Source: Thermospira aquatica (GTDB lineage: Bacteria > Spirochaetota > Brevinematia > Brevinematales > Thermospiraceae). Taken from it: 64,000 nucleotides of DNA. Under the pieces are notes generated by a model. That model did not search any database. It was not told the DNA's origin and worked only from the letters and a program-made list of their open reading frames with translations. Location of the stretch: the NCBI RefSeq assembly GCF_023525255.1, contig NZ_CP073355.1, positions 310,001 to 374,000 of the forward strand, written 5' to 3'. The position numbers were made by a program, and so were the translations under genes. Shown piece by piece: positions 1 through 64,000 of this stretch (positions are counted from its first letter, which is position 1; each line of letters begins with the position of its first letter).

Positions 1-547
1 GGGGGACAGACGCTACCCCACGTAGAGAAAAAGCAGAAATCACCGAAACCAACCGACGGATTTTTTCTATAGGCTTTTCTTCAGTATACTGACATACAAC
101 CCACCAGTTTTTCCCCCACACATTCTCATAGTAGTGAATGCTCTTTTCAACATGATCGTCATCCTCCTCTAACTCCTCACCCACTAACAAAAAAAGCCCC
201 TCCCTGTATTCTTCAAGAACCCTTGGAGGAACCACTCGTTTCTTGTTTCGACAAACCCACCCCACCAATTCATAGAGATTCTGCAATCCTTTTTCATCTC
301 TGGCAAGAAGCAACGCAGGAAAAGCCCTGGTTGTGCCAAGAGCATGAGTAAGAATTTCTACACCATAGATGGGTTTAAGTTGATAGTTGCGAGCTACTAA
401 CCCGAGAGAAGCAAAATGCCTGGTAGAATAACGTTCACACAAACAGATAGCCTCCCATCCCCACTCACGGTAAAGAGAGGCTATCTGAGAAAGAGTGCCA
501 TACGAAGGCCGGCTTTCAAAAGAAAGAACAAGATGCGTCCAGAGCAT
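1..547 (-). CDS. DnaE-like PHP-domain protein, 3' end outside window
   Basis: The first 182 codons of a leftward gene whose 3' end lies beyond base 1. The start is the ATG at 547-545, two bases after the stop of the upstream lipoprotein gene, so the two are probably cotranscribed. The N-terminus resembles the PHP domain that opens DNA polymerase III alpha and related error-prone polymerases: a first strand HLVLSFES, a segment CERYSTRHFASL where the family has a metal-binding DH motif, and KPIYGVEIL, which matches the family's kpiiGvE strand. The usual PHP metal ligands (HLHxHS and DHG) are not intact, so any phosphoesterase activity is doubtful. Whether a polymerase core follows cannot be seen. 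Family assignment is inference from the pattern. Confidence 0.6.
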   Translation of the reverse strand, partial: MLWTHLVLSFESRPSYGTLSQIASLYREWGWEAICLCERYSTRHFASLGLVARNYQLKPIYGVEILTHALGTTRAFPALLLARDEKGLQNLYELVGWVCRNKKRVVPPRVLEEYREGLFLLVGEELEEDDDHVEKSIHYYENVWGKNWWVVCQYTEEKPIEKIRRLVSVISAFSLRGVASVP

Positions 548-549
548 CC

Positions 550-2019
550 CTACTCAAGAAGTTCTACCAATTGCCGGGAGGAAGCGTTCACAAACGCCTG
601 GAGTACCTGTTCCTTTTTCTCAGCCGAGGCCGTAATCCTGGTATTGGCAGTTTGAAGTACCTCCTGGCTTTCCACATCCACCATCTGGAGAGAAACCTGA
701 TAGGTTCCTACATACCGTCCCACAGACTCATTATAAGAGATTTCTGATGGTACCACACTGACAATCACCACCTGAGCCATGCCTTGACTTTTCAGAACAC
801 CAAACACTGAAGGGTTCAGATCCACAAGACTCGTAGCATCCGGCCTCTGAGAAATTCTTTTGACCTTATAACCCTTTTTCAAAATAGCACTTTCCATTTC
901 TGTTTCAAGAGGCTTGAGCGTTTGCCAGGAGCCATCCTGTTGTACAAGACAAAGCACCGTCGTAATCTTCTCTTGTTTTCGCAAGGAAACACTTTTAAAA
1001 CTCACCTGCACCTGGGATTTTGTCACAGCATCTCGAAGCTGAGTATACAAACCTTTGTAGGCATCACCCAGAGAGAGTAACTCGGGAAAATCTATATCTA
1101 CGACAGCTATAAGTTTATTTTCAGGAATACTACTTTTCAGGTTCTCAATCTCACAAACAAGTTGCCCTTCCTTCCCGGAAAGCGCCGAACGTGTCCACAG
1201 ACCTGTATTGCCACGTAACGTAAAGCTTACCGCAAGCCCTTCTGCAGGAATCTCTGTCTCGCCAAGATAAACCACCTGAAAAACAAGCTTACCCCCTTTG
1301 TCAGTATCCAACGTTTGGGGTATACTTACAGGCTTAATCCGTATCTTCTGAAGAAGAGAAGTAACAGCCTGAGCATAAACACCTATCTCATCCCGTCTCT
1401 CATCGACCTGAGTGGCACTCACTATGGCCTTTTGATACGCCTCGATGGCTTCTCTCACCCGACCAGACCGCGCTGCTTGCTCAGCTTTCCTCAGGTTTTC
1501 ATCCACCATGGCAAGTTTACGAGCCAGCTCGGAGAGAATACGACTACGCTCAGCCTCCATAGTAGAACGTTTGATTTTTGCCTGAACCCAAACACGGGTA
1601 TACTTGAGACCATCTTCCACCACGTCTTCCGTATACTGCTGAACAATTTCCACACCTGTCAATCGAGCTACCGAGCGAGTACGTACAGACTGCCGAAACT
1701 CCGCTTTAAGACTATCACGCGAGTCCTCGCTAATCATGCCATAACTTCGAATCTCTTTATCGACTTCGGCCTGTTCAAAAATAGTGTTGGCGATTTTTGC
1801 CTTGGCATCCGCGAGAGCCTGATCCTTAAGTTTTTCCAGTACGTCGATTCCTTCCGCATACCCCACGGTATAGAAATACTCCTTATCCTGGCTAGAAGAA
1901 GTAATCCACGAAGGTTGCTCACTTTTTCGAGCAGGAGAAGAAGTAGTACGAACACTCTGTTCTCCACACGACAACACCACCACGACTGCCGCAATCCAAA
2001 AGATTTTCCCTACTTTCAT
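550..2019 (-). CDS. LPP20-like lipoprotein
   Basis: A 489-residue exported lipoprotein. The start is the ATG at 2019, six bases after a GGAG ribosome binding site; an in-frame TTG at 2025 is less well placed. Residues 1-18 form a signal peptide ending in a lipobox-like LSC, so the mature protein should be lipidated on Cys and anchored in a membrane. Residues 35-180 (PSWITSSS..., YFYTVGYAEG, a helical DAKAKIANTIFEQ stretch, then YTRVWVQAKIKRS) match the LPP20 fold, in which a Trp-rich start precedes a helix and an antiparallel sheet. A helical repeat (residues 180-240) and an unassigned C-terminal half follow; the latter may be a second, TolB-N/CsgG-like alpha/beta domain. Function is unknown in this family. 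A sigma70-type promoter lies just upstream. Confidence 0.72.
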   Translation of the reverse strand: MKVGKIFWIAAVVVVLSCGEQSVRTTSSPARKSEQPSWITSSSQDKEYFYTVGYAEGIDVLEKLKDQALADAKAKIANTIFEQAEVDKEIRSYGMISEDSRDSLKAEFRQSVRTRSVARLTGVEIVQQYTEDVVEDGLKYTRVWVQAKIKRSTMEAERSRILSELARKLAMVDENLRKAEQAARSGRVREAIEAYQKAIVSATQVDERRDEIGVYAQAVTSLLQKIRIKPVSIPQTLDTDKGGKLVFQVVYLGETEIPAEGLAVSFTLRGNTGLWTRSALSGKEGQLVCEIENLKSSIPENKLIAVVDIDFPELLSLGDAYKGLYTQLRDAVTKSQVQVSFKSVSLRKQEKITTVLCLVQQDGSWQTLKPLETEMESAILKKGYKVKRISQRPDATSLVDLNPSVFGVLKSQGMAQVVIVSVVPSEISYNESVGRYVGTYQVSLQMVDVESQEVLQTANTRITASAEKKEQVLQAFVNASSRQLVELLE

Positions 2020-2049
2020 AGCCAACTCCTACAATATTTTTTCTTTAAT

Positions 2050-2078
2050 ACTATACCACCATTTTTCAGGAAAATCAA
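2050..2078 (-). promoter_or_regulatory. Promoter of the LPP20-like lipoprotein gene
   Basis: On the minus strand, TTGATT (2078-2073) and TATAGT (2055-2050) are separated by 17 bp, about 30 bp upstream of the ATG at 2019. The same two hexamers with the same spacing occur before the OmpL47-like gene. Confidence 0.7.
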
Positions 2079-2111
2079 TAAAAATACAAAAAAAGTCTGT
2101 CAAATAAATTA

Positions 2112-2147
2112 AAATGTCACCTTTTTATTGAAATAGAAATGTCACTT
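2112..2147. repeat. IS terminal direct repeats (TGTCAC motif, two copies)
   Basis: TGTCAC followed by a T-rich run occurs at 2115 and again at 2140, 25 bp apart, immediately beyond the stop of the transposase remnant. Tandem short repeats at the ends are usual for IS1202/ISNCY-type elements, so this is probably the right end of that element. Confidence 0.5.
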
Positions 2148-2149
2148 TT

Positions 2150-2593
2150 TTATGCCGAAACTCTACGACCATAATCATCTATTTCAAAAAAGTTCAATTC
2201 GATATTTTTCTTAAAAATATGTATACTTCCATCAAGCCAGGTTTTTAAGATAACATTGTCCCCGGGTTTTATGGCTATAGGTTGTTTCTTTTCAATCTGG
2301 TATATTCTTTTAGAAAACTTTATTGTATAATCTCTATAGACTTTGCACTCGGCCGTATAACAAACATAGTTCCTTAAGTCCTGATCAGGCATTAATGCAA
2401 TATGAAAATCTTCATCCGACAGAGGTTTTTTACTAAATTTTCGGTTATTCTTTTCCCAGTAATATTCTTTCAAAAAACAATTGGCACTGTTGTTATTTAT
2501 CACATAGTTTGGCATATTTAGCAGACAAAATGACGTAAGCCATCTATCGAAAGGACATAAAAATACACCAAAAACACACAAAAAATAAACCAA
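2150..2593 (-). pseudogene. C-terminal remnant of an ISNCY-type (rve) transposase
   Basis: An open frame of 147 codons whose last ~110 residues resemble the C-terminal end of ISNCY/IS1202-type transposases: SANCFLKEYYWEKNNRKFS, then a dL...C..E.kvyrDyTI block, and a final KPGDNVILKTWLDGSIHIF beta-rich segment ending in an LNFFEI-type strand. The catalytic DDE core that should precede this is absent, and residues 1-36 look unrelated to the family. It is therefore a fragment left by deletion or by insertion of the adjacent prophage, not a working transposase. The neighbouring TGTCAC repeats support the assignment. Confidence 0.6.
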
Positions 2594-2879
2594 CTTTTTA
2601 TTTTGGAGTATTGGGAAATAGCTTGGAACAAACTTGGATTTTATTTACTTATCATTGTTGAAAATAGCCTTTCAAATGGTGAAAACAGAGGAAAAAAGAC
2701 TAACCAACTGCGAAGACAAAATTCAAAATTTAAACACCCATCATAGAGGGTATTCAAAAACGTTTAAGTGATGTTTTTTCAGAGAGATAGAAAACAATCA
2801 AAAAACGAAACCAAAACGCCCTTTAAAACAAAAAAATTATTTGCAAAAAGTGTGCCAAAAAACAGATTAACCAACTCAA
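2594..2879. other. AT-rich gap, probable left end of the Mu-like prophage
   Basis: No gene is visible in these 286 bases. TAACCAACT occurs twice in the same orientation (2701-2709 and 2868-2876) and could be transposase end-binding sites, which in Mu lie between the phage left end and the repressor gene. The terminal TG dinucleotide and a 5-bp target duplication could not be located, because the right end of the phage is lost. Confidence 0.35.
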
Positions 2880-3587
2880 TTAACGGCTTGGATGGATATG
2901 CAGAATTACTCTTCCGATGATAGAGAAGTGTTCGTGCATCTTCTCCTGGTGAATCTCCTCAGGAGAGTAATTGGGATTGTCTGACTTTATCACCAGGGTG
3001 TTTTGAGCCAGGCGGAACTCCAGCCGTTTAACAAACAGCTGACCACCTCTATTCAGGACATAGATACCATTCGTATCGATGACCCCTTCCACAACGACAA
3101 TCCAGTCCCCCTCATGGAGCGTAGGGTACATAGAATCCCCCTTTACCTGCAAGACCTTACACCGTTCAGGAGCATAAGGCAAAAGCAACCGCCTCTCGAT
3201 AGCGAACTCGTCGATAACCGTCACCTCAAAGTTTTCAATCCCATAGCCTGCAGACACCCTCGCATCCAAGACACCTAGATAGACCGTTTCCCCTCCCTTG
3301 TGCGGGATGACTCTATTTTTAGCGTCAAAAATCGTATAACCGCCGTTAGGAGTTGTAAGAGGAGAGAGAAACATATCCCCCTCGCCGGTGAAAAGCCAAT
3401 TAGGGTCAACCGAAAGCTTTTCTGCAATAAGAAATATCATAGCTGCTGGTAAACCTTCACCATTTTCATAATTAACAATAGTTCTGCCTGATACCCCAAT
3501 CATTTGTCCAAGTTTTTCTCTGGAAATATTTTTTTTTGTTCTTACTGCTTTTATTCTTTCACCTATTTCAATTGCTTTTAGATACAT
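2880..3587 (-). CDS. Phage repressor, XRE HTH plus S24 (LexA-like) peptidase
   Basis: A 235-residue repressor transcribed away from the transposition genes, the position of the c gene in Mu. Residues 8-65 are an XRE helix-turn-helix (ISREKLGQMIGVSGRTIVNYENG). Residues 105-235 are an S24 peptidase: an Ala-Gly cleavage site in DARVSAGYG, the catalytic Ser in KGDSMYPTLHEGDW and the catalytic Lys in GGQLFVKRLEF. Self-cleavage on RecA activation would relieve repression, so this phage is probably induced by the SOS response, whereas the repressor of Mu itself has no peptidase domain. It should bind the A/T palindromes just upstream, controlling both itself and the rightward early operon. Confidence 0.9.
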   Translation of the reverse strand: MYLKAIEIGERIKAVRTKKNISREKLGQMIGVSGRTIVNYENGEGLPAAMIFLIAEKLSVDPNWLFTGEGDMFLSPLTTPNGGYTIFDAKNRVIPHKGGETVYLGVLDARVSAGYGIENFEVTVIDEFAIERRLLLPYAPERCKVLQVKGDSMYPTLHEGDWIVVVEGVIDTNGIYVLNRGGQLFVKRLEFRLAQNTLVIKSDNPNYSPEEIHQEKMHEHFSIIGRVILHIHPSR

Positions 3588-3597
3588 ACAAGCCTCC

Positions 3598-3653
3598 GAA
3601 AATTTTTTTGAAAAATTTTTCCCTTATACTAAAGTCGTTGGGAAAAATTTTTC
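3598..3653. promoter_or_regulatory. Candidate repressor operators
   Basis: The 12-bp perfect palindrome GAAAAATTTTTC occurs at 3610-3621 and at 3642-3653, with a degenerate copy (GAAAATTTTTT) starting at 3598. They sit between the repressor and the early genes. The centres of the two good copies are 32 bp apart, about three helical turns. Confidence 0.6.
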
Positions 3654-3666
3654 ATAGTAGTATATC
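3638..3666 (+). promoter_or_regulatory. Candidate early promoter of the prophage
   Basis: TTGGGA (3638-3643) and TATATC (3661-3666) are separated by 17 bp, and the operator palindrome at 3642-3653 lies between them, which is the arrangement expected for direct repression of the transposase operon. Confidence 0.45.
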
Positions 3667-3905
3667 GGCAAACCCCAAAACCCCTTAAGGGGCAGTGGTT
3701 GAACTAAGTAGTACACTTCGTTTGGTAGTATAAATAAAACCCCTTAAGTTGGGGGTAGACCCCGCCGGGTAAAAAAAGCCTGGGTAGCAAACTACTCCAT
3801 CGGGGTCAAACAAGCAGATGCCGGGGTCGCCTTGGGAGGGGGCTCCGGCTGTATTTATTGTAAAAGAAAAATTTGTTTTCCTCAAATTTTGAGGGAGGAG
3901 GACAA
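3667..3905 (+). other. Untranslated early leader with repeated C4/G4 runs
   Basis: About 240 bases without a convincing gene. It holds several runs of four C or G (near 3673, 3680, 3690, 3739, 3758, 3797 and 3822), a CCCCTTAAGGGG palindrome near 3681-3692, and G4 tracts spaced by T4 on the minus strand. Several mutually exclusive hairpins are possible. It should form the 5' leader of the early transcript. Confidence 0.4.
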
Positions 3906-4043
3906 ATGAAAGTTTTTACTCTCCTGAGAGAAGCGATTGAAGGGCTGTTTATTCTGGTTGAAAAGATGGAATTATGGTTCATGAGGAGGAAAAAACCAAG
4001 CGCCAAGGTTATCAAGGAGATAAGGAGATATTACAGCCGTTAG
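3906..4043 (+). CDS. Small early phage protein, 45 residues
   Basis: ATG follows a very strong ribosome binding site (GGGAGGAGG). The product is a short amphipathic, basic peptide: MKVFTLLREAIEGLFILVEK, then a Met/Arg/Lys-rich end (RRKKPSAKVIKEIRRYYSR). It occupies the position where Mu has ner, but it is too short for, and lacks, a recognisable helix-turn-helix. The function is unknown; the coding call rests on the ribosome binding site, position and charge pattern. Confidence 0.6.
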   Translation: MKVFTLLREAIEGLFILVEKMELWFMRRKKPSAKVIKEIRRYYSR

Positions 4044-4074
4044 GCCTATCCTCCTTGTCCATTTCCATGGCATT

Positions 4075-4097
4075 CCCGCCGGCTGAAAACCGGCGGG
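4075..4097 (+). other. GC-rich hairpin before the transposase gene
   Basis: An 8-bp perfect stem (CCCGCCGG/CCGGCGGG) with a 7-base loop, not followed by a T-run. It could be a processing or attenuation element between the small ORF and the transposase gene. Confidence 0.45.
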
Positions 4098-4143
4098 GAA
4101 AATAAAGCAGTGGAAAAACCTCGAAAGGAGGAGTTATTGAGTT

Positions 4144-5979
4144 ATGGACACAGTAACACTGAGAGATCTCTCGCTCGTCTGGGGGATAACTACAGAAGGT
4201 GTCAGAAAGAGGCTCAAAAAGTTTGACATAAAGATTTTTGATATAAATGGTCGTGGTCGAGGGGGCATAGTCAAGGTTGTTCAATTTACCGACCTTGATC
4301 ATCAGACCCAGAGAGAGATTCTAACATTTAAACAGCAGGACAACCCCGTTTTTATTTCTAACTTAACCGACTTCCAGAGACGGGAGGCAACGAAAAGATA
4401 CAAACTACTATCATACATACAGGAGCAAGGTATAGGACATACGCAGATTGATCGAATCGAGTATATTCTCAGAAATATTGAGCAAATAGACATTAAACTG
4501 GCGCAGGAGTTCAAGCGCCTGCCATCTGTTCGAACGGTTGAGAGGTGGTTTGAACTGTATCGGCGAGGAGGCTATGAAGCCCTGGCACCCCGCTGGGGCA
4601 AGAGACTCGGCCAGACAAAACTCAGCGAAGAAGAAAAGAAGCTTTTTACCAATGAATATTTACAGCCCAACGGGCCGACAATTCGAACGCTGTGGATGAG
4701 ATATTTCCTCTACTGCAAGAAAAACAACATCGCCACCGCTAATGTGAGAGACAACTGGACGACTCTCACATTCAGCGATGGCCGTACCTTGTCGTATTTT
4801 GCAGTGTATAGATATCTCCACCGTATACCATATCCTGCACTCGTGGCAGAACGAGAGGGTATAAATGCCTTTGAACGCAAATGTGTACCCACAGCACGTC
4901 GAGACTACGAAAGCATCAGTGCCAACGAGGTGTGGGAGTCAGATGGACATACAGCAAATACATTTGTGATCAATGATGTCTTTGAAGAGAGACGAGGCGA
5001 GATAGTACGTCCACACATCGTATTCTGGAAAGATGTCAAGGCAAGAAAACTTATGGGTTTTGCTGTTGACGTAACAGAAAACACCACGATGATTTGGGAC
5101 GCACTTGCCATATCGATAAAAAATAACGACGGCTATCTCCCTGAACACATACTGATAGACAACGGCAAAGCCTACAAAAACAAACAAAGTCTTGGCATTA
5201 ACGAAGCCTTTGAGGGCTTGTATGCGAGATTGGGTGTAGATAAGCATTTTGCAATTCCTTACAATCCCAACGCCAAGCCCATAGAGTCGTTCTGGCGAAC
5301 ATTTGACAACTACTTTTCTCGCACATTACCCGGCTACACAGGCAAAGACAACAAGAATGTACCGGACATCACACGAGAACAGAGAAAAGAAGGCAAACTC
5401 CTCAAGTTATCTGAGTATATCGAGATGCTTGAAAAGTTCGTTATCATGTTCAATGATATGCCGCACACAGGACATGGCATGTCAGGCAAGAGTCCGAACG
5501 AAATCTTTGCAGAAGACATGGTTGCTTCAAGACGGCTCACAGAGGAAGATATTGCTGTTATTTTCCTCAAGAGGAAAGAAGCAAAAGTCTTCAGAGACGG
5601 GATCCGCTTCATGGGGTATTACTACACCGACAACGAGGGCAAATGGGCAGAATATCAGGGCAAAAAGGTCATCATTGCCTACAATCCGACGGATTTCAGA
5701 TCTCTCTATGTTCTCGACAAAAGAGGACGAGCACTCTTCAAAGCCACCCGAGTTGAGATGGCAAACTTTATGTTTGACGAAGTGAACTCAGAGGAAGAAT
5801 ACAGAAGACTCAACCGAGAGAAGAAAAAAGTGCGAGAATACCGCAAGAAGATAGCAGAGATTACAGGCAGACGTCTCGGCAAAACCATTGACACCATAGC
5901 CGTCAAAGACCAGGACAGCATCAAAAGCATAGAAAATACATCTGTAAAATTGCCATGGGATAAGACAAATATCCATTAA
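4144..5979 (+). CDS. MuA-like DDE transposase
   Basis: A 611-residue protein that should bind the phage ends and catalyse integration and replicative transposition. Residues 1-60 form a winged-helix/HTH of the MuA N-terminal type (TLRDLSLVWGITTEGVRKRL). A helical linker carries a second HTH-like segment (LPSVRTVERWFELYRRGG). The rve catalytic core spans about residues 255-440 with Asp in NEVWESDGHTAN, Asp in EHILIDNGKAY and Glu in NAKPIESFWRTF, a complete DDE triad. A beta-barrel and basic C-terminal helix (YRRLNREKKKVREYRKKI) follow; in Mu this end contacts MuB. Length is close to MuA (663). It is preceded by AAAGGAGG, and MuB begins 12 bases downstream. Confidence 0.93.
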   Translation: MDTVTLRDLSLVWGITTEGVRKRLKKFDIKIFDINGRGRGGIVKVVQFTDLDHQTQREILTFKQQDNPVFISNLTDFQRREATKRYKLLSYIQEQGIGHTQIDRIEYILRNIEQIDIKLAQEFKRLPSVRTVERWFELYRRGGYEALAPRWGKRLGQTKLSEEEKKLFTNEYLQPNGPTIRTLWMRYFLYCKKNNIATANVRDNWTTLTFSDGRTLSYFAVYRYLHRIPYPALVAEREGINAFERKCVPTARRDYESISANEVWESDGHTANTFVINDVFEERRGEIVRPHIVFWKDVKARKLMGFAVDVTENTTMIWDALAISIKNNDGYLPEHILIDNGKAYKNKQSLGINEAFEGLYARLGVDKHFAIPYNPNAKPIESFWRTFDNYFSRTLPGYTGKDNKNVPDITREQRKEGKLLKLSEYIEMLEKFVIMFNDMPHTGHGMSGKSPNEIFAEDMVASRRLTEEDIAVIFLKRKEAKVFRDGIRFMGYYYTDNEGKWAEYQGKKVIIAYNPTDFRSLYVLDKRGRALFKATRVEMANFMFDEVNSEEEYRRLNREKKKVREYRKKIAEITGRRLGKTIDTIAVKDQDSIKSIENTSVKLPWDKTNIH

Positions 5980-5991
5980 AGGAGGATAGAT

Positions 5992-6921
5992 ATGACGGTA
6001 TTTGAAGAAAACGAACTCACCAAGTTTCGGCAAGAAGTTCAGAATTTCTTAGCCGAAGCAAAACGACGAGATCCGACGATGTCTCAGGCGAGACTCGCAC
6101 GGATGAGTGATGTATCTCCTGCGACCCTGTCGGCGGTACTTACTGGCAAATATGCCGGCAACATAGCTGATGTAACAAAAAAAATTTTGTCGGTAATTGA
6201 GAGGGAGAAGGATAAACAATCCAATGAAATTAAAAAAGTTCATTTTGTTGAGACATCGATATTTCATCAGATGTGCACGGCGATGAATATTGCGCAGCTC
6301 GATAGTCAGATCATTGTGTTTACTGGGGATGCAGGGATAGGCAAGACTGAAAGCATCAGAGTTTATCTGGAAGAAAATCCCAGTTCAATACTTATTGAAG
6401 CCGATCCCTGCTATGGAGTAATGTCTGTTTTAGAAGAGATAGCGGATGCGCTTGGATTTGAAGCCAAAGGGAGAAAAGACAAAATCGAGAGGGAGATTAT
6501 TCGTCGTCTCAAGGGTTCTAATAGGCTCATAATAGTAGATGAGTCGGAATATCTGCCATCAAAAGCGCTCGACATCCTACGCCGCATCCATGACAAGGCG
6601 GGTATTCCTTTGGTGCTTGTTGGTATGCCTCGTCTGGTGAAAAACATCATCGGGACAGGTGACAAATACCGACAGATCTCATCGAGGATGTACCATATTC
6701 GTCTTCCTGGTATTAATGTAGAGGATGTGAGGCTTATAAGTGAGACAGTAATAGATGACGTTTCAGAAGAGATGGTAAAACTTCTGTTCACGCTGTGCAA
6801 AGCAAATGCGCGGCTCCTTTCAAAAATCCTCCACATGGCACAACGAATCGCAATCTACAACCAGATGGCGATTAATACAGCTATACTTAAGAAAGCATCC
6901 GAACAACTCATGGAGGCATAA
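5992..6921 (+). CDS. MuB-like target-selection ATPase
   Basis: A 309-residue AAA+ ATPase, the partner of the transposase in target capture and target immunity. Residues 25-60 are a helix-turn-helix (MSQARLARMSDVSPATLSAVL), as in the N-terminal domain of MuB. The ATPase has a Walker A motif GDAGIGKTES near residue 108, a Walker B motif LIIVDESE near 178, and a sensor-like VLVGMP strand. Its length matches MuB (312). A good GGAGG site precedes the ATG; the next small gene begins 5 bases after its stop. Confidence 0.92.
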   Translation: MTVFEENELTKFRQEVQNFLAEAKRRDPTMSQARLARMSDVSPATLSAVLTGKYAGNIADVTKKILSVIEREKDKQSNEIKKVHFVETSIFHQMCTAMNIAQLDSQIIVFTGDAGIGKTESIRVYLEENPSSILIEADPCYGVMSVLEEIADALGFEAKGRKDKIEREIIRRLKGSNRLIIVDESEYLPSKALDILRRIHDKAGIPLVLVGMPRLVKNIIGTGDKYRQISSRMYHIRLPGINVEDVRLISETVIDDVSEEMVKLLFTLCKANARLLSKILHMAQRIAIYNQMAINTAILKKASEQLMEA

Positions 6922-6925
6922 GAGC

Positions 6926-7114
6926 ATGAACAAAGACATAAAAGTTCTTAATCAAGATTTTGAGAACTTTTCTCAAGTACTGGAGGAGATTTTGTATGGG
7001 CAGAAGAGAGCAGAGAAAGAGTCTCTGGGCCAGATTTTTCAGGCGAAAAACTATGCCAAAAAACTTGCAGATGAGCTCGATGAATTGTATAGCAAAGAAC
7101 TAGAAGAAAAATAG
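6926..7114 (+). CDS. Small acidic coiled-coil early phage protein
   Basis: A 62-residue protein starting at the ATG five bases after MuB. The sequence is charged and helical throughout (DFENFSQVLEEILYG, then KKLADELDELYSKELEEK) with no cysteine or known motif. Short genes of unknown role are normal between B and gam in Mu-like phages. The ribosome binding site is weak (a GGAGG lies 10 bases upstream inside the MuB stop region), which suggests translational coupling. Confidence 0.6.
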   Translation: MNKDIKVLNQDFENFSQVLEEILYGQKRAEKESLGQIFQAKNYAKKLADELDELYSKELEEK

Positions 7115-7122
7115 GAGGAAAT

Positions 7123-7650
7123 ATGGCAAGAGAAAAGATCAGAAGAGAAATCATCCCTCTTCAGACGATAGAAGATGTTGACAATCTTTTGCTGAAGATA
7201 GCGAGGAGACAGATAGAGATTGAAAGAATCAATGCCGATGCCGAGGAAAAGATTTTAGCAATCAAAGAAGAAGCTAAGGCTAGAAGCGAAAAGATTCTCG
7301 AAGAGATAACCCAGATGGCAGATAGTATCTTTGCCTACTCTGAACTGAACAAGATTAAGATTTTCACAGATGACAAAAAGACAATCGAGCTCCAGTGGGG
7401 AATGTTCGGGTATAGAAAGTCGACCAAAATTAGTACAAGCAAGGTTACTCTACAACTTTTGAAAGAGCTAGGATTTACAGAAGCTATTAGGATTAAGGAA
7501 ACGGTCAACAAAGAAGAAATGCGAAACTGGGACGATGCGAAACTTGCCGCTGTTAAGGCCAAAAAAGTGATAGAAGACACTTTCTGGTATGAGGTCAATA
7601 AGGAAAAAGTACTCGAAATCGAAATGAAAAAAAGGGTCGTCAATACTTAG
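7123..7650 (+). CDS. Gam-like host-nuclease inhibitor protein
   Basis: A 175-residue protein of the Mu Gam family, which binds double-strand DNA ends as a Ku-like dimer and blocks host exonucleases. Visible features are a long N-terminal coiled coil (residues 15-75, ARRQIEIERINADAEEKILAI) followed by the small beta/alpha end-binding region containing KTIELQWGMFGYRKS and a short helix before IRIKETVNKE. The length is typical for Gam (about 174). It starts 12 bases after AGGAGG and lies in the expected place between B and gemA. Confidence 0.85.
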   Translation: MAREKIRREIIPLQTIEDVDNLLLKIARRQIEIERINADAEEKILAIKEEAKARSEKILEEITQMADSIFAYSELNKIKIFTDDKKTIELQWGMFGYRKSTKISTSKVTLQLLKELGFTEAIRIKETVNKEEMRNWDDAKLAAVKAKKVIEDTFWYEVNKEKVLEIEMKKRVVNT

Positions 7651-7686
7651 GTTGGTTGGAGGGCGGAGGGGGGGGGAAAAGCCGAA

Positions 7687-7707
7687 ACCCCTGCGTCTTG
7701 CAGGGGT
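7687..7707 (+). other. Hairpin before gemA-like gene
   Basis: An ACCCCTGC/GCAGGGGT stem with a short loop in the 95-base gap between the Gam and GemA genes, preceded by a run of nine G. No T-run follows, so it is more likely an mRNA-stability or translation element than a terminator. Confidence 0.4.
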
Positions 7708-7745
7708 CTGTGGGAGATAGCCTACCCACACTGAAGAGGCAGGCC

Positions 7746-8090
7746 ATGTTAGATAGAAAAGCTTATGCCAGGATCCATATTTTGCTTAAGGAGTGCAAGA
7801 TCTCTGAAGAAGAGTACAGAACAATACTCAGAGACAATTTCGAAGTGGAGAGTTCGCGACAGCTCAACTTCAACCAATACGATAGGCTCATCTCTCTACT
7901 CCTTCAAAAAAGGTTTTCAATGCTCCAAAAAGAGTATTTAAACGATATGTTAAAGCGAATGGAAATACGGTTTCCTGAGGCTTATATCTCAAAAATCCTG
8001 CATAAGGAAATCCGTCGGATAGATGACATGACCCGAGAGGAGATTGGCAAGGTTCTGAGAATCCTGAGTAAAAGGATGGGGAGAAAATAG
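7746..8090 (+). CDS. GemA/gp16-like regulatory protein (DUF1018)
   Basis: A 114-residue protein beginning at the ATG of MLDRKAYARIHILLKE; an in-frame upstream start would add a low-complexity Gly-rich head translated from the G-run and is rejected. The motif of an N-terminal helix, then KISEEEYRTILRDNFEVESSRQLNFNQYDRLISLL, is characteristic of the Mu gp16/GemA family, which influences host gene expression during lytic growth. The C-terminal half is helical and charged. Its stop overlaps the GTG start of the next gene by one base (TAGTG), implying coupled translation. Confidence 0.82.
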   Translation: MLDRKAYARIHILLKECKISEEEYRTILRDNFEVESSRQLNFNQYDRLISLLLQKRFSMLQKEYLNDMLKRMEIRFPEAYISKILHKEIRRIDDMTREEIGKVLRILSKRMGRK

Positions 8091-8371
8091 TGAGATGTCC
8101 TGAATTTCTGGAGATCTGTCGGGATGTGGGGATGACATGGGAGCAGATATATAAATTATCCTGGCGCTGTGGTGGAAGTTATCTTTACGTACCAAAGTTC
8201 CCCGAGAGGATTGAACGTTACAAAAACATTATTGCCGAGTTTAAAAGGGAGATGCAAGTTGTAGGACGGGGCAAAGCTTTGCTGTATATCTCAAGAAGGA
8301 AAAAAATATCTATTAAAACCCTGAAAAGACTGCTAAATAATTCTCAAGAGATTATGGAAGGTTTTAAATAA
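8090..8371 (+). CDS. Mor-like middle/late transcription activator
   Basis: A 93-residue protein starting with GTG seven bases after GGGGAG. It has the Mor/C signature: an N-terminal dimerisation helix (GMTWEQIYKLSWRCGG), the strand YLYVPK, then a helix-turn-helix with an ERIERYKNIIAEF helix and SIKTLKRLLNN recognition region. Mor dimers activate phage promoters that lack a good -35 box by binding a dyad next to RNA polymerase. The likely target here is the divergent late region at 15663-15754. It is the last gene of the early operon and is followed at once by a bidirectional terminator. Mor is usually about 125 residues, so this one is short. Confidence 0.72.
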   Translation: MRCPEFLEICRDVGMTWEQIYKLSWRCGGSYLYVPKFPERIERYKNIIAEFKREMQVVGRGKALLYISRRKKISIKTLKRLLNNSQEIMEGFK

Positions 8372-8409
8372 AATAGGCGGACAAAAGTCCGCCTATTCTT
8401 TTTTTTGCT
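8368..8409. terminator. Bidirectional terminator between early and (ancestral) head operons
   Basis: A 10-bp perfect stem (AATAGGCGGA 8372-8381 with TCCGCCTATT 8388-8397, loop CAAAAG) followed by a T8 run rightward and by an A-rich flank giving U-rich RNA leftward. It ends the early operon and overlaps the stop codon of the leftward small gene. Confidence 0.85.
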
Positions 8410-8557
8410 CTTTTTCTATTTTTTGCTCTTTTTCTAATTTTGTGAGAACTCCTAAATTTATTAAGTTTTTTGCCTCTTTTTGAGACATTTCAATTTCTTC
8501 CCCTGGATTATAGACTTCCCCGTTATAGCTTACTTTTATGTTAGTTGTATACTTCAT
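8393..8557 (-). CDS. Small Mu gp35-like head protein
   Basis: A 54-residue protein with a GGAG site six bases before the ATG. It reads MKYTTNIKVSYNGEVYNPGE, then a Glu-Ile...KEAKNLINLGVLTKLEK stretch, the pattern of small phage proteins in which a beta hairpin with a PGE turn precedes a helix that ends in LI..G.v. Genes like this follow the major capsid gene in Mu-like phages, and here the ATG lies inside the last codons of the capsid fragment (17-base overlap). The C-terminus is a KEQK repeat. Confidence 0.65.
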   Translation of the reverse strand: MKYTTNIKVSYNGEVYNPGEEIEMSQKEAKNLINLGVLTKLEKEQKIEKEQKKE

Positions 8558-8845
8558 ATAATTCTCCTGCATTCAGGATTAAATAGCCAGCTACATCAGA
8601 AAGAAGTGCAACACCAGTCATATCCCTGACAAGTATGACATCACTTGTGGCGAGTTCATCTCGTACCTTTTCCACAATTGGGTAGCGGTCATTTCTAATT
8701 GTATATCCAAAAGAAGGCTCGTCAATAGTTTGTGGATTCTCTGGAACATATGCAAGTATGGCATGATTTCCCCAGATGTCTTTCATTTGTGTACCATCGT
8801 AGTATACACTCTCGCCAACAATAACCTTTTTGATGTCCAAAATCT
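8541..8845 (-). pseudogene. Major capsid protein, C-terminal fragment
   Basis: About 101 codons of phage sequence from the IS border to the stop. The stretch VIVGESVYYDGTQMKDIWG, then a strand HAILAYVPENPQ, followed by EPSFGYTIR and a final DVILVRDMTGVALLSDVAGYLILNA, fits the C-terminal third of a Mu gpT/phage major capsid protein. The roughly 200 N-terminal residues are missing; the open frame continues artificially into the IS256-type element up to 8915. The missing part should have followed the protease gene, which now lies at the other IS copy, so the gene was split by IS-mediated events. Confidence 0.65.
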
Positions 8846-10112
8846 GCAGTGTATACTTAATTGTGTCTGGTAGGAAAAAGATAACCTCCTGTGATAATAT
8901 AAATAAAACTATCACAGGAGGCCAGATATGATTGAGACGAAGAATATTTTAGAGCTATTCAAACCAATTGTCAAGGAAGTATTAGAGAGTATGTTAAAAG
9001 AGGAAAGAGAGATTTACCTGGAAAACAATCCTCCCACAAAAGGCAATGGCTTTTACGAAAGGGATTTAAAGACAGCTTTTGGCGAGCTTACAGCCATACG
9101 TGTTCCAAGAACAAGGGATAATGGATTTAAAAGTGCCCTTCTTCCCTATCGCAAACGCATCACAGAAGACTTAGATGCATTAATCAGGGCTATGTTGATA
9201 TCAGGAATGTCAACAAGGAAGATAGCAGAAGTTTTAAAAGAGCTTTATGAAATAAAGATTTCTTATGCTAACATCTCAAGGATAAGCCAGGTAGGCATAG
9301 AAGAGATTCAGAAGTGGCGTAGTCGCCCTCTCATGGAAGAATATGCCGTGGTATTTCTGGATGCTATGGTGTTTCCTATCAAGAGATAGGGTAGAAAATG
9401 AATCAATATATGTAGCTATAGGCATTACACCTGAGGGAAGACGGGAGATTTTAGGATACCACTGCCCAGGAGGCATGGAAAGTGCTTATAACTGGCGGGA
9501 AATTTTGCAGATATAAGAGAAAGAGGTGTCAAACAGATTCATTTTATTGTCTCTGATGGCTTAAGTGGTATGAAAACGTCATAACAGAGATATATCCCCA
9601 CGCAAAGTATCAGCCCTGTGTAGTCCATGTCATGAGAAACATACTGGCTAAAGTGAGAGTTCAACACAGAAATATCATTGCCACTGAAATAAAAGAGGTA
9701 TTTCATGCCAAAGACAAACAGGAGGCAGAACAATTGTTTATGAAATTTACACAAAATGGAAAAATATCTATCCCAACTTAATGAATAACCTCTTGACAAT
9801 AAGAGAGAATATATTCACTTACATGGAATTACCTGAAGGAATACGAAGCATGGTGTATACAAACAATGCCCTGGAAAGACTCTTTAAAGAACTTAAAAGG
9901 AGATTAAAAACAATGGAAATGTGTCAAAGCGAGGCTTCAGCTGAGAAATATCTTTACCTGTTATTAAGATACCAAAATGAGAAGTTCTTAAAAAGAAAGT
10001 TAAAAAATTGGGAGTATTACTTTCAACTCTATCGTGAGCAACACTCATACACCAAAGAAAATATTCACAGCGAGGTTATCCTATGACTAGACACAATTTT
10101 CTTGACACAATG
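8846..10112 (+). mobile_element. IS256-family insertion sequence, left copy
   Basis: The limits come from comparing it with the copy at 23402-24671, to which it is nearly identical but inverted. The ends are imperfect inverted repeats: CAGTGTATACTTAATTGTGT at the left and, on the other strand, CATTGTGTCAAGAAAATTGT at the right. No matching target duplication flanks it, as expected if its flanks were exchanged with the other copy. Confidence 0.88.
8928..10086 (+). pseudogene. IS256-family (Mutator) transposase, frameshifted
   Basis: The reading frame starts at the ATG after an AGGAGG site and encodes an intact N-terminal DNA-binding region (VLESMLKEEREIYLE, ERDLKTAFGELTAIRVPRTR, MSTRKIAEVLKELY) up to the first catalytic region at VVFLDAMVFP, then stops at 9389. 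The rest, including the QPCVVHVMRNI and NNALERLFKELKRR blocks, continues in other frames to 10086. Compared with the other copy there are at least four small length differences (near 9380, 9513, 9576 and 9755). The element is inactive as sequenced, unless these are base-calling errors. Confidence 0.85.
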
Positions 10113-11590
10113 TAAATAGCAGCTCCAACTGCTATAATTCCAGCTACAATTAAAAATATTGGATTAGCTAATAAAGAAGCTGTAAAAGCTTTTACTCCTG
10201 TTGTGAGGAGTGCAAATCCTTTTACACCAAAAGCACTGGCTATTGTCATGGCTTGTTGAGCTCTATTCCATGCTTGAGTTATTCCAATTAAAGCAAGGAT
10301 TTTCCCAATAAAAATTTTTATGTATTCTGAATAATATGCAAACTCTTTTATAAACATTGCTCCCATCCCAGTTTTAGTAATAGTTGTAACTGTTGCAAGA
10401 ATACCTATAACCGTAGCCAGTCCCATAATTCCACCAATTAACATTGCAATTGTGCCAGAAATAGCTGGATGTTTTGACACAAAAGAACTTACACTTGCCA
10501 AAATAGGATTTATAATATCAAGGAGCTTACTTAACGCCCCAACAAAATGTGTCCCTATTGAAGCAGATAATAGTTTTATGTTATTACCAAAAATTTTTGA
10601 TTTTATAGCAAAAACATCTTCCATTGCTTTTTGAGCGCTTTCGAGTTTTCCTGTGGCATTTGCTACTTGCTTGTAGCTTTCTTTGAGTTTATCAAGCTGT
10701 CCTAATAACAGAGCAATACCCCGTGAAGCCTCCTGACCAAAAGCCTTATTAAGAGCGTCCTGCATTTCAATAGCCGACATACCCTCTGTAGCCTTTTTGA
10801 TGTTTTCCAGTGTCCCGATAAAATCAAGTCCACCTTCCGCATTCTGAACAAGAGCAAAGCCTAAAGACTCACTTGCTTTGGTCATTTGTGTCACAGCATT
10901 GGCAAAGGATGTGCCAGCCATAGACCCTTGCAAGCCCACACTGTTGAGCATACCCACAACGGTGTTCATTTGCTCAAACGAAATTTTTGCCGCAAGGGCT
11001 GAAGCTGACGCATATTTTAACCCCTCTGTGAGCTGCCCGAGGTTAGTAATCTGAAAGGTATTCTGAGTAACGGCAAGCACATCCCCGAGCCTTCCCATCT
11101 CTCCTGCTACATCCCTTGTGTTGTCGCCAAAATTATTATAAGCAAGTGCAAGGAGATTTGCGGCTTCGTTGTTGTCCCCCATTGTTGCCGTCGCAAGAGC
11201 TAATGCTTTTCGTGTCCCCTCTATTGCCTGTATATCGTTTAATCCTGCTGAGCTCATCTGATAACTTGCAGAAAGAAACTCTTCAATAGACTGACTATGC
11301 ACTGCCGACCACTGAGTAGCTGCAGATTTCATTGCTTCAATCGATTTATTTAGTCCACCCATTGTTGATGTTACAACAGTTCTAAGTGGTGCTGTAGCGG
11401 AGTCAATACTTGAGGCAGTATCAACCATTTTCTTTGTTAAAAGAGCAAAAGCACCACCGACAGCAAAAGCCCCAAGCTGAAGATTTTTTAATCTATCAAT
11501 CTGTAAATTTGTAGCAGATGTTATTTTCCTTATCGTTGAAGTTGCCTGGTCAATCGCCTTAAAAACTATAAATGCCTGTAAAGGGGACAT
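10113..11590 (-). pseudogene. Tail tape-measure protein, 3' truncated by IS
   Basis: The first ~492 residues of a phage tail length tape-measure protein of the TP901/Mu type. ATG follows GAGAGGAGA. An N-terminal coiled region is followed by the conserved core VVTSTMGGLNKSIEAMKSA, ...YQMSSAGLNDIQAIEGTRKALAL..., ...LALAYNNFGDNTRDVAGEMGRLGDVLA, then two or three hydrophobic segments (residues 365-395, 415-440 and 470-495) that in this family enter the host membrane during DNA ejection. The last ten codons are IS sequence (stop at 10076). The full gene would normally be followed by tail and baseplate genes, which are absent. Confidence 0.85.
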
Positions 11591-11747
11591 TTTCTCCTCT
11601 CACTTGTCACTTGATTTTTTTTGTTTTTGCTGTTATACTTTTTTCTATGACTATCAAGGACATTTTTCTTCTTTTCTCCTTGTGGTGTGGATTTTTTTCG
11701 CTTTTTGCTTTCATCTTTATAACCATAATAAGGCTTTTTAAGAGATT

Positions 11748-12211
11748 TTAAACTTTTTCTCCAAAAGCCTTAACTATTGCTTTTGCTAAAACATCAATCT
11801 GTCTTTTTTCAATCCACACTGCCTCAGCAAAGCTTTCAATCAGTTCCTGTGTCGAGAGTTTTTCTATATCTCTTTTTGTATAGAATCTTGCCATTGCTTC
11901 CATGAGGCGAATTGGATTTTTTTCAATCCTCTCAACCTCCTTTTCTATTTTTCTGCTATCAAAAAATTTTCGTTAAATCCCACCTCTTCAAAAACCTTGT
12001 TAAAAATTGCCGGTAAAGCTCCGGGCTTTCTCTCTAAAAATTCCGAAAGCGATTTTTTGTCTTCACAAAGGTTCAACACAGCTGTCTCCATTATTGTTGA
12101 GATATTCCCCTGCTTTGTTGCAAAATCATCAAAGAGTTTTTTTACTTCTGCTTTTGTCGGTCTTCTAAACTTAAATTCAATTTCTCGGTTTGTTATTTTT
12201 ATGAAATCCAT
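11748..12211 (-). CDS. Tail assembly chaperone GT fusion by -1 frameshift
   Basis: The zero-frame protein (12211-11945, 88 residues from the ATG after GGAGAG, beginning MDFIKITNREIEFKFRRPTK) is a tail chaperone G-like protein: a short beta start followed by helices. Before its stop lies the heptamer T TTT TTG (11966-11960 on the minus strand), a canonical slippery site read in zero frame as TTT TTG. A -1 slip there gives an open extension through KEVERIEKNPIRLMEAMARF and a helical segment to the TAA at 11748-11750. Paired tail chaperones linked by -1 slippage between the tube and tape-measure genes are known across long-tailed phages. A possible 39-codon ORF (11726-11607) sits in the remaining gap before the tape measure but has no ribosome binding site. 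Confidence 0.72.
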
Positions 12212-12212
12212 A

Positions 12213-12659
12213 TTACTCTCCTTCACTTGCACTTACAGAGTCATGTTTAATATCCTCTAAAATAACAAAATCAAGTTCAACTTCCATTTTCTTGTCGCCT
12301 TGAGAAGCTTTATTGCTCTTCTTTGTCCACTTACATCCTATTAGCTTTACAGAATGTAGTGGCTCAAACTCATTTGCAAAAACAAGCACAATATTAAATG
12401 GAGAGGCATTAAAAATTCCGTTTTTTGTCAAAAGATTTAGCTGTGAATATGCCTCAAGTGTTATAGTCATCTTTCCTTCAGCTTTCCAATTGCCCGTGCC
12501 AAAGCCAATAGGCTTGTTACCTGCACCATAGATAGGTTCAACTTCCTGTTCCTCATTCCAATCAATTGATCCAACGCCAATTATACCTGTCGGGACACTT
12601 CCAGGATATATAATTGTTAAATCAGCCCAATCATACATTTTGCCGTTTATTGTTATCAT
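12213..12659 (-). CDS. Tail tube protein (Mu gpM-like)
   Basis: A 148-residue protein directly after the sheath gene, where contractile-tailed phages encode the tube. It is mostly beta: MITINGKMYDWADLTIIYPG, a segment IDWNEEQEVEPIYGAGNKPIGFGTGN typical of the Mu gpM family, and a final strand pair around KMEVELDFVILEDI. Length fits the family. The stop is two bases from the start of the tail chaperone gene. Confidence 0.8.
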   Translation of the reverse strand: MITINGKMYDWADLTIIYPGSVPTGIIGVGSIDWNEEQEVEPIYGAGNKPIGFGTGNWKAEGKMTITLEAYSQLNLLTKNGIFNASPFNIVLVFANEFEPLHSVKLIGCKWTKKSNKASQGDKKMEVELDFVILEDIKHDSVSASEGE

Positions 12660-12668
12660 TTTATCCTC

Positions 12669-14033
12669 CTATTCTGTTTCTGTTGGGTTACTATATTTAA
12701 AGCTAATATAGTTAGAAATTTTTCTAACAATAGGCAATCCATAAAGAGTATATTGAATTGTAAGACCATTATTTACAACATCCTGCCCATCTGGAATTAC
12801 TATTTCAAAGTTGTCTATTTCATTTGGAACAGCATTTTTCATCTGGTTAAGAGTTTGAATTAAGTCAGCCTTGATATACTCAAGCATAGCTTTATCAAGT
12901 GAAGTGTGAAGATGTTTTAAAGCAGTTTTTCTAATAAGCCTTATTGCCTTATGCACAGTTCTCGATACCTCAAACCATCTATAATCACTCGAATCATCTG
13001 CCATACTTCTCCCGTTTGCCCATCTGTATATTTTCTCGCCTGCATACTTACGAATGACAATATAGCCTGCGTCATTAAGTGTTTTGCCTATGGCATCTGT
13101 CCAGCCATCTGGAAGTGTAACATTAAGAGCAAAATCAATGTGCCCAATACTCTGATTCACCCTTGCCCTGGATAAATCACCAACCAGTAAGCCAGAAAAA
13201 TTCTTTTTTCCAAACCCAGCCACAACATGCACCCATCTATGAGCAAAGCTTTGTCTCTGAGTAAGAAGATAGCTTACCCAATCATCAATGCTTTCATCTT
13301 CGTTAGGAAGTCTTGTCTCTGTTACGAATATAGTCGGGCGATGGTCATTAAATAGCTCATCTGCCTTTGCTCCAAAAGCAGCCCAATGAACGTTATCTGT
13401 CTCCTGTGCTATCCAGACAAATTCCGTGGCAACTTTTTCAAGCCCTGCCTGGCAAGCGTTCATGAGAGCAGAAAGACTTGACTTAGCCCCTTTCAGCTTA
13501 AAAGAGTATCTATCCTTCTCAACAAAAGAATTTTCCGGTTGAGTACCTTCTGAAAAAGTAATTTTTACACCACTATCTGCTAATGTAACTTCCCCAGACA
13601 AAGGAATTGTAAATACATCAGAAAAACTTTCACCGCCATCAAGAGAATATTTTGCTGTAGCTTCATTTAATCTTCCACCAGATACGATTTCAATCACGAC
13701 ATCAGCGTCAAAGAGCGGATTACCAGTTAAATTGTAAATTGCTGTTCCTGTTCCCTCATGTGTTACACTTCCCTTACTTCCATCCACATCTGGAGTAGAA
13801 GGAACAACGACAAAAGTAGCGTCATCTTTTGCACGAGAGAGGGCGCCTTTTAACCTATCAACTAACTTGCCATTTCCGAAAACAGAGAGATCAGAATTTT
13901 TCCCTATGTAATATAGCTTCCCAACTTCACCAGTCGAACATGGACCTATAACAAGAGCAAAGGAATCTCCAGCGGGAGCAAGTCCACTTGTGCCATCAAT
14001 AATATATTCGTAGCTATTACCCCAGTCACTCAT
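12669..14033 (-). CDS. Contractile tail sheath protein (Mu gpL-like)
   Basis: A 454-residue sheath subunit. The N-terminal domain (residues 1-110) carries SGLAPAGDSFALVIGPCSTG and an LVDRLKGALSRAKDDATFVVVPS helix-strand unit. A variable beta domain (110-180) is inserted. The conserved core includes VWIAQETDN..WAAFGAKADELF, and the C-terminal domain has a DAGYIVIRKYAGEKIYRWANGRSM segment and a terminal strand (LTIQYTLYGLPIVRKISNYI) that joins neighbouring subunits in sheaths. It identifies the phage as a myovirus. Its ATG overlaps the stop of the preceding small gene by four bases. Confidence 0.85.
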   Translation of the reverse strand: MSDWGNSYEYIIDGTSGLAPAGDSFALVIGPCSTGEVGKLYYIGKNSDLSVFGNGKLVDRLKGALSRAKDDATFVVVPSTPDVDGSKGSVTHEGTGTAIYNLTGNPLFDADVVIEIVSGGRLNEATAKYSLDGGESFSDVFTIPLSGEVTLADSGVKITFSEGTQPENSFVEKDRYSFKLKGAKSSLSALMNACQAGLEKVATEFVWIAQETDNVHWAAFGAKADELFNDHRPTIFVTETRLPNEDESIDDWVSYLLTQRQSFAHRWVHVVAGFGKKNFSGLLVGDLSRARVNQSIGHIDFALNVTLPDGWTDAIGKTLNDAGYIVIRKYAGEKIYRWANGRSMADDSSDYRWFEVSRTVHKAIRLIRKTALKHLHTSLDKAMLEYIKADLIQTLNQMKNAVPNEIDNFEIVIPDGQDVVNNGLTIQYTLYGLPIVRKISNYISFKYSNPTETE

Positions 14034-14227
14034 TTTCTACCTCCATATTGTCTTATAAAATTGTTTAAAGCAGTATCAAACTGCTTTTTTTCAACACTTT
14101 TTCCCTGACGCCAGCCAGTAAATTGTAAAAATGCCTTCTTCTGCCATTCAGGAAAATCTACAGTTGCAAGAAGCTTTTCTATCATGAAGAGTTCCCTTTT
14201 TTGTTCTACTTTTTTCTCTTCATCCAT
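14030..14227 (-). CDS. Small phage protein of unknown function
   Basis: 65 residues, helical, charged (MDEEKKVEQKRELFMIEKLL..., ending NNFIRQYGGRK). It overlaps the sheath start by four bases (ATGA) and follows the tail terminator-like gene by nine bases, so the coding call is good. Mu has a short gene at the same place, but no sequence resemblance can be claimed. Confidence 0.6.
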   Translation of the reverse strand: MDEEKKVEQKRELFMIEKLLATVDFPEWQKKAFLQFTGWRQGKSVEKKQFDTALNNFIRQYGGRK

Positions 14228-14236
14228 TTATTCCTC

Positions 14237-14725
14237 CTATTTACGATATTCAACCTCTTCATTTATATCTGACATTCTGTCAAATTCTGTTTCCTCATAA
14301 ACACCATAAACACATTCGACTTCAATTACTGAAATATATGCACTCATTACGCTAATTGTGTCAGAATATTCTATATTCGTAGGATTTAAAAAAACACCCT
14401 GTTCGTCAATTTTGATATATCTTTTAAGTTTTTTCAAAAACTCATGAACCCACTTGCTTACAATAGTCTCATTTTCTCCAGCAAATCCAACCAAAACTGG
14501 CATTGTTATAGAGTATTTTCTTGTTACAAGTTTTATTTCTTCGTCCCCATATTTTTTTTCTTTTTCAAAAAGCTCTTTTACTGTGCTTTTGTCTGTGATG
14601 ATTTTACAAAATGTGGGAGTGTTATACTGGTTTGATTCTGCAAGGCTAAAATAAATATACTCCTCCGGTATTTCTGTTGCCTCTAAAACCACACTTTTTA
14701 GATATTCTTTCACTTCTCTCATCAT
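14237..14725 (-). CDS. Probable tail terminator protein (Mu gp37-like)
   Basis: A 162-residue alpha/beta protein (helix at MMREVKEYLKSVVLEATEIP, then alternating strands and helices, ending VIEVECVYGVYEETEF). Its place between the virion morphogenesis protein and the sheath, and its length, match Mu gp37/DUF1834, which caps the tail. No motif proves this; the call is mainly positional. It overlaps the previous gene by four bases. Confidence 0.5.
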   Translation of the reverse strand: MMREVKEYLKSVVLEATEIPEEYIYFSLAESNQYNTPTFCKIITDKSTVKELFEKEKKYGDEEIKLVTRKYSITMPVLVGFAGENETIVSKWVHEFLKKLKRYIKIDEQGVFLNPTNIEYSDTISVMSAYISVIEVECVYGVYEETEFDRMSDINEEVEYRK

Positions 14726-15222
14726 ACCTTCCCCAATTGACCATATAAAAATTTTGAGATTGTATCATCTGCTATTTTTTGTTCAAGCTCGCCAATGCCT
14801 AAAAACTTTCTTGCCCTACCAGAAAGTTTTCCAAGACCGAAATTGTGTGCTGCTGCATATTTTTTTGATATAGTATCATCACCTGCAATAATTCTTACAA
14901 TATTGCTGTTTACTTCATAATGCATTGAATCATAAAGATGTCGTGTGAGTACCAGTAAGTCTCCCGGATTTCTGCTACCCCGCTTTTTTTCTCCAATCTT
15001 TATGCCTTTACTTTTTCTTTCTGCATATTTTGCTGTTACAGAAGGCCAGCTTCTGCCATCCGGGTCCGTCTTTTCTTCAAAATGCTTATAGACAGCCTCA
15101 TTAATAATTCTCATGCCTATTTTTTTTAATAAACTTTCCTTTTCTTTATCAGAAATCATTCTAATCATCTTTCCTAAAGCAAGTTGAATTTCATTTGCAT
15201 TCTCGAGTTTTACTTCAATCAT
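14722..15222 (-). CDS. Phage virion morphogenesis protein (tail completion, Phage_tail_S type)
   Basis: 166 residues with the family pattern: an N-terminal helix bundle (LALGKMIRMISDKEKESLLKKIGMRI), then HFEEKTDPDGRSWPSVTAKYAERKSKG, in which F...tdPdG..W.pl...y...K is diagnostic, then LLVLTRHLYDSMHYEV and the strand/loop AAAHNFG before a final helix. In P2 and Mu-like phages the protein completes the tail for head joining. It is coupled to DUF1320 upstream through an overlapping stop/start. Confidence 0.82.
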   Translation of the reverse strand: MIEVKLENANEIQLALGKMIRMISDKEKESLLKKIGMRIINEAVYKHFEEKTDPDGRSWPSVTAKYAERKSKGIKIGEKKRGSRNPGDLLVLTRHLYDSMHYEVNSNIVRIIAGDDTISKKYAAAHNFGLGKLSGRARKFLGIGELEQKIADDTISKFLYGQLGKV

Positions 15223-15662
15223 TAAAACCCTCTCCAGAATTCATCATCAAAAATCCTTTTCTTTGTTTTAACAAGAACTTTCGGAGTAGTAACACTTTCT
15301 GTAGAAGAAATTTGTAGTCCTATGTCGAGCTCTCCTTTCATAACTCGTTCAAGCTGTCTTATAGCAAATTTGTAATCTTCTACAATCACTTGCTCTGGAG
15401 CTTTTTCTACAAATCCTTTTCTCATGACAATCTTATACTTCACAATTCTGATACATATATCTCTTATAAAAGCCGGAACAGGAGAAAGAGGAACTGAATA
15501 TCTATTCCTGATAAATCCATCAATTTCGCTTGTGGCGTTAGAAATAAGTTTTTCAAGCTTTATTTCCCACTCGTTTCCCTGTTCTCCACTATCCTGCAAT
15601 TGTGCTTTCACTTTAACTTTGTCCATCTGTGTAAAAATATCTTCTTTTGAACAATACAACAT
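15222..15662 (-). CDS. DUF1320 head-tail connector protein (Mu gp36-like)
   Basis: A 146-residue helical protein starting MLYCSKEDIFTQMDK seven bases after GGAGAG. The segment KLISNATSEIDGFIRNRYSVPLSPVPAFIRDICIRIVKYKI is the core of the DUF1320 family, a small head-completion or adaptor protein at the head-tail joint. It is the first gene of the leftward tail block and diverges from the lysis gene over a 92-base regulatory gap. In Mu this gene is downstream of the capsid and gp35 genes in the same direction, so its present separation from them is notable. Confidence 0.82.
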   Translation of the reverse strand: MLYCSKEDIFTQMDKVKVKAQLQDSGEQGNEWEIKLEKLISNATSEIDGFIRNRYSVPLSPVPAFIRDICIRIVKYKIVMRKGFVEKAPEQVIVEDYKFAIRQLERVMKGELDIGLQISSTESVTTPKVLVKTKKRIFDDEFWRGF

Positions 15663-15754
15663 AAACTCTCCATTTTAAGTTCATTAAAATTTTAATAAAA
15701 ATGCCAGACAAAATTTATATGAATTTTGTCCATTTTTCTACCTACAATAAGAGC
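15663..15754. promoter_or_regulatory. Divergent late promoter region with two palindromes
   Basis: Holds a perfect 9+9 dyad (GACAAAATT, six bases, AATTTTGTC; 15707-15730) and a perfect 14-bp palindrome ATTAAAATTTTAAT (15683-15696). Rightward, a TACAAT box lies at 15743-15748, only seven bases before the ATG, with no good -35. That is the form of a Mor/C-type activated promoter. Leftward, TTGTCT (15731-15726) and TTTAAT are roughly 17 bp apart. Confidence 0.55.
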
Positions 15755-16285
15755 ATGAAAAAGATAATAATTTACCGAGGAGACAACCCTCAGCCTTTTG
15801 TTCTTGCAAATGGGGATATATACGATTCGACCCTGGTTCTTTCAGAGGTAGAAACGGATATCTTTAACAAAACAGAGGAAAAAACCCTTTTTTACACAGG
15901 ATATGTGAATACAGATCACACAACCGGCTACAGGGGAGGCATCTTGGCCGAGGGGGAATACCTCGGTATTTGTGGGGTTAGACAAAACAAAAGAAAAGAA
16001 AAAGCCATCTGGCTTTACAATAAAAGGTATGGGATAGTCGACCAGAAAGAATTTCTGCCAGATGAGGCTTTTATTCTCCCGAGTCTTGTTCCCAATCCTA
16101 ATCATAATGGGAAAAAGATTATCCAGTATGTTCTAATCCATAGAGGGGGTCTAAGCTGGGACTTTAGCCAAGGATGTATCACCATCATGGGGGGGAATTT
16201 TGATGAGTTTATTAAATACTTTAAAGTTGGAGAATGTGCTCTTGTTATTCTAAAAAGGGGTGCTTTTTATAAATTTCCTGCATAA
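15755..16285 (+). CDS. Probable phage peptidoglycan-active protein with YkuD-like motif
   Basis: The chosen start (ATG at 15755, MKKIIIYRGDNPQP) avoids an upstream in-frame ATG at 15701 that lies inside the regulatory dyad. The 176-residue product is beta-rich. Its C-terminal third has VLIHRGGLSWDFSQGCITI, a His followed by S-x-G-C, which resembles the catalytic His and Cys of L,D-transpeptidase (YkuD) domains. Similar proteins head the lysis modules of some phages. It is followed by two or three membrane proteins, which supports a lysis role. Enzymatic activity is inferred only from this motif. Confidence 0.5.
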   Translation: MKKIIIYRGDNPQPFVLANGDIYDSTLVLSEVETDIFNKTEEKTLFYTGYVNTDHTTGYRGGILAEGEYLGICGVRQNKRKEKAIWLYNKRYGIVDQKEFLPDEAFILPSLVPNPNHNGKKIIQYVLIHRGGLSWDFSQGCITIMGGNFDEFIKYFKVGECALVILKRGAFYKFPA

Positions 16286-16294
16286 GAGGGAATA

Positions 16295-16522
16295 ATGGGA
16301 AAAACTTTTAGTTTAGGAGCAAAATTTATTTCGGTTTTTTTTGTAATAGGTGGTTTTTTCTTTTTTGTCTGGCAATCAAAGACAATCACCCCCGAACAGG
16401 CAAAGGCTTTAGTTTACATTGGGCTTTTTATAGGACTAATCTTTGCTCCTATCGATATCAGTTTTTGGCTTGAAAAATTCGTAAAAATGTTTAATGGAGG
16501 AGGCAGTGAAAAAAATGATTGA
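16295..16522 (+). CDS. Holin-like two-helix membrane protein
   Basis: 75 residues with two hydrophobic helices (residues 10-27 and 38-58) and a short charged tail (KFVKMFNGGGSEKND). Position directly after the putative lysis enzyme and before terminase suggests a class II holin that would permeabilise the inner membrane. There is no family-level sequence evidence beyond topology. Confidence 0.5.
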   Translation: MGKTFSLGAKFISVFFVIGGFFFFVWQSKTITPEQAKALVYIGLFIGLIFAPIDISFWLEKFVKMFNGGGSEKND

Positions 16523-16811
16523 GATAATGTTAACAATAGCTATTTTTGCTGGGGGTTTTGTGACTGGTTATTTTATCAAACCACAAGAAGTAAAACAGAT
16601 TACGAAAATAGAAAATCATTATTACATCGAAAATAAACAGGAAACTCAAACAAAGGTTTTTTCAGGACAGGTACAGTTGCTTATATCTGGAACAAATGCT
16701 TTTACAAATCTAAATGTAAACATCAAGGATGTTACAAATATCTCTATTTCTTTTTCAACCAATTCTAATTTAACTTTATCTCTGACAAACAGGCAAGGGG
16801 AGAAAAAATGA
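16506..16811 (+). CDS. Small membrane-anchored phage protein, possibly spanin-like
   Basis: A GTG start at 16506, seven bases after GGAGGAGG, overlaps the end of the holin-like gene. The 101-residue product has one N-terminal membrane helix (IMLTIAIFAGGFVTGYFI) followed by a Thr/Asn/Ser-rich periplasmic part predicted to be beta (NVNIKDVTNISISFSTNSNL). The topology would fit an inner-membrane spanin or a lysis accessory protein, but the coiled coil usual for Rz is absent. Function is uncertain. Confidence 0.5.
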   Translation: MKKMIEIMLTIAIFAGGFVTGYFIKPQEVKQITKIENHYYIENKQETQTKVFSGQVQLLISGTNAFTNLNVNIKDVTNISISFSTNSNLTLSLTNRQGEKK

Positions 16812-17143
16812 GAAAAAGTAATATTGCAGAAGTAAAAGAAGAACAAAAAAGGTTTAATGAAGATTTAACACAGCTTAAAATAAGCTTTGAAAAGCATTAT
16901 GAAAAACTCATCGCAATAGAAAAATATCTTTTACAGGCAATAGAACATCAAAATCAAATCCATTTAGCATGCAAGAATACTACAGAACAAAGACTACAAA
17001 AAATAGAAAAAAGTATTGAAGAACATGGACAACGAATGGGAAAACTCGAGCAAAGTATTGCAAAGTTTATTGGAGCAGCAACTTTAGCTGGAGCTCTGAC
17101 TGGAATTATAACAAGCATACTTTCAAAATTAATTTTGAAATAA
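16808..17143 (+). CDS. Phage coiled-coil protein with C-terminal membrane helix
   Basis: 111 residues, coupled to the previous gene by a four-base overlap (ATGA). Residues 5-80 are a charged coiled coil (RFNEDLTQLKISFEKHYEKL and KRLQKIEKSIEEHG-like heptads) and residues 84-108 are a hydrophobic helix (FIGAATLAGALTGIITSIL). Tail-anchored proteins of this type are common in phage lysis modules (hemolysin XhlA-like and DUF-type holins). The call is by topology and position only. Confidence 0.5.
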   Translation: MRKSNIAEVKEEQKRFNEDLTQLKISFEKHYEKLIAIEKYLLQAIEHQNQIHLACKNTTEQRLQKIEKSIEEHGQRMGKLEQSIAKFIGAATLAGALTGIITSILSKLILK

Positions 17144-17152
17144 GGATGGAAT

Positions 17153-17590
17153 ATGAATAAATGTCAATACACGGAAGAAGCAAGAAAGCTCTATGTTTTT
17201 GAAAACAAAACACTGACAGAAATTTCCAAACTACTCGGTATTAGCTTAAATACTCTCTCACGCTGGAAAAATACTTTCGATTGGGAACTCGATAAGCAAA
17301 AATACAACAGAAAAGTAAAAAACGTACTTGAAATACTTGAGACAAAAATTTCAGAACTTCTTGAAGAGCTCGAAAAGACAAGTGTCTTCGACATTAGTGA
17401 GGAAGATTTAAAAAAACTAAAAATTTTAAAAGAGACTTTATCAGCAATTAAAAAGAGTGAAGCAACGCTTGAAAACTATATAAAAGTTATGAACGACTTT
17501 GTAGATTTTATATCCCAGAAATATCCAGAAAGAAAAGAAGAACTCGCAAGAATTATACAGGACTTTTTCGATTATCTGGAGGCAAAGTGA
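17153..17590 (+). CDS. Phage terminase small subunit-like protein (DUF1804 type)
   Basis: 145 residues. Residues 7-45 form a helix-turn-helix (ARKLYVFENKTLTEISKLLGISLNTLSRWKN) that would recognise packaging DNA, and the rest is a long helical oligomerisation region (VLEILETKISELLEELEKT...). It lies directly before and overlaps (GTGA) the large terminase gene, which is the Mu gp27/gp28 arrangement. Confidence 0.75.
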   Translation: MNKCQYTEEARKLYVFENKTLTEISKLLGISLNTLSRWKNTFDWELDKQKYNRKVKNVLEILETKISELLEELEKTSVFDISEEDLKKLKILKETLSAIKKSEATLENYIKVMNDFVDFISQKYPERKEELARIIQDFFDYLEAK

Positions 17591-19092
17591 AACCCACTTA
17601 TAGGAAAAAAATAGAGCAGATACTTTCAAAACTGCAAACTGAAGTTTTGCCTTTTAACATAAACGAAGAAGAAAAGAAAAAACGCATTAATAAAGCAAGG
17701 GATGATTTTTTCAACTTCTTTGAGACATATTTACCACATTATAAAGAAAATGAATTTTCAACTTTCCACTATGAACTTTTTGAAATGATAGACACAAAAA
17801 GCTCCCCACCTCATGTTGTTGCTATAGCAGCTCCACGAGGTTTTGCAAAATCAACAATTACAAGTTTTGCATATGTAATCTGGAGTGTAATATTTAGAAA
17901 GAGAAATTTTATTGTTATCTTTTCTGCTACTGATGATCTTGCAAGTGATATAGTGAACTTTATCAGGCTCGAACTTTTATACAACAAAAGAATTGAACAG
18001 GATTTTGGAAAATTGCTTTCTGGAAGATTAAGAGAAAACGACTTTTTTGCAAACGGCGTAAGAGTCTTTTCAAGAAGTGCTAAACAGATGGCAAGAGGTT
18101 TTAAGTTCAGGCAATTCAGACCAGATTTAATTATCCTCGATGATATAGAAACAGATGAGGGAGCAAAAACACAAAAGACTACAAAAGAACTTCTTGGAAA
18201 GATTTTAAGAGGCATATACCCGGCTATGGCGCCGGAGGGAACGCTTGTGGTAATTGGAACAATTATAAAAAGAAGAAGTGCACTTGGTGAAATACTACTT
18301 AATACAGACCCTTTAAAACCCTGGGCAAACTGGCAAAAAAAGATTTATAGAGCTTTAAGTGTAAACATAAAAGGAAAATACGTCTCGCTATGGGAAGAAA
18401 GATTCCCGGTTAAAAAACTTTTAGCAATAAAAGAGACCATCGGCACAATAGAATTTGAAAGAGAATTTAATAACAAGCCAGAAGAAGAAACAAGCATTTT
18501 TTCAGAAAGCTGGTTTAAGTATTATGAAACATTGCCAAATGATCTGATAGTTGCGTCTTTTGTTGACCCAAGCGTTGAAGCCACTGGAGACTATAAAGCA
18601 ATCATTACAATCGGACTTGAAAAATCGACAATGCGATATTTTGTAATAGAAGTATGGCTTAAAAAAACATCTATAAAATCAATGCTTTCAAAAGTTTTTG
18701 ACACATATTTAAAATATAGACCTTCAGTAGTTGGTTTTGAAGCAAACGGATTCCAGAAAATCCTTGCGATGGAATTTGAAGCTCTTTGTAAAGAAGCAGG
18801 TATAAGACCACCACTAAAACTTGTTACTCACACAACGAATAAAAAAGAAAGAGTAATAAGGCTTTCAACACTCTTTGAAAGAGGGGCTATAATTTTAAAA
18901 CATCCAAAAGAAGCAAAAGACGACACACAAACACTGATCGAACAACTTATATTTTTTCCTGATAGCGACGTAAACGACGATGGTCCAGACTCACTTGAGG
19001 GAGCAATATCCTTACTTGAAAATTATAGCTCAAAAACCACATTCACACCAGTAAAAAGAAGAGCAGTTTTTGATATTTTAAGGGGGTTTTAA
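17587..19092 (+). CDS. Phage terminase large subunit (Mu gp28-like)
   Basis: A 501-residue DNA-packaging motor. Starts at GTG overlapping the small subunit stop. The ATPase domain has a Walker A-like AIAAPRGFAKSTITS near residue 80, an adenine/Q-like region IVIFSATDDLASDIV, and Walker B LIILDDIETDEG near residue 180. The nuclease domain begins with VASFVDPSVEATGDYKAI, an acidic RNase H-like strand, with a further acidic site near VGFEAN and a last one at DVNDDGPDSLEGAI. Mu-type terminases package by headful from the phage end into flanking host DNA. Confidence 0.88.
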   Translation: MKPTYRKKIEQILSKLQTEVLPFNINEEEKKKRINKARDDFFNFFETYLPHYKENEFSTFHYELFEMIDTKSSPPHVVAIAAPRGFAKSTITSFAYVIWSVIFRKRNFIVIFSATDDLASDIVNFIRLELLYNKRIEQDFGKLLSGRLRENDFFANGVRVFSRSAKQMARGFKFRQFRPDLIILDDIETDEGAKTQKTTKELLGKILRGIYPAMAPEGTLVVIGTIIKRRSALGEILLNTDPLKPWANWQKKIYRALSVNIKGKYVSLWEERFPVKKLLAIKETIGTIEFEREFNNKPEEETSIFSESWFKYYETLPNDLIVASFVDPSVEATGDYKAIITIGLEKSTMRYFVIEVWLKKTSIKSMLSKVFDTYLKYRPSVVGFEANGFQKILAMEFEALCKEAGIRPPLKLVTHTTNKKERVIRLSTLFERGAIILKHPKEAKDDTQTLIEQLIFFPDSDVNDDGPDSLEGAISLLENYSSKTTFTPVKRRAVFDILRGF

Positions 19093-19419
19093 TTTGGATA
19101 TGGTTTATTTTATTGTATTAAAAAGAAATACACAAAATTTTTATAAAAAAGTAAGCTTTCTAATGCCTTTGCTAATAGAAAAATACTCACAAAAATTTTT
19201 TGAACGCTTTATAAACAGCATTAAACGGTGTTTTTTATATCTCTTTACATCATATATAAATAAGAAAAATAAACATAATTATATACATATCAATAAGTTA
19301 AAAGGCAAAAAAACGAATTTTTTACAAGCATTTATAAAACGTTCAAAAGTCGTTCAATGTATTGATATACAATAAATTAGATGAAAAATTTTCACAAAAA
19401 GGCAAAAAAAGGAGGAAAA
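19093..19419 (+). other. AT-rich spacer between terminase and portal, with an inverted repeat
   Basis: A 327-base gap in an otherwise close-packed operon. An open frame of 93 codons (19094-19375, TTG start) is rich in Lys, Asn, Ile and Phe and looks non-coding. TTGAACGCTTTATAAA at 19200-19215 is repeated in inverted orientation at 19331-19346 with one mismatch, framing 147 bp. This may be a small inserted element or an RNA structure. Confidence 0.4.
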
Positions 19420-21990
19420 ATGCTGCGGAGAATCGAAAATGAGATTTATACAAGGCAAAAAGCATGGCAAAACATAAAATTTTTTAACGGTATTTTGCCA
19501 GACCCTGAACCAATTTTAAAAGCAAAAGGAAAAGATTTTTCTATCTATAAAGATATACTTTTTGACAGTCATGTTGACGCATGTATTACTTCAAGAATGA
19601 GTGGGGTTCTTGCAAGAGAGTATGATATAGTTACAAGGTCAAGTAGAAGAGTAGACAAAAAACTTGTTTCTTTCATAAGAGACAACTTCTACTCTCTTGA
19701 TCTTGAAACTATTATGAAAAGCATTTTGAATGCCATTTACTTTGGTTTTTCTGTCTTAGAAAAAATATATTCAACCGATGGGAATTTTATCTACATTGAA
19801 AACTTGATTGAAAAACCCCAAGAATGGTTCGCATTTGATGAAGATAATAAGCTTATCTTCAAAAGTGCATTTAAAACTGAAAAAGTAGATGAAAATAAAG
19901 TTGAGCTTATACAACACAATGCAACATACATAAACCCATACGGCGATAGAAAACTCTCTAAAGTCTTCTGGCCAGTCTCTTTTAAAAGAGGTGGCATTAG
20001 ATTCTGGGTTGATTTTGCTGAAAAGTTCGGCAGTGTATTTCTTTACGGAAAAACAACAAGCGGGGAGAAAAGAGATGAGATGGCAAAAGCACTTGAAGAT
20101 ATGATTCAGAATGCTGTGGGAGTTTTTGAAAGCACAGATGAGATATATGAGCTAAACGTTGAGAAGGGTGGTTCAAGCGCTCTTTATAGTGATTTACTAA
20201 ACTTTTGCAATAGCGAAATATCAAAAAGCATTTTAGGCCAAACTCTAACAACAGAAGAAGGGAGAAGAACTGGAAGTTATGCACAGGCGAAGGTGCATTT
20301 TGAAGTCAGACAGGATATAATCGAAAGTGATTGCAAATTTGTAAAAAAATACATTGATAGAATTATTAGAAAGCTTGTGGATTTAAACTTCAAAGATGTT
20401 GAAAATTATCCAGAAATTATCTTCTATGTAAAAGAAAAACTTGATATAGACACTATAGTAAAACTAAAACAAATGGGCGTCAAATTTACAAAAGATTTCT
20501 TTGTAGAGAATTTTAATCTAAAATCAGAACAGTTTAGTGTTGACGAAGGTTCAACTGAAACTGAAACTGAAAACTTTAGCGATTTTTTTGAAGAAAGCGA
20601 ATATGAAGAGGTGATAAAAGAGGAACGGCGTATTGATGATTTTGTAAATAAAACTTTCAACGATTTTAAAAGTTCTTTTGAGTCATTTTTAAACGATGTT
20701 AATAATGCCATAAATGATAGTGAAAACTATGATGAAGCAATTTCAAAGCTTTTAAAAACATTGGGAAAAGAAAGAGATTATAATCTGGTTGGCAAGCTTT
20801 TACTTACAATTGATCTTTTAACAAGAAATGAACTCGCAAAAAGCTACAACTTTTCAGAAAAATATGTAAATGACCAGATAAACTTTCTGAAAATGAAAGT
20901 CCCGCTTTCAAAAGATGATTACAATAAACTTCCCGATAAATACAAAAATTACGGATTTACTGTAGCAAGGTATCAGGAAGAAGACAAAGTTGCAGAAGTA
21001 TTAGATAAGCTGATAAAAGCAAAAGAACATGGGCTTTCTTACAAAGATTTCAAGAAAAGCATCGGAAAAGTAAAAATAGATGATTCTGTGTATTTTCAGA
21101 ACGTGCGAAATGCTCAGATGTCAGCAAAATATCAAATGCTAAAAGAAAACACAGACATATATCCATACTGGCAATATGTAGCAATAATGGATGGAAGAAC
21201 AAGACCATCTCACGTACAGCTAAATGGAAAAGTTTACAGGGCTGATGATCAAATATGGAACACGATTTATCCCCCAAATGGTTTTGGGTGTCGATGTACC
21301 GTTCGTCCACTTAGTGAAGAAATGATAAAAGAAAAAGGGCTAAAAGTAGAAGATCATCCACCAGATTTTACACCAGATGAAGGATTTAATAATGTGGGGG
21401 AAGACTTGAAATGGATAGAAACAAAACAAAACGAAGCTGTGCAAGAAGAAAAAGACAAAGGAATTATTGGAAAAAGGATAGAATTAAAAAACCTCATAAA
21501 AAAAGAAGGATATAACAACCCAGAACTTTTAATCACTCCTCCAGAAATAGACGAGGCTAAATATAGAGACAAAAATTATCTTCATCAGCTGATAAACTCT
21601 TTCTGTAATCAATACGGCTTTTCTAATACCATCGTCGATATTACAGATTATCAGGGTAAGGTGATAAAATTAAACTACAGAGAATTAGTGCAACACATAG
21701 TAGAGGATTCAACAGATGCAAAAGATTTTGTTAGGAGAACAAAAAGATTAAGATATATTCGTTTTATTCCAGAAATACTGAAAAACCCTGATAGCGTTGT
21801 TGCAAAGATCTACGTTAAAAAACATGGGGATTTCAGAACCAAAGTAAGTAAGCAATATGTAAAAAAAATACAGGATAATGGAAAAGAGATTTTTATTCTG
21901 TTTGCTACTAACTATGACAGAGAAAGCCCAAATTATAGAGGAGCAACACTTTATTTTCCCTTAACTGTAGAGGGATGGATCATAAAATGA
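19420..21990 (+). CDS. Portal (DUF935) fused to Mu-F head morphogenesis and a nuclease-like C-terminal domain
   Basis: The start is the ATG at 19420 after AAAGGAGG; an upstream in-frame ATG at 19381 has no such site. The 856-residue product holds three parts. Residues 1-420 match DUF935 portal proteins (Mu gp29): ILFDSHVDACITSRMSGVLAREY, GFSVLEKIY, RGGIRFWVDFAEKFGS and ILGQTLTTEEG. Residues 540-680 match Mu F: RNAQMSAKYQMLKENTDIYPYWQYVAIMDGRTRPSHVQLNGKVYRADD and an FGCRCTVRPLS end. The last ~150 residues (IVDITDYQGKVIKLNYRE..., ILKNPDSVVAKIYVKKHG) resemble the Barnase/EndoU/RelE-like nuclease domains appended to phage Mu-F proteins. In Mu, portal and F are separate genes. Confidence 0.8.
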   Translation: MLRRIENEIYTRQKAWQNIKFFNGILPDPEPILKAKGKDFSIYKDILFDSHVDACITSRMSGVLAREYDIVTRSSRRVDKKLVSFIRDNFYSLDLETIMKSILNAIYFGFSVLEKIYSTDGNFIYIENLIEKPQEWFAFDEDNKLIFKSAFKTEKVDENKVELIQHNATYINPYGDRKLSKVFWPVSFKRGGIRFWVDFAEKFGSVFLYGKTTSGEKRDEMAKALEDMIQNAVGVFESTDEIYELNVEKGGSSALYSDLLNFCNSEISKSILGQTLTTEEGRRTGSYAQAKVHFEVRQDIIESDCKFVKKYIDRIIRKLVDLNFKDVENYPEIIFYVKEKLDIDTIVKLKQMGVKFTKDFFVENFNLKSEQFSVDEGSTETETENFSDFFEESEYEEVIKEERRIDDFVNKTFNDFKSSFESFLNDVNNAINDSENYDEAISKLLKTLGKERDYNLVGKLLLTIDLLTRNELAKSYNFSEKYVNDQINFLKMKVPLSKDDYNKLPDKYKNYGFTVARYQEEDKVAEVLDKLIKAKEHGLSYKDFKKSIGKVKIDDSVYFQNVRNAQMSAKYQMLKENTDIYPYWQYVAIMDGRTRPSHVQLNGKVYRADDQIWNTIYPPNGFGCRCTVRPLSEEMIKEKGLKVEDHPPDFTPDEGFNNVGEDLKWIETKQNEAVQEEKDKGIIGKRIELKNLIKKEGYNNPELLITPPEIDEAKYRDKNYLHQLINSFCNQYGFSNTIVDITDYQGKVIKLNYRELVQHIVEDSTDAKDFVRRTKRLRYIRFIPEILKNPDSVVAKIYVKKHGDFRTKVSKQYVKKIQDNGKEIFILFATNYDRESPNYRGATLYFPLTVEGWIIK

Positions 21991-22000
21991 TTGTGATAAT

Positions 22001-22040
22001 AAAAAAGGCTACCCTTTCCACATGTGTCAAAAGGGTAGCC
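22001..22040 (-). terminator. Intrinsic terminator of the minus-strand small RNA
   Basis: An 11-bp perfect stem (22040-22030 with 22017-22007, GGCTACCCTTT/AAAGGGTAGCC) followed by six T on the minus strand (22006-22001). There is no T-run in the plus direction, so it acts leftward. Confidence 0.88.
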
Positions 22041-22127
22041 CCTCAACGGGCACCGATACGGTAGGAGGCTTGGGCTACCGCCGCTCCACTACAGGATTAA
22101 TCCCCCAAGCGGGACTCCTGTAGCTTC
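22001..22127 (-). ncRNA. Structured small RNA with loop-loop complementarity
   Basis: A transcript of about 127 nt, predicted from a promoter at 22162-22134 and a terminator at 22040-22001, filling the gap between the portal-fusion gene and the protease gene but on the opposite strand. Hairpin 1 has an 8-bp stem (22123-22116 with 22096-22089) and a 19-nt loop. Hairpin 2 has a 6-bp stem (22080-22075 with 22064-22059) and a 10-nt loop. GCTTGGG in loop 1 (22110-22104) is the exact complement of CCCAAGC in loop 2 (22074-22068), so a kissing interaction or pseudoknot is possible. A competing 4-bp helix lies within loop 1. No reading frame with a start and ribosome binding site is seen. The RNA family was not recognised. 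Confidence 0.78.
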
Positions 22128-22133
22128 ATATAT

Positions 22134-22162
22134 ATTATCGCACAAAACGGGAAAAAAGTCAA
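22134..22162 (-). promoter_or_regulatory. Sigma70-type promoter of the small RNA
   Basis: TTGACT (22162-22157) and GATAAT (22139-22134) with a 17-bp spacer on the minus strand. It is one of the best promoter matches in the window, and predicts a start near 22127. Confidence 0.82.
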
Positions 22163-22201
22163 GTATTTTGTGAAAAAAAATCTCAATAAAAGGAGGTAAA
22201 G

Positions 22202-23284
22202 ATGAAAGTCACAAACGCTAGCTGGATACCTGTCTTTAAGGCGGGCAGGCATGTAGACGCTTCAGGCAACACTCGCACCTTTACTGAGGCTGATCTGGAT
22301 ACCATCATCCAGAAGTACAAAGAGAGTGGCCATGAAGCTCCTATCGTCATCGGTCATCCGACGACCAATGCCCCTGCCTATGGATGGGTATCTGACCTCA
22401 AGAGAGTAGGTAAAACTCTCTTTGCTCAGGTCAAAGACGTGGCTAAAGAGTTTTCTGAATGGGTGGAGAAGGGTCTGTACAAAAAAAGATCCATCAGTCT
22501 CTACCCGGATCTTACTCTAAGACACGTTGGGTTTCTGGGTGCTATACCCCCCGCCATCAAGGGGCTTCCTGATGTTTCTTTCTCGGAGACGGGGAACATC
22601 TCTTTTGAGTTTCAGGATCAGGATCTAGAGACCAGGTTTGGTACACTATCACAGATTCTACGCAGACTCAGAGAATGGTTCATCGCTCAATTTGGAACAG
22701 AAACAGCCGATGAGCTCCTCCCAAACTATGCCGTAGAAGAAATAGGAAAACCCATGACGGTGGAGGAAGAGACGGAGGAGAGAGAATTTTCAGAAAGGAG
22801 GAAAAATATGGAAGAACTGCAAAAAATGAGGCAAGAACTCCTGGAAAAGGAGAGAAAACTCAAGGAGTATGAGGCTCGAGAAGCCCAGAGGCAGAAGGAG
22901 AAAAAACAGCAAAAAATCGTTGATTTTGCAGAAAAACTTATCAAGGATGGAAAACTTCTCCCAAAATTTAAAGAAGACTTTATTACCTTTGCAACAGCAC
23001 TCGATAATTCAGAAAAACTTGAGTTCAGCGAAGGCAAAACAGCAACACAGCTTGAAAAGTTTTTTGAATTTGCTCAAAATCTCCCTGAACAGATAAGTTT
23101 CAAAGAAGCTTATTTAAAGAAAAAAGAAATAAGCTTTTCTGAAGACAGAGATCTTCTTGACGAGCAAATAAGAAATTATGCAAAAGAAAAAAACATAACT
23201 TACAAAGAAGCTTTACAAAAAATCTTAAAGGAGGTGTTCTTTTTCATTTATTCTGTCGTAAATTTTGCATTTAGTTTGTCATAA
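22202..23284 (+). CDS. Mu I-like prohead protease/scaffold
   Basis: A 360-residue protein with AAAGGAGG before its ATG. The N-terminal protease half matches Mu protein I: WIPVFKAGRHVDASGNTRTF, IIQKYKESGHEAPIVIGHPT, AYGWVSDLKRVGKTLFAQV, KRSISLYPDLTLRHVGFLGA and KGLPDVSF; the His of VIGHP and the Ser of RSISLYP are the likely catalytic residues. The C-terminal half from residue 203 is a coiled-coil scaffold with its own internal start. The final ~15 residues (FFFIYSVVNFAFSLS) look unlike the family and follow an embedded AAAGGAGGTG, suggesting that phage sequence ends near 23240 and the capsid gene that should begin there has been replaced. Confidence 0.85.
   Translation: MKVTNASWIPVFKAGRHVDASGNTRTFTEADLDTIIQKYKESGHEAPIVIGHPTTNAPAYGWVSDLKRVGKTLFAQVKDVAKEFSEWVEKGLYKKRSISLYPDLTLRHVGFLGAIPPAIKGLPDVSFSETGNISFEFQDQDLETRFGTLSQILRRLREWFIAQFGTETADELLPNYAVEEIGKPMTVEEETEEREFSERRKNMEELQKMRQELLEKERKLKEYEAREAQRQKEKKQQKIVDFAEKLIKDGKLLPKFKEDFITFATALDNSEKLEFSEGKTATQLEKFFEFAQNLPEQISFKEAYLKKKEISFSEDRDLLDEQIRNYAKEKNITYKEALQKILKEVFFFIYSVVNFAFSLS
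22808..23284 (+). CDS. Internal in-frame scaffold protein (Mu Z-like)
   Basis: Inside the protease gene and in the same frame, AAAGGAGG (22795-22802) precedes ATG at 22808, giving a 158-residue protein MEELQKMRQELLEKERKLKE followed by a long charged coiled coil. In Mu the scaffold Z is made from an internal start of gene I in just this way; the fit of site, frame and helical content supports the same here. Confidence 0.7.
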   Translation: MEELQKMRQELLEKERKLKEYEAREAQRQKEKKQQKIVDFAEKLIKDGKLLPKFKEDFITFATALDNSEKLEFSEGKTATQLEKFFEFAQNLPEQISFKEAYLKKKEISFSEDRDLLDEQIRNYAKEKNITYKEALQKILKEVFFFIYSVVNFAFSLS

Positions 23285-23401
23285 ATTTAAAAAAAATCAA
23301 GCGGTAGAGAATTTACTACCGCTTTAAAGAGGGTTTAAATGTTTTTTAATATACTTCTTTATGCTCGTTTGGTAAACGGGTTAAATACGTGTCTATTGGA
23401 C
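23285..23401 (-). terminator. Leftward terminator in a short segment of unknown origin
   Basis: AAGCGGTAG/CTACCGCTT form a 9-bp stem (about 23299-23325), followed on the minus strand by eight T (ending near 23289). The rest of the 117-base segment up to the IS end has no gene and does not resemble the start of a capsid gene. Confidence 0.6.
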
Positions 23402-24671
23402 CATTGTGTCAAGAAAATTGTGTCTAGTCATAGGATAACCTCGCTGTGAATATTTTCTTTGGTGTATGAGTGTTGCTCACGATAGAGTTGAAAGTAATAC
23501 TCCCAATTTTTTAACTTTCTTTTTAAGAACTTCTCATTTTGGTATCTTAATAACAGGTAAAGATATTTCTCAGCTGAAGCCTCGCTTTGACACATTTCCA
23601 TTGTTTTTAATCTCCTTTTAAGTTCTTTAAAGAGTCTTTCCAGGGCATTGTTTGTATACACCATGCTTCGTATTCCTTCAGGTAATTCCATGTAAGTGAA
23701 TATATTCTCTCTTATTGTCAAGAGGTTATTCATTAAGTTGGGATAGATATTTTTCCATTTTTGTGTAAATTTCATAAACAATTGTTCTGCCTCCTGTTTG
23801 TCTTTGGCATGAAATACCTCTTTTATTTCAGTGGCAATGATATTTCTGTGTTGAACTCTCACTTTAGCCAGTATGTTTCTCATGACATGGACTACACAGG
23901 GCTGATACTTCGTGGGGATATATCTCTGTTATGACGTTTTTTCATACCACTTAAGCCATCAGAGACAATAAAATGAATCTGTTTGACACCTCTTTCTCTT
24001 ATATCTAGCAAAATTTCCCGCCAGTTATAAGCACTTTCCATGCCTCCTGGCAGGTAGTATCCTAAAATCTCCCGTCTTCCCTCAGGTGTAATGCCTATAG
24101 CTACATATATTGATTCATTTTCTACCCTATCTCTCTGATAGGAAACACCATAGCATCCAGAAATACCACGGCATATTCTTCCATGAGAGGGCGACTACGC
24201 CACTTCTGAATCTCTTCTATGCCTACCTGGCTTATCCTTGAGATGTTAGCATAAGAAATCTTTATTTCATAAAGCTCTTTTAAAACTTCTGCTATCTTCC
24301 TTGTTGACATTCCTGATATCAACATAGCCCTGATTAATGCATCTAAGTCTTCTGTGATGCGTTTGCGATAGGGAAGAAGGGCACTTTTAAATCCATTATC
24401 CCTTGTTCTTGGAACACGTATGGCTGTAAGCTCGCCAAAAGCTGTCTTTAAATCCCTTTCGTAAAAGCCATTGCCTTTTGTGGGTGGATTGTTTTCCAGG
24501 TAAATCTCTCTTTCCTCTTTTAACATACTCTCTAATACTTCCTTGACAATTGGTTTGAATAGCTCTAAAATATTCTTCGTCTCAATCATATCTGGCCTCC
24601 TGTGATAGTTTTATTTATATTATCACAGGAGGTTATCTTTTTCCTACCAGACACAATTAAGTATACACTGC
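23402..24671 (-). mobile_element. IS256-family insertion sequence, right copy (inverted)
   Basis: Same element as 8846-10112 in the opposite orientation, with identical ends and only small indels and a few substitutions between the copies. Its outer end abuts the terminator of the host ABC transporter operon, so the prophage right end has been removed up to this point. Confidence 0.88.
23428..24589 (-). pseudogene. IS256-family transposase, frameshifted (right copy)
   Basis: The N-terminal 155 codons (24589-24122) and the last 151 codons (23883-23428, from MRNILAKVRVQHRN to the end) are intact, but the middle is broken by small indels near 24137, 23945 and 23915. These differ from the indels in the left copy; merging the two copies restores one full frame running through VVFLDAMVFP, HFIVSDGLSGM and KYQPCVVHVMRN. 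The positions lie at short A-runs and simple repeats, which is suspicious for sequencing or assembly error. Confidence 0.85.
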
Positions 24672-24690
24672 CTGTTTTCGACATAAAAAT

Positions 24691-24717
24691 ACAAAAAAAG
24701 GCACCCTTTCGGGTGCC
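24691..24717 (-). terminator. Terminator of the ABC permease operon
   Basis: GGCACCC/GGGTGCC stem (24700-24717) followed on the minus strand by seven T, just beyond the stop of the second permease gene and about 25 bp from the IS end. Confidence 0.85.
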
Positions 24718-24725
24718 CTGATAAT

Positions 24726-25712
24726 CTACTTTAATCCTGTCATCATGATTCCCTTTACTATATACCGTTGTCCAAGAACAAAAGCCACAATCAGAGGGAA
24801 AACCACTATAAGCGATGCCGCCATCACAAGATGCCACTGGGAACCATAACTTGATTGGAAAGTCTGAAGACCCAGAGGAAGGGTTTTCATCATATCAGAG
24901 TTAATCACAATCAATGGCCACATAAAATCATTCCATGCAAACAGATACGTAAAGATAGCCATCGTTGAAAGTGCCGTTTTTGAAAGTGGAATAATAATCG
25001 TTGTCAAAATCTGCCAGCGAGTAGCGCCATCGATATACGCTGCCTCTTCAAGAGACGCAGGAATAGACAAAAAGTACTGCCGGAGCATGAACGTACCATA
25101 CGCAGAAAAAGCTCCAGGAAGAATCACTGCCAGATAGGTATCAATCAGCGAGAACTTGGGAATAAAAGGCAAAAACTGATGGAGAAAGAACCCATTTCTC
25201 ATCATGATGAAAACCGGGATCATCATAACCACGCCAGGCACCATCAGGGTTCCCAAATAGGCAAGAAAAACCTGATCTCTTCCCAGCCATCTCAAACGGG
25301 CAAAGGCATACGCGGCCATCGAACAGGTGATAAGCTGAAGTAACACCACTGCCACAGATACCACAATCGAGTTAATGTAATATCGAGCAAAAGGAGGAAT
25401 CCCCTGTCTACTCCATCCCGCAAAGAAAGCCCCATCATACGTAAGCTTTGGGATCTTCATTTCCGTTCTCCCAAAGAAATTATACCACCAGGGCTGAATC
25501 ACACGAGAAGGAATGAGTTTTCCGTCAAAAACATCCTGCGGATATTTGATCGAAGTACTGATCGTCACCAAAAAAGGCATAATAAAAATGATCGCAAAAA
25601 CAAACAGAATCACATAGGCTATAATCGCCCGGATCATCTGTTGTCTGCGTCTCTGTTCCTGAAGGGATACCCCTGTGGGTTTCTCTATCGTCATATCCTT
25701 TATCTCAGCCAT
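24726..25712 (-). CDS. Carbohydrate ABC transporter permease (MalG family)
   Basis: A 328-residue inner-membrane permease with six predicted helices; the first (AIIAYVILFVFAIIFIMPFLV) is followed by the periplasmic segment and the binding-protein-dependent transport core. The EAA loop that couples to the ATPase is clear: EEAAYIDGATRWQILTTIIIPL. Typical MalG is about 290 residues; the longer first periplasmic loop accounts for the excess. It follows the MalF partner by 18 bases with AAAGGAGG before the ATG. No substrate-binding protein or ATPase gene is adjacent, so these must be encoded elsewhere. Substrate is unknown. Confidence 0.88.
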   Translation of the reverse strand: MAEIKDMTIEKPTGVSLQEQRRRQQMIRAIIAYVILFVFAIIFIMPFLVTISTSIKYPQDVFDGKLIPSRVIQPWWYNFFGRTEMKIPKLTYDGAFFAGWSRQGIPPFARYYINSIVVSVAVVLLQLITCSMAAYAFARLRWLGRDQVFLAYLGTLMVPGVVMMIPVFIMMRNGFFLHQFLPFIPKFSLIDTYLAVILPGAFSAYGTFMLRQYFLSIPASLEEAAYIDGATRWQILTTIIIPLSKTALSTMAIFTYLFAWNDFMWPLIVINSDMMKTLPLGLQTFQSSYGSQWHLVMAASLIVVFPLIVAFVLGQRYIVKGIMMTGLK

Positions 25713-25730
25713 ACCTTTCCTCCTTTTGTA

Positions 25731-27356
25731 TTAGTATTCCACATTCTTCTCGGTGAAGATCCACTGGAGCAACGTCACCAGCATCACCAATGCGAACAGC
25801 ACAACCGCTATAGCCGAAGCATAGCCCATCTTTCCCCATTTGAAGGCATTACTGTACACATAGAACACAATCGTTGTCGTTCCACCAGCAGGACCTCCTC
25901 CCGTGAGAGCGTACTGCGTACCAAACGCCTGGAACCCGCCAATAATACCCATCACGAGGATAAAGAAGTTAGTAGGACTGAGAAGTGGCCAGGTGATATT
26001 CCAGAACTGCTGCCAGGAACTTGCCCCATCAATCTCCGCTGCCTCATAGAAATCCTGAGATATTCCCTGAAGACCGGCAAGGTAAAGCATCATGTTGTAT
26101 CCTGCTCCCTTCCAAACATCCACCACGATAATAGATACTTTGGCCCAGGTCTTATCTGCCAGCCAGTTAGGAGGATTCACGATACCTATCGTTCGCAAAA
26201 TACTGTTAATAATACCATACTCCGGGTTCAAAAACCACCTCCACACCAGTGCCACCGCCACAATGTTTGAAATCACCGGCAAAAAGTACATCACACGAAA
26301 AGCCACAATCCCCTTGAGAGGCATATTCATAGCCAGAGCAAGGATCAAAGACACCATCATTCCTAGGGGAATACCAAGTAAAAAGATAAACGTGTTGAGC
26401 AGATACTCTTTAAAACGCGTATCGCGGAAAAGAATCTCCTCAAAATTTCTGAGTCCCACAAACTGAAGTCCATTGTTCCCTGTTGCCTGCACAAATTTGA
26501 TATAAGCCTCTACGCCTTCTTTTGCCGGGTTAATCTGCATTTTCATACCAATCAAAGAAGTTTCACTCCCCATTTCGCCATTTGCTGTAGCCTCCAGACC
26601 CGCCGACACTGCCTCATCTTTTCCTGCAGGAATCGTCACAGGAGTAGAAAGTTCAAAAAACCATTCGGAATCTCGAGGAGCCTCAGGAACCTTCACAAAC
26701 ATATCTGCCTGGATAATCGTCCCCGCCGGAATCACTACCTGCTTATCAAGACGACTTGCCACAACTATTTCCTCTCCTGGTTTACTGAGATCAAGCCCTA
26801 TGGACACACCATCCACAGGGGTTGCCCATCGAACATTTGCCGCCATAATCTCTGTTCTTGAGAAAAAGAGATCCCCTTCTTTAATAAAAGAAAGTTCTGC
26901 TGGCAACTGATCTCTTACAAGATCGAGGATCTGACCCTTTTTGTTCGTATACGAAGTCCACTGACGAAGGGCATTCATATCCCCTACTGAAACAATCTTG
27001 TTTTCCGGAGAAATCACCACATCCTGCATCAATCTGTAGGAAATCGGAACCTGAAGATCACGAAAACTTACTTTTCGAGTCTTTACCGAGAGTTTTGTGC
27101 CTGCAGGAATCGTAAGGGCTGTATTATTTTCCCCCGTCGTACGTTTAAAAGCCACGCGAATCTTTGCAGGACTGGCATACGAAAGCCCATCCCATTCGGT
27201 AAAAGCAAGATAGAAAGTAAAAAAGATAGGGAAAAAGGTAATGAGCAAAAACCCTATCAAGTTCGGAAGCAAAAACCCCCATGCAGTCAAAGCCTCTTGT
27301 AACCGCTTTTGAAAGATATACTTGCGGTTCTCTTTGGATACTTGAATCTGCGCCAT
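25731..27356 (-). CDS. Carbohydrate ABC transporter permease (MalF family) with large periplasmic insertion
   Basis: A 541-residue partner of the MalG-type permease. Residues 25-55 are the first membrane helix (WGFLLPNLIGFLLITFFPIFF). Residues ~60-290 form a soluble, beta-rich periplasmic insertion with repeats of an IPAGT motif (LTIPAGTKLSV, VVIPAGTIIQA, VTIPAGKDEAV). The transport core follows, with the EAA loop YEAAEIDGASSWQQFWNITWPLL near residue 460 and TM helices ending LVTLLQWIFTEK. E. coli MalF also has a large periplasmic P2 loop that contacts the binding protein, but most family members of about 300 residues do not, and this loop looks different. A TTGACA promoter lies upstream. Confidence 0.86.
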   Translation of the reverse strand: MAQIQVSKENRKYIFQKRLQEALTAWGFLLPNLIGFLLITFFPIFFTFYLAFTEWDGLSYASPAKIRVAFKRTTGENNTALTIPAGTKLSVKTRKVSFRDLQVPISYRLMQDVVISPENKIVSVGDMNALRQWTSYTNKKGQILDLVRDQLPAELSFIKEGDLFFSRTEIMAANVRWATPVDGVSIGLDLSKPGEEIVVASRLDKQVVIPAGTIIQADMFVKVPEAPRDSEWFFELSTPVTIPAGKDEAVSAGLEATANGEMGSETSLIGMKMQINPAKEGVEAYIKFVQATGNNGLQFVGLRNFEEILFRDTRFKEYLLNTFIFLLGIPLGMMVSLILALAMNMPLKGIVAFRVMYFLPVISNIVAVALVWRWFLNPEYGIINSILRTIGIVNPPNWLADKTWAKVSIIVVDVWKGAGYNMMLYLAGLQGISQDFYEAAEIDGASSWQQFWNITWPLLSPTNFFILVMGIIGGFQAFGTQYALTGGGPAGGTTTIVFYVYSNAFKWGKMGYASAIAVVLFALVMLVTLLQWIFTEKNVEY

Positions 27357-27392
27357 AGTCTCCTCCGCCAGATAGATTTCTTTACCGATATT

Positions 27393-27420
27393 ATTTTAAG
27401 ATAAAGCAAATTTTTGTCAA
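27393..27420 (-). promoter_or_regulatory. Promoter of the ABC permease operon
   Basis: TTGACA (27420-27415) and TAAAAT (27398-27393) with a 16-bp spacer on the minus strand, about 37 bp upstream of the malF-like ATG. Confidence 0.72.
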
Positions 27421-27488
27421 TATTTCACTCTCTATTTTGCAAAAAAATATATTCTTTTTAGTGTTCATTCTGTGAAAAAATTTCTTTT

Positions 27489-28790
27489 TCAGGATGGAAG
27501 AATCAGACGTTGTCTTGCCTCTACTATCTTTTCAAAGTACTCAAAATAGTGTGGAAAAGATTTAGAAACACAAGCTGGATTTTCCACCACAATTCCCTCA
27601 ACCTTGAGGCCAATAAGAGAAAAAGCCATAGCCATTCGATGGTCCTGGTAGGTACGAAGCTGCGCACCATGATAGTTTCCCCCTCCAGAAACAACAAGAT
27701 AATCACTACCCTCCTCAACCTGAGCCCCTATCCGCTGAAACTCCGTGGCCAACGCTGAAAGTCTGTCACACTCCTTGATACGAAGATTTGCCACATTGTG
27801 TATCCTTGTCTTTCCTTCAGCAAAAAGGGCCACTACTGCCAGCGTGGGGACAAGATCTGGCATAGCATTCAAGTCAACATCTATACCTTTGAGTTTGCCT
27901 TCTGAGCGAAGAACAACGGCTTGTGGTTGATACTCTACTTCACACCCCATCTGCTGTAACACATAAGCAAACCTGCTATCTCCCTGAAGCGACTCACTTC
28001 CTATCCCTTCAAGCCGAACCTCTCCTCCCAGAATAGCTCCCATCGCCAGGAAATAGGAAGCACTTGATGCATCGGCTTCTATCAGATACTTTCCTGGAGA
28101 ATGATACACAGCCGGTTCAATAAAAAACTTCTCATACCCATCCTGACGCACCTTCACCCCAAAATGGGCCATCATGGCTATCGTCATATCTGCATAGGGT
28201 TTTGAAGCAAGCTCTCCCTCTACACGTATTTCCGTTTCCCGAAAAAATAACGGTGCTGCCATTAAAAGCGAAGAAAGATACTGACTGCTCTTCTCCCCCG
28301 GAAGATGACACTGTCCTCCTTCCACTCCTTTTGCCTCCACCCTGACAGGGGGGCATCCATTCCCATTTTCACTCGCAACAGAAACCCCCAGCTCTCGCAA
28401 CGCTACAAGCAGATCCTCAATAGGCCTTTCTCGCATCCGTTCATCACCATCAATAACAAATTCACCCTCACCCAGAGCAAGATAGGAAACCAAAAACCTC
28501 ATCGCTGTTCCTGCGTTCCCCACAAAGAAATGGTTTTTCCCCGTGGGACGACGTCCTCCTTTTACCAACGCCACCTCTGTTTTGGTGTCCCAGTCAATAA
28601 AAACACCCACCTGACTGAGTGCTCTGGCCATATAAATCGTATCCTGAGACTCAAGAAGATGATAAAGTGTTACCGGTTCTGGGGACAAAGCCGCAAGCAA
28701 AAAGGCACGATTACTCATACTCTTTGAACCAGGAACTCGTATTACGGCCTCTATAGGCTCTCTTCGTGGTTTTACGTGGTAAAGTTGCAT
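27489..28790 (-). CDS. aroA: 3-phosphoshikimate 1-carboxyvinyltransferase (EPSP synthase)
   Basis: 433 residues, cytoplasmic; condenses shikimate-3-phosphate with phosphoenolpyruvate in the sixth step of the shikimate pathway. The start is the ATG at 28790 (MQLYHVKPRREPIE), seven bases after GGGAG; a longer frame upstream lacks support. Seen motifs: PGSKSMSNRAFLLAAL near residue 20 (substrate-binding Lys-Ser), LFVGNAGTAMRFL-type site near residue 92 (FFVGNAGTAMRFLVSY), DGDERMRERPI, and the C-terminal RIKECDRLSALATEFQRIG and YQDHRMAMAFSLIGL. All key residues are present. It is the last gene of the ruvB-to-aroA operon. Confidence 0.95.
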   Translation of the reverse strand: MQLYHVKPRREPIEAVIRVPGSKSMSNRAFLLAALSPEPVTLYHLLESQDTIYMARALSQVGVFIDWDTKTEVALVKGGRRPTGKNHFFVGNAGTAMRFLVSYLALGEGEFVIDGDERMRERPIEDLLVALRELGVSVASENGNGCPPVRVEAKGVEGGQCHLPGEKSSQYLSSLLMAAPLFFRETEIRVEGELASKPYADMTIAMMAHFGVKVRQDGYEKFFIEPAVYHSPGKYLIEADASSASYFLAMGAILGGEVRLEGIGSESLQGDSRFAYVLQQMGCEVEYQPQAVVLRSEGKLKGIDVDLNAMPDLVPTLAVVALFAEGKTRIHNVANLRIKECDRLSALATEFQRIGAQVEEGSDYLVVSGGGNYHGAQLRTYQDHRMAMAFSLIGLKVEGIVVENPACVSKSFPHYFEYFEKIVEARQRLILPS

Positions 28791-28806
28791 TTTTTTCTCC
28801 CTTTTT

Positions 28807-29349
28807 CTATCGTATCCAGCCATCCTCACAAACAATTCTTTGCACAGGAATGTCTGTGTCATGGTGGGGTAGTTGCTTCACCACCTGAAATCTATAGGCC
28901 ACCCCTATTGTCCTGCAGTCTGCACAGCGAGACAAAAACCGATCATAAAATCCCGCCCCATACCCAAGACGAAATCCCTCCTCATCAAAAGCCACCCCTG
29001 GCACAAGGATCACCTCAGGATATTCCAGCACAACGTCTCCCATTGCCTCGGGTATTCCTGCATAACCTGGAAACATATCCGTTTCAAGATTTTTTACCTT
29101 TACTACATCGAGATTCCTTCCCCTTACTCTTGGGAGAAAAAGATCCCTCCCTTCCTTCAGCCACCATTGCAAAAGCGGCACCACATCCACCTCACCCCGT
29201 ATTGGCCAGTACGCCATAATTCTTGTATAACCCACGAGGGACTTTTGTAACCAGGCAACGATGGCCTGTGAAAGAGCTGCCCTCTCTTCTTGAGAAAGAG
29301 CCTCCCTTTTTTCTAAAAAGAAACGCCGAAGTGCAGCCTTATTCTCCAC
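28807..29349 (-). CDS. 5-formyltetrahydrofolate cyclo-ligase
   Basis: 180 residues. ATP-dependent conversion of 5-formyl-THF to 5,10-methenyl-THF, salvaging folate for one-carbon metabolism. Visible features: the N-terminal helix MENKAALRRFFLEKREALS, the strand IMAYWPIRGEVD, a central EVILVPGVAFDEEGFRLGYGAGFYDRFL (the family P-x-x-x-F-D-x-x-G-x-R-x-G-x-G-G-G-x-Y-D signature, with Ala for the middle Gly), and a final strand around TDIPVQRIV. 16 bases separate it from aroA and 10 from the HEAT-like gene. Confidence 0.92.
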   Translation of the reverse strand: MENKAALRRFFLEKREALSQEERAALSQAIVAWLQKSLVGYTRIMAYWPIRGEVDVVPLLQWWLKEGRDLFLPRVRGRNLDVVKVKNLETDMFPGYAGIPEAMGDVVLEYPEVILVPGVAFDEEGFRLGYGAGFYDRFLSRCADCRTIGVAYRFQVVKQLPHHDTDIPVQRIVCEDGWIR

Positions 29350-29358
29350 GAAAGCCTC

Positions 29359-29985
29359 TTAATCCTTCCCTTTCTCCTTGATCGAACGAATGGCCTGATC
29401 AACACGAGCCTTAAAAGCATCGGTAAAAATTGGCCGCTCTCTCATACGAATCAAGGGTAAAAGAGAATCCCGATGATTGAGCTTTTCAAGAGACTCAACA
29501 AGAAGCATCGCGAGCCTTTCATCCTCTACCCTTTTCGAATACTCATGCAAAGCCTCTCTCGAAACACGGTAATCCAGATTACCAAGCGCTCCTATCAGAA
29601 CATAGGCTCTATTTTTGTCAAAAACGTCTTTCAAAAGGTAGGTGGAAAGCATCCTCGCATCAGATTCATCTCCGATAATCCCAAGCACCCATACCCCAAG
29701 AATATAAACATCACGCATCTTGGCAACCTGCACACTCTTATCAAGATTCGAACCTGGATTAGCCACACTCACAAGATTTCTGACACGACTCAGTGCCTCT
29801 TTCAATTGAAGTTCCCCCGTCCGTTTCAAGGCACTACAAACCAGATCATAATCAGGAGAATCCAGCGCCTCTAAGATCAAATTACTCTGGCTTTTGTCTA
29901 GCGACTCCATCATCGCATCATATTTAGTGTTATACCCCCAGCATATACCCGCAAAAACCATACTTAAAAAGAGAATTCTTTTCAT
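29359..29985 (-). CDS. Secreted HEAT-repeat-like protein
   Basis: The start is the ATG at 29985 with GGAGG before it. The 208-residue product has a signal peptide (MKRILFLSMVFAGICWG, then cleavage near YNT). The rest is a series of helix pairs of 35-40 residues, such as LILEALDSPDYDLVCSALKR and YVLIGALGNLDYRVSREALHEY, the pattern of HEAT/Armadillo-type repeats. It would be a periplasmic scaffold or adaptor; partners are unknown. In-operon position with the 566-residue unknown protein may be meaningful. Confidence 0.65.
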   Translation of the reverse strand: MKRILFLSMVFAGICWGYNTKYDAMMESLDKSQSNLILEALDSPDYDLVCSALKRTGELQLKEALSRVRNLVSVANPGSNLDKSVQVAKMRDVYILGVWVLGIIGDESDARMLSTYLLKDVFDKNRAYVLIGALGNLDYRVSREALHEYSKRVEDERLAMLLVESLEKLNHRDSLLPLIRMRERPIFTDAFKARVDQAIRSIKEKGKD

Positions 29986-30009
29986 AGAAACCTCCAATGT
30001 TTTCGATGT

Positions 30010-31710
30010 TTATATTTTAAGGTAAAGTGATTTTTCTATCAAGAGACTATTACCACCTAGCTCTCCCAAAAGAAGAAAATGAATGGTATCGGCAAGACTA
30101 TACGCCATCTCCACAGCCTCACGAATCGTCCTTCCATTGGACCAACGCTCTCCCTCGAGTTTACGATCAAACTTCAAAACCTCTGACATGTTTTGGATAA
30201 CAGGCGATTCATTCTCAGTCCGGCTCAAAATAAAAAGCCATTTCCCGCTATACTGTTCAAAAATATCCCTCAGATCACGACGAATCTGCCGGGAAACCTG
30301 ACTCCTTTGAATAGAAAGCTGATTAAGACGGCTACTCTTTTCTACTACCGAGAGAAATGCCTCTTTTTCCACTGAACGAATCTCTTTTAAAATACGGAGG
30401 TATTCATTAAAACGATCCCGAAGGGGCATGGTTTTGTAATAAAGATCCACGAGTTCTTTTTTCATGTCCAGTCGTTTCCCATCTACAAGCAGATAATTAA
30501 ATTGAACTCTCGTGCTTGTAAAGAGAAAAGAAAACTCACTCTCATACAATTCCAGAAGGTGTTCTACAAGAAAAATCTTATCATTGACAGTATAAACTGC
30601 CTTGGGATTTCTATTGGATTCATACTCCATGAGTTTTTCTCTCCAATGAATACGCTCATTTATAAAGGAGATGCCTTTCTGGATATACTCATTGAGACTT
30701 TCTAAAACATTTTTCGCTACAGCATTCTCCTCTTCGGCAAACAGAAAACCACTGGAGCCTTGTTCTGATACTTGTTTCTTCGCTGCTTCTTGCATGGCTT
30801 TTTGCATCTCTTCTTTCCACTGATCAGTATAGTATCCCAAAACATCCTCTGGTTTCATCCCCAAAAAATCGCGAAAGGTTATCTTTTTCTTTTGTCTCTC
30901 CAAACGATAGGCATATTCCATCAATGTATAGAATCGATCTGCTACCTTCTCATAGATCATGTCAATCGCCATAAAAAGACTCTTGATATTCTGTTCGGTG
31001 ATACGCGAATTCAGGCGTCGAATCTCTCCCTCTTTGAGAAGAGCCTTCTCCACCGCAAGCTTGAGTGATGTCTGGTAATTCTGGATCACAAAGAGATTGC
31101 GATAGATAGCTTTGAGTACCTCCAGGTTTTCAAACAGAGATTCTGGATCCATTTTGTGTTCTGAGAGAAATTTAAAATATTCCTCTTCGTAGAGTTTATC
31201 CAGTCTATAAATCAGCTCATATCCAAAAGGAAAAGCACTGTCCGCAAGCATCATTTGCCTGATCTCTGCGGTAATCGCCTTGTCCTGATAAAGAAGAGAA
31301 GCCAGAATCATCTTGATCTGTAACAGAGTATTTTGAAAATCATAGAGAAGAAAATTGACAAAGCTCTCCTTGAGTTGACGCCCATTCCATCGAATAAGAC
31401 CTAACAAAACACAGGTAATACGAGCAGCTGTCAATTCAATCCACTGAGAAACAGGATTAGATTCCTCTGTTTTTTTTGCTCGCGAGATTTTCTTCTCTGC
31501 TTTTTCAAGTTCAGCTATTCTCTGCTCCCTTTCCCGACTCACGGTTCGAACTGTTTTTTTAAGCGCACGACGTTCCTGAGCATCAAGATCTATTACCTCC
31601 CCACCAGCATCAATAAACTTTTGAAAAAGTTGCTTCTTCTCACTCTCGGAGAGTTCTTTCATCTTCAGCCTTTGACGGATATCGTCAATACGTTCTCTTT
31701 CATTACTCAT
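30010..31710 (-). CDS. Large helical protein of unknown function (spirochaete DUF5312-like?)
   Basis: 566 residues without signal peptide; nearly all helical and highly charged. Residues 1-95 are a Lys/Glu/Arg-rich coiled coil; residues 100-320 hold amphipathic helices (AARITCVLLGLIRWNG, NFLLYDFQNTLLQIKMILASLLY). No catalytic motif was found. The size and composition recall a family of conserved spirochaete hypotheticals, but that match is from memory and weak. It overlaps the lipoprotein gene by eight bases, so it belongs to the same operon. Confidence 0.6.
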   Translation of the reverse strand: MSNERERIDDIRQRLKMKELSESEKKQLFQKFIDAGGEVIDLDAQERRALKKTVRTVSREREQRIAELEKAEKKISRAKKTEESNPVSQWIELTAARITCVLLGLIRWNGRQLKESFVNFLLYDFQNTLLQIKMILASLLYQDKAITAEIRQMMLADSAFPFGYELIYRLDKLYEEEYFKFLSEHKMDPESLFENLEVLKAIYRNLFVIQNYQTSLKLAVEKALLKEGEIRRLNSRITEQNIKSLFMAIDMIYEKVADRFYTLMEYAYRLERQKKKITFRDFLGMKPEDVLGYYTDQWKEEMQKAMQEAAKKQVSEQGSSGFLFAEEENAVAKNVLESLNEYIQKGISFINERIHWREKLMEYESNRNPKAVYTVNDKIFLVEHLLELYESEFSFLFTSTRVQFNYLLVDGKRLDMKKELVDLYYKTMPLRDRFNEYLRILKEIRSVEKEAFLSVVEKSSRLNQLSIQRSQVSRQIRRDLRDIFEQYSGKWLFILSRTENESPVIQNMSEVLKFDRKLEGERWSNGRTIREAVEMAYSLADTIHFLLLGELGGNSLLIEKSLYLKI

Positions 31711-32305
31711 AGATCACCTCCCAAAATCCCTGTTCCGGAACAATACGCACCTGCTGCCATGGTTTATCCTCATATCTCTGGATGGGATAAAGATCTCTCG
31801 AAATCCTCTGGATATCAAGAAACATCCGCTGGTTATAGCCTTCTATTACAATAATCCTTGGCATTCCGTTTTCAAAACGCTTTCGTACGCTTATCATCCA
31901 CCCGTTCATTGTATTACTCACAGGCCAGTCGTTTGTCACCCCAACGCTCTTCTCCTCTCTTTCAAAAAACGTTGGCAAAACCTCCACAAAAAGTGAAGAC
32001 CATGTCTCATCCACAAAAAACCAATAAGTTCCCTGTATATCATTGATGATATAGTTTGTACCCGATACGTCGGCACAAAACCAGAAAACACGACGGGAAA
32101 GAAGGGGTTCTCTTCCTTCAATAATCCAGATATCTCCCTTTCGTCCATACATCTCAACAGAGATCTGTTGTTTCCCTGTCTCCATCACGAGGAGTAAATT
32201 ACCCACAATATACCAACCCTCCTGCCGGGAAAGCTCACGAACACTCCGACCACATCCCGTCATGATAAGCATCACCAACAAGCTCCACATTCTCAAATGT
32301 CTCAT
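31703..32305 (-). CDS. Hypothetical lipoprotein
   Basis: 200 residues with a signal peptide and lipobox MLIMTGCG; lipidation on Cys18. The mature part is a beta-rich protein: QISVEMYGRKGDIWIIEG, RVFWFCADVSGTNYIIND, IQGTYWFFVDET, ending QVRIVPEQGFWEVIYE. The strand pattern is similar to LolA/LolB-like or DUF4292 shells that carry lipoproteins, but no signature allows a firm call. It overlaps the start of the downstream gene and the end of the PmbA-like gene, implying tight coupling. Confidence 0.6.
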   Translation of the reverse strand: MRHLRMWSLLVMLIMTGCGRSVRELSRQEGWYIVGNLLLVMETGKQQISVEMYGRKGDIWIIEGREPLLSRRVFWFCADVSGTNYIINDIQGTYWFFVDETWSSLFVEVLPTFFEREEKSVGVTNDWPVSNTMNGWMISVRKRFENGMPRIIVIEGYNQRMFLDIQRISRDLYPIQRYEDKPWQQVRIVPEQGFWEVIYE

Positions 32306-33630
32306 CCATCTTCTCCTGTAACACTGACACCATCAAAAGCTAACGCTGGAGCTTTTATCCCCCTTTTTACCTCAGGTTCAGAACCTAAAAACAGGATCTT
32401 CTGAAAAAGCTCAAAGGCATTCCCCCGAATCATGGTATCCTTTACTCTCCCTTTTACCTCTCCATGCTCAACAAGAAACCCAAGCTCTACATTCACAGAA
32501 AAGTCCCCCGCTACCACATTACTCATCCCTCCCCCGAGGGTACTATACACCAGAAGTCCACGATCAATCGAACGGATCATCTCATCAAAAGACACACTAC
32601 CCGGTTCAACGATAAGACTGGAAAACTCTGGCTGGGGAAGAGAAGAAGGACTTCTTCTTCCGTGTCCGGTGGTATGAGTTCCCAGCCGAGTGGCCGTCGC
32701 AAGATCATAAATAAAATTTCTAAGTACCCCTTTTTCAACTAACACGAGAGGTTTTGCCACAACCCCTTCATCATCAAACGGATAGACATCCCCCACCTCA
32801 AGACAAAAAGGATCGTCTCGCAAGGTAAACTGTTCATCCACCACCTGAGTGTTTTCCATGCCTTCCCAGCGACAGATTTTTTTGTATCGACTACTTCCAT
32901 TCAAGGCTATAAGCAAGGGATCAAGCACGGTATCTAAAGCTTCAGGTGCAAAAATGACAGGATAGCGCCCCGAAGGAATCTTTGCCTTTCTCTGACTCCA
33001 TTCAAAAAGTTGCTTTATCTTCGCAACATACCGCTCAAAGGAAAACCTGGTATCGAAACGACTTTCTGATTCGCCAAGATAGAGAAGCTCACCCGAAGGA
33101 TCAACATGCGAAAACCCACAGGAAAGAGAAAAGGATTTTTCTCTATAGTTTCCATAGAAGGATACCGTATTCGCCACCCACTGGGTCGCATCCGTCACCT
33201 CTACAGAGACAAAAACCTTGTTTCTCCTGTTGATACTTTTGAACTCTTGAATCAGTTGCTCTCCCCAGCTCATCGCCTGCTCTTTCTCAAGTATCACGTC
33301 GCGACATATATCAAGCTCGGGAAATTGTCTCTTCTGTGGAAGCTCAACAAAGAGTTTTTCTCCCCACTGAGACTGCTCTTTTGCCCTCTGAACCATCCCT
33401 TCGAGGTCATCCTCATGATTGCAAAAACCCTGCCCTACACGGTAATCACCAGCAGCTGTTTTTTCAAAAACGCGAATGCCAAGAGAAGCATACTCCTTTG
33501 CTTCCATGGACTTCAGCCTGTCCATCTCAAACTCTACCGAAAAGGTTTCCCCTGCGGAGGCATAGACATCACCGTAGCTTATCTTTTGAAGAACCTTTTC
33601 GATATATTGGGGCATAGATTCTCGTTTCAC
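32302..33630 (-). CDS. TldD/PmbA-family metalloprotease-like protein
   Basis: The start is taken as GTG at 33630, which overlaps the upstream stop (GTGA) and has GGGAGG eight bases before it; the next ATG is at 33615. The ~442-residue protein has the family layout: an N-terminal domain (SYGDVYASAGETFSVEFEMDRLKS, ASLGIRVFEKTA), then KARYPVIFAPEAL-like (GRYPVIFAPEALDTVLDPLL), DDEGVVAKPLVLVEKGVLRNFIYD, and the C-terminal GDFSVNVELGFLVEHGEVKGRVKDTMIRGN. The HExxxH metal site of TldD is absent, as in PmbA, so it would be the non-catalytic partner of a TldD encoded elsewhere. Confidence 0.85.
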   Translation of the reverse strand: MKRESMPQYIEKVLQKISYGDVYASAGETFSVEFEMDRLKSMEAKEYASLGIRVFEKTAAGDYRVGQGFCNHEDDLEGMVQRAKEQSQWGEKLFVELPQKRQFPELDICRDVILEKEQAMSWGEQLIQEFKSINRRNKVFVSVEVTDATQWVANTVSFYGNYREKSFSLSCGFSHVDPSGELLYLGESESRFDTRFSFERYVAKIKQLFEWSQRKAKIPSGRYPVIFAPEALDTVLDPLLIALNGSSRYKKICRWEGMENTQVVDEQFTLRDDPFCLEVGDVYPFDDEGVVAKPLVLVEKGVLRNFIYDLATATRLGTHTTGHGRRSPSSLPQPEFSSLIVEPGSVSFDEMIRSIDRGLLVYSTLGGGMSNVVAGDFSVNVELGFLVEHGEVKGRVKDTMIRGNAFELFQKILFLGSEPEVKRGIKAPALAFDGVSVTGEDG

Positions 33631-34199
33631 TGCTTTTGCCTCCCCTGAAAACTTTTCCCAATCTCTCTTGCCTTTGCTACCACCTCTCCCAGGGCACGGT
33701 ATTCGGAAGACTTTGTTATATACGCCATCGTCTTCATCCGGGAAACATCTGGCTTCCCATTCACAATACACCCCTCATCTATGTACGTCTCTACCACCTC
33801 TCCAATCACCAACCAACACGACTCACCAATATCACGTATTTCTCTCACCCGACATTCCAGTGAAAGCGGTGCATCAGCCACAAGTGGCGCCCCATGTTTT
33901 CCCCTCTCCACAGGGAAAACGGAAGACTTGTCTTTTTCAAAACCGGAAATTATCCCGCAGTAATCCACGGCAGCCACCTGTTCTTGAGAGGGAAAATTCA
34001 CCGAAAAAAACTCAAGCGACTCCCGTTCAGAAACAATATAATGCTCTTTTGCAACAGCGAGAAGAACCAGTGGAGGCTCATCCTCTATGGGCGTCCCCCA
34101 TGCGATGGTGGTAAAGGTGGGCTTTCCCTTCACATGCGCACCTACTACGATGACAGGAAGGGGATAAAAATACAGCGCGGGACCATAAGGTTTTCTCAT
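33627..34199 (-). CDS. Flavin reductase-like (flavoredoxin-type) FMN-binding protein
   Basis: 190 residues of the split-barrel flavin reductase fold. Characteristic parts: [40 protein letters not shown], an [15 protein letters not shown] helix start, and [27 protein letters not shown], which forms the barrel and dimer interface; a C-terminal [16 protein letters not shown] completes the family pattern. It should bind FMN; electron donor and acceptor are unknown. Overlaps ruvB by four bases and the PmbA-like gene by four. Confidence 0.82.
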
Positions 34200-35227
34200 T
34201 GTGACTCTCCTCCAAAAAGCCAGTCATCATCATCTTTTGAAAAGGGGAAACCAAGATGTTCATAGGCAAGCCGGCCAGCCGTCCGTCCACGAGGTGTGCG
34301 CTGAATAAAGCCCTGCTGAATGAGAAAGGGTTCATACACATCCTCGATGGTTTCCATTTCCTCACTCACCGATGCCGCCAGTGCCGAAAGACCAACAGGA
34401 CCACCTCGATACTGTTCAATAATCACCCGCAGAATACGGCGATCCATCTCGTCCAGCCCTTTTTCATCCACGCCCAGCCTCCGTAATGCATAATCCGCAA
34501 ACTCTCTGTCAACTGGCAGTTTCTTCTCCACGAGAGCATAATCCGCCACTCGTTTGAGAAGACGGTTGGCAATCCGGGGAGTCCCCCGGGAACGACTGGC
34601 TATCTCACGAATTCCTTCAGCAGTCACCTGTACCCCAAGAATACCGGCACTTCGGGTAAGAATTTTTTCAAGACTCTCTTTATCATAGTAATCAAAACGC
34701 TCAATAATCCCAAATCGAGAGCGCAGAGGACCGGTAATATCCCCCATACGAGTAGTTGCCCCTACAAGAGTAAAAGGAGGAAGAGAGATCCGAAGTGTTT
34801 TCGCACCCGTCCCTTCTCCCAAAATGATATCCACCTTGAAATCCTCCATCGCCGAGTACAAAACCTCCTCGAGCTGACGCTTCAGACGATGAATCTCATC
34901 GATAAACAGCACATCGTATGCCTCAAGAGAGGTAAGAAGTGCCATCAGATCCCCCTGCCTCTCAAGTGAAGGGGCACTGATCATTTTGAGAGATCGCCCC
35001 ATCTCATGTGCTATGATTTTGGCAAGGGTTGTTTTTCCGAGGCCAGGAGGTCCATAAAGAATCACATGATCGAGGGGTTTTCCCCGCATTTTAGCAGCTT
35101 CTACAAACACAGCTATATTTTGCTTCACCGCTTCCTGTCCCACAAAATCTGAAAAACTTTTAGGCCGAAGCGGCTCATCCATATCTGTGGGTAAAAAATC
35201 ACCGGTGGTGATCTTTTCGTCTATCAT
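34196..35227 (-). CDS. ruvB: Holliday junction branch-migration ATPase RuvB
   Basis: 343 residues, a hexameric AAA+ motor that with RuvA drives branch migration of Holliday junctions in recombinational repair. Motifs in order: [19 protein letters not shown], Walker [20 protein letters not shown], Walker [11 protein letters not shown], the RuvB hairpin region with MAEDF-type [15 protein letters not shown], sensor 1 [20 protein letters not shown], sensor 2 [19 protein letters not shown], and the winged helix [17 protein letters not shown]. All are intact. First gene of the eight-gene operon; ruvA and ruvC are not adjacent. Confidence 0.97.
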
Positions 35228-35252
35228 AGGCTCCTTCTTTTACCATTGATAG

Positions 35253-35281
35253 ATTATAAGGGAGATTGGCAAGAAGTGCAA
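35253..35281 (-). promoter_or_regulatory. Promoter of the ruvB-aroA operon
   Basis: TTGCAC (35281-35276) and a perfect TATAAT (35258-35253) with a 17-bp spacer on the minus strand, 26 bp upstream of the ruvB start. No LexA-like dyad was seen in it. Confidence 0.8.
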
Positions 35282-35520
35282 ACGAAATTGCCTTCCCATA
35301 TTGTTTACAATACCTGGTCAGATGTGCTATTCCCTTATAACAGTCAGTCTAGAAATCAGCAAACTGTAAAAGATAAGATTGCTCTCAGTTTTTTCCGAGG
35401 GCTGCTCTTTCCCTGTTGCAGTCTATGGGGCACTACCTAGAGACTGTGAAATGGTAATAGCAAGTTTTACACAGGATAAAACCAATCTGGTGAAATAGCT
35501 AACCTGACATTGGGACATAA

Positions 35521-35672
35521 GCTATTTCCTTTTTGCAGTGTCCATGCATACCATATAACCGGAAGAAATCAAAAAATAAACCCCCTTTCTTTTACCGGAA
35601 GATGGTAAAAGCAACAAAGTGTTTTCCCTCTACCATGGTAAGAGCTCTTCCCCGCTGCAAAAAGGAAATAGC
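35521..35672. repeat. 152-bp element bounded by a perfect 18-bp inverted repeat
   Basis: GCTATTTCCTTTTTGCAG at 35521-35538 recurs as its exact reverse complement at 35655-35672. The 116 bases between hold no gene. The surrounding gap between ruvB and ssb (35228-35801) otherwise contains only promoters and a further GAAATAGCT/AGCTATTTC pair (35492-35500 with 35520-35528). A MITE-like insertion or a large regulatory hairpin is possible. Confidence 0.55.
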
Positions 35673-35746
35673 ACCCTCTCGATACTCCACCTTCTTAAAA
35701 AAATTTTTTTTCAAAAAACCCATAAAGGCGCCTTTTTTTAACAATT

Positions 35747-35775
35747 TTGACAAATTTTTTTCGATATAATATATA
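35747..35775 (+). promoter_or_regulatory. Promoter of the ssb gene
   Basis: Perfect TTGACA (35747-35752) and TATATA (35770-35775) with a 17-bp spacer; a TATAAT overlaps but at a poor spacing. The ATG is 27 bases further on, after AGGAGG. Confidence 0.72.
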
Positions 35776-35801
35776 GCAAAAAACAAAACAAGGAGGAGCC
35801 T

Positions 35802-36149
35802 ATGTCCAAATCCGTCAATGTGGTTGTTGTCGAAGGTGGTGTTGTCCGTGAACCCCAGATCCGCTATACCTCAGAAGGTTCTGCCTATACCCGCTTCGCT
35901 ATCGCTCATACAACCTTCTCCCAAAAGGAGCCTGACCAAAAACAAACCTGCTACTTCGAGGTTGCCGCCTGGGGAAAAATCGCCGAAGTCTGCGCCGCCT
36001 ACCTCAAAAAGGGCCGAAGAATCATCGTCTCAGGAAAACTCCATCAAAGCCGTTGGGAAGACCCAACCGGACAAAAACACGCAAAGGTTACCATCACCGC
36101 TAACGATGTCAAGTTTATGCCACCCTCAAAACAGAAAAAGAACTCGTAA
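35802..36149 (+). CDS. ssb: Single-stranded DNA-binding protein, short form
   Basis: 115 residues forming one OB fold: NVVVVEGGVVREPQIRYTSEGSAYTRFAIAHTTF, then CYFEVAAWGKIAEVCAAYLKKGRRIIVSGKLHQSRWED and VTITANDVKFM, all typical of bacterial SSB. The C-terminus ends MPPSKQKKNS, a basic tail; the acidic DDDIPF-type tip that recruits RecQ, PriA, ExoI and other repair proteins is missing. It has its own promoter and a bidirectional terminator. It may be the only ssb in a reduced lineage, or a second, specialised copy. Confidence 0.88.
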   Translation: MSKSVNVVVVEGGVVREPQIRYTSEGSAYTRFAIAHTTFSQKEPDQKQTCYFEVAAWGKIAEVCAAYLKKGRRIIVSGKLHQSRWEDPTGQKHAKVTITANDVKFMPPSKQKKNS

Positions 36150-36180
36150 AAGTAAAATCCCAACCTTCGCTCACCTCCAC

Positions 36181-36212
36181 AAAAAAAGCCCGGCTGTGTG
36201 CCGGGCTTTTTT
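36181..36212. terminator. Bidirectional terminator between ssb and the giant-protein operon
   Basis: AGCCCGGC/GCCGGGCT stem (36187-36207) flanked by seven A on the left and six T on the right, so it can stop transcripts from both sides of this convergent junction. Confidence 0.9.
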
Positions 36213-36219
36213 ATTCTTC

Positions 36220-39200
36220 TTATCTTGCTATCACAATCGTTCCACTGTACACATGCCCTCCTGCCTCAATCTTGTACACATACACCCCACCAGCAACATC
36301 ATACCCGGAGAGATCCTTGCCATCCCAATAAACCTCTCCACTTGCAAACTCTCCACTCCTCTCCACTTTATACACAAGGTTCCCTTTCAGATCATAGATC
36401 TTGACTACATACTTCTCCACAGGCTGCTCAAACACTATCGAAAGCTTCATGTTCTGCACCTCTCGCCCTCCACGGCGCGGCGTAAATACCTTCGGATCCA
36501 CACGTACACTGATAAAGCCCTCCTTCACCTTCTCAGCACTGTCTGCCATCACCGTGTAGTACTTGTGGAGATAGCTCACCTTCACTTTTATCGTATGCGC
36601 ATTCCTATCCACTACTCCTCCAAGCTTTACCCACTGCTTCGTCGTGGCACGCCAGTAGTACACTGAGAGCTTCTCCTCGCTCCAGCCCTGCGCACTGATG
36701 TACGCCGGATCATACGCTATCGTAATCGTCGCATCATTCTTGAGCCACTGCTCGGGCTGTTCCTCGCCCTTCGCATTCCGTATCACAAATATCCACGCCT
36801 TCGCATTGGCCTTGTCAAGAGGTACTTGGATGGGTTTCTGTTCCGTCGCTGCCTGCTGCTCAGGTGTCATGTTCGTAATCCAGATATCCAGTCGGAAGTT
36901 CTCCCCTATCGTCCCGGATGGGAACGTGATCGCCGTCTCCATGTCATCCAGACATACCACCGTCTGTTCTCCAGTCGCATCCGGACTCAAAAGATCATGC
37001 TCCATCTTGTTCGTCCCGATGTTGGTGACGATATTCGAAACAACCGTTATTCCTGTCTTCCGAATTTCAATATAATTCTTGCCAATAAACCCGATATCAT
37101 ATTCTCCTGGCATCACAAAATCAAGGGTGTAGGCTCCGCTAAGATCTGCCCCAACAACAAGGTCGGCACCAAACTTATCCTGAGCAAGAACAGAAGTTCC
37201 TTTCTTGTAGAGTTTTATAGAGGGGTTGGCAAATCCTGGCAAAATCACTCCTTTCACCCTCCCAAAGTCAGCAAGAAGCACAGGAAGAATATTTGTTTCC
37301 CCTACTGAGGGTTTCGTGATAGCCCATACACTTGCCCCTTGATACCAGACCCAGGAAGACATATCGTTTGTCCAATTCACTATATTGGTATAGGTAACAA
37401 AGATCTCCACCGTGTCCTGTCCATTCTGATCAGGAATAGCATCATTTTCATAATCTATCAAAAGATTTGTGGAGTTCGTCGTATAGGCTAGACTCCTCTG
37501 CAAATTTGCCGAGCGAATATTAAGAACATGAAGTTTTTCATTATCAAAGTTAAGAAGAAGTTTCTTGATAGGACGGTTGTAAGAACCATTGCGAACTACA
37601 TACCTGATGACAGCATCATGATCAATGCTATAAAGAATCTGGTGGTTCTCGACATACCCCTCAGAATCAAGCTGGGCTGCTTCAAAATCTATAAACTGCT
37701 GCGAATAAGCGCCCATTTCTGCACCATTATAAGCGTACATCTGGACTATAACACGCTCAGGTTGCTCAACAAGATTCGTAAACTGGAAGGTGAGAAGATT
37801 GGTCTGCCCGGGTAAAAGTCCACCAGCAGGATACACAACCCTTATCCTCTCATTTCCTACCCAGGAAACGGCTGCACCAGGATACGAAACTTGTACCGTC
37901 CCCGGAATAACCGAACGCATCTTTTCCGGCAGAAGAATCTCATTTGTCAGAATCCCGTTTTCCTCCTCCCCCGCGTTACTTACTACCACTGCTGCCAGAT
38001 TTGTTTTGCCGATAACACCACTCACATACCAGGTTGTAATCCAGGAATAGCTGGGTTGCGGAATTTCTCTTTTCACCGTTTGCAGTAAGCTCCCCACATC
38101 TTTCTCTTTTGCCTTCGCCCAACCATTTCCATTGTCTACCTCAACATCCCAGAGGATATTGGTAGAGATAAAGTTTGTGGCATCCATCAGCGTGAACGAA
38201 AGCGTATCACTTTCACCCTTGAGAAGTGGTTCGGCATAATCAAAAGTCACAGTATTCCCTCCTTGAGTAATCACAGCCACTCTGGAAGACGTGACAGAAA
38301 CAATATTGGTAAAGAAGTTCGGTACCGTCACCTTTACTTTCTTGAGAGAAGAAACACCACTTGCGTTGTTTTCTACAATCACATTCACATAATGATTACT
38401 CCTTGTGGAATAGACCGTCTGAGGAGAAACGATAGCCGACGGGGCATCTTTCACCAGCACCACAAAGCTCATATTTGTCTCATAATACCCATTCGAAAGG
38501 GAGATTCGCCAATTAGAAACAGTCTGGGCATTAGTGAGAATGTTTGAAAGAACAAGTTTAAACTCACAAACCCTGTTTGGCAGGAGGTTCGAAAGCATCA
38601 AGCGGATATTACTAGAACCTATCACACTTATGTTGGTGATCCAGCCATTGGTGAGGATAGATGCCACTGTCAAACCATTGGTAAAAGCTTGTGGTACGGT
38701 AAGCACAACCTGCTTGATTGTATTTTCCCTCTCTCCACTATTAGAGATACTCCAAACGAGAGTTACCTTTCGATGGGTAGTGTACACCTCATTTTCAGCC
38801 AGCAGGATGCGTGCCTCAGGAAGGGGCATCACAAATCTCACGAGATTGGTCGAATTCGGTGCAAGAATCCCCGACACAAAGGTATTTCCTGAGGTAGAGA
38901 ACCTACTCTCAATCTCTATCCAGACGTTGGTTTCTCCTTGCTCAAGAGTATCTATGAGAGTAAGGACCAGCGTATCATTGGAGGAAGGCTTCATGCGCCC
39001 GGCTGAATAGTTCACCACAACTATACGATTTGTTCGTACCTCATTGGTAAACATCCCCACGGTATAGCCGGACATCTTGGAACTCTGGACAGACACCACA
39101 TTGGTCAGCGGCCATGGGAGATGGACTCTCACATTGGTGATATCATCCTCCGAACGACTGCTGATATTCTGTAACTCGATGGTAAGCACGTTGGTAAGTT

Positions 39201-42200
39201 TCACGGTATTCAAGGAATTGGGGGGTACAGCATACGTCGTATTGTATGGCGGTACCACAAACCTCAAAACAAGAGATCCGGGAAGTTGTCCTGTATTTTC
39301 TCGTTCACGATTGGTGAGGGGTTCCCACAGGGCTCCACTTGCGTAGAGTTTCCACTGTCCTTCAAAGGTGGCTGTCGTCTGATTGTCCCACCCTGTAAAG
39401 GTAATGGTATCCTTTTGACCAGGATCCAGCCATCCAACATTGGTATACACAAGATAGAGGTGCTGATCATTAGACCAGATAAGAGTTGCCCCACGACTTG
39501 AGCTCATTGCGGTCATGTTGGTAATCACCTTTTGGCCGTTTGTTTCAGGGATCCAGAGCCGAATCAGGGGGATCCTGTTTCCTGGCTCTCCACCGTTTGA
39601 AACTACAAGGGTATATGCTACGTTATCCAGATCCTTGTTTACCTCCGTAGGAGACACCGTGGCATACAATACGGGCATCACATGAGTAACTGTCTGTTCT
39701 GTCATCTGGAGGGCATCCTGCGGCACCATCTGCCAATTGGACAGATAGTAGACCTCTGTCCTCCACGAAACATTCGTAGGATCGGCAAGAATAGGTTTCT
39801 TCCAGTTGAAAAGAAGGGCAAATCTTGCCCCAGCGGGCATTCCATTTTCCCCAAAATCCACCCAGATTTTGTTATTGGAGATCGTTCGGGCAGCGGGTAT
39901 TCCATCAACTGTCAACGAGTTGGTTATCACAACAAATGGCTCGGGAATAGCAATAGATACGGCTCGAAGAGCCATCCCTTGAGCAATACCATTGGTCAGG
40001 ATTATGGTCATACTTCCGTTGGTCATGGTTCTGGGAAGAGAAGTGGGATTCACCAGAGCATGTCCCATGGCTGTGCCGTAAACTTTTCTTTCACCAACAC
40101 TCCACACATTCGTTAATGGGAAATACCTTGTCTCTGGAATTGTCCCATAGTCGACAAATCCGTTGTATGCCAGCCCTTCCCACTCTCCTAGTTGTGGAAG
40201 GAGATGTCGATTCTGGATCACAAAGGTTACCCTAAGCTGGTCACTACTTCCCCCCGTCAAAACGTGAGTTCCTGAATAGGTTATCAGGATATTGGTAGGT
40301 GTTAAGGTAAAGAAGCCACTGTTTGTTGAGGAAAAACCTAACCGGCTACTATGGACCCAGAGGACGGTATTCGTCAAAACCGATGGAATTACAAGTAACA
40401 CTTCCTGGATCTTATCCCCCGCAAAACCACTGTTTGTGACCGTAATCACCATATCCTGGGTGATCACCGCAGGACCATTCGTGTTCACGTAGAAAACATT
40501 CGGGAGAACACGGATCCCCCCCCGTGGTTTAGGAAGTCTGAAATTTATACTGCCGTAGTACCCATCAGCCACATTGGTGATGGTAAACCATCCCCTCTGG
40601 TTACTTACTGAAACCGTAAAGCCCACATTCAACAGATCCCTGTCACTTACGTGATCAATCATATCAAAGTGAAGATAGGCCTGTTGTCCTCCATCAACAG
40701 GTGAAGAGAACACCATCGTCACACTGCCCGTAAGTGGATTGTAGGAAGGTGTCCCCAGAGAGGTCCCACTCTTGTTGGTGAGGGTGAAATTTCTCAGGTT
40801 TGTGGAAATATTGGTGGGAATGGTTATCGTACAACGATAAAGCGTATTTCCCACAAGTCCAAAATTACTCAGCACAAAACTCATCCTGTTCGTCTCTGTG
40901 GTTACATCAATATCCCCGGGCAAAATCCCCTGAGCCGCTTCAGGGATAGGATACTCCACATAGATCTTATTTGACCCCTGATAGAAAAGCCCTATCGTTG
41001 CCGCATTGGAAGAGTAGATGTCATTCGTCGGCGAAGGCGTCTTAAAGACATACATGGGCACCACAAAATTTGTAGGAAGCGTAATACGATCAGCGAGATA
41101 TATCTCGATAGTATCCTTTGATTGTGCCACATCATCATAGAAGGATTTCACGGAGTTCGCGGCATACTTCAACGTTATCACAAACCAGCCGCTGTTGGTC
41201 GTCAAGCTTACATTTGTGGCTTTACCACTTGAAACATTGGAGATACTCGCAATAAGGTTCGTGGGGAAAAGAATCTGAGCCGAGAGAATATCAACCCCCG
41301 ATGAGCTTATGTTGTACAGGGTGTGCAGGAAACGGTTACTTACATGAGCTGTGGTAAAGAGGGGGCTATTTGTCGTCTGGCTATCCTTGAGCCAGAGGAT
41401 GCTATGCTCTGCTTTTGGTACGGGTGGGGCAATAGTTACCCGCCACGTTTTGGGAGCGTTTTCGTACTGAAGGACATAGCCGGCTGAATTCCCATTATCG
41501 GCATAGAGCTTAAATTCAGCAAACTCCGCACTTCCCTTGACATTCGTATTGGTAAACGCTGCAAAGAACTGGATCGTTGAGACCTGATCGCTGTCAAGAG
41601 GGGTTGTGTAGGTCACCCAGAGGGCATTGTTTGAATATGCCCATGTTCCCGAAGGAGTGAGACTCACATTACTAAGAGAGTTGTTAGAGTACACACCGGG
41701 AATATCAATTTTCACACTGTAGATCACATTCCCCGGCTTTCCTTCGTTTTTGAGGGTATAGGTATAACGAATGGCGTTACTCTGGTAAACAGGCCTGATA
41801 GCCACCTCGGATGGATCAATAAAACCTGCCACCTGAGCGTTGGAGAGTGCTACTCTCACCAGTTGAGAGGTATAGACAGCGTTTGTCCCTGCTTTTTTCC
41901 AGAGCGCTCCACTTACAAGTGCACTACTATCCACTTCAACTTGCCAGAGGAAATTGGAATACACCATCCCGGGAGCAAGAGAAGGAGTTCCATTGACAGT
42001 AAAACTAATTCTATCAAGCGAAACACCAGGAGGAAGTCCACCACCACTGAGATTAGTATACCAGATCCATATAAAGTTACTCCCATTGAGATTGGTGATC
42101 CAGATATTCCGATAACTCGGCACCACTCCAAGAGCAGTAGAGACGATGTTGGTCTTTCCTCCCCCGTTATTAGAAACCGTGAAGCCATCAGGCACGTAAA

Positions 42201-43845
42201 TCCTTGCCGCTGAAATAGGTGGAATATCAGGAAGACCCTCCGTTGAAAGCTTGACAGTAAAACTACTCTCTTCTGTCCCAACAATCAAAGGTACGGGGGT
42301 ATACTCTACCTTGGCATACGCCTCAGGGGCTCGGTAAACCTGGACCCGCAAACTTTCAGAGAAAGCCTCACGGGCTTTCTGGCGTCCTGTCGTAGCATAG
42401 GGAAGTCCGTTCACCGCATCAAAGATACTATCTTGCGCGGTATCCGTGTGCTTCACACTATCCACATAAACCTCAAAATTGTCCCCTGCTGGATTGGGGG
42501 TAGAGGGTGTCGTCAAGGTAAAGTAGATATCAATTGTTCCATTGGTCACAATGTTATGGCTCGTCTTACTCTGAGCCCAGAAACGTATATACAACTCTCC
42601 CGAAGGAAGTTCTTTCACCTGAAAACGCCCACTTGCCGGTGGGGAGGCCCCATTATTCTGAAGTCCTCCATACTGGCTATTGGTGACCGCTACCCCAGCC
42701 GTGTTCCAGGCACCATACCCGACCGGTTTTTTGACATAAATCTCCTGCACCCCACTATCGTTAGGATGGGTGGTAACATTGATGGTGAGTTTAAAAGGTA
42801 TCGACCGGTTGGTCATTGCCCGGATTGGAGAGATCTGAGCCATCACGTTGCTTGCCACCGTACGGATGAGGAAGTGATCAAACTGGGTCTCCGTATGCCC
42901 TGAACCCCAATAACAGGTTTCTGTCCCGAGAAAAGCAACGAGATTTGTAGTCCACGTCACCTCCTTTTCCCCTACCTTGACCCACGCATTACTCAGATTG
43001 GGGGTCGTCCCAAGAGGATTGTAGTTGACGTAGAAACTCACCTTGCGCCCATCATGGGTCACACGAATCCCAAGAGGACGCACTACTGGATTAACATACC
43101 CATTCCCCCCTGTAAAATGATAGGCGGGAGTATTAAGATAGGTGGTTTCATTTCTATCATCATAGGTCCTTTGAAAAGTATTGGTCACGTTCAGAATCGT
43201 TCCGACTGTATTCCCATCTATATCCGTAAGAAGCGAAGAAAAAGGCACAATATTCTCATAGCCAGCAAAATACCCATACGTGCTGGGAAGAACATTATCA
43301 CTTCCATCCAATGCAGACTTCTCAAAAAAGTACGCAAAATCCTCCCATCGTTCGTACGGCTGGGATGTCCCATTGTCACTTGCTATCCATACTCCCATAT
43401 ATACCCATTTCTGACTCCCACCTGCCCCCGTATAAGCACGCTGATCAAGACTATTCGTATACCGGATCACTGTAAAGCCAAAAGGCTCCTCAGGCGTCGC
43501 ATTGATCGTCCCGAGACCCGCACCAGCAGGGGTAAACTTCGCCCCATCACCAATGTACCATGTGTTCCACCAGAGGGCACCATTGTTTGGCCTTCCATAA
43601 ACCTCCAAAAGATTCGGACCTCTCCTCACCAGTGCCGTATTATCCGGCCCCCCTCCCCCACCATGATCATTGTATATATCATGAGCAATCATATCGCGTG
43701 CCATCCGGAAATTCCACCGCCAGCCACCGCCGTTGTAGTTGGTAGCATCCATCGCCGGATTTGAGAAATCTTGATAATAGTAGAGCGATCGACCCCACAT
43801 GCTTACCACAAGGGTGAGAAAGAATATATATCTCATTGCCTTCAT
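36220..43845 (-). CDS. Giant secreted repeat protein with FlgD-like C-terminal domain (paralog 2)
   Basis: The ATG at 43845 follows GGAGG; the product is about 2,541 residues with a signal peptide (MKAMRYIFFLTLVVSMWG). Residues 20-340 look like a secreted beta-sandwich (a DFSNP opening, PEEPFGFTVIRYTNSLDQRAYTG, FDHFLIRTVASNV). About a dozen Ig-like modules of 130-150 residues follow, each with the phrase NxGxxGNxIxxVxIxIP and rich in Thr and Asn. Near the end are YDPAYISAQGWSEEKLSVYYW, then FTPRRGGREVQNMK and VKIYDLKGNLVYKVERSG, a FlgD/T9SS-type C-terminal Ig fold ending GVYVYKIEAGGHVYSGTIVIAR. Likely a surface adhesin or fibre; the C-terminal fold may be a sorting signal. Second gene of a two-gene operon. 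Confidence 0.75.
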   Translation of the reverse strand: MKAMRYIFFLTLVVSMWGRSLYYYQDFSNPAMDATNYNGGGWRWNFRMARDMIAHDIYNDHGGGGGPDNTALVRRGPNLLEVYGRPNNGALWWNTWYIGDGAKFTPAGAGLGTINATPEEPFGFTVIRYTNSLDQRAYTGAGGSQKWVYMGVWIASDNGTSQPYERWEDFAYFFEKSALDGSDNVLPSTYGYFAGYENIVPFSSLLTDIDGNTVGTILNVTNTFQRTYDDRNETTYLNTPAYHFTGGNGYVNPVVRPLGIRVTHDGRKVSFYVNYNPLGTTPNLSNAWVKVGEKEVTWTTNLVAFLGTETCYWGSGHTETQFDHFLIRTVASNVMAQISPIRAMTNRSIPFKLTINVTTHPNDSGVQEIYVKKPVGYGAWNTAGVAVTNSQYGGLQNNGASPPASGRFQVKELPSGELYIRFWAQSKTSHNIVTNGTIDIYFTLTTPSTPNPAGDNFEVYVDSVKHTDTAQDSIFDAVNGLPYATTGRQKAREAFSESLRVQVYRAPEAYAKVEYTPVPLIVGTEESSFTVKLSTEGLPDIPPISAARIYVPDGFTVSNNGGGKTNIVSTALGVVPSYRNIWITNLNGSNFIWIWYTNLSGGGLPPGVSLDRISFTVNGTPSLAPGMVYSNFLWQVEVDSSALVSGALWKKAGTNAVYTSQLVRVALSNAQVAGFIDPSEVAIRPVYQSNAIRYTYTLKNEGKPGNVIYSVKIDIPGVYSNNSLSNVSLTPSGTWAYSNNALWVTYTTPLDSDQVSTIQFFAAFTNTNVKGSAEFAEFKLYADNGNSAGYVLQYENAPKTWRVTIAPPVPKAEHSILWLKDSQTTNSPLFTTAHVSNRFLHTLYNISSSGVDILSAQILFPTNLIASISNVSSGKATNVSLTTNSGWFVITLKYAANSVKSFYDDVAQSKDTIEIYLADRITLPTNFVVPMYVFKTPSPTNDIYSSNAATIGLFYQGSNKIYVEYPIPEAAQGILPGDIDVTTETNRMSFVLSNFGLVGNTLYRCTITIPTNISTNLRNFTLTNKSGTSLGTPSYNPLTGSVTMVFSSPVDGGQQAYLHFDMIDHVSDRDLLNVGFTVSVSNQRGWFTITNVADGYYGSINFRLPKPRGGIRVLPNVFYVNTNGPAVITQDMVITVTNSGFAGDKIQEVLLVIPSVLTNTVLWVHSSRLGFSSTNSGFFTLTPTNILITYSGTHVLTGGSSDQLRVTFVIQNRHLLPQLGEWEGLAYNGFVDYGTIPETRYFPLTNVWSVGERKVYGTAMGHALVNPTSLPRTMTNGSMTIILTNGIAQGMALRAVSIAIPEPFVVITNSLTVDGIPAARTISNNKIWVDFGENGMPAGARFALLFNWKKPILADPTNVSWRTEVYYLSNWQMVPQDALQMTEQTVTHVMPVLYATVSPTEVNKDLDNVAYTLVVSNGGEPGNRIPLIRLWIPETNGQKVITNMTAMSSSRGATLIWSNDQHLYLVYTNVGWLDPGQKDTITFTGWDNQTTATFEGQWKLYASGALWEPLTNRERENTGQLPGSLVLRFVVPPYNTTYAVPPNSLNTVKLTNVLTIELQNISSRSEDDITNVRVHLPWPLTNVVSVQSSKMSGYTVGMFTNEVRTNRIVVVNYSAGRMKPSSNDTLVLTLIDTLEQGETNVWIEIESRFSTSGNTFVSGILAPNSTNLVRFVMPLPEARILLAENEVYTTHRKVTLVWSISNSGERENTIKQVVLTVPQAFTNGLTVASILTNGWITNISVIGSSNIRLMLSNLLPNRVCEFKLVLSNILTNAQTVSNWRISLSNGYYETNMSFVVLVKDAPSAIVSPQTVYSTRSNHYVNVIVENNASGVSSLKKVKVTVPNFFTNIVSVTSSRVAVITQGGNTVTFDYAEPLLKGESDTLSFTLMDATNFISTNILWDVEVDNGNGWAKAKEKDVGSLLQTVKREIPQPSYSWITTWYVSGVIGKTNLAAVVVSNAGEEENGILTNEILLPEKMRSVIPGTVQVSYPGAAVSWVGNERIRVVYPAGGLLPGQTNLLTFQFTNLVEQPERVIVQMYAYNGAEMGAYSQQFIDFEAAQLDSEGYVENHQILYSIDHDAVIRYVVRNGSYNRPIKKLLLNFDNEKLHVLNIRSANLQRSLAYTTNSTNLLIDYENDAIPDQNGQDTVEIFVTYTNIVNWTNDMSSWVWYQGASVWAITKPSVGETNILPVLLADFGRVKGVILPGFANPSIKLYKKGTSVLAQDKFGADLVVGADLSGAYTLDFVMPGEYDIGFIGKNYIEIRKTGITVVSNIVTNIGTNKMEHDLLSPDATGEQTVVCLDDMETAITFPSGTIGENFRLDIWITNMTPEQQAATEQKPIQVPLDKANAKAWIFVIRNAKGEEQPEQWLKNDATITIAYDPAYISAQGWSEEKLSVYYWRATTKQWVKLGGVVDRNAHTIKVKVSYLHKYYTVMADSAEKVKEGFISVRVDPKVFTPRRGGREVQNMKLSIVFEQPVEKYVVKIYDLKGNLVYKVERSGEFASGEVYWDGKDLSGYDVAGGVYVYKIEAGGHVYSGTIVIAR

Positions 43846-43855
43846 ACTCCACCTC

Positions 43856-46800
43856 CTACCGTGCAATCACCAGCGTACCACTGTAGGTCTCACCACCGGC
43901 ATATATCTTGTACACGTACACACCATTTTTCACATCGTAGCCTTCCGTGTCTTTGCCATCCCAGGCTATCTCACCCTGCGTATACGGCCCATCCTCACGG
44001 ATAAACCGTCGGATGAGATTGCCCTTGAGATCAAAGATCTTGACCTCGTAGCGATTTACTGCCTCCCTAAACTCCATCGTCACACGGATCGAACCGTAGT
44101 AGCCGTCCCCAGACCTACTGGGGGTAAATACCTTTGGTCGAAGCGTCACAGCCGTGATTATACCGGGCCTCTCTTCACCAGCACGGCTAAAGACACCGTA
44201 CAAGCTATGCACATAGCTTACACGAGCTACCACTCGCTTCGCCGTCGTATCTACCTCGCCTCCGATCCTCACCCATCGTGGATGCAGCCCATTGTCATCC
44301 CAGTAGTAGATCGCAAGATCCTGTTCACTCCAGCCACGAGAAGCAATATCCACCGGATCATAGGCAAGATAGAGGATAGCATCACGTTTCACAATAGCTC
44401 CATCCATGGGCTTATCGTCTCTCGTGTTGAGGGCAAAACGGTACCCATACATGTTCTCCGTGGTGGAAGGAGCTTTCACCGTCTTGTTCTCGGTGAGGTT
44501 ACGCTTCTGCTCCGCTATCAGTGGAACCCGCGTGATGTCAACAGAAAACTCCCTGCCCACTGAATTCCCCGGGAAGACAATCATACTGTTGGTTTCTTCG
44601 TAACACTCTACCGCCTGAACCTCATCCTCCCCTCCCAGAAGCGGCGCATTGCGCATCGCTATAATGGGCACCCAAACCGTCTGGTTTGCAGGAACAAAAA
44701 TATTTGTCCTTAACTGGCGATAATAGGGTGCAGCAAATTCAAGGATATAATTTCCCTCAGGTACATGAGGGAGACGATAATCCCCTGTCCCCAACTGGAT
44801 AGTACCAGAGAGAGGATTTCCCTCATCATCAAGACCAATAGTTGTACCATCTCTTTCGTACATCTTCACGTATACCAGCTTCTTTCCGGGAAATACCTTT
44901 CCCACAACAATTCCCCACGTAGAATTGGTAATCACCAGCCATTTCTTGGTAGAATCCAGAGACAGCGTAGAGACACCATTCAGGTTTGTGCCGCCTGGTC
45001 CTACAGAGACAAGATCTGCCTCACTCCGTACCGGCACTATCCCTGTGTTTGTAAGAATATAGGCAAAGTGAATCTTGAGATCCTCATTTTCAAGCGTATT
45101 TAATCCCTCCCCCATCGGATAGGTAAGCAAAAACTGATTGGAATTCGTCTCAAGCCTTGTCACTGTAGCACGCGTATTGGAAATCACAATATTGGAAAAA
45201 ACTTCCAGCGTATTGGTTTCAAAGGTTAGAAGAAGTCTCGAGACATGGCTCTTAAAGGTTCTATTTAATACACGATAGGTAAGTACTCCTTCAGTTTCCA
45301 CAATATAAAGGGCGTTATCTCCTACAAAATACCCCTCTACCGTTACCGGGGGATAATTCACACTGAGGAGACTGTACCCCTCTCCCACGAGAGAAGGCAC
45401 TACCGTCTCATGATCGGCAAGATGAGAAGCCCGTACCACAAACGGCAGATTTGTCGGTGCCCCATAGGTATTACTGAAACTGAAACTTACCTGGTCACAA
45501 ACATTTGAAGAAAGCCCCACTCCATAGTTTACCCGCAAGCTATGGGTGCTTCCCTCGTAACTTACACTTCCTCTGGTACTCGAAAAATCCTGAATATCCA
45601 CAAGACCCTCGGGAAGCGTAATCATCACATTCGAAATGGTGTTTGCCGTTGTCGCTCTGTTAGAAATAAAAATGGTAAGATTGGAACGCCCCGTGGTGAT
45701 ATAAATACCACTCGTATCAAGCCACTGAACTGCTTGAGGAAGGGGCATAAAGAATCGTACGAGATTTGTCTTTTCCGAAGCAAGCGGTACAGGAAGATAT
45801 CCCCAGGGATCCTCTACCCACACCTGGACGGCATGAGTAGCATACCCTACCTCAAAGTTGTCCAACACGTCGTTTTTGAGGACATCATACTCGCCTGCGC
45901 CGAGAAGATTCCCTGCACTTTGATAATTTACCAGGATATTGGTAGGATGACCTGTGATAAAGGAAGAACCTATCTTGCGACTCAGGGTGTTCATCCTGTT
46001 GGTGAAAACCGAAGGTAACGATATCTTCAGCCTGGTGATAGGAAGGTCTGCAGAAACGGTATTTGCTACATACACTACCACCCTGTTACTATGCGTAGTG
46101 GAATCGATATCGCTCACACCTTCTTGATCATTTACATAAACATGATACACCGGCATAGAGGAAACGGTCACATTTGTTTCTCCGGCTACGCCGGCGTTTG
46201 TAACAAAACTCCTCACCCTGATACCCAAACCACGTGTTGCCGGACCTCCAAAAGTATTGGAAACCCAGAGAACCACGGTATCTTTTGCTCCTGCAAGGAT
46301 CGGTATCCCATAACCAAGAGTAAGAACACCATTATTGTAGTTTGTTACCGTCGCCGTGGTATTGGAAACGCGGCTTATAGCAAAACCATTTGTCAATTCT
46401 AAGGGGAGCCTGATCTCCACCTGGTCTATGACACTCGTCGATACCCCGGCATTGGAGAGAATCAAGGTAAGAGAAAAGAATTTTCTGTCCATGTACACCT
46501 TGTCTGGGGTAAGGAACGCCATTACCTTCGGTTCTGGAGCAACATACCTCACCTCAAGACTTCGCCCTGGCTGGACAGAAACCTCTTTGAATTTGTCATC
46601 AGTGCTATCGTAGGCAGCCTCCACCGTCCAGGGGATATTGGTATTACTGTAGAATACTCGATCATGAAGTTGGACCCATATCTCATCGCTTTCCGTGGGA
46701 AGAAGAGGTGCACTCCGATAGTCGAGCCAAAGAGCTCCATTGGTGAAAGCCCTTATCACATTTGCTCTGAGATTCGTAAAGGTGAGCGCATTGGTTACAA

Positions 46801-49800
46801 GAAGGGTGCCCGGCGAGGGAATAGGAATACGGACCCATCGAATATTATTCCCCTCACTGCTGTTGTTATACAGATAGAACCGTAACCCATTGTTTGTCTC
46901 TGTGGTTAAAATCACATTGGTCTCAGTAAGCGAGAGTGCATTCGTCGCTTCAAGATAGGCTGCTGCACGATACCCTGGTTGAACAATGGAAAGATCAAGA
47001 CTTCGGTTTGGATATATCCATGCTAACCCCGGTTTAGAATAATTCACCGTATTATCCGCATACACCTGCCAGGTTACATTGGTCTCTTGAGGAGGAGCGA
47101 TGGCATCCCATCCCCAGCAACTTATCTCATCATACCCATTTACAGGAAGAGGCGTGGTATACTTTATCCACAGGGCACCATTACTCTGAGCCATCGAAGC
47201 AGGTCTCAACGAACTCCAACCGGAAACATTGGTGATGATCCCGCTCGGAAGCACAATCTTTAGCCAGTACACTTCATTCCCTTCCCCACCAACATTGGTA
47301 ACGGTAAAGGTGTAACGATTGGTGATAAAATCCTGACCCACCACATTGGGAGAACTTGCTACCCATACCTGGGCATAGGGATGGATAAAAGCTACGACAT
47401 TGGTGTACCCCTCACGCACTACCGCTATATTGGTATAAGAAGCGTTGTTCGTATACCAGACACGCACAGTGACCGAAAAATTGGTATCTCCAGTCGTCCA
47501 ACTATCATATCCTCGGATAACCACCCACTCTCCATTGTTTGGCATAAGCCCGTAAGGATAATCGATCCGTACTTTTGTTCCATTCACCGTAGCATTGCCA
47601 ATGGTTGAAATCACCTGAAGATTGGTAAAGAACGATGAAGGATACTCTATCTCGACGGCAGAAACAAGCCTGCCCCCATTCTCAAGACCATTCTCGATAC
47701 GATTAGAGTAAATCGCGGAAGCCGCAGGTGTAGAAACTTCGCCGGGCAACACAAAGAAACGAACAGGATCAACGAGAGAAATCACATTCGTGCCGGAGAG
47801 AAGAGAAGAACCATTATAATAATTCGTCCATTTCGGAGAGCCATTGGTATTGGTAGAATTGTTAGCCGCATGCACCACGATCACGTTTGTTGCCAGGATA
47901 TTGGTTCTCACTGCCACATAGATATAAAAATCATCTGTGGTTCCCGGCGGAATATTGGTATTCGAGAGTTTATAGTTGATCTCTATAACATTGGTCCCTC
48001 CAAAGGTGGTAAAACTCATAGCTGCTCCTGGTGCATTCGTTCCGAGAAGAGCGTTACTTACTTTGAAGATCTGGTTGGATACCGCCGCAGGAAGGAAAAT
48101 TCTCAGCCATTCCAGTCGGTTACTTCCCCAGCCGAGATTTTTCACCGAGAGGCGAATGACATTGGTATTGGTTTTTCCATTGTAACTTCTATAAAGAACC
48201 GTAGGAAGGACAGCATACTCATAAAATGTGGGAGGGGGAACAATAGAAACCTTTTGCGTGCCATTGTCTAACACAGGAATCCCATTGGTCCACATACGCT
48301 GATTGGAAACACAGGCAGCAAGGGTAAACTCTGCCTCTGTTTCTACTTTATCCTGCATGGTAAAACTAATGGTATCTGTTTTGCCACCCCAGAACTGATT
48401 GGCATACTGCACCACTACCCGATAATATCCCAAGGCATGCGGTTGAAAACCAGCATAAACTCCACCAAGAGCAGAGGAAACGTTTATAATATTGGTGATA
48501 TAGTTTGTGGGAAGAAGAAGATACACCGATTTAATAAGGTTCTCTATGGAGCCTTCGTTTGATATTACATATGAAATCATATACTGGTTGGTTGCGGCAT
48601 CGATAAAGCCTCCCGGCACATTCACGGCTCCCTTTGCTTTTGGCCGTGGATAGATAAACCGTAGCTCAGTATTATCTGCTCCATCGTTCTCGGCGGGTAC
48701 AAAATTCGTCGTGTTTCGCGCAAACAGAAGAATATTGACATTGGTGGGAAGAGAGATATTGTCCATCAGATAGAAACTGATAATATCGTTACTCCCCGAC
48801 CAGAGAGCAACGGTATTGGTGTAGGCAATATCCATCACCCAGTTACTTCCTCCATTGGTCGTCGAAAGACTGATCTGATTCGATCCCACAAGGAGAGAAG
48901 AAGGATAAAGCACATTGGTAACGCCGTGGGGGAAAATCACCTTGATCCGAAAGATGGTATTGTCCTTTTCCCCTGCATTACGTACAGCGAGTCGCACATA
49001 AAAGGGAGTATTTTCGTCGACATAATGATGGTGATTGTACCAGGCATCCGCTACGCCGTCTTCATTCAACGGCGAGAGAAGGGCTGCCTTGAGTTCAGCC
49101 GGAGGCGTGTAGAAGAAGTAGCTCCACCTATTGGCCGTATCTTCTTTCACTTCCGTCCAACCATCGCCGTTACCGTTATCAACATACGCTATGTTGGTAG
49201 CCCATATAATGACATTCGTCAGGGAACGCACATCATCATACCCCGTAAAACGAATTGCCTCCGTATAATCCTTGGGTATATTGGTACCCTGATTGCGGTA
49301 GTCGAGCAATATCCAGAGATATCCCTCGTTATTGGTAATATTGGCATTGGTGATGTTTGTTGTCACCGAGACGGTGGCTTGCCGCGTAGGGATTACCGAC
49401 GTGACGTTGGTGATATGTTTATCGAGGCGAATCAACACCTTGTGAATGTTATTTCCTGGGTTCTCCCCTCGATTCTTGAGCACAAAGGTATACTCCTCCG
49501 AGGAAAGAATATTTTTCACATTCGTTGGCGTCTGATAGGCTTCGGCTTTTGGGGGTTTCTTTCGTACAAGAAAATGCTGGGTAGGATACGAGATGCTTAT
49601 CCCATTGGTGACCGGTTTAGTACCCGGAAGAGCAGAATAGCTTATCACATAAATACGGTTGGAGAGTTCATTCGTCCCTGGCGCAGGCACATCGAGATTG
49701 GTTGTTGTGAGATTCAAGAAGCTTATCGTATCGTTCCCGCTCCCTGCTGCCAGCACCTTGTTTTCATTGGAGTAAAAAAGAGAAATCTTTCGTTGAGCAG

Positions 49801-51568
49801 AATCATAGGTAATAGAACTACTCGAACATACCGAACTCTGCAAGGAGACAGGATCAAGTGCAAATCCCACCGGCAAGAGAATATCTACATGGCAAATATC
49901 TGCATTATTATCCGCCGTTTCGTTCGTATTTTTTGCCGCAATATCCACAAACCATGTCTTGGACTCCCCCTCATAGACGAAATGAGGTCGGATAGAAGCT
50001 ATCCCCACCGGATCATTTGCCGTACGAAACGTCAGGGTATTGTTGTCAAGGAAAGTTCCTCCAAAATGGGTCACATTCCCCGCATAGGCTCGTGCTGGTC
50101 CTGTCGTGGCGTTCGTCGTCCACGTGGTATCCGCATACTTTTCATTATTCACATACACCTGGATGGTCTTCCCCACGACGTCCCCTGTAGAAGGGGTGGA
50201 AAAGTTGCTCACCACGATATAGATCATGTACTGGTGGGTTGTAGCAATACTTCCCCCAAAACCACTATAATTGGGATGGAAAACATCGGGAGTTGCTGCG
50301 GCATTAAAGCGTATCTTGAGGCGTTTGCCATTCTCTTTTACGGAGAGAGCCACCGTTCCAGTCGGGGGGTTAGCATCTCCCCATTGTCTATTAAAGGTAC
50401 GATAGATGGTCTGCCCATTGGTTTGTGCCCAGAACACTCCCACCTGATTGGTAAAGGCTGTCCAGTTGGTGTAGGTGAGATAGCTCTCCGGCAGGTCGAT
50501 ATACACCTCCTGGACCCCTGCCTCGTTGACCGTCGAAAACCAGGGGTGAATCGCTATACGCAGGGCATTGGTTGTCCCGGCCTTGGTCATCACGGGGGAG
50601 ATTTCTGCCACGTTGCTTGCCGCGACAGTGCGGATCGTAAAATTGTCTACCTTAAGAAGAAGACGCTCAGCATCTTCACGGTTATTGGCCAGCCCAAACA
50701 TCACCATCAATTCATTCGAAAAAATTACGGGAACCCGTTTCACAAGATAAAAAGTATTGGGATAGGTGGTACTCGTTCCATTCCAGTTCTGCTGAGAGGT
50801 ACCATTGGGATTGGGATTGATATAGAGAGAAGCAAACTCCCCATCTATCGTGACACGAATCTTTATGTGATTGTTATTATTGGAATAAATATTAAGGGTG
50901 CCTTTGTCATCCTCTATGGTATTTGCTCCCCACCGCTCGTCATAAGACCAGTTAAGGATACCTCTTAGATCATCACCCCCAGACACATCAGGACGGGAAA
51001 GAGCTGAAACATCCAAAGCGTTACCCGGAGAAAGACCCTCGTTTACTGACCAGTAGCTTCTCGGCTGTGTATCTGGTTCTCCTGAAAGTCTCGGATGAAA
51101 AATCTCAGAGAAAAAGATAGAATTGACATACCTGTTAGAAATTGTTGTGACCGACGGATCATACTGGATAATTCCTACATCAAAAGCAGCTTTTTTTCGG
51201 CCCGATTCCGCATACCAGCCAATATCACTATCGAGAGAAAGAAGCGTTCGCGTAATTTCAAAACCAAAAGGCTTTTCAGGCGTGGCCGAGAAGCGAACAT
51301 TGGTATACCTGCTATAAGCCCCAAAAAGCTCGGTATAATACTCTTCTGTCACTCTCGTACCAGCAAAAGAGAGAACTCCCCCTGAAGGCCCTACGGTGAG
51401 ATCATTGATTTCATTATGTATCCCCGCCTGCAAAGAGTAGAGAAACTTGTACTGCCAGTTTCCATTGGGAGAACTAAAATCCTCAAAGTACACATAACCC
51501 CATACCTTACTTACCCAAAGTATGGCAAAAAGCCATACCATCCATCTGTTTTTCCGCAGCATAGGCAT
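43856..51568 (-). CDS. Giant secreted repeat protein with FlgD-like C-terminal domain (paralog 1)
   Basis: 2,570 residues, tandem to and similar in layout to the next gene. Signal peptide MPMLRKNRWMVWLFAILWV ends at KVWG. A DFSSPNGNWQYKFLYSL start and PEKPFGFEITRTLLSLD, then TIRTVAASNVAEISPVMT, match the N-terminal sandwich of the paralog. Repeated Ig-like modules carry the same NxGxxxNxI...I.LP phrase. The end repeats the paralog: YDPVDIASRGWSEQDLAIYYW, VRVVARVSYVHSLYGVF-like segment, VFTPSRSGDGYYGSIRVTMEF and VKIFDLKGNLIRRF, ending GVYVYKIYAGGETYSGTLVIAR. No catalytic motif. Ten bases separate it from the downstream paralog. A promoter upstream is not clear; weak boxes only. Confidence 0.75.
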   Translation of the reverse strand: MPMLRKNRWMVWLFAILWVSKVWGYVYFEDFSSPNGNWQYKFLYSLQAGIHNEINDLTVGPSGGVLSFAGTRVTEEYYTELFGAYSRYTNVRFSATPEKPFGFEITRTLLSLDSDIGWYAESGRKKAAFDVGIIQYDPSVTTISNRYVNSIFFSEIFHPRLSGEPDTQPRSYWSVNEGLSPGNALDVSALSRPDVSGGDDLRGILNWSYDERWGANTIEDDKGTLNIYSNNNNHIKIRVTIDGEFASLYINPNPNGTSQQNWNGTSTTYPNTFYLVKRVPVIFSNELMVMFGLANNREDAERLLLKVDNFTIRTVAASNVAEISPVMTKAGTTNALRIAIHPWFSTVNEAGVQEVYIDLPESYLTYTNWTAFTNQVGVFWAQTNGQTIYRTFNRQWGDANPPTGTVALSVKENGKRLKIRFNAAATPDVFHPNYSGFGGSIATTHQYMIYIVVSNFSTPSTGDVVGKTIQVYVNNEKYADTTWTTNATTGPARAYAGNVTHFGGTFLDNNTLTFRTANDPVGIASIRPHFVYEGESKTWFVDIAAKNTNETADNNADICHVDILLPVGFALDPVSLQSSVCSSSSITYDSAQRKISLFYSNENKVLAAGSGNDTISFLNLTTTNLDVPAPGTNELSNRIYVISYSALPGTKPVTNGISISYPTQHFLVRKKPPKAEAYQTPTNVKNILSSEEYTFVLKNRGENPGNNIHKVLIRLDKHITNVTSVIPTRQATVSVTTNITNANITNNEGYLWILLDYRNQGTNIPKDYTEAIRFTGYDDVRSLTNVIIWATNIAYVDNGNGDGWTEVKEDTANRWSYFFYTPPAELKAALLSPLNEDGVADAWYNHHHYVDENTPFYVRLAVRNAGEKDNTIFRIKVIFPHGVTNVLYPSSLLVGSNQISLSTTNGGSNWVMDIAYTNTVALWSGSNDIISFYLMDNISLPTNVNILLFARNTTNFVPAENDGADNTELRFIYPRPKAKGAVNVPGGFIDAATNQYMISYVISNEGSIENLIKSVYLLLPTNYITNIINVSSALGGVYAGFQPHALGYYRVVVQYANQFWGGKTDTISFTMQDKVETEAEFTLAACVSNQRMWTNGIPVLDNGTQKVSIVPPPTFYEYAVLPTVLYRSYNGKTNTNVIRLSVKNLGWGSNRLEWLRIFLPAAVSNQIFKVSNALLGTNAPGAAMSFTTFGGTNVIEINYKLSNTNIPPGTTDDFYIYVAVRTNILATNVIVVHAANNSTNTNGSPKWTNYYNGSSLLSGTNVISLVDPVRFFVLPGEVSTPAASAIYSNRIENGLENGGRLVSAVEIEYPSSFFTNLQVISTIGNATVNGTKVRIDYPYGLMPNNGEWVVIRGYDSWTTGDTNFSVTVRVWYTNNASYTNIAVVREGYTNVVAFIHPYAQVWVASSPNVVGQDFITNRYTFTVTNVGGEGNEVYWLKIVLPSGIITNVSGWSSLRPASMAQSNGALWIKYTTPLPVNGYDEISCWGWDAIAPPQETNVTWQVYADNTVNYSKPGLAWIYPNRSLDLSIVQPGYRAAAYLEATNALSLTETNVILTTETNNGLRFYLYNNSSEGNNIRWVRIPIPSPGTLLVTNALTFTNLRANVIRAFTNGALWLDYRSAPLLPTESDEIWVQLHDRVFYSNTNIPWTVEAAYDSTDDKFKEVSVQPGRSLEVRYVAPEPKVMAFLTPDKVYMDRKFFSLTLILSNAGVSTSVIDQVEIRLPLELTNGFAISRVSNTTATVTNYNNGVLTLGYGIPILAGAKDTVVLWVSNTFGGPATRGLGIRVRSFVTNAGVAGETNVTVSSMPVYHVYVNDQEGVSDIDSTTHSNRVVVYVANTVSADLPITRLKISLPSVFTNRMNTLSRKIGSSFITGHPTNILVNYQSAGNLLGAGEYDVLKNDVLDNFEVGYATHAVQVWVEDPWGYLPVPLASEKTNLVRFFMPLPQAVQWLDTSGIYITTGRSNLTIFISNRATTANTISNVMITLPEGLVDIQDFSSTRGSVSYEGSTHSLRVNYGVGLSSNVCDQVSFSFSNTYGAPTNLPFVVRASHLADHETVVPSLVGEGYSLLSVNYPPVTVEGYFVGDNALYIVETEGVLTYRVLNRTFKSHVSRLLLTFETNTLEVFSNIVISNTRATVTRLETNSNQFLLTYPMGEGLNTLENEDLKIHFAYILTNTGIVPVRSEADLVSVGPGGTNLNGVSTLSLDSTKKWLVITNSTWGIVVGKVFPGKKLVYVKMYERDGTTIGLDDEGNPLSGTIQLGTGDYRLPHVPEGNYILEFAAPYYRQLRTNIFVPANQTVWVPIIAMRNAPLLGGEDEVQAVECYEETNSMIVFPGNSVGREFSVDITRVPLIAEQKRNLTENKTVKAPSTTENMYGYRFALNTRDDKPMDGAIVKRDAILYLAYDPVDIASRGWSEQDLAIYYWDDNGLHPRWVRIGGEVDTTAKRVVARVSYVHSLYGVFSRAGEERPGIITAVTLRPKVFTPSRSGDGYYGSIRVTMEFREAVNRYEVKIFDLKGNLIRRFIREDGPYTQGEIAWDGKDTEGYDVKNGVYVYKIYAGGETYSGTLVIAR

Positions 51569-51836
51569 CCTCTTTCTTTATCATCTTTTCGATTTTTTTT
51601 TAGTGTAAAATGTATAAACTTTTCTCTGGCAAAACATACAAAACATATCTTCCTCAATGGAAAAAACCTTTTCCATCCCTGTGATAGAAGATTCTTACTT
51701 ATATATACCTCTTTTTGAGAAAAAAATGGAAATTCTTAAAAAAATATTTTTCTCGTGCAAAAACTCAATTTTTTTACACCCTCTTGCCGATAGAATACAA
51801 AAGTATCCGGTTTAAGATACATGCAGGAGGTTTCGC

Positions 51837-52823
51837 TTGATATACCTTGAATTGATAAAAAAATATGCTCGTACCCTTCTTACAACCTTTGTGTATATGG
51901 CTTTTCTGGGGCTCTTCTACTTTTTTTATCTTCTTTTGGGGATGAAGTTTCGTGGTCAACAGGATATCCTCCTTGCTGCCCTTGCAAACTACGGTCTTCT
52001 GCTTGTCCATTCACTGCCACTTGTTGCTATCTTCACCACACTCATCTTTTTTGCCAAGATTGAAACCTCTGACACCTTCTTTATGCTGAGGGTTATGCCC
52101 ATTCTCGGAGGTATAAATGCTCTTTTACTTTTGTTATTTTTCTTTTTCCGTCTTGATTTTGTAGATTTTATGCACTATGAACCCCTCTCTATCAAACCTC
52201 TCCCCCAAACAGGCTACATTACCCCTTACGGGAAAACCCAGGTCTACCTCGCTGAAAACAAAGGTCGTCATCTCGTCTTTACAGGGGACATCTACCTTGC
52301 TTCTTCGTGGAAAACAAATGCAACAACCCTCACCATCCAGGCGGTTTCTCGTGTTGGGGATGCAAGCTTTACCCCATCATCCGAAGTATTTAGTCTCCCT
52401 CTCAAAGAAAAAGCACCTGCCTTTCAGGAGACAGGTTTTACCAGGATTTTCTTTGAAGCGTATTTTGCGTATGTTCGTAAACTCCGGGAGGTCTTCCATC
52501 AAACATTTTACAGTTGGGGGTTGGTAAGCTCCCTCTTGGGAATTCTTTTCATGTCAGTAGGGTACTTCTCCATGCTTGCGGGCCTCTCCCTCTATCTCAA
52601 AGAACCCCAGATCCAGATGCTTCTTCGTTCATTTTTTATCCTTATCGGAGTAGCGGCATGGTTTAGTTTCCCTCATTTCCTGAGTTTTATATCCCTCATG
52701 AGTTTTGGTATACGATTTGGTCTGTTACGGGTTGCTTTCCCCAGTTTGCTGATGGGTATCCTCGCGCTTTTCTTAGGGTACGGTCTACTCATTCTCAAAA
52801 ACGGTCTCCCAAAACGGGCCTAA
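51837..52823 (+). CDS. Membrane protein, possibly LptF/LptG-like permease
   Basis: A 328-residue protein starting with TTG after GCAGGAGG. Two or three membrane helices in the first 125 residues (LLTTFVYMAFLGLFYFFYLLL, LLLVHSLPLVAIFTTLIFFA, ILGGINALLLLLFFFF), a periplasmic beta domain (residues 130-215, GYITPYGKTQVYLAEN... FTGDIYLASSW), then three helices at the end. That topology is shared with LptF/LptG, which pull lipopolysaccharide from the inner membrane, but sequence support is thin. Followed by a second protein of the same shape 10 bases downstream, as expected for a pair. Confidence 0.5.
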   Translation: MIYLELIKKYARTLLTTFVYMAFLGLFYFFYLLLGMKFRGQQDILLAALANYGLLLVHSLPLVAIFTTLIFFAKIETSDTFFMLRVMPILGGINALLLLLFFFFRLDFVDFMHYEPLSIKPLPQTGYITPYGKTQVYLAENKGRHLVFTGDIYLASSWKTNATTLTIQAVSRVGDASFTPSSEVFSLPLKEKAPAFQETGFTRIFFEAYFAYVRKLREVFHQTFYSWGLVSSLLGILFMSVGYFSMLAGLSLYLKEPQIQMLLRSFFILIGVAAWFSFPHFLSFISLMSFGIRFGLLRVAFPSLLMGILALFLGYGLLILKNGLPKRA

Positions 52824-52832
52824 GGAGTCACC

Positions 52833-53846
52833 ATGAAAAAACTTAGCCAGTTTTTTCTCTATCTCTTTCTCATCGTTCTTGTTGTTGGAGTAGTTGGCTT
52901 TATCTATTTTTTGCAATTTGCTAAACTGCAAAACCTTGATGCCCTTATTGCCACTATCAGACTGATCTACACATACCTCCCCATTTCAGCTGGCCTTGCC
53001 TTGTTGTGGGGTCTCGTTTTCCAGGGTGGCATGCAACAGACAAATGCTTTGGGCTCTGTCATTATGTACATCTTTCTCATTATGGGTATCGCTATCGTCC
53101 TTCAGGAGATTGCTGTTCCCTCCTTCACCGAAATCAAACAACAATCTCTCATCCTCCAGGCAAAAAAAGCCAAAAGCCTCCCCAAACTCAAGCTCAATCC
53201 AACAAATGTAAGTGCGGCTGAATTTGCCAATATCTCCTGGTTCGTTTCCAAAGAAAACCTCGCCTTTGCTCAAAAAAACACCTTTCTCTCCTTTGAAAAG
53301 CTTTACAAGGCACCCGGCGAAATCTATTATGGAATCAACTTCAAGATTGTCGCTTTTGATAACCAGGGAAAACTGGATTATGTGTTTATTGCTCCCCAGA
53401 TCAAAGCTTACCAGACTGATCTCTATGCCCTTTCAGCACGCGTTTACGAATACAAAAACGGTAACCTGACCGGGCAAAAGGGGTACAATGTAAAAAAAAT
53501 CACCCTCCCCTATCCTATCGATGCCGTGTATTCTCTGAGAGCCCATGGAAACCTTGAAGATATCAGCCTGATTCATGTTCTCCGATACAACGATTACGTC
53601 TACGGTTCTCACATCAACTTTTACCATATCGGGATCCTGATGTTCTTTAAGATATCGTACTACATCATGACCATCGTGATTATCATCCTCTGCGCTGGTT
53701 TTGGACTCACCTTCCAGAATCAGCGTGTGGTAGGAAAAGATATCGTGCCTGCCCTCAGTTTTCTCATCGTTTCCACTGCCGTGACCATCATGGTGTATGA
53801 TATTCTTCTAGGCGCAGTAAATATGATCTACGGACTTATTATTTAA
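52833..53846 (+). CDS. Membrane protein, possibly LptF/LptG-like partner
   Basis: 337 residues; starts MKKLSQFFLYLFLIVLVVGV after AAGGAG. Helices at residues 7-28, 45-62 and 70-90, a periplasmic domain of about 130 residues (ISWFVSKENLAFAQKNTFLSF, ...YGINFKIVAFDNQGKLDYVFIAPQ), and three C-terminal helices, the last ending IYGLII. Same architecture as the preceding protein, suggesting a heterodimeric transporter. The periplasmic domain phrase about unit-by-unit Tyr and Asp residues is compatible with the beta-jellyroll of LptF/G. Assignment is tentative. Confidence 0.5.
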   Translation: MKKLSQFFLYLFLIVLVVGVVGFIYFLQFAKLQNLDALIATIRLIYTYLPISAGLALLWGLVFQGGMQQTNALGSVIMYIFLIMGIAIVLQEIAVPSFTEIKQQSLILQAKKAKSLPKLKLNPTNVSAAEFANISWFVSKENLAFAQKNTFLSFEKLYKAPGEIYYGINFKIVAFDNQGKLDYVFIAPQIKAYQTDLYALSARVYEYKNGNLTGQKGYNVKKITLPYPIDAVYSLRAHGNLEDISLIHVLRYNDYVYGSHINFYHIGILMFFKISYYIMTIVIIILCAGFGLTFQNQRVVGKDIVPALSFLIVSTAVTIMVYDILLGAVNMIYGLII

Positions 53847-53848
53847 CT

Positions 53849-54511
53849 ATGGACTTCTCGCTGCGTGTTATTCGTTCTAAACGAAAAACCATCTCGATCC
53901 ATATTCTCCCCGATGGGGGAGTAGAGGTTCGCTGTCCCCAACATGTCCCCGATACAGAAATCGAAAAGATCATCAAAAAACACTCATCCTGGATTCAAAA
54001 AAAACAAACATCCCTTGCAAAACATCCTCCCTTTCACGGCCGTCTCCATGAAGGCTGCGAGATTTTCTACCTTGGCCATCCCTATCCTTTGATCTTTGCT
54101 GATGTAAAACAGCCTGTCTGGACACAAAAGGAGATTCTTTTCCCCCGCAATCAACACCATGAGATTCAAAAGAGTCTCGAAAACTGGTATAAAAAGCAAG
54201 CCCGGGACCTTTTCACCGAAAGACTCAATCTCTATTGTACAGCGCATGGTTTTACTTACAAAGGACTACGGATATCCTCAGCCAAAAAGCGCTACGGTTC
54301 CTGTTCGGCCAAAAATCAGATTAGCCTCTCGTGGCGTCTCATCTTTTTCCCCATTGAGCTCATCGACTATGTGGTTGTCCATGAACTGGTCCACACCAGA
54401 GAAAAACACCACCAGAAAAACTTCTGGAAGGTTGTAGCTACGATCCTCCCCGACTACAAAGAGAGAGAAAAGAAACTCAAAGAAAGACCCCTCTCAAGCT
54501 ACTGGTCTTGA
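53849..54511 (+). CDS. YgjP-type (DUF45) metallopeptidase-like protein
   Basis: 220 residues. N-terminal beta part with RSKRKTISIHILPDGGVEVRCPQHVPDTEIEKII, typical for the YgjP/DUF45 family, then an LSLAKRYGSCSAKNQISLSWRLIFFPIELIDYVVVHELVHTREKHH stretch: the W-R-L-x-x-x-P preceding a zinc-binding HELVH, with a third His in EKHHQKNFW. The active site is complete. Substrate unknown. It starts two bases after the membrane protein stop, so it is part of that operon, and its end overlaps the converging glycosyltransferase gene by 18 bases. Confidence 0.85.
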   Translation: MDFSLRVIRSKRKTISIHILPDGGVEVRCPQHVPDTEIEKIIKKHSSWIQKKQTSLAKHPPFHGRLHEGCEIFYLGHPYPLIFADVKQPVWTQKEILFPRNQHHEIQKSLENWYKKQARDLFTERLNLYCTAHGFTYKGLRISSAKKRYGSCSAKNQISLSWRLIFFPIELIDYVVVHELVHTREKHHQKNFWKVVATILPDYKEREKKLKERPLSSYWS

Positions 54512-55231
54512 CCTGCGGATCCTGTACTTTGAAAAACGGATAGCCCAGCACTGAAAAAGAGCCTCGTTGACGATGCCAGAGTGCATCTTGGTCGTTCCCT
54601 CATACCGATCACGAAAAATAATTGGTACCTCTACCACCCGAAGCCCATGATAATAAGCCTTGGCCTTCATCTCTATCTGAAAGGCATAGCCATTGGATCG
54701 TATCGACGAGAGATCTATCTTCTCAAGAGCCTGTCGCGTGTATCCGTTATACCCTCCTGTGAGGTCCGTTAAAGGCACCCCCGTCGCAAAACGAGCATAG
54801 ACATTTCCCCCCAGACTCAACAAAAGTCGTTTCAAATCCCAGTTGAGCACCCGCACTCCGTGGGTATAGCGAGAGCCACAAACAACATCAGCACCCTTTG
54901 CAAAAGCGTCAAAAAAGAGAAAAAGCTCCCCCGGATCATGGGAGAAATCCGCATCCATCTCAATAAAGATCTCAAACCCTTCTGAAGACTCGAGCGCCCA
55001 TCGCATACCTGCAATATATGCCCTTCCGAGGCCCTCTTTTTTCTCCCGCACCAGACAGTGAACCCGTGGATTTTTCTCCCTCATTTTCTGTACAACCGAA
55101 GCGGTCCCATCAGGAGAATTGTCATCCACAACAAGCACGTGGATATTCTCCCCCTGTGTCAAAACAACGGGAATAAGCTTTTCGATATTCTCTCGTTCAT
55201 TGTAGGTCGGAATAATCACCACTGTCTTCAT
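54494..55231 (-). CDS. Family 2 glycosyltransferase (polyprenol-phosphate mannosyltransferase type)
   Basis: 245 residues from the ATG at 55231, which has a GAGGGA site five bases upstream. GT-A fold: VVIIPTYNERENIEKLIP at the N-terminus, HVLVVDDNSPDGTASVVQKM (nucleotide binding), then GLGRAYIAGMRWAL, the DXD-like FIEMDADFSHDPGEL, and RYTHGVRVLNWDLKRLLLSLGGNVYARF. This matches DPM1/Ppm1-type enzymes that load a sugar on polyprenyl phosphate for cell-surface glycans. No C-terminal membrane domain, so it is a soluble or peripheral form. 48 bases downstream of folC. Confidence 0.88.
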   Translation of the reverse strand: MKTVVIIPTYNERENIEKLIPVVLTQGENIHVLVVDDNSPDGTASVVQKMREKNPRVHCLVREKKEGLGRAYIAGMRWALESSEGFEIFIEMDADFSHDPGELFLFFDAFAKGADVVCGSRYTHGVRVLNWDLKRLLLSLGGNVYARFATGVPLTDLTGGYNGYTRQALEKIDLSSIRSNGYAFQIEMKAKAYYHGLRVVEVPIIFRDRYEGTTKMHSGIVNEALFQCWAIRFSKYRIRRSRPVA

Positions 55232-55279
55232 ATCTTCCCTCATTTTATGCGATTATTGTAAACAAAAAAACAATTTCTT

Positions 55280-56521
55280 TCAACTTTTCCAGACTTCATC
55301 GTGTGATAGCCCATGAAGACGAAAAAACTCCTCCGCCCAGTAAAAAGACCCTGCCACCACCACAAGCCTTTCTGGATTTACCACTCCGGGCACCTGAGCA
55401 CAGTACTCCACCCCTTCGCCCAACAGCATGGCAAGCCTTTTTCCCCCCGATGGCCTTGAAGAGGCAAAATCAAAACAAACCACCTTTTGAAACAATCCCC
55501 GCGACTTTCGAATCACGGAAGCTATGCGTTCAAGATCCTTTTCCTCAAGAATTCCCAGGTAGAGATCCTTTTCTCCCGGGATCTTTTCAAGAGTAGCAAA
55601 AAGAGCCCGAAAGGAATCCTCGTTGTGAGCCACATCAAAAACAAATGGTTCCCTGTACCACATGCGAAAAGGAATCGGATCATAAAAAGCTTTTCTCATT
55701 ACCTCCCTCGAAACAGGAAAAGACAACTGTTTCATGACCTCCATGGCAACCAGAAAATTCTCCCCAAAAACCTCTCCCCACTGCCTGGTTTCCCAGAGAT
55801 CCCCATCGGGAAAACGGTACACCCAACGCTCACGTGACACCTCCACAAGCTCATACCCCCTGCCAGCATAGACAAGCTTTGCCCCTTGTTCATGGGCTGT
55901 TTTTTCAAGCACTTGCCTAACCTCTCCCTCCTGTTCTGCAGAAACCACCAGAGTAGACGGCTTGATAATCCCTGCTTTTTCCCGGGCGATTTTTTCAAGT
56001 GTATCTCCCAGAAACTTGGTGTGATCATACCCTATCCTGGTAATCACACACGCGGCAGGACGCTCAACAAAATTTGTCGCATCAAGCCTCCCTCCCATTC
56101 CTGTCTCCAGCACCACCGCCTCACATCCCTGCCTGAGAAAATACACCATGGCGAGAAATGTCATCGCCTCAAAAAATGAGCACTCATACTCTTGGATAAG
56201 ATCCTGCCACTGCCCAATCAGGGCATCAAGTTCAAAGGGATGGATCATCTCTCCATTGAGACGGATCCTCTCCTCCACCCTGAAAAGATGGGGCGAGGTG
56301 TACAGTCCTACTTTGGGAAAGACTCCCTCAAGAATTCTCGCAAGATAGGTTGAGGTACTTCCCTTGCCCTTGGTCCCGGCAACATGAAAGATACGCACGT
56401 GATCATATGAAAAGCCCGCACTCGAAAGCATTTCTCCCACACGCTGGGGATCAAAATGCTCCATCTGATACTTCAAAAGTCCCTTCTCGTAGTTTACCAA
56501 TGACTGCAGAAACTCGTGCAT
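55280..56521 (-). CDS. folC: Folylpolyglutamate synthase/dihydrofolate synthase
   Basis: 413 residues, cytoplasmic; adds glutamate to folates. Visible: the N-terminal NYEKGLLKYQMEHFDPQRVGEML, P-loop VAGTKGKGSTSTYLARIL, EERIRLNGEMI, an EAMTFLAMVYFLRQGCEAVVLETGMGGRLDATNF metal-binding block, ITRIGYDHTKFLGDTLEKIAREKAGIIK, and a C-terminal Mur-ligase-like FVFDVAHNEDSFRAL. Motifs are complete; size is a little below the usual 420-430. Its ATG is directly downstream of the terminator of the OmpL47-like gene, and no promoter of its own is obvious. Confidence 0.93.
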   Translation of the reverse strand: MHEFLQSLVNYEKGLLKYQMEHFDPQRVGEMLSSAGFSYDHVRIFHVAGTKGKGSTSTYLARILEGVFPKVGLYTSPHLFRVEERIRLNGEMIHPFELDALIGQWQDLIQEYECSFFEAMTFLAMVYFLRQGCEAVVLETGMGGRLDATNFVERPAACVITRIGYDHTKFLGDTLEKIAREKAGIIKPSTLVVSAEQEGEVRQVLEKTAHEQGAKLVYAGRGYELVEVSRERWVYRFPDGDLWETRQWGEVFGENFLVAMEVMKQLSFPVSREVMRKAFYDPIPFRMWYREPFVFDVAHNEDSFRALFATLEKIPGEKDLYLGILEEKDLERIASVIRKSRGLFQKVVCFDFASSRPSGGKRLAMLLGEGVEYCAQVPGVVNPERLVVVAGSFYWAEEFFRLHGLSHDEVWKS

Positions 56522-56532
56522 AACATACCCCT

Positions 56533-56566
56533 CAAAAAAGAAGGGCTGTCCTGCTAGACAGCCCTT
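56533..56566 (-). terminator. Terminator of the OmpL47-like gene
   Basis: A 10-bp perfect stem (AAGGGCTGTC/GACAGCCCTT, 56541-56566) with a 6-base loop; on the minus strand it is followed by a short T-run (56539-56534). It lies between the OmpL47-like stop and the folC start. Confidence 0.85.
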
Positions 56567-56584
56567 ACATAGAAATCACAATAA

Positions 56585-57580
56585 TTACTTCTGGGTAGGA
56601 ATCAGCTCGCCTGTGGGCTCATCAGCATCAACCACCAGGGTGAGGCTTACCTCTTCGCTTACATTGCCAACAAGGTCAACTGCCTTTGCCTTTACCGTGT
56701 GGGTACCAGCAGAAAGTACAATGGGGAAGTTATAAGCAACATACTCTCCATCATCAAGAGAGTACAAAATCTCTGCAACAGCCGTTTCAGCATCGGAAGC
56801 TTCGAGAGAAACACGAGCACCGGCCGGTACATACTTCACCCCATCTTTTTCAAAAGCAGCAGGATCAACAGAGAGAGAAACCTTGGGAGCATTCAGATCA
56901 ACATAAACGGTATATGTTTTGATTTCAGAGGTGTTGCCCACATTGTCTGTAGCACGATAGCGGATCGTCTGGAAGCCATTCTGCTCAGGAAGAGTGATAG
57001 CGCCGCCATACGTAGCAAAAGCCCCTTCTCCCACGGCGTACTCTGCCATCTTGACCCCGGAGTACTTATCATTGGCAACGAGGGTAAAGGAAGTGCCACG
57101 TCCCACATACAGAGCATCGCCAAGAGCCACCACCTTTTTGTCAGATGCAATCTTTACCTCAGGAGCCGAGAGATCAACGACCACCTCATACATCTTGAAT
57201 GCAGAGAGATTCCCAACGTTGTCTTCCGAACGATACCCAATGGTATGCTTCCCTTCAGTGGTAAAAGAAATCGGATCGACATACTTGCCTGCGAGGGAAT
57301 TGTCTACCATGATGTAGATTGCCTTGACACCAGATCCCTTATCCTCGGCGCTAATCACAAACTTAGCATTGGCAGCAACATAGTCTACCTTGCCATCATT
57401 GTAGACAACAGAACCCGTGGCTTGAACAGGTTTCTCTTCAGTTACCGCCGGCTGAACAGGTTGATCTTCGGTCACTACCACGTTTGACGTACTTTCCGCC
57501 GGGAAATCAGGAGCCGTCGTTTGCTGGGCAAAACCCAAACCCGCAACCAAAACCAACAAAACACTCATGAGTTTTCTCAT
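56585..57580 (-). CDS. OmpL47-like secreted protein with Ig-like repeats
   Basis: 331 residues. Signal peptide MRKLMSVLLVLVAGLGFAQQ. After an acidic Pro/Gln linker come three repeats of about 80 residues, each with the OmpL47 pattern: DKGSGVKAIYIMVDNSLAGKY..., GKHTIGYRSEDNVGNLS, then V-D-L-S-A-P-E-V; NDKYSGVKMAEYAVGEGAFATY, FQTIRYRATDNVGNTSE, VDLNAPKV; and SDAETAVAEILYSLDDGEYVAY, THTVKAKAVDLVGNVSE. In Leptospira such proteins are outer-membrane associated and bind host components; here the habitat is not known, so a structural role at the surface is the safest reading. Own promoter and terminator. Confidence 0.82.
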   Translation of the reverse strand: MRKLMSVLLVLVAGLGFAQQTTAPDFPAESTSNVVVTEDQPVQPAVTEEKPVQATGSVVYNDGKVDYVAANAKFVISAEDKGSGVKAIYIMVDNSLAGKYVDPISFTTEGKHTIGYRSEDNVGNLSAFKMYEVVVDLSAPEVKIASDKKVVALGDALYVGRGTSFTLVANDKYSGVKMAEYAVGEGAFATYGGAITLPEQNGFQTIRYRATDNVGNTSEIKTYTVYVDLNAPKVSLSVDPAAFEKDGVKYVPAGARVSLEASDAETAVAEILYSLDDGEYVAYNFPIVLSAGTHTVKAKAVDLVGNVSEEVSLTLVVDADEPTGELIPTQK

Positions 57581-57614
57581 ATATCATGCCTCCTCAATAA
57601 AAATTATCTCCTTT

Positions 57615-57643
57615 ACTATACTGTAAACTCTAAAAAAAATCAA
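57615..57643 (-). promoter_or_regulatory. Promoter of the OmpL47-like gene
   Basis: TTGATT (57643-57638) and TATAGT (57620-57615), 17-bp spacer, minus strand, within the gap directly after the cheW stop. Hexamers and spacing are identical to those at 2050-2078. Confidence 0.72.
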
Positions 57644-58099
57644 TTATTCCACTATCTTTTTCTCAAGAAAATCCCTCATTTCTACAGTAAAAAGGCGCCG
57701 AATATCTACACGGTAGATGATCTCCTCCCCCTGTTGAATAATACCATCCACAAAATGCTGGGCTGCCCCCGAAAGTGAAAGCCCTGCAGCATCTTGAATA
57801 TGATCTTTGCTTACGTGGATCACCCGATCAATCTGATCAACGAGCATTCCCACAAGAATATCCTCCACCATTACCACAACGATCTTTGCTCGGCTCAGGT
57901 CGGTCTCCCCAAACCCCAATCGTTTCCGAAGCGCAATAACCGGAAGCACGATACCCCGAAGATTCGCTACTCCTTCTACATATGCCGGAGCATCCGGTAT
58001 GGGTATAATCTTCTCAAAACGGACGACTTCTCGAACATCAAAGATGTTGACAGCAAAAAGCTTGTCGCCAACAAAAAAAGTAACAAACTGTTCTTCCAT
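57644..58099 (-). CDS. cheW: Chemotaxis coupling protein CheW
   Basis: 151 residues, the adaptor that links chemoreceptors to CheA. Seen: the family's opening strand FVTFFVGDKLFAVNIFDVREVV, the conserved PIPDAPAYVEGVANLRGIVLPVIALRKRLG, then VVMVEDILVGMLVDQIDRVI and the C-terminal RVDIRRLF. Complete and of normal length. The GGGGAGG site precedes the ATG, but only 50 bases separate the start from an insertion sequence, so the original promoter has probably been displaced. No other chemotaxis genes are near. Confidence 0.93.
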   Translation of the reverse strand: MEEQFVTFFVGDKLFAVNIFDVREVVRFEKIIPIPDAPAYVEGVANLRGIVLPVIALRKRLGFGETDLSRAKIVVVMVEDILVGMLVDQIDRVIHVSKDHIQDAAGLSLSGAAQHFVDGIIQQGEEIIYRVDIRRLFTVEMRDFLEKKIVE

Positions 58100-58150
58100 C
58101 CATCCTCCCCTTATATCTTAAGGCAAAAAAAAGTTTTGTCAAGTGATCGA

Positions 58151-59550
58151 ATTGCTTCATAATAAAAGTACTCGAAAAGGGAACGTTGCTTCAAAATAAA
58201 AAAGTACTTTAAATTTGTGTAAAATAATCCAGTTCAAAGAACTGGAGGTAAAAGGTGGAATTAGCGATGTTTGAAAGGAGACCTATTTACAGGGAAACGG
58301 CAAAACAATATCAAAAAGCCAGCAAAAAGGAAAAAATGGAGATACTGGATTATTTTGTGAGGATAACAGGCCTAAAAAATCGAAACTATGCCGCCAGGCT
58401 CTTGAGGCAGCACGGAAAAACCATCTATGTAGGCAAGAAAAATTACCTTAAAGCCGACATAGCCAAGAAGGGCAAAAGACCTGGCAGAAAGAAAAAATTC
58501 GGCGAAGAGGAACTAAAACTTCTAAAAAAGGTCTGGGAAATTGAAAACTACATGTGTGGCAAACGTTTAAAGCCAATTTTAAATGAAGTTTTAGATAATC
58601 TCTTAGCAAACGGGCATCTCCACGGTTCTCCACAGGCCATAGAGAACTTGCGCCATATAAGTGCCTCAAGTATTGACCGACTTTTGAAACATGAGCGTAA
58701 AAAGCTTGAGATAAAAGGACGAAAAGGCACAAAACCTGGAACGTTGTTAAAGCAACAAATAGCTATACGCACGTGGGCAGAGTGGGATGAAAATTGCCCT
58801 GGTTTTATGGAGATTGATCTGGTTGCCCATGAGGGAGGAAATAGCCGGGGAGATTTTGCTCAAACATTAAATATGGTGGATGTTTGGAGCGGTTGGACAG
58901 AACTTGTGGCAATCAAAAACAAAGCTTCAAAATGGGTAAGAGAAGCCATAGAAAAAGTCCAAAGAAGACTTCCTTTTGAGTTACGGGGAATTGATTCTGA
59001 TACCGGTGCTGAATTTATTAATCATCCTCTACGCGATTGGTGTGAGAAGCACCAGATAAAATTTACAAGGGGAAGAAGCTCCCGTTCCAATGATAACTGC
59101 TACGTTGAGCAGAAAAACTATTCCATAGTCCGCCAGAATGTTGGGTACTTTCGCTACGATACCGAGGAAGAAGTCTACTACTTGAACCGACTCTATGCGT
59201 ATCTCAGGCTTTATGCCAACTTTTTTCAACCGGTTATGAAAATGACAGAGAAAAAGAGAATCGGAAGCAAGGTGCAAAAGAAGCATGATGATATTAAAAC
59301 TCCTCTACCCGGCTTTTAGAAAGCTCTTATGTAAGTGAGGCACAAAAGGAACGCCTAACAAGGCTTTATAAGGCTCTCGATTTGTTTCACCTAAGACAAA
59401 AAATTACAGCTTGCCAGAGAAAACTTTACAGCCTTCAAAAGAAAAAGAATGTAAAAAACAAAAATTTGGAGGAAACTGTATGGAATTTTTGAGTACTTTT
59501 TTTTATGAGGCAATGATTCGAATTTCGAGTACTTTTTTATTTGACGCAAC
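58151..59550 (+). mobile_element. rve-type insertion sequence (IS481/IS1202-like) with duplicated terminal repeats
   Basis: Each end carries two copies of a motif of the form rTTGC-TC-A-TAAAA-GTACT. Left copies begin at 58151 and about 58186; right copies, on the other strand, begin at 59550 and near 59514. This frames about 1,400 bp holding one transposase gene. Flanks give no certain target duplication. It sits between cheW and the restriction locus. Confidence 0.75.
58255..59492 (+). pseudogene. IS transposase with rve core, frameshifted near the 3' end
   Basis: GTG at 58255, six bases after GGAGG, opens a 354-codon frame. An N-terminal helix-turn-helix (MEILDYFVRITGLKNRNYAARLLRQHG) and a second HTH (ASSIDRLLKHERKK) precede the integrase core: EIDLVAHEGG with the first Asp, LRGIDSDTGAEFIN with the second Asp, and SNDNCYVEQKNYS with the Glu of the DDE triad. 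The frame ends at DIKTPLPGF (59319), whereas a -1 frame continues TRLLESSYVSEAQKERLTRLYKALD to a stop at 59492. Relatives read TPYxRLL at this point, so about one base seems to be missing near 59305. Catalytic residues are intact. Confidence 0.72.
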
Positions 59551-59974
59551 GGGGTGATGTTAAAGATTTCCTTTTTCGATACGGACTTCGTCCTACTCTG
59601 CAACCGCCCCCGTTCGTCTCGATACACTCCGTTACTCGACGAGCGACATCACCCGGTCACCGAGTAGCGAAGCGTATCGAGGTGACCGCCGGGCAGTAAA
59701 AAGCATCAAGGCGTCCCTTCCCCCTTATGACACTCTCGCTCTCACTGCGACAAGGAAAGAGCACACTCCTCCCGAACTTTCCACGGTAGCGGCGAAACAG
59801 AAAGCCAATTTCTCCATCCGCTAAATCACATGCTCTTAATAAAACTATTCTGAAAAAACCATAAATATTGATAAACAGAACAAAAAGCCTTATAATTTAC
59901 AGAAAAAGGAAAAAACATGCGTGAGGGGCTGAAAAAAAGAAAAACTGATATCATACACATTGGGAAGGCTTAAA
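59551..59974. other. Intergenic region between IS and hsdR
   Basis: About 420 bases without a convincing gene. The first half holds the REP-like palindrome, and the rest is unremarkable until the AT-rich stretch from 59840 that must carry the hsdR promoter. No clear -35/-10 pair was identified. Confidence 0.5.
59618..59687. repeat. REP-like palindromic element
   Basis: CTCGATACACTCCGTTACTCG (59618-59638) is nearly the inverted repeat of the segment 59661-59681 (three mismatched positions), and that second arm is itself flanked by GGTCACC (59655-59661) and GGTGACC (59681-59687). The core with alternating TCG and GCTTCGCTACTCG is the form of REP elements that are mobilised by RAYT transposases in several bacterial groups. 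GC content is well above its surroundings. Confidence 0.7.
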
Positions 59975-62503
59975 ATGGCAGAAAAAAAAGCAAAAGCACG
60001 GATAAAGATCAACAAACTCCTTGAAGAAGCTGGTTGGCGTTTCTTTAACAATCAAGCAGGAAAGGCAAATATTCTCCTTGAAAACAATGTCAAAATCACT
60101 ACAGAAAAACTAAACGAGTTTGGAGAAGATTTTGAAAAAACCGAAAATGGCTTTATAGATTTTTTGCTTCTCGATGAGCAAGGCTTTCCGTTTATCGTAC
60201 TGGAGGCAAAAGCTGAAGATAAAAACCCCCTTTTTGGCAAAGAACAAGCTCGGCGTTATGCCGTATCACAGAACTGCCGTTTTATCATTCTATCGAATGG
60301 AAACATTCACTACTTCTGGGATCTGGAAAGGGGTAATCCTCACATCATAAGCCGTTTCCCTTCTCCCGAAACGGTAAAGGGATATTCTACGTTTAAACCG
60401 GATAAAGAGAAACTCATCAACGAAACTGTGAACAAAGATTACATTGTACTGACTCAGAAACCGGATTATTTCAACGACCCATCTTATAAAAATGAAGCAA
60501 CCCGTAAAAACTACATTGAATTAAACAAACTTCGGTTTTTAAGAAAGTATCAGATGAGAGCAGTCCACGCAATTCAAAATGCCGTTAAACAAGGCAAAGA
60601 CCGTTTTTTGTTTGAAATGGCTACAGGTACAGGAAAAACACTTGTATCTGCAGCAGTAATCAAATTATTCCTGCGAACTGGCAATGCGCGAAGAGTGTTA
60701 TTTCTCGTAGATCGACTTGAACTTGAAGATCAGGCATACAAAGCGTTTGTCGCTTATCTTAAAAATGATTATAAAACGGTTATTTACAAAGAAAGCCCCG
60801 ATGATTGGAGGAAAGCGGAAATTGTTGTGTCAACGGTTCAGACTTTTTTAGCAAAGAACCGTTATAAAAGGTTGTTTGCCCCTGATGATTTTGACCTTGT
60901 GATTTCGGATGAAGCCCATCGCAGTATTGGCGGTAATAGCAGAGCAGTTTTTGAATACTTTATTGGTTATAAACTTGGTTTAACGGAAACTCCAAAAGAT
61001 TATCTGAAACATATTGATGTTTCTGAACTTGGTGAAAATGACCCCCGCCAGCTTGAAAGGCGCCTGCTTCTGGATACCTACAAAACATTCGGTTGTGAAA
61101 ATGGCGAGCCTACCTTCCGCTATTCTCTTGTTGATGTTGTTAAGGATGGATTTCTTGTTAATCCTGTTGTTGTTGACGCAAGAACAGAAATTACCACACA
61201 GCTTCTTTCGGACCAGGGGTATTCCGTCATTACGCAAAATGATGACGGCGAAGAGGTCGAAGAAACTTTTATACAAAAGGATTTTGAGAAAACGTTCTTT
61301 TCAGAAAGTACCAATAAAGCTTTTTGCAGAGCTTTTTTAGATAACGCCTATAGAGACCCGATAAGCGGAGAGATTGGAAAAACGATTGTCTTTTGTGTTT
61401 CGCAAAATCACGCGGCAAAAATTACCCAGATTCTCAATGAAATGGCTCATCAAATGTTTCCGGGTAAATACAAATCCGATTTTGCCATCCAGGTAACATC
61501 ACGAATTGCTGACGCTCAACAGTTCACGATTAATTTTACAAACAACAGACTTTCAGGCACCGGGAATTTTAACCCATCCTACAAAACCAGTAAAACCCGT
61601 GTTTGTGTCACTGTGGGGATGATGACAACAGGTTATGACTGTCCGGATATACTCAACCTTTGTTTGATGCGCCCAATATTTTCACCAACTGATTTTATTC
61701 AAATAAAAGGAAGAGGTACAAGAAAGTATAATTTCGCTATAGATATTATTGACCCGCAAATGAAAAGTCAGATAGGCGAAAAACAAAAAGAAAACTTTAA
61801 GATGTTCGATTTCTTTGCCAACTGCGAGTATTTTGAAGAAAAGTTTAATTATGATGAGGTTTTAAAACTTCCAAAGCCAGGCTCAGGCGAGTCAACCGCA
61901 TCCGAAGTGCGTGAACCATCCGGAATTGATAGCTATGAAAGTTCAAGGTCAGACCAGATAACCAAACTCGAACATTCTGTCATTGGACCAGACGGCATGA
62001 AGATCGACAGAATGTACTTTGAGAAGTTTGAGAAGACTATCATCGAACATCCGCTACTCAAAGAGCAGGCCCAAGCCGGTAAATGGGATGAACTCATGGC
62101 ATACCTTGAAGAGCATATTCTCAATAAACCCGAAGAATACTTTACCCTTGAAAAACTCCGCTCTTCCATCCAGATTGACCGCCGTGTGTCTATGCGAGAA
62201 ATTATCGAAAAAATTTTCGGCATGATTCCGTATTTCAAGACAAAGAATGAACTGCTGGATGAAGAGTTTGACAAGTTTGACAGCAGATACTTGCCAAAAG
62301 AAGAGTATTTTACCTACGCAAAAACTGTTTTCAAGGCATATATTCTTGATGCGGAATTCAGAGCCATTATAGATGATAAGAATTTTGCGTTATTAAATGT
62401 TTCTCCTTACGGTGAGGCATTCAAGAAATTACCGCCCAAACTGCGGGACGCAATACCAGAATACATAAAAGACTTTGTGCCACTTAACAAATTCATAGCA
62501 TAA
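59975..62503 (+). CDS. hsdR: Type I restriction enzyme, HsdR subunit
   Basis: 842 residues from the ATG at 59975 (MAEKKAKARIKINKLLEEAGW), six bases after GGGAAGG. N-terminal nuclease: GFIDFLLLDEQGFPFIVLEAKAE gives the D...ExK motif. DNA translocase: KYQMRAVHAIQNA, Walker A FEMATGTGKTLVSAAV, motif II VISDEAHRS, a TETPKD motif III, motif V/VI TTGYDCPD and FIQIKGRGTRKY. The C-terminal region would join the methylase complex. Shorter than EcoKI HsdR (about 1,170), as in several family branches. Complete and apparently functional; fic follows after 16 bases. Confidence 0.92.
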   Translation: MAEKKAKARIKINKLLEEAGWRFFNNQAGKANILLENNVKITTEKLNEFGEDFEKTENGFIDFLLLDEQGFPFIVLEAKAEDKNPLFGKEQARRYAVSQNCRFIILSNGNIHYFWDLERGNPHIISRFPSPETVKGYSTFKPDKEKLINETVNKDYIVLTQKPDYFNDPSYKNEATRKNYIELNKLRFLRKYQMRAVHAIQNAVKQGKDRFLFEMATGTGKTLVSAAVIKLFLRTGNARRVLFLVDRLELEDQAYKAFVAYLKNDYKTVIYKESPDDWRKAEIVVSTVQTFLAKNRYKRLFAPDDFDLVISDEAHRSIGGNSRAVFEYFIGYKLGLTETPKDYLKHIDVSELGENDPRQLERRLLLDTYKTFGCENGEPTFRYSLVDVVKDGFLVNPVVVDARTEITTQLLSDQGYSVITQNDDGEEVEETFIQKDFEKTFFSESTNKAFCRAFLDNAYRDPISGEIGKTIVFCVSQNHAAKITQILNEMAHQMFPGKYKSDFAIQVTSRIADAQQFTINFTNNRLSGTGNFNPSYKTSKTRVCVTVGMMTTGYDCPDILNLCLMRPIFSPTDFIQIKGRGTRKYNFAIDIIDPQMKSQIGEKQKENFKMFDFFANCEYFEEKFNYDEVLKLPKPGSGESTASEVREPSGIDSYESSRSDQITKLEHSVIGPDGMKIDRMYFEKFEKTIIEHPLLKEQAQAGKWDELMAYLEEHILNKPEEYFTLEKLRSSIQIDRRVSMREIIEKIFGMIPYFKTKNELLDEEFDKFDSRYLPKEEYFTYAKTVFKAYILDAEFRAIIDDKNFALLNVSPYGEAFKKLPPKLRDAIPEYIKDFVPLNKFIA

Positions 62504-62519
62504 AAAGGAGGTAAGTAAA

Positions 62520-63629
62520 ATGCAGAATCATTATTTTTTAAAACCACTTCCTCCAAAAACAGATGTTGAAACAAAACAAGTTTTAAAACAGCTTGCGTAT
62601 GCGCATCGCTTTTTAGCAGAATTGAAAGGTGTTGCAAAAACAATTCCAAATGAACTTATACTGATAAGTACTCTCCCTTTACTTGAAGCAAAAGATAGCT
62701 CGGCTGTTGAAAATATTATTACAACTCATGATGAATTATATAAAGAGAATCTCTTTGGAAATTTTATGTCCAACCCTGCGGCAAAGGAAGTGCATCGTTA
62801 TGCAGTTGCAATGAGAGAGGGTTTTAAATTGTTAAAAGAAAAAAATTTAATAACCAATGATTTGATTCTTAAATTGCAGGAAATAATTGTTGCAAATAAT
62901 GCAGGATATAGAAAACTGCCGGGTACAGAACTAAAAAATCAAAATACAGGTGAGACCGTTTATATTCCACCTCAGGATTACAATAGTATAATCGAATTAA
63001 TGAATAATTTAATAGAATATATTAACGACGACAACATACACCATGTTGATCCTCTTATAAAAATGAGTATTATACATTTTCAATTTGAATCAATACATCC
63101 TTTTTACGATGGCAATGGCAGAACGGGAAGAATGATAAATATACTTTATCTTATATATAAAAAATTAATTGATTTGCCAGTGTTGTACCTCAGCAGTTAT
63201 ATTATCCGGACAAAATCCAATTACTATGAATTGTTGCAAAAGGTCAGAGACGAAGATAGCTGGGAAGAATGGATTATCTACATGTTAAAAGGTATAGAAC
63301 TCACTTCAAAAGGAACTATTGAACTTATTAAAAACATGCACACATTAATGATGGATTATAAACACAGAATCAGAGATAAATACAAATTTTATTCACAGGA
63401 TTTATTAAACAATCTATTCAAGCATCCCTATACAAAAATAGAATTTATACAAAATGATTTAAAAGTCCACAGGCAAACGGCATCCAGTTACCTTGAACAG
63501 TTAGTTGAGGGCGGTTTTTTGAAACTTGAAAAAATTGGCAGAGAAAATATCTACATAAATGAACCACTATTCAAACTATTTGCCGACTATGATTTGTTTT
63601 TATATGAGAATACTAAAGACCATATCTAA
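62520..63629 (+). CDS. Fic/DOC-family protein with class II inhibitory motif
   Basis: 369 residues following GGAGG. The active-site loop SIHPFYDGNGRTGRM near residue 200 is a complete Fic motif (HPFxxGNGRxxR) that transfers AMP to target hydroxyls. The N-terminal helix carries SSAVENI, the S/TxxxE(G/N) inhibitory motif, whose Glu blocks ATP in the resting state (class II). A C-terminal winged helix (YTKIEFIQNDLKVHRQTASSYLEQLVEGGFLKLEKIGRENIY) probably binds DNA and may control its own expression. It lies between hsdR and hsdM, co-oriented, so it is a likely part of the restriction operon. The target is unknown. Confidence 0.92.
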   Translation: MQNHYFLKPLPPKTDVETKQVLKQLAYAHRFLAELKGVAKTIPNELILISTLPLLEAKDSSAVENIITTHDELYKENLFGNFMSNPAAKEVHRYAVAMREGFKLLKEKNLITNDLILKLQEIIVANNAGYRKLPGTELKNQNTGETVYIPPQDYNSIIELMNNLIEYINDDNIHHVDPLIKMSIIHFQFESIHPFYDGNGRTGRMINILYLIYKKLIDLPVLYLSSYIIRTKSNYYELLQKVRDEDSWEEWIIYMLKGIELTSKGTIELIKNMHTLMMDYKHRIRDKYKFYSQDLLNNLFKHPYTKIEFIQNDLKVHRQTASSYLEQLVEGGFLKLEKIGRENIYINEPLFKLFADYDLFLYENTKDHI

Positions 63630-63648
63630 ACAAAGGAGGAATTATAAA

Positions 63649-63672
63649 ATGGCAGATATGTCGAGAAAATAG
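63649..63672 (+). other. Seven-codon ORF with a perfect ribosome binding site
   Basis: AAAGGAGG is followed by ATG GCA GAT ATG TCG AGA AAA TAG. The start of a lost gene, or a regulatory leader peptide. It overlaps the first arm of the 9-bp hairpin described below. Confidence 0.4.
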
Positions 63673-63688
63673 ATAAGTTTCGACATAT
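63656..63688 (+). other. Hairpin in the fic-hsdM gap
   Basis: ATATGTCGA (63656-63664) and TCGACATAT (63680-63688) pair over 9 bp with a 15-base loop. It could attenuate hsdM, bind a regulator or hold the short ORF. No T-run follows directly. Confidence 0.45.
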
Positions 63689-63735
63689 ATTTAAAATATA
63701 TTGAAAAAAACAAAATTTTTCACAATGGAGGGATT

Positions 63736-64000
63736 ATGTTAGACAACGAAACCAAACGACGCATTGATACTGCCCGCGATATTCTTGTAGGCAAAGTGCC
63801 CGACCCTAAAAGTCAGGTGGAGCAGATAACCATTGCTCTTATATACAAGTTTATGGACGACATGAACAAGGAAGCAATTGAATTTGGCGGTAAACCAAGC
63901 TTTTTTGTCGGCGATTATGAACGCTACGCTTGGAGCAAAATATTTGACCCCCGCATTGGCGGTTATGAAATGCTGAATCTCTATGCAGAAGCCATTACAA
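63736..64000 (+). CDS. hsdM: Type I restriction-modification methylase HsdM, partial
   Basis: The first 88 codons after TGGAGGG. MLDNETKRRIDTARDILVGKVPDPKSQVEQITIALIYKFMDDMN and the YAWSKIFDPRIGGYEMLNLY part match the N-terminal helical domain of HsdM. The AdoMet-binding and NPPY motifs lie beyond the window end. The specificity gene hsdS should follow. Confidence 0.9.
   Translation, partial: MLDNETKRRIDTARDILVGKVPDPKSQVEQITIALIYKFMDDMNKEAIEFGGKPSFFVGDYERYAWSKIFDPRIGGYEMLNLYAEAIT

Follow-up and report, generated by a model that had tools for sequence, protein, structure and literature searches.

An orphan structured RNA gene between two head genes of a Mu-like prophage in the spirochaete Thermospira aquatica

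In the genome of Thermospira aquatica, two plus-strand head genes of a Mu-like prophage are separated by a gap of 211 nt (positions 21991-22201), which raises the question of whether the opposite strand of this gap encodes an RNA of its own and what such an RNA might do there. To our knowledge, structured non-coding RNAs have rarely been described in Mu-like phages or in deep-branching thermophilic spirochaetes. The gap lies within the 64,000-nt stretch analysed here (contig NZ_CP073355.1, positions 310,001 to 374,000), referred to as the window, and all positions are those of the window unless another locus is named. A previous inspection of the letters, made without database searches (the sequence-only reading), had proposed an unrecognised small RNA gene with complementary hairpin loops, antisense-oriented within a phage late operon. 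Our comparative analysis revealed that the gap contains a real structured RNA gene, the features of which are collected in Table 1, and its placement on the minus strand between the two head genes proved exact to the coordinate.

Table 1. Features of the RNA gene and its flanking genes, in window positions
Feature	Position	Strand	Remarks
Small RNA gene	22001..22129	minus	Predicted transcript about 22127 to 22001, based on promoter, comparative structure and terminator
Conserved core, 84 nt	22046..22129	minus	Gapless in four copies; alignment column n is window position 22130-n
Promoter TTGACT-17-GATAAT, TGTG before -10	22134..22162	minus	Nearly invariant over 34 nt in four copies
A/T-rich tract upstream of -35	22163..22188	minus	Putatively UP-element-like, as judged from sequence
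Hairpin P2	22089..22123	minus	Lower stem 22123-22116/22096-22089, 8 bp, six double-change pairs
P2 upper part		minus	Upper stem 22113-22111/22104-22102, bulge 22099-22097, hexaloop 22110-22105 GCUUGG
Joining strand UNGAGCG between hairpins	22082..22088	minus	Six of seven positions invariant
Hairpin P3	22058..22081	minus	Stem 22081-22075/22064-22058, 7 bp, four double-change pairs; 10-nt loop
Kissing partner CCAAGC in P3 loop	22068..22073	minus	Pairs with 22110-22105
Closing stem P1, 3' strand	22046..22052	minus	Partner 22129-22124
Intrinsic terminator	22001..22040	minus	11-bp stem 22007-22017/22030-22040, 12-nt loop, U-run 22006-22001 (six U)
Flanking gene, Mu portal and gpF fusion	19381..21990	plus	C-terminal PBECR2 nuclease-like domain
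Flanking gene, Mu-like head maturation protease (gpI)	22202..23284	plus	

The locus and the distribution of the RNA

The prophage of the window was recognised by its Mu portal, Mu F, terminase RNase H-like domain, Mu Gam and Mu transposase. In its part at 8541-24589, two IS256-type copies lie in opposite orientation (8928-10086 and 23428-24589), and the segment between them is inverted relative to a related prophage of Brevinematales bacterium Ch60. Given this inversion and the loss of all of the major capsid gene except its C-terminal end (8541-8915, minus strand), the window prophage is defective. Head genes do flank the RNA, but the supposed late operon is a fragment of a defective, inverted prophage and not an intact operon.

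Several other elements of this region deserve mention in their own right. The PBECR2 nuclease-like domain that ends the portal/gpF fusion (21640-21925) is possibly a toxin-like domain on a head protein, and an ABC-transporter permease-like ORF (25731-27356) has a middle part that, to judge from its sequence, resembles an inserted, unrelated domain. A type II hammerhead ribozyme (7680-7748, plus strand) separates the Mu Gam-like gene of the prophage from the early gene that follows, and another occupies the equivalent position in the prophage of Ch60 (locus L171, 3145-3225, minus strand), with scores of 39.3 and 52.0 bits, respectively, both above the Rfam gathering score. Hammerheads have already been described in prophages (PMC3088659), and our literature search found no paper naming them in Mu-like phages.

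Blast of 100 related genomes gave clear matches to the RNA in Ch60 only, two of them on contig C27 and the third on contig C55. A covariance model run over 393 Spirochaetota genomes (the window genome, Ch60 and 391 others) recovered these three copies and that of the window without any further convincing match, and a search of genome contigs with one pattern likewise left Ch60 as the only convincing relative. Weak covariance matches in other spirochaetes were rejected, the two best lying inside open coding frames and the rest being at chance level for 393 genomes. The window genome, a single 2.5-Mb contig, belongs to the same genus as Ch60, and the third genome of this genus (G001) carries neither the RNA nor the head protease. 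The known family thus comprises four copies spread over two genomes, and a single metagenome-assembled genome supplies three of these copies.

Among viruses, no relative of the RNA emerged from IMG/VR loci searched with loose patterns and by protein guidance or from blast of phages and plasmids, no related RNA was found in 89 viral loci with relatives of the head protease or terminase, and the portal alignments gave no viral relative. Gaps of similar size exist beside the head genes of other Mu-like phages, none of them with the RNA. A covariance search with all families of Rfam 15 gave no match (best chance E-values 1.2 or worse), so that the gene is indeed unrecognised, and no paper on the RNA was found in the literature.

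One Ch60 copy (locus L012) has the same position as the window copy, in a Mu-like prophage that is less damaged than that of the window and has retained genes for repressor, transposition, head and tail; the portal proteins of the two prophages are 55% and the proteases 61% identical. The other two Ch60 copies (locus L011) are chromosomal, lying 1.2 kb apart upstream of ileS. Judged from ORF sequences, the 20 kb around them hold no recognisable phage head genes, and searches around ileS in the window genome and in G001 found no RNA. A comparison at the DNA level showed nothing in common beyond repeat-like stretches and the RNA cassette, a discrete unit of about 147 bp which occurs three times in Ch60 with different flanks and once in the window genome.

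The chromosomal locus of Ch60 also contains repeats of other kinds. Interspersed GCTGAAACAnnGTnATAGCC repeats are found in both orientations (L011, 3232-3697), and ORF translations suggest that similar ones are present near ileS in the window genome (L172). Two 47-nt repeats spaced 66 nt apart lie downstream of a chromosomal RNA copy, near a truncated cas1 (L011, 2687-2799). A CRISPR link of the chromosomal copies was considered and rejected, the 66-nt-spaced repeat being unlike the real CRISPR repeats of the genus; those beside cas1 in the genus bear, by eye, no resemblance to the RNA.

Promoter, fold and covariation

The minus-strand promoter of the sequence-only reading is present, with TTGACT at 22162-22157, a 17-nt spacer and GATAAT at 22139-22134, and is the best match of its region (10/12). 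Across the four copies the 34-nt promoter stretch is identical at 31-33 positions, compared with 55 of 84 positions for the cores of the window and L012 copies, and T/A-rich tracts similar to the one upstream of the window promoter also precede the L011 and L012 copies. In Ch60 the same promoter, with one mismatch, precedes a coding gene, and it therefore looks like a strong promoter of host type. The strong terminator with its six U was confirmed as well. It stands directly 3' of the core in the window copy only; the three Ch60 homologues lack it at that place.

The four 84-nt cores (window and three Ch60 copies) align without gaps, and in the structure of Table 1 standard pairs fill 96.7% of the pair cells of the four copies. 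Changes on both sides with the pairing kept affect 13 of the 30 pairs, against an average of 3.9 in shuffles and 0-3 in slid controls; apart from those in lower P2 and P3, there is one such pair each in upper P2, in the loop-loop helix and in P1. Conservation of the stems and of the complementarity between the loops is thus borne out by the covariation check on the four copies. The pair cells of P2 and P3 include eight G-U and no A-C pairs, which indicates that the minus strand is the functional one. The letters of the stems vary between the copies, and those of loops, bulge and joining strand are kept. Since the two chromosomal Ch60 copies differ from each other in P3 by compensating changes, the fold appears to have been kept after duplication.

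Loop 1 (GCTTGGG, 22110-22104) and loop 2 (CCCAAGC, 22074-22068) are exact 7-nt complements, as had been noticed earlier, but the helix backed by comparison comprises 6 bp (GCYUGG/CCARGC) and not 7, as the G that would be the seventh (22104) is engaged in a pair of hairpin 1. All six pairs are kept in the four copies, and one of them, columns 22-60, changes from C-G to U-A between copies, which is a single change. As a bare duplex, the kissing helix has a predicted energy of -8.8 to -11.4 kcal/mol, and two predicted hairpin loops with at least six complementary bases arose in only 2 of 1000 dinucleotide shuffles.

The minus strand folds better than all of 200 shuffles (z = -4.6), a score to which the terminator contributes. 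Folding of the window copy as a single sequence misses P3, the second of the two hairpins read from the letters, yet this hairpin is supported by the comparative evidence; on P3 the energy fold alone would have misled. RNAalifold, applied to the four copies with no structure supplied, recovered both hairpins and an upper stem closing exactly the hexaloop GCYUGG. P1 forms with all six pairs in the L011a and L012 copies and with four of six in the other two, the window copy included. Comparison of the four copies thus shows the strand, the conservation of the promoter and both hairpins; the kissing helix and the closing stem are less strongly supported. P1, the weaker stem and the least certain element, would make the RNA a kissing-loop three-way junction.

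A possible mimicry of 16S rRNA was also examined and rejected: although three copies match 16S by CCGCCTGGGGA, about 2% of shuffled cores attain at least 11 nt, and CCGCCTGGGGA is missing from the window copy.

Proposed action and its alternatives

The best explanation as a whole, to which we lean tentatively and with rather less than full conviction, is an autonomous prophage small RNA that is transcribed in the lysogen, acts in trans and binds a protein. A Mu-like prophage would carry a cassette of a strong host-type promoter and the 84-nt RNA, whose two hairpins would be locked by the 6-bp kissing helix and loosely closed by the third stem into a rigid three-way junction. Transcription in the lysogen would be constitutive and independent of the phage late programme, and the pre-folded RNA would act in trans, a putative protein partner binding the invariant unpaired 5' GAAGC, the joining UNGAGCG and the AUNAA bulge side, to the benefit of the lysogen or the prophage. 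No action through pairing with head mRNA would be involved. The fold has good support, whereas we infer the action in trans and the binding of a protein from the conservation pattern and the placement of the copies alone. Variable stems combined with constant loop, bulge and joining letters point to a pre-folded binding RNA and not to an antisense RNA, and of the two designs raised by the sequence-only reading, the tertiary fold is favoured over exposed antisense loops, as the loops pair with each other. Lysogenic conversion, also suggested there, is plausible as a putative role. Protection of the lysogen by small RNAs of prophages has precedents such as svsR, whose action may also involve RNA-binding proteins (PMC12803456).

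The earlier suggestion of an antisense regulator of the surrounding operon fared less well. Transcription from the minus-strand promoter, or pairing of the RNA with head mRNA, might lower or process the portal/protease mRNA in the lysogen, and in both prophages the RNA does lie antisense inside the run of head genes; moreover, the L012 core ends at the portal stop codon with no strong terminator after it, and readthrough there would run antisense to the portal. The window RNA, however, is purely intergenic, ending before the portal stop and starting 75 nt from the protease start with no ribosome-binding site covered, while the two chromosomal copies of the four, with the same fold, have no head mRNA beside them as a target. 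Both points make simple antisense control unlikely, and neither compensatory pairs nor loop-loop pairing is required by a full-length antisense RNA.

An RNA acting in trans by base pairing, with the unpaired UNGAGCG or GGRAUNAA directed at mRNAs of the host or of competing phages, would agree with the RNA's own promoter, the intrinsic terminator in the window and the conserved unpaired stretches, and host-targeting prophage small RNAs are known (svsR, PMC12803456). We regard it as improbable, as there is no conserved long single-stranded seed and the most conserved loop is taken by the kissing helix. A cis-acting 5' element of a longer transcript, be it a put-like antiterminator, a leader or a riboswitch, would account for a fold that begins at the predicted transcription start and, in the window, for an aptamer-like fold followed by a terminator; as none of the four copies has a sense gene downstream, we find this explanation quite improbable.

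The chance of a phi29-like packaging (prohead) RNA, in which the loops would pair between molecules to form a ring on the motor, appears slight. Its topology of closing stem, two complementary-loop hairpins and three-way junction is the same, the RNA is encoded among head and packaging genes, and pRNAs share little sequence (PMC5340915). Nevertheless, the phage is Mu-like with an ordinary large terminase and no phi29-type motor was seen; the all-family Rfam search, which would include phage pRNA, gave no match to a phi29-type pRNA model; the chromosomal copies have no head genes; and none of the 89 viral head protease or terminase loci has a related RNA. Very little likewise speaks for a palindromic mobile DNA unit with an incidental RNA fold, as the discrete cassette of about 147 bp found three times in Ch60 with different flanks might suggest, since G-U without A-C pairs, the conserved promoter and the one-strand terminator indicate RNA, an unsystematic look revealed neither inverted ends nor a target duplication, and the window genome has one copy only.

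Beyond the prophage small RNA with a protein partner that we prefer, a more ambitious reading, which we find doubtful, would see here a new class of phage-borne structured RNA, with the kissing three-way junction as a protein-binding scaffold and the promoter-plus-RNA cassette spreading between Mu-like phage and chromosome for use in conflicts between phage and host or between phages, or else in packaging. At present this is an orphan structured RNA of narrow distribution, more than ordinary and not a new category. The comparatively supported tertiary contact, the RNA's own promoter and the occurrence of both phage and chromosomal copies make its structure, partner and phenotype directly testable, and an immunity, packaging or regulatory RNA would be a new function for a phage group usually described by its proteins only.

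Comparison with known systems

The RNA shares with phi29 pRNA a three-way junction with two hairpins of complementary loops, and both are phage-encoded near head functions; it differs by its Mu-like phage, the ordinary terminase, a 6-bp loop helix with a hexaloop and the extra chromosomal copies. Its likeness to the purine riboswitch aptamer is one of topology only, a closing stem and two near-equal hairpins with loop-loop pairing, with no common core sequence, Rfam match or regulated gene downstream. Because neither model matches and the phage is Mu-like, the RNA was assigned to neither family.

Type III toxin-antitoxin RNA (ToxI) and its phage mimics are likewise structured RNAs of chromosome and phage, whereas the present RNA lacks tandem repeats and has a different fold; ToxN (PF13958) gave no match in the three genomes of the genus, and the control genomes gave none either. 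Like svsR and DicF, it is prophage-encoded and possibly active in the lysogen, but it is unrelated to them in sequence and is distinguished by the conserved kissing three-way junction and the duplicate chromosomal cassettes. Finally, the kissing hairpins of ColE1 RNA I and RNA II resemble it in the full pairing of short hairpin loops, whereas here both loops belong to one RNA and covary together.
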